A stretch of 64,000 nucleotides of DNA, from positions 176,001 through 240,000 of the forward strand of contig NW_027478540.1 of NCBI RefSeq assembly GCF_051014685.1, given 5' to 3'. The translations under genes were made by a program, and so were the position numbers. This stretch comes from Ptiloglossa arizonensis. Its lineage: Eukaryota; Arthropoda; Insecta; Hymenoptera; Colletidae. A model generated the notes under the pieces. That model made no database searches, was not told the DNA's origin, and saw only the letters and a program-made list of their open reading frames with translations. This document shows positions 1 through 64,000 of the stretch, one piece after another (position 1 is the stretch's first letter; each line of letters starts with the position of its first letter).

Positions 1-2292
1 AAAGAAACGGAGAAACGAAGTAAGAAACGGAGAAACGATGAAAGAAACGGAGAAAGGAACAACGAAATGAAGAAACGAACAAAGAAACGGAGAAACGAAC
101 AAAGAAACGGAGAAACGAACAAAGAAACGGAGAAACGAAGAAAGAAACGGAGAAACGAACAAAGAAACGGAGATACGTTTCTCCGTTTCTCCGTACATCG
201 GTTTCTCCGTTTCTCGGTTTCTCGGTTTCTCCGTTTCTCGGTTTCTCCGTTTCTCGATTTTCCGTTTCTCCGTTTCTCCGTTTCACCATTTGTTGTTGTT
301 GTTCGTTTCTCCATTTATTTCTCCGATTCTCCGTTTCTTTCTTCGTTTCTCCATTTATTTCTCCGTGTCTTCGTTTCTTTGTTTGTTTCTCCGTTTCTTT
401 GTTCGTTTCTCCGTTTCTTTCTTCGTTTCTCCGTTTCTTTCTTCGTTTCTCCGTTTATTTCTTCGTTTCTTCATTTATTTCTCCGTTTCTCCGTTTCTTT
501 CTTCGTTTTTCCGTTTCTTTCTGCGTTTCTCCGTCTCTTTCTTCGTTTCTCCGTTTATTTCTCCGTTTCTCCATTTATTTCTCCGTTTCTCCGTTTCTTT
601 GTTCGTTTCTCCGTTTCTTATATCGTTTCTCCGTTTCTATCTTCGTTTCTCCGTTTCTTACTTCGTTTCTCCATTTCTTTGTTCGTTTCTCTGTTTCTTT
701 CTTCGTTTCTCCGTTTCTTTGTTCGTTTCTCCGTTTTTTTGTTCGTTTCTCCGTTTCTTTCATCGTTTCTCCGTTTCTTTGTTCGTTTCTCCGTTTTTTT
801 GTTCCTTTCTCCGTGTCTCCGTCTCTTTGATCGTTTCTCCATTTCTTTGTTGTTTCCCCATTTATTTCTCCGTTTCGCCGTTTCTTCCTTTGTTTCTTCG
901 TTTCTCAGTTTCTCCGTTTCTCCGTTTCTCCGTTTCTTTCTTCGTTTCTCCGTTTCTTTGTTCGTTTCTCCATTTCTTTGTCGTTTCCCCATTTATTTCT
1001 CCGTTTCGCCGTTTCTTTCTTCGTATCTCCGTTTCTTTGTTCGTTTCTCCGTTTCTTTGTTCGTTTCTCCGTTTCTTTGTTCGTTTCTCCGTTTCTTTGT
1101 TCGTTTCTCCGTTTCTTCGTTTCTTTCTTCGTTTCTCCGTTTCTTTCTTCGTTTCTCCGTTTCTTTCTTCGTTTCTCCGTTTCTTCCTTCGTTTCCCGTT
1201 TCTTCTTCATTTCCCCGTTTCTTTGTTCGTTTCTCCGTTTCTTTCTTTGTTTCTCCGTTTCTTTGTTCGTTTCTCCATTTATTTCTCCGATTCTTCGTTT
1301 CTTTCTTCGTTTCTCCGTTTATTTGTTCGTTTCTCCTTTTATTTCTCCGTTTCTCCGTTTCTTTGTCCGTTTCTCCGTTTCTCCGTTTCTTTGTTCGTTT
1401 CTCCGTTCCTTTGTTCGTTACTCCGTTTATTTCTTCGTTTCTCCATTTACTTCTCCGATTCTCCGTTTCTTTCTTCGTTTCTCCGTTTTTTGGTCGTTTC
1501 TCCGTTTCTTTGTTCATTTCTCTGTTTCCTTCTTCGTTTCTCCGTTTCTTTCTTTGTTTCTCCGTTTCTTTCTTCATTTCTCCGTTTATTTCTTCGTTTC
1601 TCCGTTTCATTCTTCGTTTCTCTGTTTCTTTCTTCGTTTCTCCGTTTCTTCCTCCGTTTCTCGGTTTATTTCTTCGTTTCTCCGTTTCATTCTTCGTTTC
1701 TCCGTTTCTTTCTTCGTTTCTCCGTTTCTTTGTTCGTTTCTCCGTTTCTTTGTTCGTTTCTCCGTTTCTTTGTTCGCTTCTCCGTTTCTTCGTTTCTTTG
1801 TTCGTTTCTCCATTTATTTCTCCGTTTCTCCATTTCTTTCGTCGTTTCTCCGTTTCTTTGTCCGTTTCTCCGTTTCTTTGTTCGTTTCTCCGTTTCTTTC
1901 TCCGTTTCTCGGTTTATTTCTTCGTTTCTGCATGTATTTCTCCGATTCTCCGTTTCTTCCTTTGTTACTGCGTTTCTTTCTTCGTTTCTCCGTTTATTTC
2001 TTCGTTTCTCCATTTATTTCTCCGTTTCTCCGTTTCTTTGTCCGTTTCTCTGTTTCTCCGTCTCTTTGTTCGTTTCTCCGTTCCTTTCTTCGTTTCTCCG
2101 TTTATGTCCTCGTTTTTCCATTTATTTCTCCGTTTCTCCGTTTCTTTCTTCGTTTCTCCGTCTCTTTGATCGTTTCTCCATTTCTTTGTTGTTTCCCCAT
2201 TTATTTCTCCGTTTCGTCGTTTCTTCCTTTGTTTCTTCGTTTCTCAGTTCCTCCGTTTCTCCGTTTCTCCGTTTCTCCGTCTCTCCGTTTCG
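1..2292. repeat. Satellite array A0 (partial, left edge outside window)
   Basis: The 20-bp satellite enters on the purine strand (1-176) and flips at the switch near 176/177, where the usual AGAAACG half reads AGATACG. It then runs on the pyrimidine strand to 2292, where it meets ND2-derived sequence. An 8-bp variant (TTTCTCCG/TTTCTCGG) occupies about 177-290. A TTGTTGTTG interruption near 290-303 recurs, inverted, in the array at 46761-46783, tying the two arms together. Open frames of 700 and 684 codons on the + strand reflect the lack of stops in a TTTCTCCG-type sequence and are not called as genes. Confidence 0.95.
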
Positions 2293-2508
2293 ATTAAATG
2301 ATTATAATAGTTATAATTTCTATTATAAATCATTTGAGCTATAGTTAAATTATAAACTAATACTCTAAATTCATATTCAATATATTTTTTAATCTCTTTA
2401 GCCTCCAGAAGAATTTTATTTATACTATTTACTGTATATAATAATTTACACAGAATCGGAAATAAATCTTATTATTTATTTATAATAATTATTTTTTATT
2501 CACTTATT
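2293..2508 (+). pseudogene. NUMT fragment of mitochondrial ND2, 5' part (copy N1)
   Basis: The sequence matches the ND2 5' part of the long NUMT starting at 57221 and breaks off after the TTATTCACTTA stretch, where it joins the L repeat in reverse. Its 5' end abuts the satellite at the same base as the other copies. It is 216 bp, non-functional and broken by stops. Confidence 0.85.
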
Positions 2509-2720
2509 TCTCCAAAAATTTCGATTCTTCATGTATTAATCAAATGTTAAATTGATATATCTCATAGACAATTATTACTTTCCATGTTTTAAAACTTTAA
2601 GAAACATCTCTTTACTTTGAAGTTCGATCAAAATCAATTGCTAGAGGCGAATCAATCATTTTTAATGCATAAATAAGATGCACATTGTTCGATCAATATA
2701 GGGAACATGCATAAATGTAA
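2509..2720 (-). repeat. L repeat, truncated, reverse
   Basis: About 210 bp of the dispersed L family, recognisable from the segment around GATGCACATTGTTCGATCAAT. It lacks the half that carries the AACGACGGTTGTTAATAATTA motif, so the K block follows directly. No gene is seen in it. Confidence 0.8.
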
Positions 2721-3028
2721 TATTCTGAACCCGCAATTACAAATCCCTGTAACGTGGTAATTACATGGGTTGCCATCTACTGGAGAAAGGGTTAAGCTAC
2801 ACTTAAGGGGTGAAACCACCTGGCGGAGAAACGCTCAAGTTAATCGAGGAATTGTTCTAATTTCCACAAATATTATAGATGGCGCGACAAGTACAATCTA
2901 CCGACATTACAGACAAGTATTTCCATTTGTATGATATTCCCTACCGTGCGATAAAATAAATAACTACTTTTGTACAAACTTTTGTATGTTTCATTTTTCG
3001 AATAAATGTAAAATTAAACCTTCCACGG
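2721..3028 (-). repeat. K block, reverse
   Basis: Conserved spacer block between L and the ND2 3' break. It carries the AACCACCTGG variant and a TCTACTGGAG variant that match the K block at 32544-32946 better than the other copies, so this spacer looks like an inverted copy of that one. It contains GGCGGAGAAACG, which shares a 10-mer with the satellite. Confidence 0.8.
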
Positions 3029-3756
3029 TAAATTTTATTCTTGAATTTATTAATGTTTCTAGGACGATTTAGTTCAGTATAAAGAGTGCTATAGGTGGAA
3101 AATTTGTGCACATAACAATTATTGAGCATAAAATAATTTTTCTTTTATTAGAGGTTAATATATTAAATAGGGAAGAGAAGTTAATCTTTATTATTTTAAA
3201 TATAAAAATTAAAATTAAAGAAATTATTGAATATAGAATGAAATATTTTAAAAATGTATTTTTGTTAATTATTAATAAAGTAACTATAATAGATGCTTGT
3301 GTAACAGATGAATATCCTATAATAATTATGATTGATTTTTTTGTTTAAGCAAATGATAGGAGCAATAATTACATTAATTAGGAAAATAAAATAAATTTCA
3401 TTATTAAATTTTAATATGATTTCTATAATAATTATAGGGATTAATTTTATTAAAGTTATTATAAAGAATAGATTAATTCAATTTAATGAATAAATTAAAG
3501 AAATGAATCGAACATTTAAAGAGTACATCCCAATTTTTAAGATAAGTGAAAAAAAAATAATTATTATAACTAAACAATTAGATTTATTCCCGATTCTGTG
3601 TAAATTATTATATATAGTAAATAGTCTAAATAAAATTCTTCTGGAGGCTAAAGGGATTCAAAAACATATTAAATATGTCTTTAGACTATTAGTGTATAAT
3701 TTAACTATAGCTCAAATGATTTATAATGGAAATTATAAATATTATAATCATTTAAT
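3029..3756 (-). pseudogene. NUMT ND2 pseudogene (copy N2)
   Basis: Reverse-strand copy of about 730 bp of ND2. It runs from the shared 3' break, next to the K block's CCGTGGAAGG, to the 5' end at the satellite. With the mitochondrial code it carries a TAA at the Trp codon that is TGA in the 57.2-kb NUMT. The open frame at 3106-3348 on the opposite strand is antisense to it and is not a gene. Confidence 0.88.
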
Positions 3757-4462
3757 CGAATCGGAGAAACGGAGAAACGGAGAAACGATGAAACGAAGAA
3801 AGAAACGGAGAAACGAAGAAAGAAACGGAGAAATGAAGAATGAAACGAAGAAACGAAGAAAGAAACGGAGAAACGAAGAAATAAACAGAGAAACGGAGAA
3901 ACGAAGAAACATAGAAACGAACAAAGAAACGCAGAAACGAAGAATGAAACGGAGAAACGAAGAAATAAACGGAGAAATGAAGAAAGAAACGGAGAAACGA
4001 AGAAAGAAACGGAGAGACGAAGAAAGAAACGGAGAATCGGAGAAATAAATGGAGAAACGAAGAAATAAACCGAGAAACGGAGAAAGAAACGGAGAAACGA
4101 ACAAAGAAACGGAGAAACGAAGAAAGAAACGGAGAAACGAACAAAGAAACGGAGAAACGGAGAAAGAAACGGAGTAACGAAGAAAGAAACGAAGAAACGA
4201 ACAAAGAAACGGAGAAACGAAGAAAGAAACGGAGAAACGAAGAAAGAAACGGAGAAACGCAGAAATAAATGGAGAAACGAAGAAATAAACGGAGAAACGA
4301 AGAAAGAAACGGAGAAACGAAGAAAGAAACGGAGTAACGAAGAAAGAAACGGACAAACTGAGAAATAAATGGAGAAACGAAGATATAAACGGAGAAACGA
4401 ACAAAGAAACGGAGAAACGAACAAAGAAACGGAGAAACGAAGAAAGAAACGGAGAAACGAAG

Positions 4463-5640
4463 AAAGAAACGGGGAAACGAAGAAAGAAACGGAGAAACGA
4501 AGAATGAAACGGAGAAACGAAGAAAGAAACGGAGAAACGAAGAAATAAACGGAGAAACGAAGAAAGAAACCGAGAAACGGAGAAACGAACAAAGAAACGG
4601 AGAAACGAACAAAGAAACGGAGAAACGGAGAAATAAATGGGGAAACGAACAAAAAAATGGAGAAACGAACAAAGAAACGGAGAAAGGAAGAAAGAAACGG
4701 AGAAACGGATAAATAAATGGAGAAACGAACAAAGAAACGGAGTAACGAAGAAAGAAACGGAGAAACTGTGAAATAAATGGAGAAACGAAGAAATAAACGG
4801 AGAAACGAACAAAGAAACGGAGAAACGAAGAAAGAAACGGAGTAACGAAGAAAGAAACGGAGAAACTGAGAAATAAATGGAGAAACGAAGAAATAAACGG
4901 AGAAACGAACAAAGAAACGGAGAAACGAACAAAGAAACGGAGTAACGAAGAAAGAAACGGAGAAACTGAGAAATAAATGGAGAAACGAAGAAATAAACGG
5001 AGAAACGAACAAAGAAACGGAGAAACGAAGAAAGAAACGGAGAAACGAAGAAAGAAACGGGGAAACGAAGAAAGAAACGGAGAAACGAAGAATGAAACGG
5101 AGAAACGAAGAAAGAAACGGAGAAACGAAGAAATAAACGGAGAAACGAAGAAAGAAACCGAGAAACGGAGAAACGAACAAAGAAACGGAGAAACGAACAA
5201 AGAAACGGAGAAACGGAGAAATAAATGGGGAAACGAACAAAAAAATGGAGAAACGAACAAAGAAACGGAGAAAGGAAGAAAGAAACGGAGAAACGGATAA
5301 ATAAATGGAGAAACGAACAAAGAAACGGAGTAACGAAGAAAGAAACGGAGAAACTGTGAAATAAATGGAGAAACGAAGAAATAAACGGAGAAACGAACAA
5401 AGAAACGGAGAAACGAAGAAAGAAACGGAGTAGCGAAGAAAGAAACGGAGAAACTGAGAAATAAATGGAGAAACGAAGAAATAAACGGAGAAACGAACAA
5501 AGAAACGGAGAAACGAAGAAAGAAACGGAGAAACGAAGAAAGAAACGGGGAAACGAAGAAAGAAACGGAGAAACGAAGAATGAAACGGAGAGACGAAGAA
5601 AGATACGGAGAAACGAAGAGAGAAACGGAGAAACGGAGAA
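4463..5640. repeat. Higher-order tandem duplication inside A1 (~0.59 kb)
   Basis: Marker variants recur about 588 bp apart: AAAGAAACCG at 4563 and 5151, and GAAACGGGGAAACG near 4465 and 5055. They are followed by the same order of AACAAAAAAATGG and AAACTGTGAAAT variants. This is a local segmental duplication within the satellite, with approximate ends. Confidence 0.6.
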
Positions 5641-6619
5641 GTAAATGGAGAAACGAAGAAATAAACGGAGAAACGAAGAAAGAAACAGAGAAACGAACAA
5701 AGAAACGGAGAAACGAAGAAAGAAACGGAGTCACGAAGAAAGAAACGGAGAAACTAAGAAATAAATGGAGAAACGATGAAATAAACGGAGAAACGAACAA
5801 AGAAACGGAGAAACGAAGAAATAAACGGAGAAACGAAGAAAGAAACGGAGAAACGTAGAAAGAAACGGAGAAACAAAGAAAGAAACGGAGTAACGAAGAA
5901 AGAAACGGAGAAACGATGAAAGATACGGAGAAACGAAGAGAGAAACGGAGAAACGGAGAAATAAATGGAGAAACGAAGAAATAAAAGGAGAAACGAACAA
6001 AGAAACGGTGAAACGAAGAAAGAAACGGAGAAACGAAGAAAGAAACGGAGAAACGAAGAAAGAATCGGAGAAACGAACAAAGAAACGGAGAAACGAAGAA
6101 AGAAACGGAGAAGCGAACAAAGATACGGCGAAACGGGTAATGAAACGGAGTAACGAAGAAAGAAACGAAGAAACGAAGAAAGAAACGGAGAAACGTAGAA
6201 TGAAACGGAGAAACGAAGAAAGAAACGGAGTAACGAAGAAAGAAACGGAGAAACTGAGAAATAAATGGAGAAACGAAGAAATAAACGGAGAAACGAACAA
6301 AGAAACGGAGAAACGAAGAAAGAAACGGAGAAACGAAGAAAGAAACGGAGTAACGAAGAAAGAAACAAAGAAACGAAGAAAGAAACGGAGAAACGAAGAA
6401 TGAAACGGAGAAACGAAGAAAGGAACGGAGAAACGAAGAATGAAACGGAGAAACGAAGAAAGATACGGAGAAACGAAGAGAGAAACGGAGAAACGGGGAA
6501 GTAAATGGAGAAACGAAGAAATAAACCGAGAAACGGAGAAAGATACGGAGAAACGAAGAGAGAAACGGAGAAACGGGGAAGTAAATGGAGAAACGAAGAA
6601 ATAAACGGAGAAACGAAGA

Positions 6620-8340
6620 AAGAAACGGAGAAACGAAGAATGAATCGGAGAAACGAAGAAAGAAACGGAAAAACGAAGAATGAAACGGAGAAACGAAGAA
6701 AGATACGGAGAAACGAAGAGAGAAACGGAGAAACGGAGAAATAAATGGAGAAACGAAGAAATAAAAGGAGAAACGAACAAAGAAACGGTGAAACGAAGAA
6801 AGAAACGGAGAAACTGAGAAATAAATGGAGAAACGAAGAAATAAACGGAGAAACGAACAAAGAAACGGAGAAACGAAGAAAGAAACGGAAAAACGAAGAA
6901 AGAAACGGAGTAACGAAGAAAGAAACAAAGAAACGAAGAAAGAAACGGAGAAACGAAGAATGAAACGGAGAAACGAAGAAAGAAACGGAGAAACGAAGAA
7001 TGAAACGGAGAAACTGAGAAATAAATGGAGAAACGAAAAAATAAACGGAGAAACGAACAAAGAAACGGAGAAACGAAGAATGAAACGGAGAGACGAAGAA
7101 AGATACGGAGAAACGAAGAGAGAAACGGAGAAACGGAGAAGTAAATGGAGAAACGAAGAAATAAACGGAGAAACGAAGAAAGAAACGGAGAAACGAACAA
7201 AGAAACGGAGAAACGAAGAAAGAAACGGAGTCACGAAGAAAGAAACGGAGAAACTAAGAAATAAATGGAGAAACGATGAAATAAACGGAGAAACGAACAA
7301 AGAAACGGAGAAACGAAGAAATAAACGGAGAAACGAAGAAAGAAACGGAGAAACGTAGAAAGAAACGGAGAAACAAAGAAAGAAACGGAGTAACGAAGAA
7401 AGAAACGGAGAAACGAAGAAAGAAACGGAGTAACGAAGAAAGAAACAAAGAAACGAAGAAAGAAACGGAGAAACGAAGAAAGAAACGGAGAAACGAAGAA
7501 TGAATCGGAGAAACGAAGAAAGAAACGGAAAAACGAAGAATGAAACGGAGAAACGAAGAAAGATACGGAGAAACGAAGAGAGAAACGGAGAAACGGAGAA
7601 ATAAATGGAGAAACGAAGAAATAAAAGGAGAAACGAACAAAGAAACGGTGAAACGAAGAAAGAAACGGAGAAACTGAGAAATAAATGGAGAAACGAAGAA
7701 ATAAACGGAGAAACGAACAAAGAAACGGAGAAACGAAGAAAGAAACGGAAAAACGAAGAAAGAAACGGAGTAACGAAGAAAGAAACAAAGAAACGAAGAA
7801 AGAAACGGAGAAACGAAGAATGAAACGGAGAAACGAAGAAAGAAACGGAGAAACGAAGAATGAAACGGAGAAACTGAGAAATAAATGGAGAAACGAAAAA
7901 ATAAACGGAGAAACGAACAAAGAAACGGAGAAACGAAGAATGAAACGGAGAGACGAAGAAAGATACGGAGAAACGAAGAGAGAAACGGAGAAAAGGAGAA
8001 GTAAATGGAGAAACGAAGAAATAAACGGAGAAACGAAGAAAGACACGGAGAAACGAACAAAGAAACGGAGAAACGAAGAAAGAAACGGAGTCACGAAGAA
8101 AGAAACGGAGAAACTAAGAAATAAATGGAGAAACGATGAAATAAACGGAGAAACGAACAAAGAAACGGAGAAACGAAGAAATAAACGGAGAAACGAAGAA
8201 AGAAACGGAGAAACGTAGAAAGAAACGGAGAAACAAAGAAAGAAACGGAGTAACGAAGAAAGAAACGGAGAAACGAAGAAAGAAACGGAGTAACGAAGAA
8301 AGAAACAAAGAAACGAAGAAAGAAACGGAGAAACGAAGAA
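6620..8340. repeat. 860-bp tandem duplication inside A1
   Basis: The 6620-7480 and 7480-8340 segments match variant by variant at an offset of 860 bp. Shared markers include the AATGAATCGG unit (about 6650 and 7510), AAACTGAG, AAACTAAG and AAACGTAG units, and near-identical 177-codon purine-strand frames at 6825 and 7685. Few differences separate the two, so the event looks recent. Confidence 0.8.
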
Positions 8341-8699
8341 AGAAACGGAGAAGCGTAGAAAGAAACGTAGAAACGAAGAAAGTAACGGAGAAACGAAGAA
8401 AGAAACGGAGAAACGAAGAAAGAAACGGAGAAACGAAGAAAGAAACGGAGAAACGAAGAAAGAAACGGAGTAACGAAGAAAGAAACGAAGAAACGAACAA
8501 AGAAACGGAGAAACGAAGGAAGAAACGGAGAAACGGAGAAATAAATGGAGAAACGAACAAAGAAACGGAGAAACGGAGAAATAAATGGAGAAACGAAGAA
8601 ATAAACGGAGAATCGATGAAAGAAACGGAGGAACGAAGAAAGAAACGGAGAAACGATGAAAGAAACGGAGAAACAAAGAAAGAAACGAACAAACGAAGA

Positions 8700-8842
8700 A
8701 AGAAACGGAGAAACGGAAAAACCGAGAAACGGAGAAACGGAGAAACCGAGAAACGGAGAAACCGAGAGACGGAGAAACGGAGAAACCGAGAAACGGAGAA
8801 ACGGAGAAACGGAGAAACGGAGAAACGTTTCTTTGTTCGTTT
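8700..8842. repeat. 8-bp repeat zone and switch point of A1
   Basis: Just left of the switch the 20-bp unit gives way to GAAACGGA/GAAACCGA 8-mers. Polarity flips at 8826/8827. Here the right side continues straight into 20-bp units, so the 8-bp zone is one-sided. Confidence 0.85.
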
Positions 8843-9403
8843 CTCCGTTTATTTCTTCGTTTCTCCATTTATTTCTCTGTTTCTCCGTTTGTTTCTTCGT
8901 TTCTCCGTTTTTTGTTCGTTTCTCCGTTTCTTTCTTCGTATCTCCGCTTCTTTCTTCGTTTCTCCGTTTCTTTCTTCGTTTCTCCGTTTCTTTCTTCGTT
9001 TCTCCGTTTCTTACTTCGTTTCTCCGTTTCTTTCTTCGTTTCTCCGTTTATTTCTTCGTTCCTCCATTTATTTCTCCGTTTCTCCCTTTCTCCGTTTCTT
9101 TGTTCGTTTCTCCGTTTCTTTGTTCGTTTCTCCGTTTCTTCCTTCGTTTCTCCGTTTATTTCTTCGTTTCTCCATTTATTTCTCCGTTTCTCCGTTTCTT
9201 TGTTCGTTTCTCCGTTTCTTTGTTCGTTTCTCCGTTTCTTTGTTCGTTTCTCCGTTTCTTTGTTCGTTTCTCCGTTTCTTTGTTCGTTTCTCCGTTTCTT
9301 TGTTCGTTTCTCCGTTTCTTTCTTCGTTTCTCCGTTTCTTTCTTCGTTTCTCCGTTTCTTCCTTCGTTTCTTCGTTTCTCCGTTTCTCCGTTTCTCCGTT
9401 TCG

Positions 9404-9621
9404 ATTAAATGATTATAATAGTTATAATTTCTGTTATAAATCATTTGAGCTATAGTTAAATTATTCACTAATACTCTAAATACATATTTAATATATTTTT
9501 TAATCTCCTTAGCCTCCAGAAGAATTTTATTTATACTATTTACTGTATATAATAATTTACACAGAATCGGAAATGAATCTAATTATTTATTTATAATAAT
9601 TATTTTTTATTCACTTATTTT
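9404..9621 (+). pseudogene. NUMT ND2 5' fragment (copy N3)
   Basis: 218 bp of ND2 5' sequence with the same satellite junction and the same internal break as the fragment at 2293-2508, joining the L repeat at ACCAAAAATTTCG. Non-functional. Confidence 0.85.
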
Positions 9622-10003
9622 ACCAAAAATTTCGATTCTTCATGTATTAACCAATGTTAAATTGATATATCTCATAGCCAATTATTACTTTCCATGTTTT
9701 AAAGCTTTAAGAAACATCTCTTTACTTTGAAGTTCGATCAAAATAAATTGCTAGAGGCGAATCAATCATTTTTAATGCATAAGTAAGATGCACATTGTTC
9801 GATCAATACGGGGAACATGCGTAAATGTTAACAACAATCGCTGAAATGAACAAACATTCACTGAAACCATTCGCCTTCGCAGACTTCGCAATATCTTGAC
9901 ATTTATTTATCATAATTATTAACAACTGTCGTTGGACCGTAGATTAAACAATTTTTGACAATGTTTCGGTATAAAAAGGCATCAATTTCTTGAAATATTT
10001 GGT
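9622..10003 (-). repeat. L repeat, reverse, full-length short form
   Basis: About 380 bp running (reverse) from ACCAAAAATTTCG to the TTTCTTGAAATATT end. It is the best complete example of the short L unit on this strand. No gene is supported. Confidence 0.82.
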
Positions 10004-10399
10004 TAGATCGAACAAATACGATCGAAGAAGCCGTGGGATAAAATAGATGAATATTTCTCTACATATCGGAATTATAGTTTGTATGTATGCAAATATATTC
10101 TGAACCCGCAATTACAACTCCCTGTAACGTGGTAATTACATGGGTTGCCATCTATTGGAGAAAGGGTTAAACTACACTTAAGGGGTGAAAACACCTGGCG
10201 GAGAAACGCTCAAGTTTGTCGAGGAATTGTTCTAATTTCCAGAAATAGATGGCGACACAAGTACAATTTACCGACATTAGAGATAAGTATTTCCATTTGT
10301 ATGATATTCCCTACCGTGCGATAAAATAAATAAATACTTTTGTACAAACTATTGTATGTTTCATCTTTCGAATAAATGTAAAATTAAACCTTCCACGGT
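10004..10399 (-). repeat. K block, reverse
   Basis: Full-length K block, from GGTTAGATCGAACAAATACG through GGCGGAGAAACGC to TTCCACGGTA at the ND2 break. No conserved protein frame is visible. Confidence 0.82.
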
Positions 10400-11127
10400 A
10401 AATTATACTCTTGAATTTATTAATATTTCTAGGACGATTTATTTCAGAATAAGGAGTGCTATAGGTGGGAAATTTGTGTACATAATAATTATTGAGTATA
10501 AAATAATTTTTCTTTTATAAGAGGTTAATATATTAAATAAGGAAGAAGAGTTAATCTTTATTATTTTAAATATAAAAATTAAAATTAAAGAAATTATTGA
10601 ATATAAAATGAAATATGTTAAAAATGTATTTTTGTTAATTAATAATAAAATAACTATAATAGATGTTTGTATAACAGATGAATATCCTATAATTATTATG
10701 ATTGTTTTTTTTTGTTTAAGCAAATGATAGGGGCAATAATTACATTTATTAGGCAAATAAAATAAATTTCATTATTAAATTTTAATATGAGTTCTATAAT
10801 AATTATAGGGATTAATTTTATTAAGGTTATTATATAGAATAGATTAATTAAATTTAATGAATAAATTAAACAAATGAATCGAAAATTTAAAGAGTACATC
10901 CCAATTTTTAAGATAAGTGAAACAAAAATAATTATTATAAATAAATAATTAGATTTATTTCCGATTCTGTGTAAATTATTATATATTGTAAATAGTATAA
11001 ATAAAATTCTTCTGGAGGCTAAAGAGATTCAAAAATATATTAAATATGTATTTAGAGTATTAGTGTCTAGTTTAACTATAGATCAAATGATTTATAATAG
11101 GAATTATAAATATTATAATCATTTAAT
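10400..11127 (-). pseudogene. NUMT ND2 pseudogene (copy N4)
   Basis: Reverse-strand ND2 copy with the same breakpoints as the others. In the standard code pieces of it read as hydrophobic 67- and 105-residue frames (10439-10899). These correspond to ND2 stretches such as the GYSSVIQTSII and YTNFPPIALFILK segments and are not genes. It carries the shared TAA at the Trp codon near the 3' break. Confidence 0.88.
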
Positions 11128-14100
11128 CGAAACGGAGAAACGGAGAAACGATGAAACGAAGGAAGAAACGGAGAAACGAAGAAAGAAACGCAGAAACGAA
11201 GAAAGAAACAGAGTAACGAAGAAAGAAACGGAGAAACGAAGAAAGAAACGGAGTAACGAAGAAAGAAACGAAGAAACGAAGAATGAAACGGAGAATCGGA
11301 GAAATAAATGGAGAAACGAAGAAATAAACCGAGAAACGGAGAAAGAAACGGAGAAACGAAGAAAGAAACGGAGAAACGAAGAAAGAAACGGAGAAACGAA
11401 CAAAGAAACGGAGGAACGAACAAAGAAACGGAGAAACGAAGAAAGAAACGGAGAATCGGAGAAATAAATGGAGAAACGAAGAAATAAACCGAGAAACGGA
11501 GAAAGAAACGGAGAAACGAACAAAGAAACGGAGAAACGAACAAAGAAACGGAGAAACGAAGAAAGAAACGGAGAAACGAACAAAGAAACGGAGAAGCGAA
11601 GAAAGAAACGAAGAAAAGAAGAAAGAAACGGAGAAAAGAAGAAAGAAACGAAGAAAGAAACGAAGAAACGAAGAAAGAAACGGAGAAAACAAGAAAGAAA
11701 CGAAGAAAGAAACGAAGAAACGAAGAAAGAAACGGAGAAACGAAGAAAGAAACAGAGAAACAAAGAAAGAAACGGAGAAACGAAGAAAGAAACGGAGAAA
11801 CGAAGAAAGAAACGGAGAAACGAAGAGACAAACGGAGAAACGAAGAAAGAAACGGAGAAACGAAGAAAGAAACGGAGAAACGAAGAAAGAAACGGAGAAA
11901 CCAAAAAAGAAACGGAGAAACGAAGAAACAAACGGAGAAACGAAGAAATAAATGGAGAAGCGAAGAAAAAAACGGAGAAAGGGAGAAAGAAACGAAGAAA
12001 CGGAGAAATAAATGGAGAAGCGAAGAAATAAACGAAGAAACGAAGAAAGAAACGGAGAAACGAAGAAAGAAACGGAGAAACCAAAAAAGAAACGGAGAAA
12101 CGAAGAAAGAAACGGAGAAACGAAGAAATAAATGGAGAAGCGAAGAAAAAAACGGAGAAAGGGAGAAAGAAACGAAGAAACGAACAAAGAAACGGAGAAA
12201 CGAAGAAAGAAGCGGAGAAACGACGAAAGAAACGGAGAAACGAAGAAAGAAACGAAGAACCGATGAAAGAAACGGAGAAACGAACAAAGAAACGGAGAAA
12301 CGAACAAAGAAACGGAGAAACGAAGAAAGAAACTGAGAAACGAAGAAAGAAACGGAGAATCGGAGAATCGGAGAAATAAATGGAGAAACGAAGAAATAAA
12401 CCGAGAAACGGAGAAAGAAACGGAGAAACGAACAAAGAAACGGAGAAACGAAGAAAGAAACTGAGAAACGAAGAAAGAAACGGAGAATCGGAGAAATAAA
12501 TGGAGAAACGAAGAAATAAACCGAGAAACGGAGAAAGAAACGGAGAAACGAAGAAAGAAATGGAGAAACGGAGAAATAATCCGAGAAACGAAGAAAGAAA
12601 CGGAGAATCGGAGAAATAAAAGGAGAAACGAAGAAATAAACCGAGAAACGGAGAAAAAAACGTAGAAACGAACAAAGAAACGGAGAAACGAACAAAGAAA
12701 CGGAGAAACGAACAAAGAAACGGAGAAACGAACAAAGAAACTGAGAAACGAAGAAAGAAACGGAGAATCGGAGAAATAAATGGAGGAACGAAGAAATAAA
12801 CCGAGAAACGGAGAAAGAAACGGAGAAACGAAGAAAGAAACGCAGAAACGAAGAAAGAAACGGTGAAACGAAGGAAGAAACGGAGAAACGGAGAAATAAA
12901 TGGAGAAACGAAGAAATAAACGGAGAAGCGAACAAAGAAACGGAGAAACGAAGAAAGAAACGGAGAAACGAAGAAAGAAACGGAGAAACGAACAAAGAAA
13001 CGAAGAAACGAAGAAAGAAACGGAGAAACGGAGAAATAAATGGAGAAGCGAAGAAATAAACGAAGAAACGAACAAAGAAACGGAGAAACGAAGAAAGAAG
13101 CGGAGAAACGACGAAAGAAACGGAGAAACGAAGAAAGAAACGAAGAAACGAAGACAGAAACGGAGAAACGAAGAAAGAAACGGAGAATCGGAGAAATAAA
13201 TGGAGAAACGAAGAAATAAACCGAGAAACGGAGAAAGTAACGGAGAAACGAAGAAAGAAACGGAGAAACGAACAAAGAAACGGAGAAACGTTTCTCCGTT
13301 TCTCAGTTTTTCCGTCTCTCCGTTTCTCGGTTTCTCCGTTTCTCCGTTTCTCCGTTTCTCCGTTTCTCCGTTTCTCGGTTTCTCCGTTTCTCCGTTTCTC
13401 CGTTTCTCGGTTTCTCCGTTTCTCCGTTTCTCGGTTTCTCGGTTTCTCCGTTTCTCCGTTTCTCCGTTTCTCCGTATCTCCGTTTCTCGGTTTCCCCGTT
13501 TCTCCATTTCTCGGCTTCTCCGTTTCTCCGTTTCTCCGTTTCTCGGTTTATCCGTTTTTCCGTTTCTCCGTTTCTCGGTTTCTCCGTTTCTCCGTTTCTC
13601 CGTTTCTCGGTTTCTCCGTTTCTTCGTTTCTCCGTTTCTCCGTTTCTCCGTTTCTCCGTTTCTCCGTTTCTCGGTTTCTCCGTTTCTCGGTTTCTCCGTT
13701 TCTCTGTTTCTCCGTTTCTCCGTTTCTCCGTCTCTCCGTTTCTCGGTTTCTCCGTTTCTCCGTTTCTCGGTTTCTCCGTTTCTCCGTTTCTCCGTTTCTC
13801 GGTTTCTCCGTTTCTCCGTTTCTCGGTTTCTCCGTTTCTCAGTTTTTCCGTTTCTCCGTTTCTCCGTTTCTCCTTTTCTCGGTTTCTCCGTTTCTCCGTT
13901 TCTCCGTTTCTCCGTTTCTCCGTTTCTCGGTTTCTCCGTTTCTCCGTTTCTCTGTTTCTCCGTTTCTCCGTTTCTCGGTTTCTCCGTTTCTCCGTTTCTC
14001 CGTTTCTCGGTTTCTCCGTTTCTCCGTTTCTCCGTTTCTCGGTTTCTCCGTTTCTCCGTTTCTCGGTTTCTCCGTTTCTCAGTTTTTCCGTTTCTCCGTT

Positions 14101-14503
14101 TCTCCGTTTCTCGGTTTCTCCGATTCTCGGTTTCTCCGTTTCTTTGTTTCTCGGTTTCTCCGTTTCTCGGTTTCTCCGTTTCTCCGTTTTTCGGTTTTTC
14201 CGTTTCTCCGTTTCTCGGTTTCACCGTTTTTTGTTTGTTCCTCCGTTTCTTTTTTCGATTCTCCGTTTATTTCTTCGTTTCTCCATTTATTTCTCCGTTT
14301 CTCCGTTTCTTTCTTCGTTTCTTCGTTTCTTTCTTCGTTTCTTCGTTTCTTTCTTCGTTTCTCCGTTTCTTTCTCCGTTTCTCGGTTTATTTCTTCGTTT
14401 CTCCGTTTCTTTCTTCGTTTCTTCGTTTCTTCGTTTCTTTCTTCGTTTCTACGTTTCTTCCTTCGTTTCATCGTTTCTCCGTTACTCCGTTTCTCCGTTT
14501 CGA
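11128..14503. repeat. Satellite array A2, palindromic
   Basis: Purine strand from 11128 to the switch at 13289/13290, then pyrimidine strand to 14503. The purine arm contains a patch with irregular GAAGAAAGAAACGAAG spacing (about 11600-11760). The right side starts with a long 8-bp zone before 20-bp units resume. A 1033-codon minus-strand frame crosses the switch (11123-14224), changing from a K/R/E/N-rich to an F/S/R/V-rich repeat. This shows that the frame follows base composition and not coding. Confidence 0.95.
13290..14226. repeat. Long 8-bp repeat zone of A2
   Basis: About 940 bp of TTTCTCCG and TTTCTCGG 8-mers, starting exactly at the switch and lying only on its right side. CCG and CGG versions alternate in recurring patterns, so a higher-order structure sits on top of the 8-bp unit. 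Confidence 0.88.
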
Positions 14504-15231
14504 TTAAATGATTATAATATTTATAATTTCTATTATAAATCATTTGGTCTATAGTTAAATTAGACACTAATACTCTAAATACATATTTAATATATTTTTT
14601 AATCTCTTCAGCCTCCAGAAGAATTTTATTTATACTCTTTACTATATATAATAATTTACACAGAATCCGAAATAAATCTAATTATTTATTTATAATAATT
14701 ATTTTTTATTCACTTGTTTTAAAAATTGGGATGTACTCTTTAAATGTTCGATTCATTTCTTTAATTTATTCATTAAATTGAATTAATCTATTATTTATAA
14801 TAACTTTAATAAAATTAATTCCTATAATTATTATAGAACTCATATTAAAATTTAATAATGAAATTTATTTTATTTGCCTAATTAATGTAATTATTGCCCC
14901 TATCATTTGCTTAAATAAAAAAAATCAATCATAATAATTATAGGATATTCTTCTGTTATGCAAACATCTATTATAGTTATTTTATTAATAATTAACAAAA
15001 ATACATTTTTAACATATTTCATTTTATATTCAATAATTTCTTTAATTTTAATTTTTATATTTAAAATAATAAAGATTAACTCTTCTTCCTTATTTAATAT
15101 ATTAACCTCTAATAAAAGAAAAATTATTTTATACTCAATAATTATTATGTACACAAATTTCCCACCTATAACACTCTTTATACTGAAATAAATCGTCCTA
15201 GAAACATTAATAAATTCAAGAATAAAATTTA
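14504..15231 (+). pseudogene. NUMT ND2 pseudogene (copy N5)
   Basis: Forward ND2 copy from the satellite junction to the shared 3' break at ACCGTGGAAGG. It has the derived TAA at the Trp codon near 15190. Frames at 14903-15154 (minus) and 14958-15191 (plus) lie within it and are not genes. Confidence 0.88.
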
Positions 15232-15629
15232 CCGTGGAAGGTTTAATTTTACATTTATTCGAATGATGAAACGTACAAAAGTTTGTACAAAAGTATTTAT
15301 TTATTTTATCGCACGGTAGGGAATATCATACAAATGGAAATACTTATCTCTAATGTCGGTAAATTGTACTTGTCGCGCCATCTATTTGTGGAAATTAGAA
15401 CAATTTCTCGACAAACTTGAGCGTTTCGCCGCCAGGTGTTTTCACCCCTTGAGTGTAGTTTAACCCTTTCTCCAATAGATGGCAAGCCATGTAATTACCA
15501 CGTTACAGGGATTTGTAATTGCGGGTTCAGAATATATTTGCATACATACAAACTATAATTCCGATATGTAGAGAAATATTCATTTATTTCATCCCACGGC
15601 TTCTTCGATCGTATTTGTTCGATCTAACC
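15232..15629 (+). repeat. K block
   Basis: Forward K block following the ND2 break. It has GTTTCGCCGCC where most copies have GTTTCTCCGCC, a variant shared with its duplicate at 48535. No gene is supported. Confidence 0.82.
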
Positions 15630-15966
15630 AAAAATTTCAAGAAATTGATGGCCAACGACGGTTGTTAATAATTATGATAAATAAGTGTCAAGATATTGCG
15701 AAGTCTGCGAAGGCGAACGGTTTCAGTGAATGTTTGTTCATTTCAGCGATTGTTATTAACATTTACGCATGTTCCCTATATTGATCGAACAATGTGCATC
15801 TTATTTATGCATTAAAAATGATTGATTCGCCTCTAGCAATTGATTTTGATCGAACTTCAAAGTAAAGAGATGTTTCTTAAAGTTTTAAAACATGGAAAGT
15901 AATAATTGTCTATGAGATATATCAATTTAACATTTGATTAATACATGAAGAATCGAAATTTTTGGT
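15630..15966 (+). repeat. L repeat with internal deletion
   Basis: Forward L unit lacking the stretch that elsewhere reads CTTTTTATACCGAAACATTG. It ends at GAATCGAAATTTTTGGT, where a non-L insert begins. Confidence 0.8.
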
Positions 15967-15983
15967 ATTTTCCTGATACCAAA
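15961..15983. other. Small hairpin at the L/insert boundary
   Basis: TTTGGTAT (15961-15968) and ATACCAAA (15976-15983) are perfect inverted arms around TTTCCTG. This is exactly where L sequence stops and the insert starts, so it may mark the insertion point or the terminus of an inserted element. Confidence 0.5.
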
Positions 15984-16499
15984 GGTTGAAATTCGGGCAT
16001 AAATTTTAGAAAATGTTTGATTTTGGGACTCTTGGTGTCAGTATACGATATGCGAGGAAGTGGCACGATTTCGCGGATTCTTCGAATTGACGTCAAATTC
16101 CAAGAATTTCCGCGAATCGGAAATTTGTAGGACTTTCGAACGAATTTCTGAATCATGGATCCCGATTTTCTTTGTATCAGGAGAACATGATAGTCGAGGA
16201 CATATAGTTTTAAGTTGTTTTACCAGTTTGATAGGATCGGGTTAAAGGAATGGAAACAAATAATGGACAAAAATAAAGTTTCTGTTGTCAGTGAAATTGA
16301 TTTTATTTCAATACATCAATTCATCGGAAATACAATCGCTTTTCTTCGATCCATTAACATATTCGCACTTTCATACTCATTACAAATATGTTGTTCTTTA
16401 AAGTACTCTACTTGTAGAAAGTACTGTACCGAAAAGTACTCTACTGTACCGTAAAAATTACTATTCTAAATTCGCAGCCGATTAGCTCGGTACTACCTA

Positions 16500-16522
16500 C
16501 GACGAATAAATATTGTTCGTCG
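16500..16522. other. Perfect 7-bp hairpin upstream of the structured domains
   Basis: CGACGAA (16500-16506) pairs with TTCGTCG (16516-16522) around a 9-base AT-rich loop. It lies about 70 bp before the first GGAATCAA-type hairpin. Confidence 0.5.
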
Positions 16523-16589
16523 CGAGTAATACCGATTACCAGGTCTCACCACGTGGAGGTTGCTGCGAGCGGAGACCCGGAGAGAGATA

Positions 16590-16609
16590 GATGGAATCAA
16601 AGTTCCATC
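16590..16609. other. Hairpin h0, extra copy of the domain-leading hairpin
   Basis: GATGGAA (16590-16596) pairs with TTCCATC (16603-16609) around TCAAAG. The two later copies (16659-16678 and 17136-17155) use GAAGGAA/TTCCTTC around TCAATG. The third base of the arm and its partner both differ, so pairing is preserved. It may be the start of a third, mostly lost domain. Confidence 0.55.
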
Positions 16610-16652
16610 GATCTCCCTCGACACGCGATACAAACGAAGATACTAAACCAAA

Positions 16653-17129
16653 GAGATGGAAGGAATCAATGTTCCTTCGATCTCCTCGTTTAGTTCTGCC
16701 AAGCAATTACATTATGGAAAAATTAGGCAAAATTGGGAAAGACGCGACACGAACCGTGCAGTTGGTCCTACTAGGTCTATCCCGTTTCCCCTCCGTGGTT
16801 CCGATTCCAGAGAAAACGAACGACGCCTACCACTCCCCTAGAGGAGTGCCCCGTTTCTCCATCTTTACGACGAGAGGGTCTTATTTTGGAGGCTTTCGCA
16901 GGGACCGGCAAAAATGCCTGCTCCTGTGCTCGCAACATGCCCCCTCTGGAAGCGGACACACCGGAAGAGACGGCGATAGACCGTTCGGACTACTTACACG
17001 GCCGGCCACTTGCTTGTACAAGAAGCAGTGGTGACCGGACCGAGGAACGAGGAAGCGAGCAAAATTAAGCTAAAGATTGGATAATTGCTTGGCAGATCAC
17101 AGCCTTAAAACTAACTTATTCTAACTGCA
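16653..17129 (+). ncRNA. Candidate structured RNA domain R1 (copy 1)
   Basis: A leading hairpin (16659-16678) is followed by a domain closed by a perfect 15-bp stem: TCTGCCAAGCAATTA (16695-16709) with TAATTGCTTGGCAGA (17082-17096). Inside are CACTCC/GGAGTG (16831-16848), a stem-loop at 16897-16928 ending in GGCA-AAAA-TGCC, and a CCAC-TTGCTT/AAGCA-GTGG arm (about 17008-17033). Compared with R2, paired changes keep the stems. The strand is inferred only from G-U tolerance. The function is unknown. A 147-codon frame (16591-17034) overlaps it but is not kept in R2. Confidence 0.5.
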
Positions 17130-17660
17130 GAGATAGAAGGAATCAATGTTCCTTCGATCTCCTCGTTTAATTCTGCCGAGCAACTACATTATGGAAAAAT
17201 TAGCAAAATTGGGAAATACGCGACACGAACCGTGCAGTTGGTCCTACTAGGTCGGTCCCGTTTCCCCTCAGTGGGCCCGATTAAAGAGGAAATGCACGAC
17301 GCCGTCCACTCATATAGAGTGCCCCGTTTCTCCCAACTCCGCGTCAGGAACCACGCAAAGCGTGGACCTGACTTACGGAGGATGACGAAGAGAGGGTCTT
17401 GTGGCACAAGGGCTTCCGCAGGGACCGGTGCGAACACCTGCCCCTGTGTTCGCAGCATATTCTCTCTCAAAGCGGACGCACCAGAAGAGACGGCGATCGA
17501 GCGTTCGGTCCACCTCCACGGCCGGTCACTTGCTTATGCAACAAGCAGAGGTGGCCGGACTGAGATACGAGCAAGCGAGCAAAAAGAAGCTAAAGATTGG
17601 ATAATTGCTCGGCAGATGACAGATATTCGTACATGGTGACCTTAAAACTAACTTAGTCTA
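17130..17660 (+). ncRNA. Candidate structured RNA domain R2 (copy 1)
   Basis: Tandem, diverged relative of R1. The closing stem is TCTGCCGAGCAACTA (17172-17186) with TAATTGCTCGGCAGA (17602-17616), 14 of 15 paired. The stem-loop at 17417-17448 ends in GGTG-CGAA-CACC in place of R1's GGCA-AAAA-TGCC. CACTC/GAGTG (17307-17321) replaces CACTCC/GGAGTG. R2 has an extra nested hairpin absent from R1: CTCCG/CGGAG, GTCAGG/CCTGAC and CCACGC/GCGTGG (17337-17380). It resembles an expansion helix. No protein or known RNA family is recognised. Confidence 0.5.
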
Positions 17661-17730
17661 TACTTGGAATTAACAGTCCCGCGGAGGATGCAATACATCA
17701 GTCCTCTTCGTTCTTCGTTCTTCGTTTTCC

Positions 17731-18111
17731 GATACATCTAAGAGAATGTATCTAAGTGAAACCTAAGAGAAACCTAAGAGAAACCTAAAGTCAAGGCATA
17801 ATAGAAAATAGAAATGAATTTGGTTAGTGGAAAAGAATAAACATGTAAAAACAAGTAGAAATTAAAATCAGAGAACAAATGAAATGAATTAGACAAAGAA
17901 ACGATTAAAAAAAAAAAGAAAGGATTGAGAGAGTGGTCGCCAGTACTGACCACCGCCTACCGGCGGCCAGTACCGGTTACCATGGTGGGGGGTCCCCCTT
18001 CCATAAACCTAAAACGAAGAGATCCGTCCATCTCGGAGCCTCCAGGAAGAATGAAATTTTAAACAATCGGCGGCTCCTTATATACCCACCGCAAGGTCAC
18101 TTACCAGTGAC
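17731..18111. other. Hairpin-dense tail of the insert (copy 1)
   Basis: Perfect short stems follow one another: GATACAT/ATGTATC (17731-17752), GTGGTC/GACCAC (17933-17953), CCGCC-TACC-GGCGG (17953-17966), ATGG..GGGG/CCCC..CCAT (about 17982-18004) and GTCACT-TACC-AGTGAC (18096-18111). Two loops are TACC. The stretch between 17760 and 17930 is purine-rich with CCTAAGAGAAA repeats and holds no gene I can see. Confidence 0.5.
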
Positions 18112-18132
18112 TTACCGTTACTTCCATTGTCT

Positions 18133-18895
18133 TTGTTCGATCTAATCGAATATTTCAACAAATTGATGGCTTTTTAGCCATTATTTATACTAGAACATTG
18201 TTAATAATTGTTTAATCTACGGTCCTACGACGGTTGTTAATAAACATGATAAATAAACAACAAGATATTGCGAAATCTACGAAGGCGAACGGTTTCGGTG
18301 AATGTTTGTTCATTTCCACGATTGTTACTAACATTTATGCATGTTCCCAATATTGATCGAACAATGTGCATCTTATTTATATATTGCAATTAATTAAGAA
18401 ACTTATAGAAATTGATTTTGATCGAGGCTCGATGTTAAAACGTGTTTCTTAATGTTTCAAAGCATGGAAAGTGACAATTGTTCATTAGATACATTAATTT
18501 AACATTTGTTTCATTCTTATAATTTACACAATACGCGTAGAAGTGGTATTTTTTACATAAAAGTGTCAAAATTTAATTAATCGCTGTTCTGGATAGAAAA
18601 ATCACCGCGATGAATACTTGTGAATCGATAATCGATACGTGTAGCCTTGAGAATGTCAGTTGGATCTCAGCGAAAAATTCCTCCGCGAACACAGAATATT
18701 TCAACGAAATGATATTTTAAGGCATTATTTATACTAGGACATTGTTAAAAATTGTCTAATGTATGATACTACGACGGTTGTTAATAATAATGTAAACAAA
18801 CATCAAGATATTGCGAAATCTGCGAAGGCGTATTGCTATAGCGAATGTTTATGTCTCTAGGCGATTGTTATAAACATTTTTGCAAGTTCCCAACT
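18133..18895 (+). repeat. L repeats, long form plus partial, forward
   Basis: One long L unit (18133-18693) carries an extra segment with AATCGATAATCGATACGTG, and a second partial unit follows (18694-18895). Both start with a TATTTCAAC(A/G)AAAT-type motif. No gene is supported. Confidence 0.78.
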
Positions 18896-19192
18896 TTTAT
18901 ATTACAGTATGAAAATTAAATTTTATCGGAAAATTTAACTAATAGTTTGGTATACATATATTTCTCGATTTTTTATGAAAATTAATATTTGTAAACTAAT
19001 TAATGGTTTGCACTGTAAAAGTTGGGATTATTAATTTTACAAAATGCATTTTCTTTTGCATTGTAAATCAATAATTTCCTTTAGAAGATAAATATTGGTT
19101 GCAAATCGAGAAATATATGAATACAAATATTTTACTTTCACAATCGATCGTTTCCGATCGCAATTAATTCCTGAAAACTAACTAATGATTTA
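18896..19192. other. Unique AT-rich core between inverted L repeats
   Basis: About 300 bp lying between forward L units on the left and reverse L units on the right, so it is the loop of a large inverted repeat. I see no gene or motif. It differs more from its duplicate at 52199-52490 than the flanks do, including a 14-base length difference near 19140. Confidence 0.6.
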
Positions 19193-20506
19193 GGATGCCT
19201 AAGTAAGATGCACATTATTCGATCAATATTGGGAACATGCATAAATGTTAGTAACAATCGCGGAAATGGACAAATATTCACCGAAACCGTTCGCCTTCCC
19301 AGATATCGCAATATCTCGGGGTTTGTTTGTCATAATTATTAACAACCGTCGTAGGACCATACTTTAGACAATTATTAACAATGTCCTAGTATAAATCATG
19401 GGTTAAAATATCATTTCGTTGAAATATTCTTTTTTCGCGATGGAATAGTTATTGAGATCGAACCGACATTGTCAAGGCTGGAAATGTTTATCGATTCACA
19501 AACGTCCATCACGATGATTTTTCTATCTAGAAAAGCGATTAATTGAATTTCAACGCTTTTACTTAAAGAATACAGCTTCCACGCGTATTCCGAAAATTAT
19601 AAGAACGAAACAAATGTTAAATTAATGTATCTAATAAACAATTGCCACTTCCCATGCTTTGAAACATTAAGAAACACGTTTATACCTCGAATCTCGGTCA
19701 AAATTAATTGCTGTAGGCGAACCAATCATATTTAATGCATAAATAAGATGCATATTGTAAGATAAATGTTCGGAACATGTATAAATGTTAGTAACAATCG
19801 CAGAAATGAACAAACATTCTCCGAAACCGTTCGTCTTCGCAGATTTTGCAAAATCTCGATGTTTATTTATCATATTTATTAACAAGCGTCGTAGAACCAT
19901 ACTTTAGACAATTATTAACAATGTCCTAGTATAAATAATGCCTTAAAATATCATTTCGTTGAAATATTCTGTGTTCGCGGAGGAATTTTTCGCTGAGATC
20001 CAACTGACATTCTCAAGGCTACACGTATCGATTATCGATTCACAAGTATTCATCGCGGTGATTTTTCTATCCAGCACAGCGATTAATTAAATTTTGGCAC
20101 TTTTATGTAAAAAATACCACTTCTACGCGTATTGTGTAAATTATAAGAATAAAACAAATGTTAAATTAATGTATCTAATAAACAATTGTCACTTTCCATG
20201 CTTTGAAACATTAAGAAACACGTTTTAACATCTAGCCTCGATCAAAATCAATTTCTATAAGTTTCTTAATTAATTGCAATACATAAATAAGATGCACATT
20301 GTTCGATCAATATTGGGAACATGCGTAAATGTTAATAACAATCGCTGAAATGAACAAACATTCACTGAAACCGTTCGCCTTCGCAGACTTCGCAATATCT
20401 TGTTGTTTATTTATCATAATTATTAACAACCGTCGTTGGACCGTAGATTAAACAAATTTTGACAATGTTTCGGTATAAAAAGCCATCAATTTCTTGAAAT
20501 ATTTGG
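19193..20506 (-). repeat. Three L repeats in tandem, reverse
   Basis: Units at about 19193-19430, 19431-19969 and 19970-20506, mirroring the forward L copies at 18133-18895. The middle one keeps a 77-codon frame (19667-19900, minus) related to a 72-codon frame in another L copy at 27763-27981. Most other copies have a TGA in that frame, so I do not call a gene. Confidence 0.78.
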
Positions 20507-20900
20507 TTAGATCGAACAAATACGATCGAAGAAGCCGTGGGATAAAATAAATGAATATTTCTCTACATATCGGAATTATAGTTTGTATGTATGCAAATAT
20601 ATTCTGAACCCGCAATTACAAATCCTTGTAACGTGGTAATTACATGGGTTGCCATCTATTGGAGAAAGGGTTAAACTACACTTAAGGGGTGAACACCTGG
20701 CGGAGAAACCCTCAAGTTTGTCGAGGAATTGTTCTAATTTCCACAAATAGATGGCGCGACAAGTACAATTTACCGACATTAGAGAAAAGTATTTCCATTT
20801 GTATGATATACCCTACCGTGCGATAAAATAAATAAATACTTTTGTACAAACTTTTGTATGTTTCATCTTTCGAATAAATGTAAAATTAAACCTTCCACGG
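20507..20900 (-). repeat. K block, reverse
   Basis: Full K block next to the ND2 3' break. It mirrors the K block at 15232-15629 and closes the inverted-repeat spacer. Confidence 0.82.
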
Positions 20901-21626
20901 TAAATTTTATTCTTGAATTTATTAATGTTTCTAGGACGATTTATTTCAGTATAAAGAGTGCTATAGGTGGGAAATTTGTGTACATAATAATTATTGAGTA
21001 TAAAATAATTTTTCTTTTATAAGAAGTTAATATATTAAATAAGGAAGAAGAGTTAGTCTTTATTATTTTAAATATAAAAATTAAAATTAAAGAAATTATT
21101 GAATATAAAATGAAATATGTTAAAAATGTATTTTTGTTAATTATTAATAAAATCACTATAATAGATGTTGGTATAACAAATGAATATCCTATAATTATTA
21201 CAATTGATTTTTTTGTTTAAGCAAATGATAGGGGCAATAATTACATTAATTAGGCAAATAAAATAAATTTCATTATTAAATTTTAATATGAGTTCTATAA
21301 TAATTATAGGGATTAATTATATTAAAGTTATTATAAAGTATAGATTAATTCAATTTAATGAATAAATTAAAGAAATAAATCGAACATTTAAAGAGTACAT
21401 TCCAATTTTTAAGATAAGTGAAAAAAAAAAATTATTATAAATAAATAATTAGATTTATTTCCGATTCTGTGTAAATTATTATATATAGTAAATAGTATAA
21501 ATAAAATTCTTCTGGAGGCTAAAGAGATTAAAGATATATTAAATATGTATTTAGAGTATTAGTGCCTAATTTAAATATAGATCAAACGATTTATAATAGA
21601 AATTATAAATATTATAATCATTTAAT
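20901..21626 (-). pseudogene. NUMT ND2 pseudogene (copy N6)
   Basis: Reverse ND2 copy. Its satellite junction is slightly mutated (TTAATTGAAACATAG where others have TTAATCGAAACGGAG). It carries the shared TAA and is non-functional. Confidence 0.87.
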
Positions 21627-24600
21627 TGAAACATAGAAACGGAGAAACGAAGAAAGAAACGAAGAAACGAAGAAAGAAACGGAGAAAAGAAGAAAGAAAC
21701 GGAGAAACGAAGAAAGAAACGGAGAAACGAAGAAAGAAACGAAGAAACGAAGAAAGAAACGGAGAAACGAAGAAAAAAACGGAGAAACGAACAAAGAAAC
21801 GGAGAAACGAAGAAAGAAACGGAGAAACGAAGAAAGAAACGGAGAAACGAAGAAAGAAACGGAGAATCGGAGAAATAATTGGAGAAACGAAGAAATGAAC
21901 CGAGAAACGGAGAAAGAAACGGAGAAACGAACAAAGAAACGGAGAAACGAACAAAGAAACGGAGAAACGAAGAAAGAAACGAAGAAACGAAGAAAGAAAC
22001 GGAGAATCGGAGAAATAAATGGAGAAACGAAGAAATAAACCGAGAAACGGAGAAAGAAACGGAGAAACGAACAAAGAAACGGAGAAACGAACAAAGAAAC
22101 GGAGAAACGAACAAAGAAACGGAGAAACGAACAAAGAAACGGAGAAACGAAGAAAGAAACGGAGAAACGGAGAAATAAATGGAGAAACGAAGAAATAAAC
22201 GGAGAAACGAAGAAAGAAACGGAGAAACGAAGAAAGAAACGGAGAAACGAAGAAAGAAACGGAGAAACGGAGAAACGAACAAAGATACGGAGAAACGAAG
22301 AAAGAAACGGAGAAACGAAGAAAGAAACGGAGAAACGAACAAGGAAACGGAGAAACGAAGAAAGAAACGGAGACACGGAGAAATAAATGGAGAAACGAAG
22401 AAATAAACGGAGAAACGAACAAAGAAACGGAGAAACGAAGAAAGAAACGGAGAAAGGAAGAAAGAAACGGAGAAACGAAGAAAGAAACGGAAAAACGGAG
22501 AAATAAATGGAGAAACGAAGAAATAAACGGAGAAACGAACAAAGAAACGGAGAAACGAAGAAAGAAACGGAGAAACGAAGAAAGAAACGGAGAAACGAAG
22601 AAACAAACGGAGAAACGAAGAAAGAAACGGAGAAACGAAGAAAGAAACGGAGAAACGAAGAAAGAAACGGAGAAACGAAGAAAGAAACGGAGAATCGGAG
22701 AAATAATTGGAGAAACGAAGAAATGAACCGAGAAACGGAGAAAGAAACGGAGAAACGAACAAAGAAACGGAGAAACGAACAAAGAAACGGAGAAACGAAC
22801 AAAGAAACGGAGAAACGAAAAAAGACACGGAGAAACGAAGAAAGAAACGGAGAATCGGAGAAATAATTGGAGAAACGAAGAAATGAACCGAGAAACGGAG
22901 AAAGAAACGGAGAAACGAACAAAGAAACGGAGAAACGAACAAAGAAACGGAGAAACGAACAAAGAAACGGAGAAACGAAAAAAGACACGGAGAAACGAAG
23001 AAAGAAACGGAGAATCGGAGAAATAAATGGAGAAACGTAGGAATAAACCGAGAAACGAACAAAGAAACGGAGAAACGAAGAAAGAAACGGAGAAACGAAC
23101 ATAGAAACGGAGAAACGAAGAAAGAAACGAAGAAACGAAGAAAGAAACGGAGAAAAGAAGAAAGAAACGGAGAAACGAAGAAAGAAACGGAGAAACGAAG
23201 AAAGAAACGAAGAAACGAAGAAAGAAATGGAGAAACGAAGAAAGAAACGGAGAAACGAACAAAGAAACGGAGAAACGAAGAAAGAAACGGAGAAACGAAG
23301 AAAGAAACGGAGAAACGAAGAAAGAAACGGAGAATCGGAGAAATAATTGGAGAAACGAAGAAATGAACCGAGAAACGGAGAAAGAAACGGAGAAACGAAC
23401 AAAGAAACGGACAAACGAACAAAGAAACGGAGAAACGAACAAAGAAACGGAGAAACGAAAAAAGACACGGAGAAACGAAGAAAGAAACGGAGAATCGGAG
23501 AAATAAATGGAGAAACGTAGGAATAAACCGAGAAACGAACAAAGAAACGGAGAAACGAAGAAAGAAACGGAGAAACGAAGAAGGAAACGGAGAAACGAAG
23601 AAAGAAACGGAGAAACGAAGAAAGAAACGGAGAAACGAAGAAAGAAACGAAGAAACGAAGAACGAAACGGAGAAACGAAGACAGAAACGGAGAAACGTTT
23701 CTCCGTTTCTCGGTTTTTCCGTTTCTTCGTTTCTCCGTTTCTCGGTTTCTCAGTTTTTCCGTTTCTCCGTTTCTCCGTTTCTCGGTTTCTCCGTTTCTCC
23801 GTTTCTCTGTTTCTCCGTTTCTCGGTTTCTCCGTTTCTCCGTTTCTCCGTTTCTCCGTTTCTCCGTTTCTCCGTTTCTCGGTTTCTCCGTTTCTCCGTTT
23901 CTCGGTTTCTCCGTTTCTCGGTTTTTCCGTTTCTCCGTTTCTCCGTTTCTTGGTTTCTCCGTTTCTCCGTTTCTCAGTTTTTCCGTTTCTCCGTTTTTCC
24001 GTTTCTCCGTTTCTCCGTTTCTCAGTTTTTCCGTTTCTCCGTTTCTCCGTTTCTCCGTTTCTCCGTTTCTCGGTTTCTCCGATTCTCGGTTTCTCCGTTT
24101 CTCCGTTTCTCGGTTTCTCCGATTCTCGGTTTCTCCGATTCTCGGTTTCTCCGTTTCTTCGTTTCTCGGTTTCTCCGTTTCTCGGTTTCTCCGTTTCTCC
24201 GTTTCTCCGTTTCTCCGTTTCTCCGTTTCTCGGTTTCTCCGTTTCTCTGATTCTCAGTTTCTCCGTTTCTCGGTTTCTCCGATTCTCGGTTTTTCAGATT
24301 TTCGGTTTCTCCGTTTCTCGGTTTCTCCGTTTCTCTGTTTCTCCGTTTCTCGGTTTCTCCGTTTCTCGGTTTCTCCGTTTCTCCGTTTCTCGGTTTCTCC
24401 GTTTCTCCGTTTCTCAGTTTCTCCGTTTCTCGGTTTCTCCGTTTCTCAGTTTTTCGGTTTTTCCGTTTCTCCGTTTCACCGTTTTTTGTTTGTTCCTCCG
24501 TTTCTTTCTTCGATTCTCCGTTTATTTCTTCGTTTCTCCATTTATTTCTCCGTTTCTTTCTTCGTTTCTCCGTTTCTCGGTTTATTTCTTCGTTTCTCCA

Positions 24601-26029
24601 TTTATTTCTCCGATTCTCCGTTTCTTCGTTTCTTTCTTCGTCTCTTCGTTTCTTTCTTCGTTTCTACGTTTCTTTCTTCGTTTCTCCGTTTGTTTCTTCG
24701 TTTCTCCATTTATTTCTCCGTTTCTCCGTTTCTTTCTTTGTTTCTCCGTTTCTTTCTTCGTTTCTCCGTTTCTTTCTTCGTTTCTCCCTTTCTTCCTTCG
24801 TTTCTTCGTTTCTTCCTTCGTTTCTCCGTTTCTTTCTTCGTTTCTCCGTTTCTTTCTTCGTTTCTCCCTTTCTTCCTTCGTTTCTTCGTTTCTTCTTTCG
24901 TTTCATCGTTTCTTTCTTCGTTTCTCCGTTTGCTTCTTCGTTTCTCCATTTATTTCTCCGTTTCTCCGTTTCTTTCTTCGTTTCTCCGTTTCTTTCTTCG
25001 TTTCTCCGTTTATATCTTCGTTTCTCCATTTATTTCTCCGTTTCTTTCTTCGTTTCTACGTTTCTTTCTTCGTTTCTCCGTTTGTTTCTTCGTTTCTCCA
25101 TTTATTTCTCCGTTTCTCCGTTTCTTTCTTTGTTTCTCCGTTTCTTTCTTCGTTTCTCCCTTTCTTCCTTCGTTTCTTCGTTTCTTCCTTCGTTTCTCCG
25201 TTTCTTTCTTCGTTTCTCCGTTTCTTTCTTCGTTTCTCCCTTTCTTCCTTCGTTTCTTCGTTTCTTCCTTCGTTTCTCCGTTTCTTTCTTCGTTTCTCCG
25301 TTTATTTCTTCGTTTCTCCATTTATTTCTCCGTTTCTCCGTTTCTTTGTTCGTTTCTCCGTTTCTTTGTTCGTTTCTCCGTTTCTTTGTTCGTTTCTCCG
25401 TTTCTTTCTTCGTTTCTCCGTTTATATCTTCGTTTCTCCATTTATTTCTCCGTTTCTTTCTTCGTTTCTCCGTTTCTTTCTTCGTTTCTCCGTTTATTTC
25501 TTCGTTTCTCCATTTATTTCTCCGTTTCTCCGTTTCTTTGTTCGTTTCTCCGTTTCTTTGTTCGTTTCTCCGTTTCTTTGTTCGTTTCTCCGTTTCTTTC
25601 TTCGTTTCCTCGTTTCTTTCTTCGTTACTCCGATTCTTTCTTCGTTTCTCCGTTTCTTTCTTCGTTTCTCCGTTTATTTTTTCGTTTCTCCATTTATTTC
25701 TCCGTTTCTCCGTTTCTTTCTTTGTTTCTCCGTTTCTTTCTTCATTTCTCCGTTTATTTCTTCGTTTCTCCGTTTCATTCTTCGTTTCTCTGTTTCTTTC
25801 TTCGTTTCTCCGTTTCTTCCTCCGTTTCTCGGTTTATTTCTTCGTTTCTCCGTTTCATTCTTCGTTTCTCCGTTTCTTTCTTCGTTTCTCCGTTTCTTTG
25901 TTCGTTTCTCCGTTTCTCCGTTTCTTTCATCGTTTCTTCGTTTCTTTCTTCATTTCTCCGTTTCTTTCTTCGTTTCTCCGTTTCTTCCTTCGTTTCATCG
26001 TTTCTCCGTTTCTCCGTTTCTCCGTTTCG
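21627..26029. repeat. Satellite array A3, palindromic
   Basis: Purine strand from 21627 to the switch at 23696/23697, then pyrimidine strand to 26029, giving nearly equal arms of about 2.1 and 2.3 kb. The right arm and the adjacent spacer are repeated at 41730-45455. Three long minus-strand frames of 606-658 codons occupy all three frames at once, as expected from a 20-bp unit without stops. Confidence 0.95.
23697..24482. repeat. 8-bp repeat zone of A3
   Basis: About 790 bp of TTTCTCCG/TTTCTCGG 8-mers start at the switch and end at a TTTCACCGTTTTTTGTTTG transition that is also present in A2, A5 and, inverted, A4. That places all of them in one lineage. Confidence 0.87.
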
Positions 26030-26761
26030 ATTAAAACATTATAATATTTATAATTTCTATTATAAATCATTTGATCTATAGTTAAATTAGACACTAATAC
26101 TCTAAATGCATATTTAATATATTTTTTAATCTCTTTAGCCTCCAGAAGAATTTTATTTATACTATTTACTACATATAATAATTTACACAGAATCGGAAAT
26201 AAATCTAATTATTTATTTATATTATAATAATTATTTTTTTTTCACTTATCTTAAAAATTGGGATGTACTCTTTAAATGTTCGATTCATTTCTTTAATTTA
26301 TTCATTAAATTGAATTAATCTATTCTTTATAATAACTTTAATAAAATTAATCCCTATAATTATTCAGAACTCATATTAACATTTAATAGTGAAATTTATT
26401 TTATTTGCCTAATTAATGTAATCATTGCCCCTATCATTTGCTTAAACAAAAAAATCAATCATAATAATTATAGGATATTCATCTGTTATACAAGCATCTA
26501 TTATATTTATTTTATTAATAATTAACAAAAATACATTTTTAACATATTTCATTTTATATTCAATAATTTCTTTAATTTTAATTTTTATATTTAATATAAT
26601 AACGATTAACTCTTCTTCCTTATTTAATATATTAACCTCTTATGAAAGAAAAATTATTTTATACTCAATAATTATTATGTACACAAATTTCCCACCTATA
26701 GCACTCTTTATACTGAAATAAATCGTCCTAGAAGCATTAATAAATTCAAGAATAAAATTTA
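26030..26761 (+). pseudogene. NUMT ND2 pseudogene (copy N7)
   Basis: Forward ND2 copy with a GATTAAAACATT junction variant shared with the copy at 44114. It has the derived TAA near the 3' break and is non-functional. Confidence 0.87.
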
Positions 26762-27158
26762 CCGTGGAAGGTTAATTTTACATTTATTCGAAAGATGAAA
26801 CATACAAAAGTTTGTACAAAAGTATTTATTTATTTTATCGCACGGTACGGAATATCATACAATTGGAAATACTTATCTCTAATGTCGGTAAATTGTACTT
26901 GTCGCGCCATCTATTTGTGGAAATTAGAACAATTCCTCGACAAACTTGAGAGTTTCTCCGCCAGGTGTTTTCACCCCTTAAGTGTAGTTTAACCCTTTCT
27001 CCAATAGATGGCAACACATGTAATTACCACGTTACACGGATTTGTAATTGCGGGTTCAGAATATATTTGCATACATACAAACTATAATTCCGATATGTAG
27101 AGAAATATTCATTTATTTTATCCCACGGCTTCTTCGATCGTATTTGTTCGATCTAACC
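26762..27158 (+). repeat. K block
   Basis: Forward K block with CACGGTACGG and GAGAGTTTCTCCGCC variants that are shared only with the copy at 44845. A 65-codon frame (26795-26992) is not conserved in other K copies and is not called. Confidence 0.82.
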
Positions 27159-28082
27159 AAATATTTCAAGAAATTGATGGCTTTTTATACCGAAACATTG
27201 TCAAAAATTGTTTAATCTACGGTCCAACGACGGTTGTTAATAATTATGATAAATAAATGTCAAGATATTGCGAAGTCTGCGAAGGCGAACGGTTTCAGTG
27301 AATGTTTGTTCATTTCAGCGATTGTTATTAACATTTACGCATGTTCCCTATATTGATCGAACAATGTGCATCTTATTTATGTATTGCAATTAATTAAGAA
27401 ACTTATAGAAATTGATTTTGATCGAGGCTCGATGTTAAAACGTGTTTCTTAATGTTTCAAAGCATGGAAAGTGACAATTGTTTATTAGATACATTAATTT
27501 AACATTTGTTCAATTCTTATAATTTACACAATACGCGTAGAAGTGGTATTTTTTACATAAAAGTGCCAAAATTTAATTAATCGCTGTGCTGGATAGAAAA
27601 ATCACCGCGATGAATACTTGTGAATCGATAATCGATACGTGTAGCCTTGAGAATGTCAGTTGGATCTCAAGGAAAAATTCCTTCGCGAACAAGAACTATT
27701 TCAACGAAATGATATTTTAAGCCATTATTTATACTAGGAAATTGTTAATAATTGTCTAATGTATGATCCTACGACGGTTGTTAATAATTATGATAAACAA
27801 ACATCAAGATATTGCGAAATCTTCGAGGGCGAATGGTTTCGGTGAATGTTTGTTCATTTCAGCGATTGTTATTAACAATTACGCATGTTCCATATATCGA
27901 TCGAACAACGTGCATCTTATTTATGCATTGAAAATGATTGATTCGCCTCTAGCAAGTGATTTTGATCGAACTTCAAAGTAAAGAGGTGTTTCTTAATGTT
28001 TTAAAACATGGAAAGTAATAATTGTCTATGAGATATATAAATTTAACATTTGATTAATACATGAAAAATCGAAATTTTTGGT
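27159..28082 (+). repeat. Two L repeats, forward (long form then short form)
   Basis: A long-form unit (27159-27696, with AATCGATAATCGATACGTG) is followed by a short-form unit (27697-28082) that ends at the ND2 fragment. The second holds a 72-codon frame (27763-27981) related to the 77-codon frame at 19667-19900. Confidence 0.8.
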
Positions 28083-28299
28083 AAAATAAGTGAATAAAAA
28101 ATAATTATTAAAAATAAATAATTGAATTTATTTCCGATTCTGTGTAAATTATTATATGCAGTAAATAGTATCAATAAAATTCTTCTGGAGGCTAAAGAGA
28201 TTAAAAATATATTAAATATGTATTTAGAGTATTAGTGTATAATTTATCTATAGCTCAAATGATTTATAATAGAAATTATAACTATTATAATCATTTAAT
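28083..28299 (-). pseudogene. NUMT ND2 5' fragment (copy N8)
   Basis: 217 bp of ND2 5' sequence in reverse, joining L at the same point as the fragments at 2293 and 9404. It faces array A4. Non-functional. Confidence 0.85.
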
Positions 28300-31200
28300 C
28301 GAAACCGTGAGACGGAGAAACGGAGAAACGGAGAAACGAAGAAACGAAGGAAGAAACGGAGAAACGAAGAAAGAAACGAAGAAACGAAGAAAGAAACGGA
28401 GAAACGAAGAAATAAACGGAGAAACGAAGAAAGAAACGGAGAAACGAAGAAAGAAACGGCGAAACGGAGAAATAAATGGGGAATCGAACAAAGAAATGGA
28501 GAAACGAACAAAGAAACGGAGAAACGAAGAAAGAAACGGAGAAACGGAGAAATAAATGGAGAAACGAAGAAATAAACGGAGAAACGAAGAAAGAAACGGA
28601 GAAACGAAGAAAGAAACGGAGAAATAAACGGAGAAACGAAGAAACAAACGGAGAAACGAAGAAAGAAACGGAGAAACGAAGATAGAAACGAAGAAACGAA
28701 GAAAGAAACGGAGTAACGAAGAAAGAATGAAGAAACGAAGAAAGAAACGGAGAAACGGAGATATACATGGAGAAACGAAGAAAGAAACGGAGAAACGAAC
28801 AAAGAAAAGGAGAAACGAAGAAAGAAACGGCGAAACGGAGAAATAAATGGGGAATCGAACAAAGAAATGGAGAAACGAAAAAAGAAACGGAGAAACGAAG
28901 AAAGAAACGGAGAAACGGAGAAATAAATGGAAAAACGAAGAAATAAACGGAGAAACGAAGATAGGAACGGAGAAACGAACAAAGAAGAGGAGAAACGACC
29001 AAAAAACGGAGAAACGATGAAAGAAACGGAGAAACGAACAAAGAAACGGAGAAACGAACAAAGAAACGGAGAAACGGAGAAACGAAGAAAGGAACGGAGA
29101 AACGAACAAAGATACGGAGAAACGATGAAAGAAACGGAGAAACGAAGAACGAAACGGAGAAACGAAGAATGAAACGGAAAATCGGAGAAATAAATGGATA
29201 AACGAAGAAATAAACCGAGAAACGGAGAAAGAAACGGAGGAACGAACATAGAAACGGAGAAACGAACAAACAAACGGAGAAACGAACAAACAAACGGAGA
29301 AACGAACAAAGAAACGGAGAATCGGAGAAATAAATGGAGAAATGAAGAACTAAACGGAGAAACGAACAAAGAAACGGAGAAACAAAGAAAGAAACGGAGA
29401 AACGAACAAAGAAACGGAGAAACGAAGAAAGAATCGGGAAACGAAGGAAGAAACGGGGAAACGAAGAAAGAAACGGAGAAACGAAGAAAGAAACGGAGAA
29501 ACGAACAAAGAAACGGAGAAGCTAACAAAGAAAAGGAGAAACGACCAAAAAAAAGAGAAACGAACAAAGAAACGGAGAAACGAATAAAGAAACGGAGAAA
29601 CATTGAAAGAAACGGAGAAACGAAAAAAGAAACGAAGAAACGAAGAAAGAAACGGAGAAACGAACAAAGAAACAGAGAAACGAACAAAGAAACGAAGACA
29701 CGGAGAAATAAATGGGGACACGGAGAAATAAATGGAGAAACGAACAAAGAAACGGAGAAACGGAGAAGCGGAGAAATAAGTGGAGAAACCTAGAAATAAA
29801 CGGAGAATCGAAGAAAGAAACGGAGGAACGATGAAAGAAACGGAGAAACGATGAAAGAAACGGAGAAACAAAGGAAGAAACGAAGAAAGAAACGGAGAAA
29901 CGAAGAAAGAAACGGAGAATCGGAGAAATAAATGGAGAAACGAACAAAAAACGGTGAAACGGAGAAACGGAGAAACGGAGAAACGGAAAACCCGAGAAAC
30001 GGAGAAACGGAGAAATCGAGAAACAGAGATACCGAGAAACGGAGAAACGGAGATACAGAGAAACGGAGAAACGGAGAAACGGAGAAACGGAGAAACGGAG
30101 AAACGGAGAAACGGAGAAACCGAGAAACGGAGAAACGGATAAACCGAGAAACCGAGAAACGGAGAAACGGAGAAACGGAGAAACGGAGAAACGGAGAAAC
30201 GGAGCAACGGAGAAACGGAGAAACCGAGAAACGGAGAAACGGAGAAACCGTGAAACGGAGAAACCGAGAAACGGAGAAACGGAGAAACGGAGAAACGGAG
30301 AAACCGAGAAACGGAGAAACGGAGAAACCGAGAAACGGAGAAACGGAGAAACCGAGAAACGGAGAAACGTTTCTCCGTTTCTTTGTTCGTTTCTCCGTTT
30401 CTTTGTTCGTTTCTCCGTTTCATTGTTCGTTTCTCCGTTTCTTTGTTCGTTTCTCCGTTTCTTTCTTTGTTTCTCCGTTTCTTTCTTCGTATCTGCGTTT
30501 ATTTCTTCGTTTCTCGGTTTATTTCTTCGTTTCTCCGTTTCTTTCTTCGTTTCTCCGTTTCTTTCTTCGTTTCTTCATTTATGTCTCCGATTCTCCGTTT
30601 CTTTCTTCGTTTCTCCGTTTCTTTGTTTCGTTTCTCCGTTTCTTTCTTCGTTTCTCCGTTTCTTTCTTCGTTTCTCCGTTTCTTTGTTCGTTTCTCCGTT
30701 TCTCTCTCCGTTTCTCGGTTTATTTCTTCGTTTCTCCATTTATTTCTCCGATTCTCCGTTTCTTTCTTCGGTTCTTCGTTACTCCGTTTCTTTCTTCGAT
30801 TGTCCGTTTCTTTCTTCGTTTCTCCGTTTCTTTGTTCGTTTCTCCGTTTCTTTCTCCGTTTCTCGGTTTATTTCTTCGTTTCTCCGTTTCTTTCTTCGTT
30901 TCTCCGTTTCTTTCTTCGTTTCTTCGTTTATTTCTTCGTTTCTCCATTTATTTCTCCGTTTCTCCGTTTCTATGTTCGTTTCTCCGTTTCTTTCTTCGTT
31001 TCTCCGTTTCTTTGTTCATTTCTCCGTATCTTTCTCCGTTTCTCGGTTTATTTCTTCGTGTCTCCATTTATTTCTCCGATTCTCCGTTTCTTTCTTCGTT
31101 TCTTCGTTTCTTTCTTCGGTACTCCGTTTCTTTCTTCGTTTCTCCGTTTCTTTCACCGTTTCTCCGTTTCTTTGTTCGTTTCTCCGTTTCTTTCTCCGTT

Positions 31201-31903
31201 TCTCGGTTTATTTCTTCGTGTCTCCATTTATTTCTCCGATTCTCCGTTTCTCTCTCCGTTTCTCGGTTTATTTCTTCGTTTCTCCATTTATTTCTCCGAT
31301 TCTCCGTTTCTTTCTTCGGTTCTTCGTTACTCCGTTTCTTTCTTCGATTGTCCGTTTCTTTCTTCGTTTCTCCGTTTCTTTGTTCGTTTCTCCGATTCTT
31401 TCTTCGTTTCTCCATTTCTTAGTTCGTTTCTCCGTTTCTTTCTCCGTTCCTCGGTTTATTTCTTCGTTTCTCCGTTTCTTTCTTCGTTTCCCCGTTTCTT
31501 TCTTCGTTTCTCCGTTTATTTCTTCGTTTCTCCATTTACTTCTCCGTTTCTCCGTTTCTCTCTACGTTTCTCCATTTCATTCTTCGTTTCTCCGTTTCTT
31601 TCTTCGTTTCTCCGTTTCTTTCTTCGTTTCTCCGTTTCTTTCCTTGTTGCTCCATTTCTTACTTCATTTCTCCGTTTATTTCTTCGTTTCTCCGTTTCGT
31701 TCTTCGTTTCTGCGTTTCTTTGTCCGTTTCTCTGTTTCTTTCTTCGTTCCTCCGTTTCTTTCTCCGTTTCTCTGTTTATTTCTTCGTTTCTCCGTTTCTT
31801 TCTTCGTTTCTTCGTTTCTTTCTTCATTCCTCCATTTCTTTCTCCGTATCTCCGTTTCTTTCTTCGTTTCATCGTTTCTCCGTTTCTCCGTTTCTCCGAT
31901 TCG
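28300..31903. repeat. Satellite array A4, palindromic
   Basis: Purine strand from 28300 to the switch at 30368/30369, then pyrimidine strand to 31903. The purine arm carries marker variants (ACGACCAAAAAACGG near 28995, GAATCGGGAAACGAAGG near 29431) that reappear inverted in array A0 and, for the second, in array A5. Here the 8-bp zone lies left of the switch, opposite to A2, A3 and A5. Confidence 0.95.
29946..30369. repeat. 8-bp repeat zone of A4
   Basis: About 420 bp of GAAACGGA/GAAACCGA 8-mers end at the switch on its left side. It begins with the AAAAAACGGTGAAACGG transition, the reverse complement of the one ending the A3 zone. Confidence 0.87.
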
Positions 31904-32543
31904 ATTAAATGATTATAATATTTATAATTTCCATTATAAATCATTTGAGCTATATATATATATAATAATTTACACAGAATCGGAAATAAATCTAATTGTT
32001 TAGTTATGATAATTATTTTTTTTTCACTTATCTTAAAAATTGGGATGTACTCTTTAAATGTTCGATCCATTTCTTTAATTTATTCATTAAATTGAATTAA
32101 TCTATTCTTTATAATAACTTTAATAAAATTAATCCCTATAATTATTATAGAACTCATATTAAAATTTAATAATGAAATTTATCTTATTTGCCTAATTAAT
32201 GTAATTATTGCCCGTATCATTTGCTTAAGCAAAAAAATCAATCATAATTAGTATAGAATATTCATCTGTTATACGAACACCTATTATAGTTACTTTATGA
32301 ATAATTAACAAAAATACATTTTTAACATATTTCATTCTATATTCAATAATTTCTTTAATTTTAATTTTTATATTTAAAATAATAAAGACTAACTCCTCTT
32401 CCTTATTTAATATATTAACCTCTAATAAAAGAAAAATTATTTTATACTCAATAATTATTATGTACACAAATTTTCCACCTATAGCAATTTTGTACTGAAA
32501 TAAATCGTCCTAGAAACATTCATAAGTTCAAGAATATAATTTA
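31904..32543 (+). pseudogene. NUMT ND2 pseudogene with internal deletion (copy N9)
   Basis: Forward ND2 copy that is shorter than the others. After TTTGAGCTATA it jumps through a TATATATATA run straight to ATAATTTACACAG, losing about 90 bp near 31955. The rest follows the usual order and has the shared TAA. Confidence 0.85.
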
Positions 32544-32946
32544 CCGTGGAAGGTTTAATTTTACATTTATTCGAAAAATGAAACATACAAAAGTTTGTAC
32601 AAAAGTATTTATTTATTTTATCGCACGGTAGGGAATATCATACAAATGGAAATACTTGTCTGTAATGTCGGTAGATTGTACTTGTCGCGCCATCTATGTG
32701 TGGAAATTAGAACAATTCCTCGATAAACTTGAGCGTTTCTCCGCCAGGTGGTTTCACCCCTTAAGTGTAGTTTAACCCTTTCTCCAGTAGATGGCAACCC
32801 ATGTAATTACCACGTTACAGGTACTTGTAATTGCGGGTTCAGAATATATTATATTTGCATACATACAAACTATAATTCCGATATGTAGAGAAATATTCAT
32901 TTATTTTATCCCACGGCTTCTTCGATCGTATTTGTTCGATCTAACC
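32544..32946 (+). repeat. K block
   Basis: Forward K block whose variants (TTGTCTGTAATGTCGG, CCAGGTGGTTTCACC) match the inverted K block at 2721-3028. No gene is supported. Confidence 0.82.
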
Positions 32947-33326
32947 AAATATTTCAAGAAATTGATGGCTTTTTATACCGAAACATTGTCAAAAAATGTT
33001 TAATCTACGGTCCAACGACGGTTGTTAATAATTATGATAAACAAACATCAAGATATTGGGAAATCTTCGAGGGCGAATGGTTTCGGTGAATGTTTGTTCA
33101 TTTCAGAGATTGTTATTAACATTTACGCATGTTCCCTATATTGATCGAACAACGTGCATCTTATTTATGGATTAAAAATGATTGATTCGCCTCTAGCAAT
33201 TGATTTTGATCGATCTTCAAAGTAAAGAGATGCTTCTTAAAGCTTTAAAACGTGGAAATTAATAATTGTCTATGAGATATATCAATTTAACATTTGATTA
33301 ATACATGAAGAATCGAAATTTTTGGT
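32947..33326 (+). repeat. L repeat, short form
   Basis: About 380 bp from AATATTTCAAGAAATTGATGG to CGAAATTTTTGGT, ending at the ND2 5' fragment. No gene is supported. Confidence 0.8.
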
Positions 33327-33544
33327 AAAACAAGTGAATAAAAAATAATTATTAGAAATAAATAATTAGATTTATTTCCGATGGTGTGTAAATTATTATA
33401 TACAGTAAATAGTATAAATAAAATTCCTCTGGAGGCTAAAGAGACTAAAAAATATATTAAATATGTATTTAGAGTATTAGTCTATAATTTAACTATAGCT
33501 CAAATGATTTATAATAGAAATTATAACTATTATAATCATTTAGT
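33327..33544 (-). pseudogene. NUMT ND2 5' fragment (copy N10)
   Basis: 218 bp of ND2 5' sequence in reverse between L and array A5, with the standard satellite junction (TTAGTCGAAACGG, one base changed). Confidence 0.85.
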
Positions 33545-35159
33545 CGAAACGGAGAAGCGGAGAAACAGAGAAACGGAGAAACGGAGAAACGAAGAAACGA
33601 AGGAAGAAACGGAGAAACGAAGAAATAAACGGAGAAACGATGAAAGAAACGGAGAAACGAACAAAGGAACGAACAAAGAAACAAAGAAACCGAGAAACGA
33701 AAAAAGAAACGGAGAAACGGACAAAGAAACGGAGAAACGAAGAAAGAAACGGCGAAACGGAGAAATAAATGGGGAAACGAACAAAGAAATGGAGAAACGA
33801 ACAATGAAACGGAGAACCGAAGAAAGAAACGGAGAAATAAATGGAAAAACGAAGAAATAAACGGAGAAACGATGAAAGAAACGGAGAAACGAAGAAAGAA
33901 ACGAAGAAACGAACAAAGGAACGGAGAAACGAACAAAGAAACGGAGAAACGATGAAAGAAACGGAGAAACGAACAAAGAAACGAAGTAGGATACGGAGAA
34001 TCGGAGAAATAAATGGATAAACGAAGAAATAAACCGAGAAACGGAGAAAGAAACGGAGAAACGAACAAAGAAACGGAGAAACGAACAAAGAAACGGAGAA
34101 ACGGACAAAGAGACGGAGAAACGGAGAAACGGAGAAACGGAGAAATAAATGGAGAAACGAAGAAATAAACGGAGAAACGAAGAAAGAAAAGGAGAAACAA
34201 AGAAAGAAACGGAGAAACGGAGAAAGAAACGGAATAACGAAGAAAGAAACGAAGAAACGAAGAAAGAAACGGAGAAACGAAGAAAGGATCGGAGAAACGA
34301 ACAAAGAAACGGAGAAACGATGAAAGAAACGGAGAAACGAAGAAAGAAACGAAGAAACGAAGAAAGAAACGGAGAAACGAAGAATGAAACGGAGAATCGG
34401 AGAAATAAATGGAGAAACGAAGAAAGAAACCGAGAAACGGAGAAACGAACAAAGAAACGGAGAAACGAACAAACAAACGGAGAAACGATCAAAGAAACCG
34501 AGAAACGGAGAAATAAATGGACAAACGAAGAAATAAACGGAGAAACGTAGAAAGGAACGGAGAAACGAACAAAGTAACGGGGAAACGGTGAAAGAAACGG
34601 AGAAACGAAGAAAGAAACGGAGATTCGGGGAAATAAATGGAGAAATGAAGAACTAAACGGAGAAACGAACAAAGAAACTGAGAAACAAAGAAAGAAACGG
34701 AGAAACGAACAAAGAAACGGAGAAACGAACAAAGAATCGGGAAACGAAGAAAGAAACGGAGAAACGAAGAATGAAACGGAGAAACGAAGAAAGAAACGGA
34801 GAAACGACGAAAGAAACGGAGAAACGAAGAAAGAAACGGAGAAACGAAGAAAGAAACGGAGAAACAAACAAAGAAACGAAGAAACGGAGAAACGAACAAA
34901 GAAACAGAGAAACGAAGAAAGAAACGGAGAAACGACGAAAGAAACGGAGAAACGAACAAAGAAACGAAGAAACGAACAAAGAAACGGAGAAACGAACAAA
35001 GAAACGGAGAAACGATGAAAGAAACGGAGAAACGAAGAAAGAAACGAAGAAACGAAGAAAGAAACGGAGAAACGGAGAGAGAAATGGAGAAACGAACAAA
35101 GAAACGGAGAAACGAACAAAGAAACGGAGAAACGGAGAAATAAATGGAGAAACGAAGAA

Positions 35160-38100
35160 ATAAACGGAGAAACGAAGAAAGGAACGGAGAAACGAACAAA
35201 GAAACGGAGAAATAAATGGACAAACTAAGAAATAGACGGAAAGTCGAAGAAAGAAACGGAGGAACGAAGAAAGAAACGGAGAAACGATGAAAGAAACGGA
35301 GAAACAAAGAAAGAATAGAAGAAAGAAACGGAGAAACGAAGAAAGAAACGGAGAAACGGAGAAATAAATGGAAAAACGAAGAAATATACGGAGAAACGAA
35401 GAAAGGAGCGGAGAAACGAACAAAGAAATGGAGAAACGAGCAAAGAAACGGAGAAACGAACAAAGAAACGGAGAAACGGAGAAATAAATGGAGGAACGAA
35501 GAAATAAACGGAGAAACGAAGAAAGGAACGGAGAAACGAACCAAGAAACGGAGAAACGATGAAAGAAACGGAGAAACGAAGAAAGAAGCGAAGAAACGAA
35601 GAAAGAAACGGAGAAACGAAGAATGAAACGGTGAATCGGAGCAATAAATGGAGAATCGGAGAAATAAATGGAGAAACGAAGAAATAAACCGAGAAACGGA
35701 GAAACGAACAAAGAAACGCAGAAACGAACAAACAAACGGAGAAACGAACAAAGAAACCGAGAAACGGAGAAATAAACGGAGAAACGAAGAAAGAAACGGA
35801 GAAACGAAGAATGAAACGGAGAAACGAAGAAAGAAACGGAGAAACGACGAAAGAAACCGAGAAACGGAGAAAGAAACGGAGAAACGAAGAAAGAAACGGA
35901 GAAACGAAGAAAGGAACGGAGAAACGAACAAAGAAACGGAGAAACGATGAAAGAAACGGAGAAACGAAGAAAGAAACGAAGAAACGAAGAAAGGAACGGA
36001 GAAACGAACAAAGAAACGGAGAAACGATGAAAGAAACTGAGAAACGAACAAAGAAACGAAGAAACGAAGAAAGATACGGAGAATGGGAGAAATAAATGGA
36101 TAAACGAAGAAATAAACCGATAAACGGAGAAAGAAACGGAGAAACGAACAAAGAAACGGGGAAAAGAACAAAGAAACGGAGAAACGAACAAAGAAACGGA
36201 GAAACGAACAAAGAAACGGAGAAACGGAGAAACGGAGAAACGGAGAAACGGAGAAATAAATGGAGAAACGAAGAAATAAACGGAGAAACGAAGAAAGAAA
36301 AGGAGAAACAAAGAAAGAAACGGAGAAACGGAGAAAGAAACGGAGTAACGAAGAACGAAACAAAGAAACGAAGAAAGAAACGGAGAAACGAAGAAAGAAA
36401 CGGAGAAACGAAGAAAGAAACGGAGAAACGAACAAAGAAACAGAGAAACGAACAAAGAAACGAAGACGCGGAGAAATAAATGGAGAAACTAAGAAATAAA
36501 CGGAAAGTCGAAGAAAGTAACGGAGAAACGAAGAAAGGAACGGAGAAACGAACAAAGAAACGGAGAAACGATGAAGGAAACGGAGAAACGAAGAAAGAAA
36601 CGAAGAAACGAAGAAAGAAACGGAGAAACGGAGAATCGGAGAAATAAATGGAGAAACGAAGAAAGAAACCGAGAAACGGAGAAACGAACAAAGAAACGGA
36701 GAAACGAACAAACAAACGGAGAAACGAACAAAGAAACCGAGAAACGGAGAAATAAATGGAGAAACGAAGAAATAAACGGAGAAACGTAGAAAGGAACGGA
36801 GAAACGAACAAAGTAACGGGGAAACGATGAAAGAAACGGAGAAACGAAGAAAGAAACGGAGATTCGGGGAAATAAATGGAAAAATGAAGAACTAAACGGA
36901 GAAACGAACAAAGAAACTGAGAAACAAAGAAAGAAACGGAGAAACGAACAAAGAAACGGAGAAACGAAGAAAGAATCGGGAAACGAAGAAAGAAACGGAG
37001 AAACGAAGAATGAAACGGAGACACGGAGAAATAAATGGAGAAACAAACAAAGAAACGGAGAAACGGAGAAACGGAGAAATAAATGGAGAAACTAAGAAAT
37101 AAACGGAAAGTCGAAGAAAGAAACGGAGGAACGAAGAAAGAAACGGAGAAACGATGAAAGAAACGGAGAAACAAAGAAAGAATAGAAGAAAGAAACGGAG
37201 AAACGAAGAAAGAAACGGAGAATCGGAGAAACGAAGACAGAAACGGAGAAACGAAGAAAGAAACGGAGAAACGAAGAAAGAAACGGAGAAACGAACAAAG
37301 AAACGAAGAAACGGAGAAACGAACAAAGAAACAGAGAAACGAAGAAAGAAACGGAGAAATGAACAAAGAAACGAAGAAACGAACAAAGAAACGGAGAAAC
37401 GAACAAAGAAACGGAGAAACGAAGAAAGAAACGGAGAAACGAACAAGGAAACGGAGAAACGAACAAAGAAACGGAGAAACGAAGAAAGAAACGGAGAAAG
37501 GAAGAAAGAAACGGAGAAACGAAGAAAGAAACGGAAAAACGGAGAAATAAATGGAGAAACGAAGAAATAAACGGAGAAACGAACAAAGAAACGGAGAAAC
37601 GAAGAAAGAAACGGAGAAACGAAGAAAGAAACGGAGAAACGAAGAAACAAACGGAGAAACGAAGAAAGAAACGGAGAAACGGAGAAGTAAATGGAGAAAC
37701 GAAGAAATAAACGGAGAAACGAACAAAGAAACGGAGAAACGAAGAAAGAAACGGAGAAACGAAGAAAGAAACGGAGAAACGAAGAAAGAAACGGAGAAAC
37801 GAAGAAAGAAACGAAGAAACGAAGAAAGAAACGGAGAATCGGAGAAATAAATGGAGAAACGAAGAAAGAAACAGAGAAACGAACAAAGAAACGAAGACAC
37901 GGAGAAATAAATGGAGAAACAAACAAAGAAACGGAGAAACGGAGAAACGGAGAAATAAATGGAGAAACTAAGAAATAAACGGAAAGTCGAAGAAAGAAAC
38001 GGAGGAACGAAGAAAGAAACGGAGAAACGATGAAAGAAACGGAGAAACAAAGAAAGAATAGAAGAAAGAAACGGAGAAACGAAGAAAGAAACGGAGAATC

Positions 38101-40700
38101 GGAGAAACGAAGACAGAAACGGAGAAACGAAGAAAGAAACGGAGAAACGAAGAAAGAAACGGAGAAACGAAGAAAGAAACGGAGAAACGAACAAAGAAAC
38201 GAAGAAACGGAGAAACGAACAAAGAAACAGAGAAACGAAGAAAGAAACGGAGAAATGAACAAAGAAACGAAGAAACGAACAAAGAAACGGAGAAACGAAC
38301 AAAGAAACGGAGAAACGAAGAAAGAAACGGAGAAACGAACAAGGAAACGGAGAAACGAACAAAGAAACGGAGAAACGAAGAAAGAAACGGAGAAACGAAG
38401 AAAGAAACGGAGAAACGAAGAAACAAACGGAGAAACGAAGAAAGAAACGGAGAAACGGAGAAGTAAATGGAGAAACGAAGAAATAAACGGAGAAACGAAC
38501 AAAGAAACGGAGAAACGAAGAAAGAAACGGAGAAACGAACATAGAAACGGAGAAACGAAGAAAGAAACGAAGAAACGAAGAAAGAAACGGAGAAACGAAG
38601 AAAGAAACGAAGAAACGAAGAAAGAAACGGAGAAAAGAAGAAAGAAACGGAGAAACGAAGAAAGAAACGGAGAAACGAAGAAAGAAACGAAGAAACGAAG
38701 AAAGAAATGGAGAAACGAAGAAAGAAACGGAGAAACGAACAAAGAAACGGAGAAATGAAGAAAGAAACGGAGAAACGAAGAAAGAAACGGAGAAACGAAG
38801 AAAGAAACGAAGAAACGAAGAAAGAAATGGAGAAACGAAGAAAGAAACGGAGAAACGAACAAAGAAACGGAGAAATGAAGAAAGAAACGGAGAATCGGAG
38901 AAATAAATGGAGAAACGAAGAAATAAACCGAGAAACGGAGAAAGAAACGGAGAAACGGAGAAATAAATGGAGAAACGAAGAAATAAACGGAGAAACGAAG
39001 AAAGGAACGGAGAAACGAACAAAGAAACGGAGAAATAAATGGACAAACTAAGAAATAAACGGAAAGTCGAAGAAAGAAACGGAGGAACGAAGAAAGAAAC
39101 GGAGAAACGATGAAAGAAACGGAGAAACAAAGAAAGAATAGAAGAAAGAAACGGAGAAACGAAGAAAGAAACGGAGAAACGGAGAAATAAATGGAAAAAC
39201 GAAGAAATATACGGAGAAACGAAGAAAGGAGCGGAGAAACGAACAAAGAAATGGAGAAACGAGCAAAGAAACGGAGAAACGAACAAAGAAACGGAGAAAC
39301 GGAGAAATAAATGGAGGAACGAAGAAATAAACGGAGAAACGAAGAAAGGAACGGAGAAACGAACAAAGAAACGGAGAAACGATGAAAGAAACGGAGAAAC
39401 GAAGAAAGAAGCGAAGAAACGAAGATAGAAACGGAGAAACGAAGAATGAAACGGTGAATCGGAGCAATAAATGGAGAATCGGTGAAATAAATGGAGAAAC
39501 GAAGAAATAAACCGAGAAACGGAGAAACGAACAAAGAAACGCAGAAACGAACAAACAAACGGAGAAACGAACAAAGAAACCGAGAAACGGAGAAATAAAC
39601 GGAGAAACGATGAAAGAAACGGAGAAACGAAGAATGAAACGGAGAAACGAAGAAAGAAACGGAGAAACGACGAAAGAAACCGAGAAACGGAGAAAGAAAC
39701 GGAGAAACGAAGAAAGAAACGGAGAAACGAAGAAAGGAACGGAGAAACGAACAAAGAAACGGAGAAACGATGAAAGAAACGGAGAAACGAAGAAAGAAAC
39801 GAAGAAACGAAGAAAGGAACGGAGAAACGAACAAAGAAACGGAGAAACGATGAAAGAAACTGAGAAACGAACAAAGAAACGAAGAAACGAAGAAAGATAC
39901 GGAGAATGGGAGAAATAAATGGATAAACGAAGAAATAAACCGATAAACGGAGAAAGAAACGGAGAAACGAACAAAGAAACGGGGAAAAGAACAAAGAAAC
40001 GGAGAAACGAACAAAGAAACGGAGAAACGAACAAAGAAACGGAGAAACGGAGAAACGGAGAAACGGAGAAACGGAGAAATAAATGGAGAAACGAAGAAAT
40101 AAACGGAGAAACGAAGAAAGAAAAGGAGAAACAAAGAAAGAAACGGAGAAACGGAGAAAGAAACGGAGTAACGAAGAACGAAACAAAGAAACGAAGAAAG
40201 AAACGGAGAAACGAAGAAAGAAACGGAGAAACGAAGAAAGAAACGGAGAAACGAACAAAGAAACAGAGAAACGAACAAAGAAACGAAGACGCGGAGAAAT
40301 AAATGGAGAAACTAAGAAATAAACGGAAAGTCGAAGAAAGTAACGGAGAAACGAAGAAAGGAACGGAGAAACGAACAAAGAAACGGAGAAACGATGAAGG
40401 AAACGGAGAAACGAAGAAAGAAACGAAGAAACGAAGAAAGAAACGGAGAAACGAAGAATGAAACGGAGAATCGGAGAAATAAATGGAGAAACGAAGAAAG
40501 AAACCGAGAAACGGAGAAAGGAACAAAGAAACGGAGAAACGAAGAATGAAACGGAGAAACGAAGAAAGAAACAGAGAAACGAACAAAGAAACGAAGACAC
40601 GGAGAAATAAATGGAGAAACAAACAAAGAAACGGAGAAACGGAGAAACGGAGAAATAAATGGAGAAACTAAGAAATAAACGGAAAGTCGAAGAAAGAAAC
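35160..40700. repeat. Higher-order duplications inside A5
   Basis: A rare variant, GGAAAGTCGAAGAAAG, occurs at 35238, 36502, 37105, 37981, 39061, 40324 and 40681. The 35238/36502 pair recurs at 39061/40324, so a segment of at least 1.3 kb was copied at about 3.82 kb distance. The 37105, 37981 and 40681 markers head a third, ~0.88-kb type of segment, each followed by AAGAATAGAAGAAAG. This is how the long arm grew. Confidence 0.75.
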
Positions 40701-41976
40701 GGAGGAACGAAGAAAGAAACGGAGAAACGATGAAAGAAACGGAGAAACAAAGAAAGAATAGAAGAAAGAAACGGAGAAACGAAGAAAGAAACGGAGAATC
40801 GGAGAAACGAAGACAGAAACGGAGAAACGAAGAAAGAAACGGAGAAACGAAGAAAGAAACGGAGAAACGAACAAAGAAACGAAGAAACGGAGAAACGAAC
40901 AAAGAAACAGAGAAACGAAGAAAGAAACGGAGAAATGAACAAAGAAACGAAGAAACGAACAAAGAAACGGAGAAACGAACAAAGAAACGGAGAAACGAAG
41001 AAAGAAACGGAGAAACGAACAAGGAAACGGAGAAACGAACAAAGAAACGGAGAAACGAAGAAAGAAACGGAGAAAGGAAGAAAGAAACGGAGAAACGAAG
41101 AAAGAAACGGAAAAACGGAGAAATAAATGGAGAAACGAAGAAATAAACGGAGAAACGAACAAAGAAACGGAGAAACGAAGAAAGAAACGGAGAAACGAAG
41201 AAGGAAACGGAGAAACGAACAAAGAAACCGAGAAACGAAGAAAGAAACGGAGAAACGAAGAAAGAAACGAAGAAACGAAGAACGAAACGGAGAAACGAAG
41301 AAAGAAACGAAGAAACGAAGAAAGAAATGGAGAAACGAAGAAAGAAACGGAGAAACGAACAAAGAAACGGAGAAATGAAGAAAGAAACGGAGAAACGAAG
41401 AAAGAAACGGAGAAACGAAGAAAGAAACGAAGAAACGAAGAAAGAAACGGAGAATCGGAGAAATAAATGGAGAAACGAAGAAATAAACCGAGAAACGGAG
41501 AAAGAAACGGAGAAACGAACAAAGAAACGGAGAAACGAACAAAGAAACGGAGAAACGAAGAAAGAAATGGAGAAACGAACAAAGAAACGGAGAAACGAAG
41601 AAAGAAACGGAGAAACGGAGAAATAAATGGAGAAACGAAGAAATAAACGGAGAAACGAAGAAAGAAACGGAGAAACGAAGAAAGAAACGGAGAAACGAAC
41701 AAAGAAACGGAGAAACGAACAAAGAAACGGAGAAACGAAAAAAGACACGGAGAAACGAAGAAAGAAACGGAGAATCGGAGAAATAAATGGAGAAACGTAG
41801 GAATAAACCGAGAAACGAACAAAGAAACGGAGAAACGAAGAAAGAAACGGAGAAACGAAGAAGGAAACGGAGAAACGAACAAAGAAACGGAGAAACGAAG
41901 AAAGAAACGGAGAAACGAAGAAAGAAACGAAGAAACGAAGAACGAAACGGAGAAACGAAGACAGAAACGGAGAAAC

Positions 41977-42626
41977 GTTTCTCCGTTTCTCGGTTTTTCC
42001 GTTTCTTCGTTTCTCCGTTTCTCGGTTTCTCAGTTTTTCCGTTTCTCCGTTTCTCCGTTTCTCGGTTTCTCCGTTTCTCCGTTTCTCTGTTTCTCCGTTT
42101 CTCCGTTTCTCGGTTTCTCCGTTTCTCCGTTTCTCCGTTTCTCGGTTTCTCCGTTTCTCCGTTTCTCCGTTTCTCCGTTTCTCCGTTTCTCGGTTTCTCC
42201 GTTTCTCTGATTCTCAGTTTCTCCGTTTCTCGGTTTCTCCGTTTCTCCGTTTCTCGGTTTCTCCGTTTCTCTGTTTCTCCGTTTCTCCGTTTCTCGGTTT
42301 CTCCGTTTCTCCGTTTCTCCGTTTCTCGGTTTCTCCGTTTCTCCGTTTCTCCGTTTCTCCGTTTCTCCGTTTCTCGGTTTCTCCGTTTCTCCGTTTCTCG
42401 GTTTCTCCGTTTCTCCGTTTCTCGGTTTTTCCGTTTCTCCGTTTCTCCGTTTCTTGGTTTCTCCGTTTCTCCGTTTCTCAGTTTTTCCGTTTCTCCGTTT
42501 TTCCGTTTCTCCGTTTCTCAGTTTTTCCGTTTCTCCGTTTCTCCGTTTCTCCGTTTCTCAGTTTCTCCGTTTCTCGGTTTCTCCGTTTCTCCGTTTTTCG
42601 GTTTTTCCGTTACTCCGTTTCACCGT
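41977..42626. repeat. 8-bp repeat zone of A5
   Basis: TTTCTCCG/TTTCTCGG 8-mers right of the switch, ending at the TTTCACCGTTTTTTGTTTG transition. It is a length variant of the A3 zone. Confidence 0.87.
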
Positions 42627-44113
42627 TTTTTGTTTGTTCCTCCGTTTCTTTCTTCGATTCTCCGTTTATTTCTTCGTTTCTCCATTTATTTCTCCGTTTC
42701 TTTCTTCGTTTCTCCGTTTCTCGGTTTATTTCTTCGTTTCTCCCTTTCTTCCTTCGTTTCTTCGTTTCTTCCTTCGTTTCTCCGTTTCTTTCTTCGTTTC
42801 TCCGTTTCTTTCTTCGTTTCTCCCTTTCTTCCTTCGTTTCTTCGTTTCTTCCTTCGTTTCTCCGTTTCTTTCTTCGTTTCTCCGTTTGCTTCTTCGTTTC
42901 TCCATTTATTTCTCCGTTTCTCCGTTTCTTTCTTTGTTTCTCCGTTTCTTTCTTCGTTTCTCCGTTTCTTTCTTCGTTTCTCCCTTTCTTCCTTCGTTTC
43001 TTCGTTTCTTCCTTCGTTTCTCCGTTTCTTTCTTCGTTTCTCCGTTTCTTTCTTCGTTTCTCCCTTTCTTCCTTCGTTTCTTCGTTTCTTCTTTCGTTTC
43101 TCCGTTTCTTTCTTCGTTTCTCCGTTTGCTTCTTCGTTTCTCCATTTATTTCTCCGTTTCTCCGTTTCTTTCTTCGTTTCTCCGTTTCTTTCTTCGTTTC
43201 TCCGTTTGTATCTTCGTTTCTCCATTTATTTCTCCGTTTCTTTCTTCGTTTCTCCGTTTCTTTCTTCGTTTCTCCGTTTATTTCTTCGTTTCTCCATTTA
43301 TTTCTCCGATTCTCCGTTTCTTCGTTTCTTTCTTCGTCTCTTCGTTTCTTTCTTCGTTTCTACGTTTCTTTCTTCGTTTCTCCGTTTGTTTCTTCGTTTC
43401 TCCATTTATTTCTCCGTTTCTCCGTTTGTTTCTTTGTTTCTCCATTTATTTCTCCGTTTCTCCGTTTCTTTCTTCGTTTCTCCGTTTCTTTCTTCGTTTC
43501 TCCGTTTATATCTTCGTTTCTCCATTTATTTCTCCGTTTCTTTCTTCGTTTCTCCGTTTCTTTCTTCGTTTCTCCGTTTATTTCTTCGTTTCTCCATTTA
43601 TTTCTCCGTTTCTCCGTTTCTTTGTTCGTTTCTCCGTTTCTTTGTTCGTTTCTCCGTTTCTTTGTTCGTTTCTCCGTTTCTTTCTTCGTTTCCTCGTTTC
43701 TTTCTTCGTTACTCCGATTCTTTCTTCGTTTCTCCGTTTCTTTCTTCGTTTCTCCGTTTATTTTTTCGTTTCTCCATTTATTTCTCCGTTTCTCCGTTTC
43801 TTTCTTTGTTTCTCCGTTTCTTTCTTCATTTCTCCGTTTATTTCTTCGTTTCTCCGTTTCATTCTTCGTTTCTCTGTTTCTTTCTTCGTTTCTCCGTTTC
43901 TTCCTCCGTTTCTCGGTTTATTTCTTCGTTTCTCCGTTTCATTCTTCGTTTCTCCGTTTCTTTCTTCGTTTCTCCGTTTCTTTCTTCGTTTCTCCGTTTC
44001 TCCGTTTCTTTCATCGTTTCTTCGTTTCTTTCTTCATTTCTCCGTTTCTTTCTTCGTTTCTCCGTTTCTTCCTTCGTTTCATCGTTTCTCCGTTTCTCCG
44101 TTTCTCCGTTTCG

Positions 44114-44844
44114 ATTAAAACATTATAATATTTATAATTTCTATTATAAATCATTTGATCTATAGTTAAATTAGACACTAATACTCTAAATGCATATTTA
44201 ATATATTTTTTAATCTCTTTAGCCTCCAGAAGAATTTTATTTATACTATTTACTACATATAATAGTTTACACAGAATCGGAAATAAATCTAATTATTTAT
44301 TTATATTATAATAATTATTTTTTTTCACTTATCTTAAAAATTGGGATGTACTCTTTAAATGTTCGATTCATTTCTTTAATTTATTCATTAAATTGAATTA
44401 ATCTATTCTTTATAATAACTTTAATAAAATTAATCCCTATAATTATTCAGAACTCATATTAACATTTAATAGTGAAATTTATTTTATTTGCCTAATTAAT
44501 GTAATCATTGCCCCTATCATTTGCTTAAACAAAAAAATCAATCATAATAATTATAGGATATTCATCTGTTATACAAGCATCTATTATATTTATTTTATTA
44601 ATAATTAACAAAAATACATTTTTAACATATTTCATTTTATATTCAATAATTTCTTTAATTTTAATTTTTATATTTAATATAATAACGATTAACTCTTCTT
44701 CCTTATTTAATATATTAACCTCTTATGAAAGAAAAATTATTTTATACTCAATAATTATTATGTACACAAATTTCCCACCTATAGCACTCTTTATACTGAA
44801 ATAAATCGTCCTAGAAGCATTAATAAATTCAAGAATAAAATTTA
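44114..44844 (+). pseudogene. NUMT ND2 pseudogene (copy N11)
   Basis: Near-identical to the copy at 26030-26761, including the GATTAAAACATT junction and GTCCTAGAAGCATTAAT near the 3' break. Carries the shared TAA. Confidence 0.87.
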
Positions 44845-45242
44845 CCGTGGAAGGTTAATTTTACATTTATTCGAAAGATGAAACATACAAAAGTTTGTAC
44901 AAAAGTATTTATTTATTTTATCGCACGGTACGGAATATCATACAATTGGAAATACTTATCTCTAATGTCGGTAAATTGTACTTGTCGCGCCATCTATTTG
45001 TGGAAATTAGAACAATTCCTCGACAAACTTGAGAGTTTCTCCGCCAGGTGTTTTCACCCCTTAAGTGTAGTTTAACCCTTTCTCCAATAGATGGCAACAC
45101 ATGTAATTACCACGTTACACGGATTTGTAATTGCGGGTTCAGAATATATTTGCATACATACAAACTATAATTCCGATATGTAGAGAAATATTCATTTATT
45201 TTATCCCACGGCTTCTTCGATCGTATTTGTTCGATCTAACCA
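44845..45242 (+). repeat. K block
   Basis: Duplicate of the K block at 26762-27158, sharing its private variants. A 65-codon frame at 44878-45075 is the duplicate of the uncalled one at 26795. Confidence 0.82.
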
Positions 45243-45620
45243 AATATTTCAAGAAATTGATGGCTTTTTATACCGAAACATTGTCAAAAATTGTTTAATC
45301 TACGGTCCAACGAAGGTTGTTAATAATTATGATAAATAAATGTCAAGGTATTGCGAAGTCTGCGAAGGCGAACGGTTTCAGTGAATGTTTGTTCATTTCA
45401 GCGACTGTTATTAACATTTACGCATGTTCCCTATATTGATCGAACAATGTGCATCTTATTTATGCATTAAAAATGATTGATTCGCCTCTAGCAATTGATT
45501 TTGATCGAACTTCAAAGTAAAGAGATGTTTCTTAAAGTTTTAAAACATGGAAAGTAATAATTGTCTATGAAATGTATCAATTTCACATTTGATTAATACA
45601 TGAAGAATCGAAATTTCTGG
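45243..45620 (+). repeat. L repeat, short form
   Basis: Forward L unit ending at CGAAATTTCTGGT. Its first ~210 bp belong to the duplicated segment and the remainder follows the short-form type. Confidence 0.8.
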
Positions 45621-45732
45621 TAAAATAAGTGAATAAAAAATAATTATTATAATTAAATAATTAGATTTATTTCCGATTCTGTATATATTATTATATACAG
45701 TAAATAGTATGAATAAAATTCTTCTGGAGGCT
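45621..45732 (-). pseudogene. NUMT ND2 5' fragment, truncated by the array (copy N12)
   Basis: Only about 112 bp of ND2 remain. The satellite begins inside ND2, right after CTTCTGGAGGCT, and not at the usual CGATTAAATG junction. This is the only one of the array edges seen here that breaks the rule. Confidence 0.82.
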
Positions 45733-47805
45733 GAGAAACGAACAAAGAAACGGAGAAACGATGAAAGAAACGGAGAAACGAAGAAAGAAACGGAGAAACG
45801 AAGAAAGAAACGGAGAAACGAAGAAAGAATCGGAGAAACGGAGAAATAAATGGAGAAACGAAGAAATAAACGGAGAAACGAAGAAAGGAACGGAGAAACG
45901 AGCAAAGAAACGGAGAAACGAACAAAGAAACGGAGAAACGAACAAAGAAACGGAGAAACGAACAAAGAAACGAAGAAACGAACAAAGAAACGGAGAAACG
46001 AACAAAGAAATAGAGAAACGAACAAAGAAACGGAGAATCGAACAAAGACGCGGAGAAACGAACAAAGAAACGGAGAAACGATGAAAGAAACGGAGAAACG
46101 AAGAAAGAAACGAAGAAACGAAGAAAGAAACGGAGAAACGAACAAAGAAACGGAGAAACGAACAAAGAAACGGAGAAACGAACAAAGAAACGGAGAAACG
46201 AACAAAGAAACGGAGAAACGATGAAAGAAACGGAGAAACGAACAAAAAAACGGAGAAACGAACAAAGAAACGGAGAAACGATGAAAGAAACGGAGAAACG
46301 AAGAAAGAAACGGAGAAACGAAGAAAGAAACGGAGAAACGAAGATAGAATCGGAGAAACGGAGAAATAAATGGAGAAACGAAGAAATAAACGGAGAAACG
46401 AAGAAAGGAACGGAGAAACGAGCAAAGAAACGGAGAAACGAACAAAGAAACGGAGAAACGAACAAAGAAACGGAGAAACGAACAAAGAAACGAAGAAACG
46501 AACAAAGAAACGGAGAAACGAACAAAGAAACGGAGAAACGATGAAAGAAACGGAGAAACGAACAAAAAAACGGAGAAACGAACAAAGAAACGGAGAAACG
46601 ATGAAAGAAACGGAGAAACGAAGAAAGAAACGAAAAAACGAAGAAAGAAACGGAGAAACGATCAAAGAAACGGAGAAACAAACAAAGAAAAGAAGACACG
46701 GAGAAATAAATGGAGAAACGAAGAAAGAAACGGAGAATCGGAGAAATAAATGGAGAAACGAACAACAACAACAAATGGTGAAACGGAGGAACGGAGAAAC
46801 GGAAAATCGAGAAACGGAGAAACCGAGGTACGGAGAAACGGAGAAACGTTTCTCCGTTTCTTTGTTCGTTTCCTCGTTTCTTTGTTCGTTTCTCCGTTTC
46901 TTTGTTCGTTTCTCCGTTTCTTTGTTCGTTTCTCCGTTTCTTTGATCGTTTGTCCGTTTCTTTGTTCGTTTCTCCGTTTCTTTCTTCGTTTCTCCGTTTC
47001 TTTGTTCGTTTCTCCGTTTCTTTCTTCGTTTCTCCGTTTCTTTCTTCATTTCTCCGTTTCTTTCTTCGTTTCTCCGTTTCTTTCTTCGGTTCTCCGTTTC
47101 TTTCTTCGTTGCTCCGTTTCTTTCTCCGTTTCTCGGTTTATTTCTTCGTTTCTCCATTTATTTCTCCGATTCTCCGTTTCTTTCTTCGTTTCTTCGTTTC
47201 TTTCTTCGTTACTCCGTTTCTTTCTTCGGTTCTCCGTTTATTTCTTCGTTTCTCCGTTTATTTCTTCGTTTCTCCATTTATTTCTCCGTTTCTCCGTTTC
47301 TCTGTTCGTTTCTCCGTTTCTTTGTTCGTTTCTCCGTTTCTTTGTTCGTTTCTCCGTTTCTTTCTTCGTTTCTCCGTTTCGTTGTTCGTTTCCCCGTTTC
47401 TTTGTTCGTTTCTCCGTTTCTTTCTTCGTTTCTCCGTTTCTTCGTTCGTTTCTCCGTTTCTTTCTCCGTTTCTCGGTTTATTTCTTCGTTTCTCCATTTA
47501 TTTCTCCGATTCTCCGTTTCTTTCTTCGTTTCTCAGTTTCTTTCTTCGTTTCTTCGTTTCTTTCTTCGTTTCTCCGTTTCTTTCTCCGTTTCTCGGTTTA
47601 TTTCTTCGTTTCTCCGTTTCTTTCATCGTTTCTTCGTTTCTCCGTTTCTTTCTTCGTTTCTCCGTTTATATCTTCGTTTCTCCATTTATTTCTCCGTTTC
47701 TTTCTTCGTTTCTCCGTTTCATTCTTCGTTTCTCCGTTTCTTTCTTCGTGTCTCCGTTTGTTCCTTCGTTTCATCGTTTCTCCGTTTTTCCGTTTCTCCG
47801 TTTCG
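45731..47805. repeat. Satellite array A6, palindromic
   Basis: Purine strand from 45731 to the switch at 46847/46848, then pyrimidine strand to 47805, with near-equal arms. A 460-bp tandem duplication lies in the left arm (45761-46084 matches 46221-46544). The left arm shares the AACAACAACAA interruption (46761-46783) and unit order with the inverted right arm of A0. Confidence 0.95.
46786..46850. repeat. Short 8-bp zone and switch point of A6
   Basis: Only a few 8-mers (GAAACGGA with degenerate neighbours) lie left of the switch at 46847/46848, which keeps the full CGGAGAAACGTTTCTCCG palindrome. Confidence 0.8.
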
Positions 47806-48534
47806 ATTAAATGATTATAATATTTAAAAGTTCTTTTATAAATCATTTGATCTATAGTTAAATTAGACACTAATACTCTAAATACATATTTAATATATTT
47901 TTTAATCTCTTCAGCCTCCAGAAGAATTTTATTTATACTCTTTACTATATATAATAATTTACACAGAATCCGAAATAAATCTAATTATTTATTTATAATA
48001 ATTATTTTTTATTCACTTGTTTTAAAAATTGGGATGTACTCTTTAAATGTTCGATTCATTTCTTTAATTTATTCATTAAATTGAATTAATCTATTATTTA
48101 TAATAACTTTAATAAAATTAATTCCTATAATTATTATAGAACTCATATTAAAATTTAATAATGAAATTTATTTTATTTGCCTAATTAATGTAATTATTGC
48201 CCCTATCATTTGCTTAAATAAAAAAAATCAATCATAATAATTATAGGATATTCATCTGTTATGCAAACATCTATTATAGTTATTTTATTAATAATTAACA
48301 AAAATACATTTTTAACATATTTCATTTTATATTCAATAATTTCTTTAATTTTAATTTTTATATTTAAAATAATAAAGATTAACTCTTCTTCCTTATTTAA
48401 TATATTAACCTCTAATAAAAGAAAAATTATTTTATACTCAATAATTATTATGTACACAAATTTCCCACCTATAACACTCTTTATACTGAAATAAATCGTC
48501 CTAGAAACATTAATAAATTCAAGAATAAAATTTA
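47806..48534 (+). pseudogene. NUMT ND2 pseudogene (copy N13)
   Basis: Forward ND2 copy, duplicate of the one at 14504-15231. Its first bases differ (TTTAAAAGTTCTTTTATAAATC for TTTATAATTTCTATTATAAATC), so changes cluster next to the array. It has the shared TAA. Confidence 0.87.
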
Positions 48535-48932
48535 CCGTGGAAGGTTTAATTTTACATTTATTCGAATGATGAAACATACAAAAGTTTGTACAAAAGTATT
48601 TATTTATTTTATCGCACGGTAGGGAATATCATACAAATGGAAATACTTATCTCTAATGTCGGTAAATTGTACTTGTCGCGCCATCTATTTGTGGAAATTA
48701 GAACAATTTCTCGACAAACTTGAGCGTTTCGCCGCCAGGTGTTTTCACCCCTTGAGTGTAGTTTAACCCTTTCTCCAATAGATGGCAAGCCATGTAATTA
48801 CCACGTTACAGGGATTTGTAATTGCGGGTTCAGAATATATTTGCATACATACAAACTATAATTCCGATATGTAGAGAAATATTCATTTATTTCATCCCAC
48901 GGCTTCTTCGATCGTATTTGTTCGATCTAACC
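48535..48932 (+). repeat. K block
   Basis: Duplicate of the K block at 15232-15629, with the same GTTTCGCCGCC variant. Confidence 0.82.
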
Positions 48933-49269
48933 AAAAATTTCAAGAAATTGATGGCCAACGACGGTTGTTAATAATTATGATAAATAAGTGTCAAGATATT
49001 GCGAAGTCTGCGAAGGCGAACGGTTTCAGTGAATGTTTGTTCATTTCAGCGATTGTTATTAACATTTACGCATGTTCCCTATATTGATCGAACAATGTGC
49101 ATCTTATTTATGCATTAAAAATGATTGATTCGCCTCTAGCAATTGATTTTGATCGAACTTCAAAGTAAAGAGATGTTTCTTAAAGTTTTAAAACATGGAA
49201 AGTAATAATTGTCTATGAGATATATCAATTTAACATTTGATTAATACATGAAGAATCGAAATTTTTGGT
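48933..49269 (+). repeat. L repeat with internal deletion
   Basis: Duplicate of 15630-15966, with the same deletion, ending at the TTTGGTAT/ATACCAAA hairpin. Confidence 0.8.
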
Positions 49270-49955
49270 ATTTTCCTGATACCAAAGGTTGAAATTCGGG
49301 CATAAATTTTAGAAAATGTTTGATTTTGGGACTCTTGGTGTCAGTATACGATATGCGAGGAAGTGGCACGATTTCGCGGATTCTTCGAATTGACGTCAAA
49401 TTCCAAGAATTTCCGCGAATCGGAAATTTGTAGGACTTTCGAACGAATTTCTGAATCATGGATCCCGATTTTCTTTGTATCAGGAGAACATGATAGTCGA
49501 GGACATATAGTTTTAAGTTGTTTTACCAGTTTGATAGGATCGGGTTAAAGGAATGGAAACAAATAATGGACAAAAATAAAGTTTCTGTTGTCAGTGAAAT
49601 TGATTTTATTTCAATACATCAATTCATCGGAAATACAATCGCTTTTCTTCGATCCATTAACATATTCGCACTTTCATACTCATTACAAATATGTTGTTCT
49701 TTAAAGTACTCTACTTGTAGAAAGTACTGTACCGAAAAGTACTCTACTGTACCGTAAAAATTACTATTCTAAATTCGCAGCCGATTAGCTCGGTACTACC
49801 TACGACGAATAAATATTGTTCGTCGCGAGTAATACCGATTACCAGGTCTCACCACGTGGAGGTTGCTGCGAGCGGAGACCCGGAGAGAGATAGATGGAAT
49901 CAAAGTTCCATCGATCTCCCTCGACACGCGATACAAACGAAGATACTAAACCAAA

Positions 49956-50432
49956 GAGATGGAAGGAATCAATGTTCCTTCGATCTCCTCGTTTAGTTCT
50001 GCCAAGCAATTACATTATGGAAAAATTAGGCAAAATTGGGAAAGACGCGACACGAACCGTGCAGTTGGTCCTACTAGGTCTATCCCGTTTCCCCTCCGTG
50101 GTTCCGATTCCAGAGAAAACGAACGACGCCTACCACTCCCCTAGAGGAGTGCCCCGTTTCTCCATCTTTACGACGAGAGGGTCTTATTTTGGAGGCTTTC
50201 GCAGGGACCGGCAAAAATGCCTGCTCCTGTGCTCGCAACATGCCCCCTCTGGAAGCGGACACACCGGAAGAGACGGCGATAGACCGTTCGGACTACTTAC
50301 ACGGCCGGCCACTTGCTTGTACAAGAAGCAGTGGTGACCGGACCGAGGAACGAGGAAGCGAGCAAAATTAAGCTAAAGATTGGATAATTGCTTGGCAGAT
50401 CACAGCCTTAAAACTAACTTATTCTAACTGCA
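49956..50432 (+). ncRNA. Candidate structured RNA domain R1 (copy 2)
   Basis: Same as 16653-17129. The closing stem lies at 49998-50012 with 50385-50399, and the GGCA-AAAA-TGCC stem-loop at about 50200-50231. Confidence 0.5.
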
Positions 50433-50963
50433 GAGATAGAAGGAATCAATGTTCCTTCGATCTCCTCGTTTAATTCTGCCGAGCAACTACATTATGGAAA
50501 AATTAGCAAAATTGGGAAATACGCGACACGAACCGTGCAGTTGGTCCTACTAGGTCGGTCCCGTTTCCCCTCAGTGGGCCCGATTAAAGAGGAAATGCAC
50601 GACGCCGTCCACTCATATAGAGTGCCCCGTTTCTCCCAACTCCGCGTCAGGAACCACGCAAAGCGTGGACCTGACTTACGGAGGATGACGAAGAGAGGGT
50701 CTTGTGGCACAAGGGCTTCCGCAGGGACCGGTGCGAACACCTGCCCCTGTGTTCGCAGCATATTCTCTCTCAAAGCGGACGCACCAGAAGAGACGGCGAT
50801 CGAGCGTTCGGTCCACCTCCACGGCCGGTCACTTGCTTATGCAACAAGCAGAGGTGGCCGGACTGAGATACGAGCAAGCGAGCAAAAAGAAGCTAAAGAT
50901 TGGATAATTGCTCGGCAGATGACAGATATTCGTACATGGTGACCTTAAAACTAACTTAGTCTA
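50433..50963 (+). ncRNA. Candidate structured RNA domain R2 (copy 2)
   Basis: Same as 17130-17660. The closing stem lies at 50475-50489 with 50905-50919, the nested extra hairpin at 50640-50683, and the GGTG-CGAA-CACC stem-loop at about 50720-50751. Confidence 0.5.
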
Positions 50964-51435
50964 TACTTGGAATTAACAGTCCCGCGGAGGATGCAATACA
51001 TCAGTCCTCTTCGTTCTTCGTTCTTCGTTTTCCGATACATCTAAGAGAATGTATCTAAGTGAAACCTAAGAGAAACCTAAGAGAAACCTAAAGTCAAGGC
51101 ATAATAGAAAATAGAAATGAATTTGGTTAGTGGAAAAGAATAAACATGTAAAAACAAGTAGAAATTAAAATCAGAGAACAAATGAAATGAATTAGACAAA
51201 GAAACGATTAAAAAAAAAAAGAAAGGATTGAGAGAGTGGTCGCCAGTACTGACCACCGCCTACCGGCGGCCAGTACCGGTTACCATGGTGGGGGGTCCCC
51301 CTTCCATAAACCTAAAACGAAGAGATCCGTCCATCTCGGAGCCTCCAGGAAGAATGAAATTTTAAACAATCGGCGGCTCCTTATATACCCACCGCAAGGT
51401 CACTTACCAGTGACTTACCGTTACTTCCATTGTCT

Positions 51436-52198
51436 TTGTTCGATCTAATCGAATATTTCAACAAATTGATGGCTTTTTAGCCATTATTTATACTAGAACA
51501 TTGTTAATAATTGTTTAATCTACGGTCCTACGACGGTTGTTAATAAACATGATAAATAAACAACAAGATATTGCGAAATCTACGAAGGCGAACGGTTTCG
51601 GTGAATGTTTGTTCATTTCCACGATTGTTACTAACATTTATGCATGTTCCCAATATTGATCGAACAATGTGCATCTTATTTATATATTGCAATTAATTAA
51701 GAAACTTATAGAAATTGATTTTGATCGAGGCTCGATGTTAAAACGTGTTTCTTAATGTTTCAAAGCATGGAAAGTGACAATTGTTCATTAGATACATTAA
51801 TTTAACATTTGTTTCATTCTTATAATTTACACAATACGCGTAGAAGTGGTATTTTTTACATAAAAGTGTCAAAATTTAATTAATCGCTGTTCTGGATAGA
51901 AAAATCACCGCGATGAATACTTGTGAATCGATAATCGATACGTGTAGCCTTGAGAATGTCAGTTGGATCTCAGCGAAAAATTCCTCCGCGAACACAGAAT
52001 ATTTCAACGAAATGATATTTTAAGGCATTATTTATACTAGGACATTGTTAAAAATTGTCTAATGTATGATCCTACGACGGTTGTTAATAATAATGTAAAC
52101 AAACATCAAGATATTGCGAAATCTGCGAAGGCGTATTGCTATAGCGAATGTTTATGTCTCTAGGCGATTGTTATAAACATTTTTGCAAGTTCCCAATT
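51436..52198 (+). repeat. L repeats, long form plus partial, forward
   Basis: Duplicate of 18133-18895 with rare substitutions (for example ATGATCCTACGACGG for ATGATACTACGACGG). Confidence 0.78.
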
Positions 52199-52490
52199 TT
52201 TATATTACAGTATGAAAATTAAATTTTATCGGAAAATTTAACTAATAGTTTGGTATACATATATTTCTCGATTTTTTATGAAAATTAATATTTGTAAACT
52301 AATTAATGGTTTGCACTGTAAAAGTTGGGATTATTAATTTTACAAAATGCATTTTCTTTTGCATTGTAAATCAATAATTTCCTTATGAAGATAAATATTG
52401 GTTGCAAATCGAGAAATATATGAATACAAATATTCTACTTTCATTTCCGATCGCAATTAATTTCTGAAAACTAACTAATGATTTATGATG
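52199..52490. other. Unique AT-rich core between inverted L repeats
   Basis: Duplicate of 18896-19192, lacking the CACAATCGATCGTT segment and with CCTTATGAAG for CCTTTAGAAG. No gene is seen. Confidence 0.6.
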
Positions 52491-53805
52491 CCTAAGTAAG
52501 ATGCACATTATTCGATCAATATTGGGAACATGCATAAATGTTAGTAACAATCGCGGAAATGGACAAATATTCACCGAAACCGTTCGCCTTCCCAGATATC
52601 GCAATATCTCGGGGTTTGTTTGTCATAATTATTAACAACCGTCGTAGGACCATACTTTAGACAATTATTAACAATGTCCTAGTATAAATCATGGCTTAAA
52701 ATATCATTTCGTTGAAATATTCTTTTTTCGCGATGGAATAGTTGTTATTGAGATCGAACCGACATTGTCAAGGCTGGAAATGTTTATCGATTCACAAACG
52801 TCCATCACGATGATTTTTCTATCTAGAAAAGCGATTAATTGAATTTCGACGCTTTTACTTAAAGAATACAGCTTCCACGCGTATTCCGAAAATTATAAGA
52901 ACGAAACAAATGTTAAATTAATGTATCTAATAAACAATTGCCACTTCCCATGCTTTGAAACATTAAGAAACACGTTTATACCTCGAATCTCGGTCAAAAT
53001 TAATTGTTGTAGGCGAACCAATCATATTTAATGCATAAATAAGATGCATATTGTAAGATAAATGTTCGGAACATGTATAAATGTTAGTAACAATCGCAGA
53101 AATGAACAAACATTCTCCGAAACCGTTCGTCTTCGCAGATTTTGCAAAATCTCGATGTTTATTTATCATATTTATTAACAAGCGTCGTAGAACCATACTT
53201 TAGACAATTATTAACAATGTCCTAGTATAAATAATGCCTTATAATATCATTTCGTTGAAATATTCTGTGTTTGCGGAGGAATTTTTCGCTGAGATCCAAC
53301 TGACATTCTCAAGGCTACACGTATCGATTATCGATTCACAAGTATTCATCGCGGTGATTTTTCTATCCAGCACAGCGATTAATTAAATTTTGGCACTTTT
53401 ATGTAAAAAATACCACTTCTACGCGTATTGTGTAAATTATAAGAATAAAACAAATGTTAAATTAATGTATCTAATAAACAATTGTCACTTTCCATGCTTT
53501 GAAACATTAAGAAACACGTTTTAACATCGAGCCTCGATCAAAATCAATTTCTATAAGTTTCTTAATTAATTGCAATACATAAATAAGATGCACATTGTTC
53601 GATCAATATAGGGAACATGCGTAAATGTTAATAACAATCGTTGAAATGAACAAACATTCACTGAAACCGTTCGCCTTCGCAGACTTCGCAATATCTTGAC
53701 ATTTATTAATCATAATTATTAACAAACGTCGTTGGACCGTAGATTAAACAATTTTTGACAATGTTTCGGTATAAAAAGCCATCAATTTCTTGAAATATTT
53801 GGTTA
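52491..53805 (-). repeat. Three L repeats in tandem, reverse
   Basis: Duplicate of 19193-20506. The 77-codon frame reappears at 52963-53196 with one residue changed. Confidence 0.78.
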
Positions 53806-54198
53806 CATCGAACAAATACGATCGAAGAAGCCGTGGGGTAAATAAATGAATATTTCTCTACATATCGGAATTATAGTTTGTATGTATGCAAATATATTCT
53901 GAACCCGCAATTACAAATCCCTGTAACGTGGTAATTACATGGCTTGCCACCTATTGGAGAAAGGGTTAAACTACACTTAAGGGGTGAAAACATCTGGCGG
54001 AGAAACACTCAAGTTTGTCGAGGAATTGTTCTAATTTCCACAAATAGATGGCGCGACAAGTACAATTTACCGACATTAGAGATAAGTATTTCCATTCGTA
54101 TGATATTCCCTACCGTGCGATAAAATAAATAAATACTTTTGTGCAAACTTTTGTATGTTTCATCTTTCGAATAAATGTAAAATTAAACCTTCTACGGT
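53806..54198 (-). repeat. K block, reverse
   Basis: Duplicate of 20507-20900 with private changes (GGCTTGCCACC, ACATCTGGCGG, GAAACACTCAAG). It has diverged more than the insert in the same duplication. Confidence 0.82.
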
Positions 54199-54924
54199 AA
54201 ATTTTATTCTTGAATTTATTAATGTTTCTAGGACGATTTATTTCAGTATAAAGAGTGCTATAGGTGGGAAATTTGTGTACATAATAATTATTGAGTATAA
54301 AATAATTTTTCTTTTATAAGAGGTTAATATATTAAATAAGGAAGAAGAGTTAATCTTTATTATTTTAAATATAAAAATTAAAATTAAAGAAATTATTGAA
54401 TATAAAATGAAATATGTGAAAAATGTATTTTTGTTAATTATTAATAAAATAACTATAATAGATGTTTGTATAACAGATGAATATCCTATAATTATTTTGA
54501 TTGATCTTTTATTTAAGCAAATGATAGGGTCAATAATTACATTAATTAGGCACATAAAATAAATTTCATTATTACATTTTAATATGAGCTCTATAATAAT
54601 TATAGGAATTAATTTTATTAAAGTTATTATAAAGAATAGATTAATTCAATTTAATGAATAAATTAAAGAAATGAATCGAACATTTAAAGAGTACATCCCA
54701 ATTTTTAAGATAAGTAAAAAAAAAATAATTATTATAAATAAATAATTAGATTTATTTCGGATTCTGTGTAAATTATTATATATAGTAAATAGTATAAATA
54801 ATATTCTTCTGGAGGCTAAAGAGATTAAAAAATATATTAAATATGTATTTAGAGTATTAGTGTCTAATTTAACTATAGATCAAATGATTTATAATAGAAA
54901 TTATAAATATTGTAATCATTTAAT
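54199..54924 (-). pseudogene. NUMT ND2 pseudogene (copy N14)
   Basis: Reverse ND2 copy between K and array A7, with the shared TAA. The 105-codon frame at 54238-54555 is ND2 sequence read in the standard code. Confidence 0.87.
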
Positions 54925-57220
54925 CGAAACGGAGAAACGGAGAAACGGAGAAACGATGAAACGAAGGAAGAAACGGAGAAACAAAGAAAGAAACGGAGAA
55001 ATGAAGAAAGAAACGAAGAAACGAAGAAAGAAACGGAGAACCGAAGAAATAAACCGAGAAACGGAGAAAGAAACGGAGAAACGAAGAAAGAAAAAAAGAA
55101 ACGAACAAAGAAACGCAGAAACGAAGAATGAAACGGAGAAACGAAGAAATAAACGGAGAAAGGAAGAATGAAACGGAGAAACGAACAAAGAAACGGAGAA
55201 ACGAAGAAAGAAACGAAGAAACGAAGAAAGAAACGGAGAAACGAAGAAAGAAACGGAGTAACGAAGAAAGAAACGAAGAAACGATGAAAGAAAAGGAGAA
55301 ACGAAGAAAGAAACGGAGTAACGAAGAAAGAAACGGAGAAACGAAGAAAGAAACGGAGAAACGGAGAAATAAATGGAGAAACGAAGAAATAAACGGAGAA
55401 ACGAAGAAAGAAACGGAGAAACAAAGAAAGAAACGGAGAAACGAACAAAGAAACGGAGAAACGAAGAAAGAAACGGAGAAACGGAGAAATAAATGGAGAA
55501 ACGAAGAAAGCAACGGAGTAACGAAGACAGAAACGAAGAAACGAAAAAAGAAACGGAGAAACGAAGAAAGAAACGTAGAAACGAAGAAAGAAACGGAGAA
55601 ACGAACAAAGAAACGGAGAAACGAAGAAAGAAACGGAGAAACGGAGAAATAAATGGAGAAACGAAGAAATAAACGGAGAAACGAAGAAAGAAACGGAGAA
55701 ACGAAGAAAGAAACGGAGAAACGGAGAAATAAATGGAGAAACGAAGAAATAAACGGAGAAACGAAGAAAGAAACGGAGAAACGAAGAAAGAAACGGAGAA
55801 ACGAAAAGAGAAACGGATAAACGAAGAAAGAAACGGAGAAACGGAGAAATAAATGGAGAAACGAAGAAATAAACGGAGAAACGAAGAAAGAAACGGAGAA
55901 ACAAAGAAAGAAACGGAGAAACGAAGAAAGAAACGGAGAAACGAAGAAAGAAACGAAGAAACGAAGAAAGAAACGGAGAAACGAAGAAAGAAACGAAGAA
56001 ACGAAGAAAGAAACGGAGAAACGAAGAAAGAAACGGAGAAACGAAGAAAGAAACGGAGAAACGAAGAAAGAAACGGAGAAACGAAGAAAGAAACGGAGAA
56101 ACGAAGAAAGAAACGGAGAATCGGAGAAATAAATGGAGAAACGAACAAATAAACGGAGAAACGAAGAAATAAACGGAGAAACGAAGAAAGAAACGGAGAA
56201 ACAAAGAAAGAAACGGAGAAACGGAGAAACCGAGAAACGGAGAAACGGAGAAACGGAGAAACCGAGAAACGGAGAAACGGAGAAACCGAGAAACGGAGAA
56301 ACGGAGAAACCGAGAATCGGAGAAACTGACAAACGGAGAAACGGAGAAACGTTTCTCCGTTTCTTTTATCGTTTCTCCGTTTCTTTGTTCGTTTCTCCGT
56401 TCCTTTCTTCGTTTCTCCGTTTATTTCTTCGTTTCTCCATTTATTTATCCGTTTCTCCGTTTCTTTCTTCGTTTCTCCGTTTCTTTGTTCGTTTCTCCAT
56501 TTTTTTGTTCGTTTCCCCATTTATTTCTCCGTTTCTCCGTTTCTTTGTTCGTTTCTCCGTTTCTTTGTTCGTTTCTCCGTTTCTTTCTCCGTTTCTCGGT
56601 TTCTTTCTTCGTTTCTCCGTTTCTTTGTTCGTTTCTCCGTTTCTTTGTTCGTTTCTCCGTTTCTTTGTTCGTTTCTCCGTTTCTTTGGTCGTTTCTCCGT
56701 TTCTTTGTTCGTTTCTCCGTTTCTTTCTTCGTTTCTCCGTTTCTTTCTTCGTTTCTTTCTTCGTTTCTCCGTTTCTTTGTTCGTTTCTCCGTTTCTTTGT
56801 TCGTTTCTCCGTTTCTTTGGTCGTTTCTCCGTTTCTTTGTTCGTTTCTCCGTTTCTTTCTTCGTTTCTCCGTTTCTTTCTTCGTTTCTTCGTTTCTTTCT
56901 TCGTTTCTCCGTTTCTTTCTTCGTTTCTCCGTTTGTTTCTTCGTTTCTCCATTTATTTCTCCGTTTCTCCGTTTCTTTCTTCGTTTCTCCGTTTCTTTCT
57001 TCGTTTCTCCGTTTCTTTCTTCGTTTTTCCGTTTCTTTCTTCGTTTCTCCATTTATTTCTTCGTTTCTCCGTTTCTTTCTTCTTTTCTCCGTTTCTTACT
57101 TCGTTTCTCCGTTTCTTTCTTCGTTTCTCCGTTTCTTTCTTCGTTTCTCCGTTTCTTTCTTCGTTTCTCCGTTTCTTCCTTCGTTTCTTCGTTTCTCCGT
57201 TTCTCCGTTTCTCCGTTTCG
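54925..57220. repeat. Satellite array A7, palindromic
   Basis: Purine strand from 54925 to the switch at 56350/56351, then pyrimidine strand to 57220. The right arm contains a ~116-bp tandem duplication with a TTTGGTCG marker (56685-56700 and 56815-56825). Its right edge joins the only ND2 copy that continues into COI. Confidence 0.95.
56216..56353. repeat. 8-bp repeat zone and switch point of A7
   Basis: GAAACGGA/GAAACCGA 8-mers left of the switch at 56350/56351, with the full 18-bp palindrome at the switch. Confidence 0.85.
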
Positions 57221-58042
57221 ATTAAATGATTATAATAGTTATAATTTCTATTATAAATCATTTGATCTATAGTTAAATTAGACACTAATACTCTAAATAC
57301 ATATTTAATATATTTTTTAATCTCTTTAGCCTCCAGAAGAATTTTATTTATACTATTTATTGTATATAATAATTTACACAGAATCGGAAATAAATCTAAT
57401 TATTTATTTATAATAATTATTTTTTATTCACTTGTTTTAAAAATTGGGATGTACTCTTTAAATGTTCGATTCATTTCTTTAATTTATTCATTAAATTGAA
57501 TTAATCTATTCTTTATAATAACTTTAATAAAATTAATCCCTATAATTATTATAGAACTCATATTAAAATTTAATAATGAAATTTATTTTATTTGCCTAAT
57601 TAATGTAATTATTGCCCCTATCATTTGCTTAAATAAAAAATCAATCAAAATAATTATAGGATATTCAACTGTTATACAAACATCTATTATAGTTATTTTA
57701 TTAATAATTAACAAAAATACATTTTTAACATATTTCATTTTATATTCAATAATTTCTTTAATTTTAATTTTTATATTTAAAATAATAATGATTAATTCTT
57801 CTTCCTTATTTAATATATTAACCTCTAATAAAAGAAAAATTATTTTATACTCAATAATTATTATGTACACAAATTTCCCGCCTATAGCACTCTTTATACT
57901 GAAATGAATCGTCCTAGAAACATTAATCAATTCATGAATAAAATTTATACTTTTAATAATTGTATATTTTTTTATAAGATTAATTACATCATGAAATTAT
58001 TTAAATATATCCTTCTTATATTTTTTCCCTTCAATTAAATAA
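57221..58042 (+). pseudogene. ND2: NADH dehydrogenase subunit 2 (NUMT copy N15), 5' truncated
   Basis: From 57257 a single mitochondrial-code frame runs 261 codons to TAA at 58040-58042. Recognisable ND2 segments include SLNWINLFFMMTLMKLIPM, the GYST segment and the NFPP..LFMLKW segment near the C-terminus. About 65-70 N-terminal residues of a normal ND2 are missing, replaced by the satellite junction with stops at 57221-57256. It keeps TGA (Trp) at 57906-57908, where all array-side copies have TAA. In the standard code it is full of stops. Confidence 0.9.
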
Positions 58043-58160
58043 AAAATATACAACAAAATTAACCTTAATTTTCTAAACTATTATCTATTTATAACTTTTT
58101 TAATATTTATATTTATATTTATGATATACTGGTTATATTAATTTTTAACATAATTAATAT

Positions 58161-59689
<1,529 letters not shown>

Positions 59690-59695
<6 letters not shown>

Positions 59696-59756
59696 TATGG
59701 CAGATTAGTGCATGAATTTAAGATTCATTTATAAAATTTAATATTTTTATTAAAAA
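59690..59756 (+). tRNA. trnL2: tRNA-Leu(UUR), NUMT copy
   Basis: Lies between COI and COII as in insect mtDNA. The anticodon arm is ATGAA-TTTAAGA-TTCAT with anticodon TAA. The acceptor pairs CTTAATA (59691-59697) with TATTAAA (59748-59754) with one mismatch. A nuclear relic, presumably not functional. Confidence 0.85.
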
Positions 59757-60439
59757 TGTCCCATTGAAAAATAATTAATTTCCAAGACCCCAATTCGCCA
59801 TATGCCGATAATTTAAATCTTTTTCACAACTTCACAATAATTATAATAATTATAATCTCTTCATTAACTCTAATAATAATATTAGATATTTTTACTAATA
59901 AATTTATCAATCGATTTTTACTTAAAAATCATCATATTGAAATTGTATGAACTTTACTCCCAGTAATAATTTTAGGAGTAATTGCACTTCCTTCTTTAAA
60001 AAACCTATATTTTATTGATGAACTATGAATACCCGTATACTTAACAATCAAATCAATTGGGCACCAATGATATTGATCCTATGAATACCCAGAATTTAAT
60101 AATTTAAATTTTGACTCCTATATAGATAAAGATTTAAATAATATTTACATTTTTTGTCTCCTAGACGTAGATAATCGAATAATTATTCCATCTAATACAC
60201 TAATTCGAATATTAGCAACATCAAACGACGTAATTCACTCTTGAACTGTTCCGTCTTTAGGCTTAAAAATAGACTCAGTACCAGGGCGAATTAACCAAAT
60301 AAATTTAATTACTAATCGACCTGGAGTATTTTTCGGACAATGTTCTGAAATCTGCGGAGCTAATCACAGATTTATGCCAATTGTTGTGGAAAGAACTAAT
60401 TATTCAAACTTTATTAATTGAATTAACAACCAAAATTAA
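59756..60439 (+). pseudogene. COX2: Cytochrome c oxidase subunit II (NUMT copy), intact in mitochondrial code
   Basis: ATG at 59756 to TAA at 60437-60439 gives 227 codons with no disruption in the invertebrate mitochondrial code. The N-terminal FQDPNSPYADNL, the KSIGHQWYWSYEYPEF motif and the copper-site region [13 protein letters not shown] are present, so the CuA cysteines and histidine are kept. In the nuclear code TGA codons stop it early. Its integrity beside a broken COI suggests a fairly young insertion, or selection on the mitochondrial ancestor only. Confidence 0.93.
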
Positions 60440-60477
60440 ATTTTAACCTACTTATATAATATTTAATTAAATCAAAT

Positions 60478-60542
60478 CATTAGATGTCTGACAAAAGAAT
60501 TGATTTTTTAAATCAAATTATAGTAATAAATTACTTCTAATG
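60478..60542 (+). tRNA. trnK: tRNA-Lys(TTT), NUMT copy
   Basis: The acceptor stem is perfect, CATTAGA (60478-60484) with TCTAATG (60536-60542). The anticodon arm is TTGAT-TTTTTAA-ATCAA with anticodon TTT. It follows a 38-base AT-rich gap after COII. Confidence 0.85.
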
Positions 60543-60555
60543 ATTAAATAAACCT

Positions 60556-60619
60556 AATAAAAATTAGTTAAATCTATAACATGAAATTGTCATTTTAAAA
60601 TTATTAATCTCCTTTTATT
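60556..60619 (+). tRNA. trnD: tRNA-Asp(GTC), NUMT copy
   Basis: The acceptor stem is perfect, AATAAAA (60556-60562) with TTTTATT (60613-60619). The D arm is TAG/CTA and the anticodon loop TTGTCAT carries GTC. One mismatch in the anticodon stem. It marks the last recognisable mitochondrial base block of the NUMT. Confidence 0.8.
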
Positions 60620-60622
60620 AAT

Positions 60623-61035
60623 TAATCGGGATTTGTTAATTTACCGTTTCCTATTTTAATCGCGTGTAATTTATGTAATTTATTATTGAATGTTTAAAAA
60701 GTGTTACATGTTGCCATAAAAATGGATGGAATTTTATTAAATTATAGTATATCAATCACGACCTGTCAGAAAGCGAGTTTTCAATTTTGGAGAATTAATA
60801 GAGTTGCGTTATTTTAAAAGAAAAATTGTCATTTTACGTAAAAATTTGCTCCTTTATTAACGAATCAAGAAATAGCCCAACCAGACAAATATAATCTTAT
60901 CAGCTATTATATATGCAAATCAAATTTCGCAAATAATACTGCGAAATAATTATTTCAGCATTGTTTCAACAATTTTTGTATTATTTTGTACCTGATAAAT
61001 TTTATTCGTAATTAAGAAAGACGAGTAGTAAGAGG
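60623..61035. other. AT-rich intergenic DNA
   Basis: No gene, repeat or RNA is recognised between the NUMT end and the piggyBac target site. Confidence 0.6.
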
Positions 61036-61060
61036 TTAACCTACTATATTTGCATCCAAA

Positions 61061-61245
61061 CGCGGAATAATCCGCGAGTCGTGACTGTCAGCTATCACCG
61101 AGCGCGTAATAATACGCGAGTCGGAACTGTCAGCTATCACCGAGCGCGTAATAATACGCGAGTCGCGACTATCGACTATCACCGAGCCCGGAATAGTCCA
61201 CGAGCCTACGACTGTCAACTATCACCGAGCGCGGAATAATCCGCG
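61061..61245. repeat. Five 42-bp subterminal repeats, each with a hairpin
   Basis: Repeat starts, taken at the palindrome, are 61061, 61103, 61145, 61187 and 61230. The core is CGCGGA-ATAA-TCCGCG in units 1 and 5, CGCGTA-ATAA-TACGCG in units 2 and 3, and a decayed CCCGGA-ATAG-TCCACG in unit 4. Both arms change together. Such subterminal repeats are plausible transposase-binding sites. A 60-codon minus-strand frame across them is a by-product of the 42-bp period. Confidence 0.85.
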
Positions 61246-61385
61246 AGCCTACAACTCCCATTTTACCAGTTGCGACAGACCACGTTTAACCACTTTTGAG
61301 AACTTTTTGGTTCCATCAGTTTGATATACACCAGTGTATTCTAAATAAGTTTTGCTCTTTTGTGAAAATCTTTCAAACTGCCACT

Positions 61386-61472
61386 ATGAGTAAGTGCTGT
61401 CAATCTATATTTAAATTAAAGAAATCGAAATTTAGAAAACAATATTATTCGATAATTTAATCTAAAATTTAG
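61386..61472 (+). promoter_or_regulatory. Possible 83-bp intron in the transposase leader
   Basis: ATGA|GTAAGT at 61386-61395 could be a start codon followed by a splice donor, and TTTAG at 61468-61472 an acceptor. Removing 61390-61472 would join ATGA to TTACCCCAATGAG in frame with the ATG at 61481. Suggested by sequence only. Confidence 0.35.
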
Positions 61473-61480
61473 TTACCCCA

Positions 61481-62804
61481 ATGAGTTTTGAGTATCTCGA
61501 TTCGGATTCAAGTATCGAGGCACAACATCCTAAAAAACGTTGCTGAAGAATCTCATCGAGTGATGATAGCGAAAATGAACAGTGCAGCAGTTTAATAAAT
61601 CAAGAGTACGTGTGGAAAGCCGAAAATCATATTCCCATTATACATGATTTTTCAAGTGGAGGTGGAGCAACAGTAAATACACGAGGTTTGTCGAGAAGGG
61701 AGGTTTTTGAATTATTTTTCAACAAGGAGTTGATAACAAAAATAATTACAGAAACAAATAAATACGGCGCAAGCGACGCAGAGTTTATACCACTTGAAGG
61801 CGACGAATTAAAAGTATTTATTGCTTTAAATATTTTAATGAGTCTAGTTTCCAAGCCCACGATTCAAAGCTATTGGACTACCGATAAAAGTATAGAAACT
61901 CCGTATTTTAAGAATATTATGAGCCGTAACCGATTTATTTCTATCTCGAAAAATTTACATTTTTCTAGTAAAAATAATCCTAACGATCCACTGATCAAAA
62001 TTCGAGAAGTCACTGAAATAGTAAAAAAAACTTTCGTTCGCATGCATGTCCCAAATAAAAACATTTCCATTGATGAATCACTGATGTCGTGTAGAAGTCG
62101 TTTGCATTATATACAATTTATTCGAACAAAACGTGCGAGATTTGGTGTCAAGTTTTATAAACTCTGTGATTCACAATCGCGATACATACACAATTTCAAT
62201 ATATATACAGGAAAAGATAAAACTGACTCGGGATCTGCTAGCACAAATGTTGTGATCAATTTGTTGAAAGAGAGTGAATTATTGTACAAGGGGTATTGCT
62301 TGCAAGGGGAAACGAAACCGATATACTGGACAAAAGAGTTTAAAACCAACCGCAGTAATTGATTACAATCAATACATGGGTGGAGTTGGTGTTGGCGACC
62401 GAATGTTAAGTAAATTTCTCACTACGCGCAGGTGCAGAAAAGCCTATAAAAAAATATTTTTCTATTTGATTGACATGATGCTGCTGAACAGTTACGTAAT
62501 CTTTAAAAATCATAAGCAAGATCGAGCGTTTCATGTGTATAAACAGCTATTAGCCGAAGAAATTGTTGATAAATACTTGGCCAACGTAAATGTAAATAAG
62601 ACACCTGTCAATGATTCCATTACGCGATTTACTGGCAGACATTTTCCTGTACGGATACCTGCAACTCCAGCAAAGAGAAATAGAACATCGAAACGATGCG
62701 TTGTATGCTTGAGCAAGTCAATTCGAAGAGAGACAGTCTTTAAATGTGATGTTTGTGATGAAGCATTATGTATTGACCACTTTAAAGAATTCCACGAAAA
62801 TTAA
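61481..62804 (+). pseudogene. piggyBac transposase (DDE_Tnp_1_7 type), inactivated
   Basis: From ATG 61481 an acidic, serine-rich N-terminus is cut by TGA at 61544-61546. The frame then stays open from 61547 to 62360. The first catalytic Asp is seen in SIDESLMSCRSR (62072-62074). After KGYCL (about 62299) roughly 130-150 codons, including the second catalytic Asp region, are missing and the frame shifts. The C-terminal part (62274-62804) begins near KPTAVIDYNQYMGGV, where the third catalytic Asp is Gly (62388-62390) and the following Asp is kept. It ends in a Cys/His cross-brace (CVVC, CDVC, CIDHFKEFH). Catalytically dead on three counts. Confidence 0.92.
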
Positions 62805-62818
62805 TTCATTTGAATTTA

Positions 62819-62824
62819 AATAAA
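62819..62824 (+). terminator. Polyadenylation signal of the transposase
   Basis: AATAAA 15 bases after the stop codon of the C-terminal transposase frame. Confidence 0.5.
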
Positions 62825-63038
62825 TTTATTCTATGTATAAAAAAATATTTGTTCTTACTTCTTTGTAAAAAAAAGAAATGTAAAATGCGATATTTGCTAT
62901 ACAATATTGTGTATTAATCGTTTTAAACTGTATATTGTTAATAAACTCGGTAAATAATTTTGATGCTCGTTACTGCATATAACGTCACTGATGTTTGAAC
63001 GCGGCAGCTTAAGCAGAGCGATGATGCAAATGGGTTAA

Positions 63039-64000
63039 ATAAAATGACGAGGTAATGAATTTCATAATTTTATATTATTTATTAACCTTTAGAATACAAG
63101 GTTTGGTATTTTAACGAAGGTATAAAGAAACATGAAAACTGTCTTTGGAAACATATTATGGACTATTATAAACGATGTAATGGAAAGAAGTAAGAGGAGT
63201 GTATCTGATAAGAGTGGAATAAACTGAATTCGAAGGAAGAATGCTAATGGGTGAGATTATTTCTTGGGATATATCGATTAATGTGTTTTTTTCTTGCAAT
63301 TTTTCTGCTTTTTATCTCTTCTTGATCTCCTTTTAAAATCGTTGTGGATGCTGAGTCTTCTGTGACAGGATAATAAAAATTATAATAATAAAAATATATA
63401 CAAATCAGTGGTAAAAATGGTATGAGACTATAAAATTTAATTATATTCGAGTGAGTATCAAGTTGAATTTTTCAATCGTTAGCTCGTTAAAGTTACTTGA
63501 ATGTTTATGATGTCAATATTTTAAGAGTATATTTTATTTTAAACTATACCGATTGAAATTGCTTCTTTGTGCCTTGATTTTATATAAATTAAAAGTGTAC
63601 AATTATAAAATGATTCAACAGTGATCTAAAGAAATCGTTAGTCTCTGAAACGTGTGACCTTGAGAACAGAACGATCGATGTGAAACAGTTTTGTATCGAG
63701 TCTTCTTTCAATTGCCGAAAAAAAATTAATTGGATCGTTTTTATAATTTTCGTCACGGATTGTTACAGAAATTGACGTAACAAAAACTATTTACCAATGA
63801 AAATACAAAATATACAATTTCAACATTCTATCGATGAAAAAACTGACCATTTTATTGCATTCAGTATTACAGAATGTGGAAAATCGGGATCGAAATGAAT
63901 TATGCAATGTAAAATTGTATAATTGTTAGGTCATAAAATTTATAAATATTTATATTACTTTTAAGTAATTTTAATATCCATTATCATTAATATCAAATAA
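63039..64000. other. AT-rich DNA without recognisable features
   Basis: No frame of interest, no relation to the satellite, K, L or NUMT families, and no RNA motif that I can see up to the window end. Confidence 0.6.

Follow-up and report, generated by a model that had tools for sequence, protein, structure and literature searches.

The window analysed here, 64 kb of DNA at C170:176001-240000, was recognised as hymenopteran (insect) nuclear DNA on the basis of a piggyBac fragment and a mitochondrial insert. Its features are as follows, with all coordinates given within the window.

3765-9395, 11129-14501, 21635-26021, 28316-31895, 33569-44112, 45733-47804 and 54933-57212: blocks of a 20-bp satellite (AGAAACGGAGAAACGAAGAA)
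15968-16459, strand unassigned: "tail" segment ahead of the core, similar in its first half to the far end of the L025 copy
16460-16579, minus strand: left end of the element, with a terminal hairpin at 16487-16535
16583-16616: leading hairpin H0
16652-17123: unit 1, made up of hairpin H1 (16652-16685) and a structured domain closed by 16695-16709 / 17082-17096
17129-17660: unit 2, made up of hairpin H2 (17129-17162) and a structured domain closed by 17172-17186 / 17602-17616
about 17337-17380: extra nested helix of unit 2
17661-17904: A-rich spacer
17905-18052, minus strand: promoter-proximal structured stretch, with a hairpin at 17934-17982 and a run of 11 T on the minus strand (17907-17917)
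18052-18084, minus strand: TATA box TATATAAG and initiator-like TCATTC (A at 18052)
18121-20500 (right limit approximate): 544-bp tandem repeats directly adjoining the element
49763-51423: second copy of 16460-18120
57213-60600: mitochondrial nuclear insert at the right end of the window, with ND2-, COX1- and COX2-type pieces (Pfam) and tRNA-like stretches recognised by eye
61061-61247: tandem repeat with a 42-bp unit, immediately upstream of the piggyBac fragment
61547-62804: piggyBac-type transposase, broken, in two overlapping frames

The first piece of the piggyBac fragment has a Colletes gigas protein as its best relative (91% over 93% of the piece). The 20-bp satellite makes up about half of the window. 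The orientation of its blocks switches internally, and they are bordered by inverted copies of one piece of the mitochondrial insert, with the same junction sequence, and by the 544-bp repeat; because of these switches and the inverted junction copies, the organisation of the array appears to be palindromic. The first part of the mitochondrial insert (57213-57947) was found again next to the satellite blocks of the window, so this piece was amplified together with the array.

The element studied here runs from its left end with the terminal hairpin through the leading hairpin, unit 1, unit 2, the spacer, the promoter-proximal hairpins and the TATA box into the 544-bp repeats. Its second copy lies 33303 bases further on, with 0 differences across 15900-18200. 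Units 1 and 2 are identical in 396 of 468 ungapped columns (84.6%), which bears out the proposal of the first-pass annotation, made from the letters alone, that the two are diverged tandem paralogues. A third, degenerate unit was sought upstream and was not found beyond shuffles. Within 15940-18150 only the units and the leading hairpin are repeated, and an LTR retrotransposon was rejected as an identity for the block.

A protein-coding gene was rejected from codon-position counts and protein searches: substitutions fell 26/23/22 by codon position, giving no codon signal, and no protein homologue was found for either long open frame at E≤1. A Pfam search gave no match to the block. The 169-codon stop-free stretch of unit 2, a length reached by only 14 of 2000 shuffles, counts against a non-coding reading. 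A known RNA was rejected because no Rfam family matches, as the first-pass annotation had anticipated. At the gathering threshold there were 0 Rfam matches in the 64-kb window and six fetched loci, and a search of 15968-18200 at a maximum E of 5 produced three matches only, at E 3 to 3.3 and none in the units. Models of rRNA, which bear on the idea of an rDNA spacer, found no match in the window or the six loci. Hammerhead-core patterns gave no match. Exact patterns of 18-30 bases were absent from viral contigs and a 20-base pattern was absent from prokaryote genome contigs, as expected because the block is an insect repeat. Nothing describing this block was found in the open-licence literature.

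Rather than being a single-copy RNA gene, the block recurs across the genome. A search of its own assembly (998.7 Mb, 2016 contigs) returned 1488 first-look candidates, a figure that need not equal the copy number, and the 40 of these that were scored were all full length (40/40) with 95-100% identity. With a second query, for which 40 of 1720 were scored, matches lay on C1, C2, C3, C4, C5, C6, C7, C9, C13 and C170, and five inverted pairs, 6-8 kb apart, were present among the 40 listed matches. The 544-bp repeat sequence occurred in 18/18 fetched stretches of 8.9 kb. In the dispersed copies L024-L026 the element is followed by head-to-tail repeats of about 544 bp, numbering 2.6 to 8.5. The 544-bp repeats lie on both sides of the core in direct orientation but are part of tandem arrays. 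Long inverted repeats, by which a foldback element is recognised in single copies, were present in both of the paired loci read across. On C7 (L031 with L033/L034) the arms measure 6.4 kb, are 99.8% identical and end inside the 544-bp repeat, and on C13 (L030 with L035/L036) they measure at least 5.8 kb with 99.1-99.4% identity. Each arm contains tail, core, leader and 544-bp repeats, the tail preceding the core in both arms on each contig, and the palindromes span at least 12.5 kb. The first-pass annotation had named a foldback DNA element as its main alternative; this was partly right, in that the setting is one of high-copy repeats with near-perfect palindromes at these two loci. The central 8.5 kb of L030 and L031 held no stop-free frame longer than 149 codons.

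The ends of the element were compared among the dispersed copies. Homology at the left end of L024, L025 and L026 begins at about 16460, and their left flanks are otherwise unrelated. Tail sequence extends leftward beyond this point in C7, C13 and C2, so the point is not yet a proven end. The right end varies between copies. No target-site duplication was found at the junction in three copies, two of which shared words of 7-8 bases away from the junction, and inverted end words did not exceed the shuffled range in the same number of copies. Since neither feature was found at three copies, the idea of a clean transposon that duplicates its target or carries inverted end words was rejected. In the window and in the array copy L010, the first part of unit 2 matches unit 1 at places where L024-L026 differ, as after conversion (10 units in 5 copies).

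To compare the core with its flanks, a divergence set was assembled from eight copies (the window, L010, L024, L025, L026, C7, C13 and C2), giving 28 pairs; the other array copies were omitted as nearly identical. Mean substitutions per aligned site were 0.029 for the core (16580-17660), with 0.016 for unit 1, the lowest of any region, and 0.042 for unit 2. The corresponding means were 0.047 for the left end, 0.080 for the promoter-proximal stretch, 0.088 for the spacer, and 0.115 for both the promoter flank and the first 544-bp repeat. The spacer was more diverged than the core in 26/28 pairs, with p<0.05 in 17, and two pairs showed the reverse; in 11/28 pairs the contrast had p>0.05, as for L025/L026 (18/1083 versus 5/211). 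In most copy pairs the core has a slower rate of change than the flanks linked to it. The most diverged copy, C2, gave 0.019-0.035 for the core versus 0.20-0.23 for the spacer in its seven pairs (p 6e-13 to 4e-19). Its promoter-proximal stretch and promoter flank diverge by 0.20-0.27, like the spacer, suggesting that they lack core-like constraint in C2, where the long T run is also lost. Among L024-L026, divergence stays low between about 16580 and 17660, near the limits drawn in the first-pass annotation, with small rises at 16640 and 17180. We read the slow core as a sign of purifying selection; alternatively, localised gene conversion could be the cause of its uniformity.

Folds of the domains were compared with those of shuffled sequence, giving z values of -6.28 and -5.05 on the plus strand and of -5.40 for domain 1 on the minus strand. 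Most of the stems described in the first-pass annotation were found. The change of the closing stem from CCAAGC/GCTTGG to CCGAGC/GCTCGG is present, as is the lower-stem change from CTCCTG to CCCCTG, which turns G-U into G-C on the plus strand, and the three-part nested helix of the second domain (R2) has z values of -6.24 on the plus and -6.61 on the minus strand. The terminal-stem change from GGCA/TGCC to GGTG/CACC is also present, and the minus strand of unit 2 folds the proposed helix; the plus strand of unit 2, taken alone, prefers a different helix of 9 bp. The change from CACTCC/GGAGTG to CACTC/GAGTG proved to be a loss of length rather than a paired substitution, and unit 2 of L024-L026 has a longer version. 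The change from GATGGAA to GAAGGAA is real but sets the leading hairpin apart from both units rather than R1 from R2.

Pairing was then examined against shuffled substitutions. With the structure taken from R1 only, the number of double-changed kept pairs was 5 versus 1.29 expected on the plus strand (reached by 35/5000 shuffles) and 6 versus 1.46 on the minus strand (8/5000). With the structure from R2 only, the counts were within chance, at 2 versus 1.44 (2131/5000) on the plus and 4 versus 1.51 (287/5000) on the minus strand, and in the joint fold of units 1 and 2 double changes were not above the null (4 versus 3.3 on plus, 4 versus 3.0 on minus). The stability of the joint fold did exceed that of shuffles. 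Its z values, worked out from shuffle means and deviations, were about -4.9 (global shuffle) and -4.0 (regional) on the plus strand and about -3.7 and -3.3 on the minus strand, with 0/60 in each case. When substitutions were reshuffled in 60-column blocks, the joint fold stood at -137.3 versus -103.5 ± 8.5 on the plus strand and at -135.3 versus -115.1 ± 6.1 on the minus strand. Permutation of the unit 1/unit 2 pair with Watson-Crick pairs only gave z values of -4.21 and -4.72 (0/150 each, regional shuffles). The result was repeated in the units of L024, where unit 2 is less converted, with z values of -4.60 on the plus and -2.68 on the minus strand for this one pair of units (0/100 in each of four settings). 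Pairing is therefore preserved between the paralogues beyond shuffled substitutions. Because the Watson-Crick-only signal is equally strong, this permutation test cannot by itself separate RNA from folded DNA.

For an independent test, the structure was fixed from the window and changes were counted in six other loci. Broken pairs in unit 2 were modestly fewer than expected, at 30 versus 45.7 on the plus strand (76/1000) and 28 versus 48.6 on the minus strand (39/1000). Unit 1 gave no signal and double changes were not enriched; on the plus strand, kept-pair changes were below expectation (13 versus 23.4). The first-pass annotation had proposed to examine covariation with homologues from related genomes; the six further loci added no significant covariation, and this independent test was weak. 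The broader suggestion in that annotation of selection on an RNA fold is partly supported, in that pairing is kept beyond shuffled substitutions and the core is slower than its linked flanks in most comparisons; the equal Watson-Crick-only signal and the unsettled strand weigh on the other side.

As regards the strand, minus is likelier to be the transcribed one, judging from stability and motifs. The terminal and leader hairpins are more stable on the minus strand in 8/8 copies each, although for the terminal hairpin of L024 by only 0.3 kcal/mol. The nested helix of L024-L026 reaches -31.0 on the minus versus -23.6 on the plus strand, and unit 2 of L025 and L026 displays a C-G, U-G, U-A series on the minus strand. 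The hairpin at 17934-17982 has 16 uninterrupted pairs, including G-U, and is continuous only on the minus strand. The window has two distinct sites with a TATA box and initiator, one of them at 18084/18052. A wider alignment comprised 18 copies, L016 being omitted for its rearranged left end; TATATA is kept in 18/18 of its rows and in 8/8 copies of the divergence set, whereas L010 and L024-L026 have a different initiator-like motif. The hairpin evidence conflicts with the unit 1/unit 2 test with G-U allowed, in which the plus strand was stronger and G-U added signal only on plus, and the G-U to G-C change of the lower stem likewise favours plus. A strand-neutral count of mismatches in core and leader gave 3 G-T versus 10 A-C (p 0.18 for one part and 0.63 for the other), and an unrelated control stretch was itself skewed (21 versus 37, p 0.048). 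When stability on minus versus plus was compared with shuffles, the minus strand was clearly favoured in the vicinity of the promoter (z -2.5 and -2.6) but nowhere else (-1.2 to 0.8).

Taken together, we tentatively favour, at somewhat short of even confidence, a reading in which a high-copy repeat unit of a bee-like genome has the block as its constrained non-coding core, most likely transcribed into a structured RNA under selection. The core likely acts as RNA. Transcription, more probably of the minus strand, would start near 18052 from a putative TATA/initiator promoter that borders on the 544-bp repeats. The RNA would be under selection, for a possible host role in heterochromatin or for the spread of the repeat itself, so that the core hardly changes as spacer and satellite diverge. 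Long non-coding RNAs that are associated with satellites and have tandem units are a known kind, and the block resembles them in its high copy number, heterochromatin-like setting, tandem units and promoter-like motif beside repeats. It differs from them in a multi-domain fold preserved between paralogous units. To call the core a new RNA would be premature. A bolder proposal, which we consider quite improbable, is a new class of structured RNA with two paralogous domains of about 0.5 kb, located in the arms of very large, genome-wide bee palindromes, transcribed from promoters fed by the 544-bp repeats and serving as the functional heart of palindrome spread or maintenance.

The main rival reading, which we regard as somewhat unlikely, is that the hairpins matter, if at all, as DNA, in cruciforms or hairpin intermediates of replication and recombination. 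Paired changes would then come from template switching where inverted repeats are imperfect and from conversion of one palindrome arm by the other, with local conversion keeping the core uniform. The near-perfect palindromes on C7 and C13 speak for this reading, the conversion-like first part of unit 2 in the window and L010 fits it, and both the strength of the Watson-Crick-only tests compared with those including G-U and the lack of covariation excess in other loci agree with folded DNA. However, the limits of the low-divergence stretch in L024-L026, near 16580 and 17660, coincide with those of the structured core, spacer and satellite of the same copies are more diverged in most pairs, and some minus-strand helices are uninterrupted only through G-U pairs, which as DNA would be mismatches. 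Foldback (FB) and Galileo type elements have long, internally repetitive inverted repeats, and the block likewise shows long inverted repeats with tandem subrepeats inside. Unlike those elements, it has about 6 kb in each arm, with 99.1-99.8% identity, together with a non-coding core that is conserved; two loci lack a frame of transposase size, and neither true ends nor a target duplication could be found.

A non-autonomous mobile element, its core a cis-acting recognition or replication signal, is an unlikely identity on our assessment; transposition would be followed by expansion of satellite arrays, in a Helentron-like manner. The spread over ten contigs among 40 scored matches, the unrelated left flanks of L024, L025 and L026 up to one shared point, and the 544-bp tandem repeats inside are in its favour. 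Helentron non-autonomous elements (HINE, DINE-1 type) carry satellite-like arrays, as described in PMC7492417. Compared with these elements, the block is similar in being dispersed, with tandem repeats that also form arrays, a hairpin near one end, and no target-site duplication seen at three copies; it differs in that three copies showed no subterminal inverted repeats, in its variable right end, in a core that is about 1.1 kb long and holds two paralogous structured domains, and in multi-kb palindrome arms at two loci. Against mobility stand the junctions of the three copies, which bear neither target-site duplications nor inverted end words beyond shuffles, the variable right end together with the tail left of the supposed left end in C7, C13 and C2, and the frames of the two palindromic loci, all at or below 149 codons. 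We consider it highly improbable that the repeat is unconstrained, its stems being relics of palindromic origin and its slow core an effect of mutation rate or alignment in GC-rich versus AT-rich sequence. The spacer is indeed rich in A and aligned with gaps, the adjoining satellite monomers may not be orthologous, and 11 of the 28 pairs lack a significant contrast; the contrast in the seven C2 pairs and the pairing of units 1 and 2 beyond all 150 regional shuffles argue otherwise.

A change-resistant non-coding core within fast-evolving repeats provides a test case for the roles of satellites and palindromes. If transcribed, as in the reading we favour, the core would add a large structured RNA that Rfam does not cover. 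If it is not transcribed, it shows how RNA covariation can be imitated by DNA fold-backs, a point of concern wherever covariation serves as proof of RNA.

The promoter region also invites comparison with the type 3 promoter genes of Hymenoptera, which include telomerase RNA according to PMC9841428. Like these, the block has a TATA box ahead of a structured stretch that includes a T run (minus strand, 17905-18052). Telomerase RNA itself was rejected, with neither a TTAGG template-like motif on either strand of 16460-18120 nor an Rfam match. With its TATA box, about 148 bases, strong hairpins and final 11-T run, 17905-18052 on the minus strand could be a separate Pol III-type small RNA gene.
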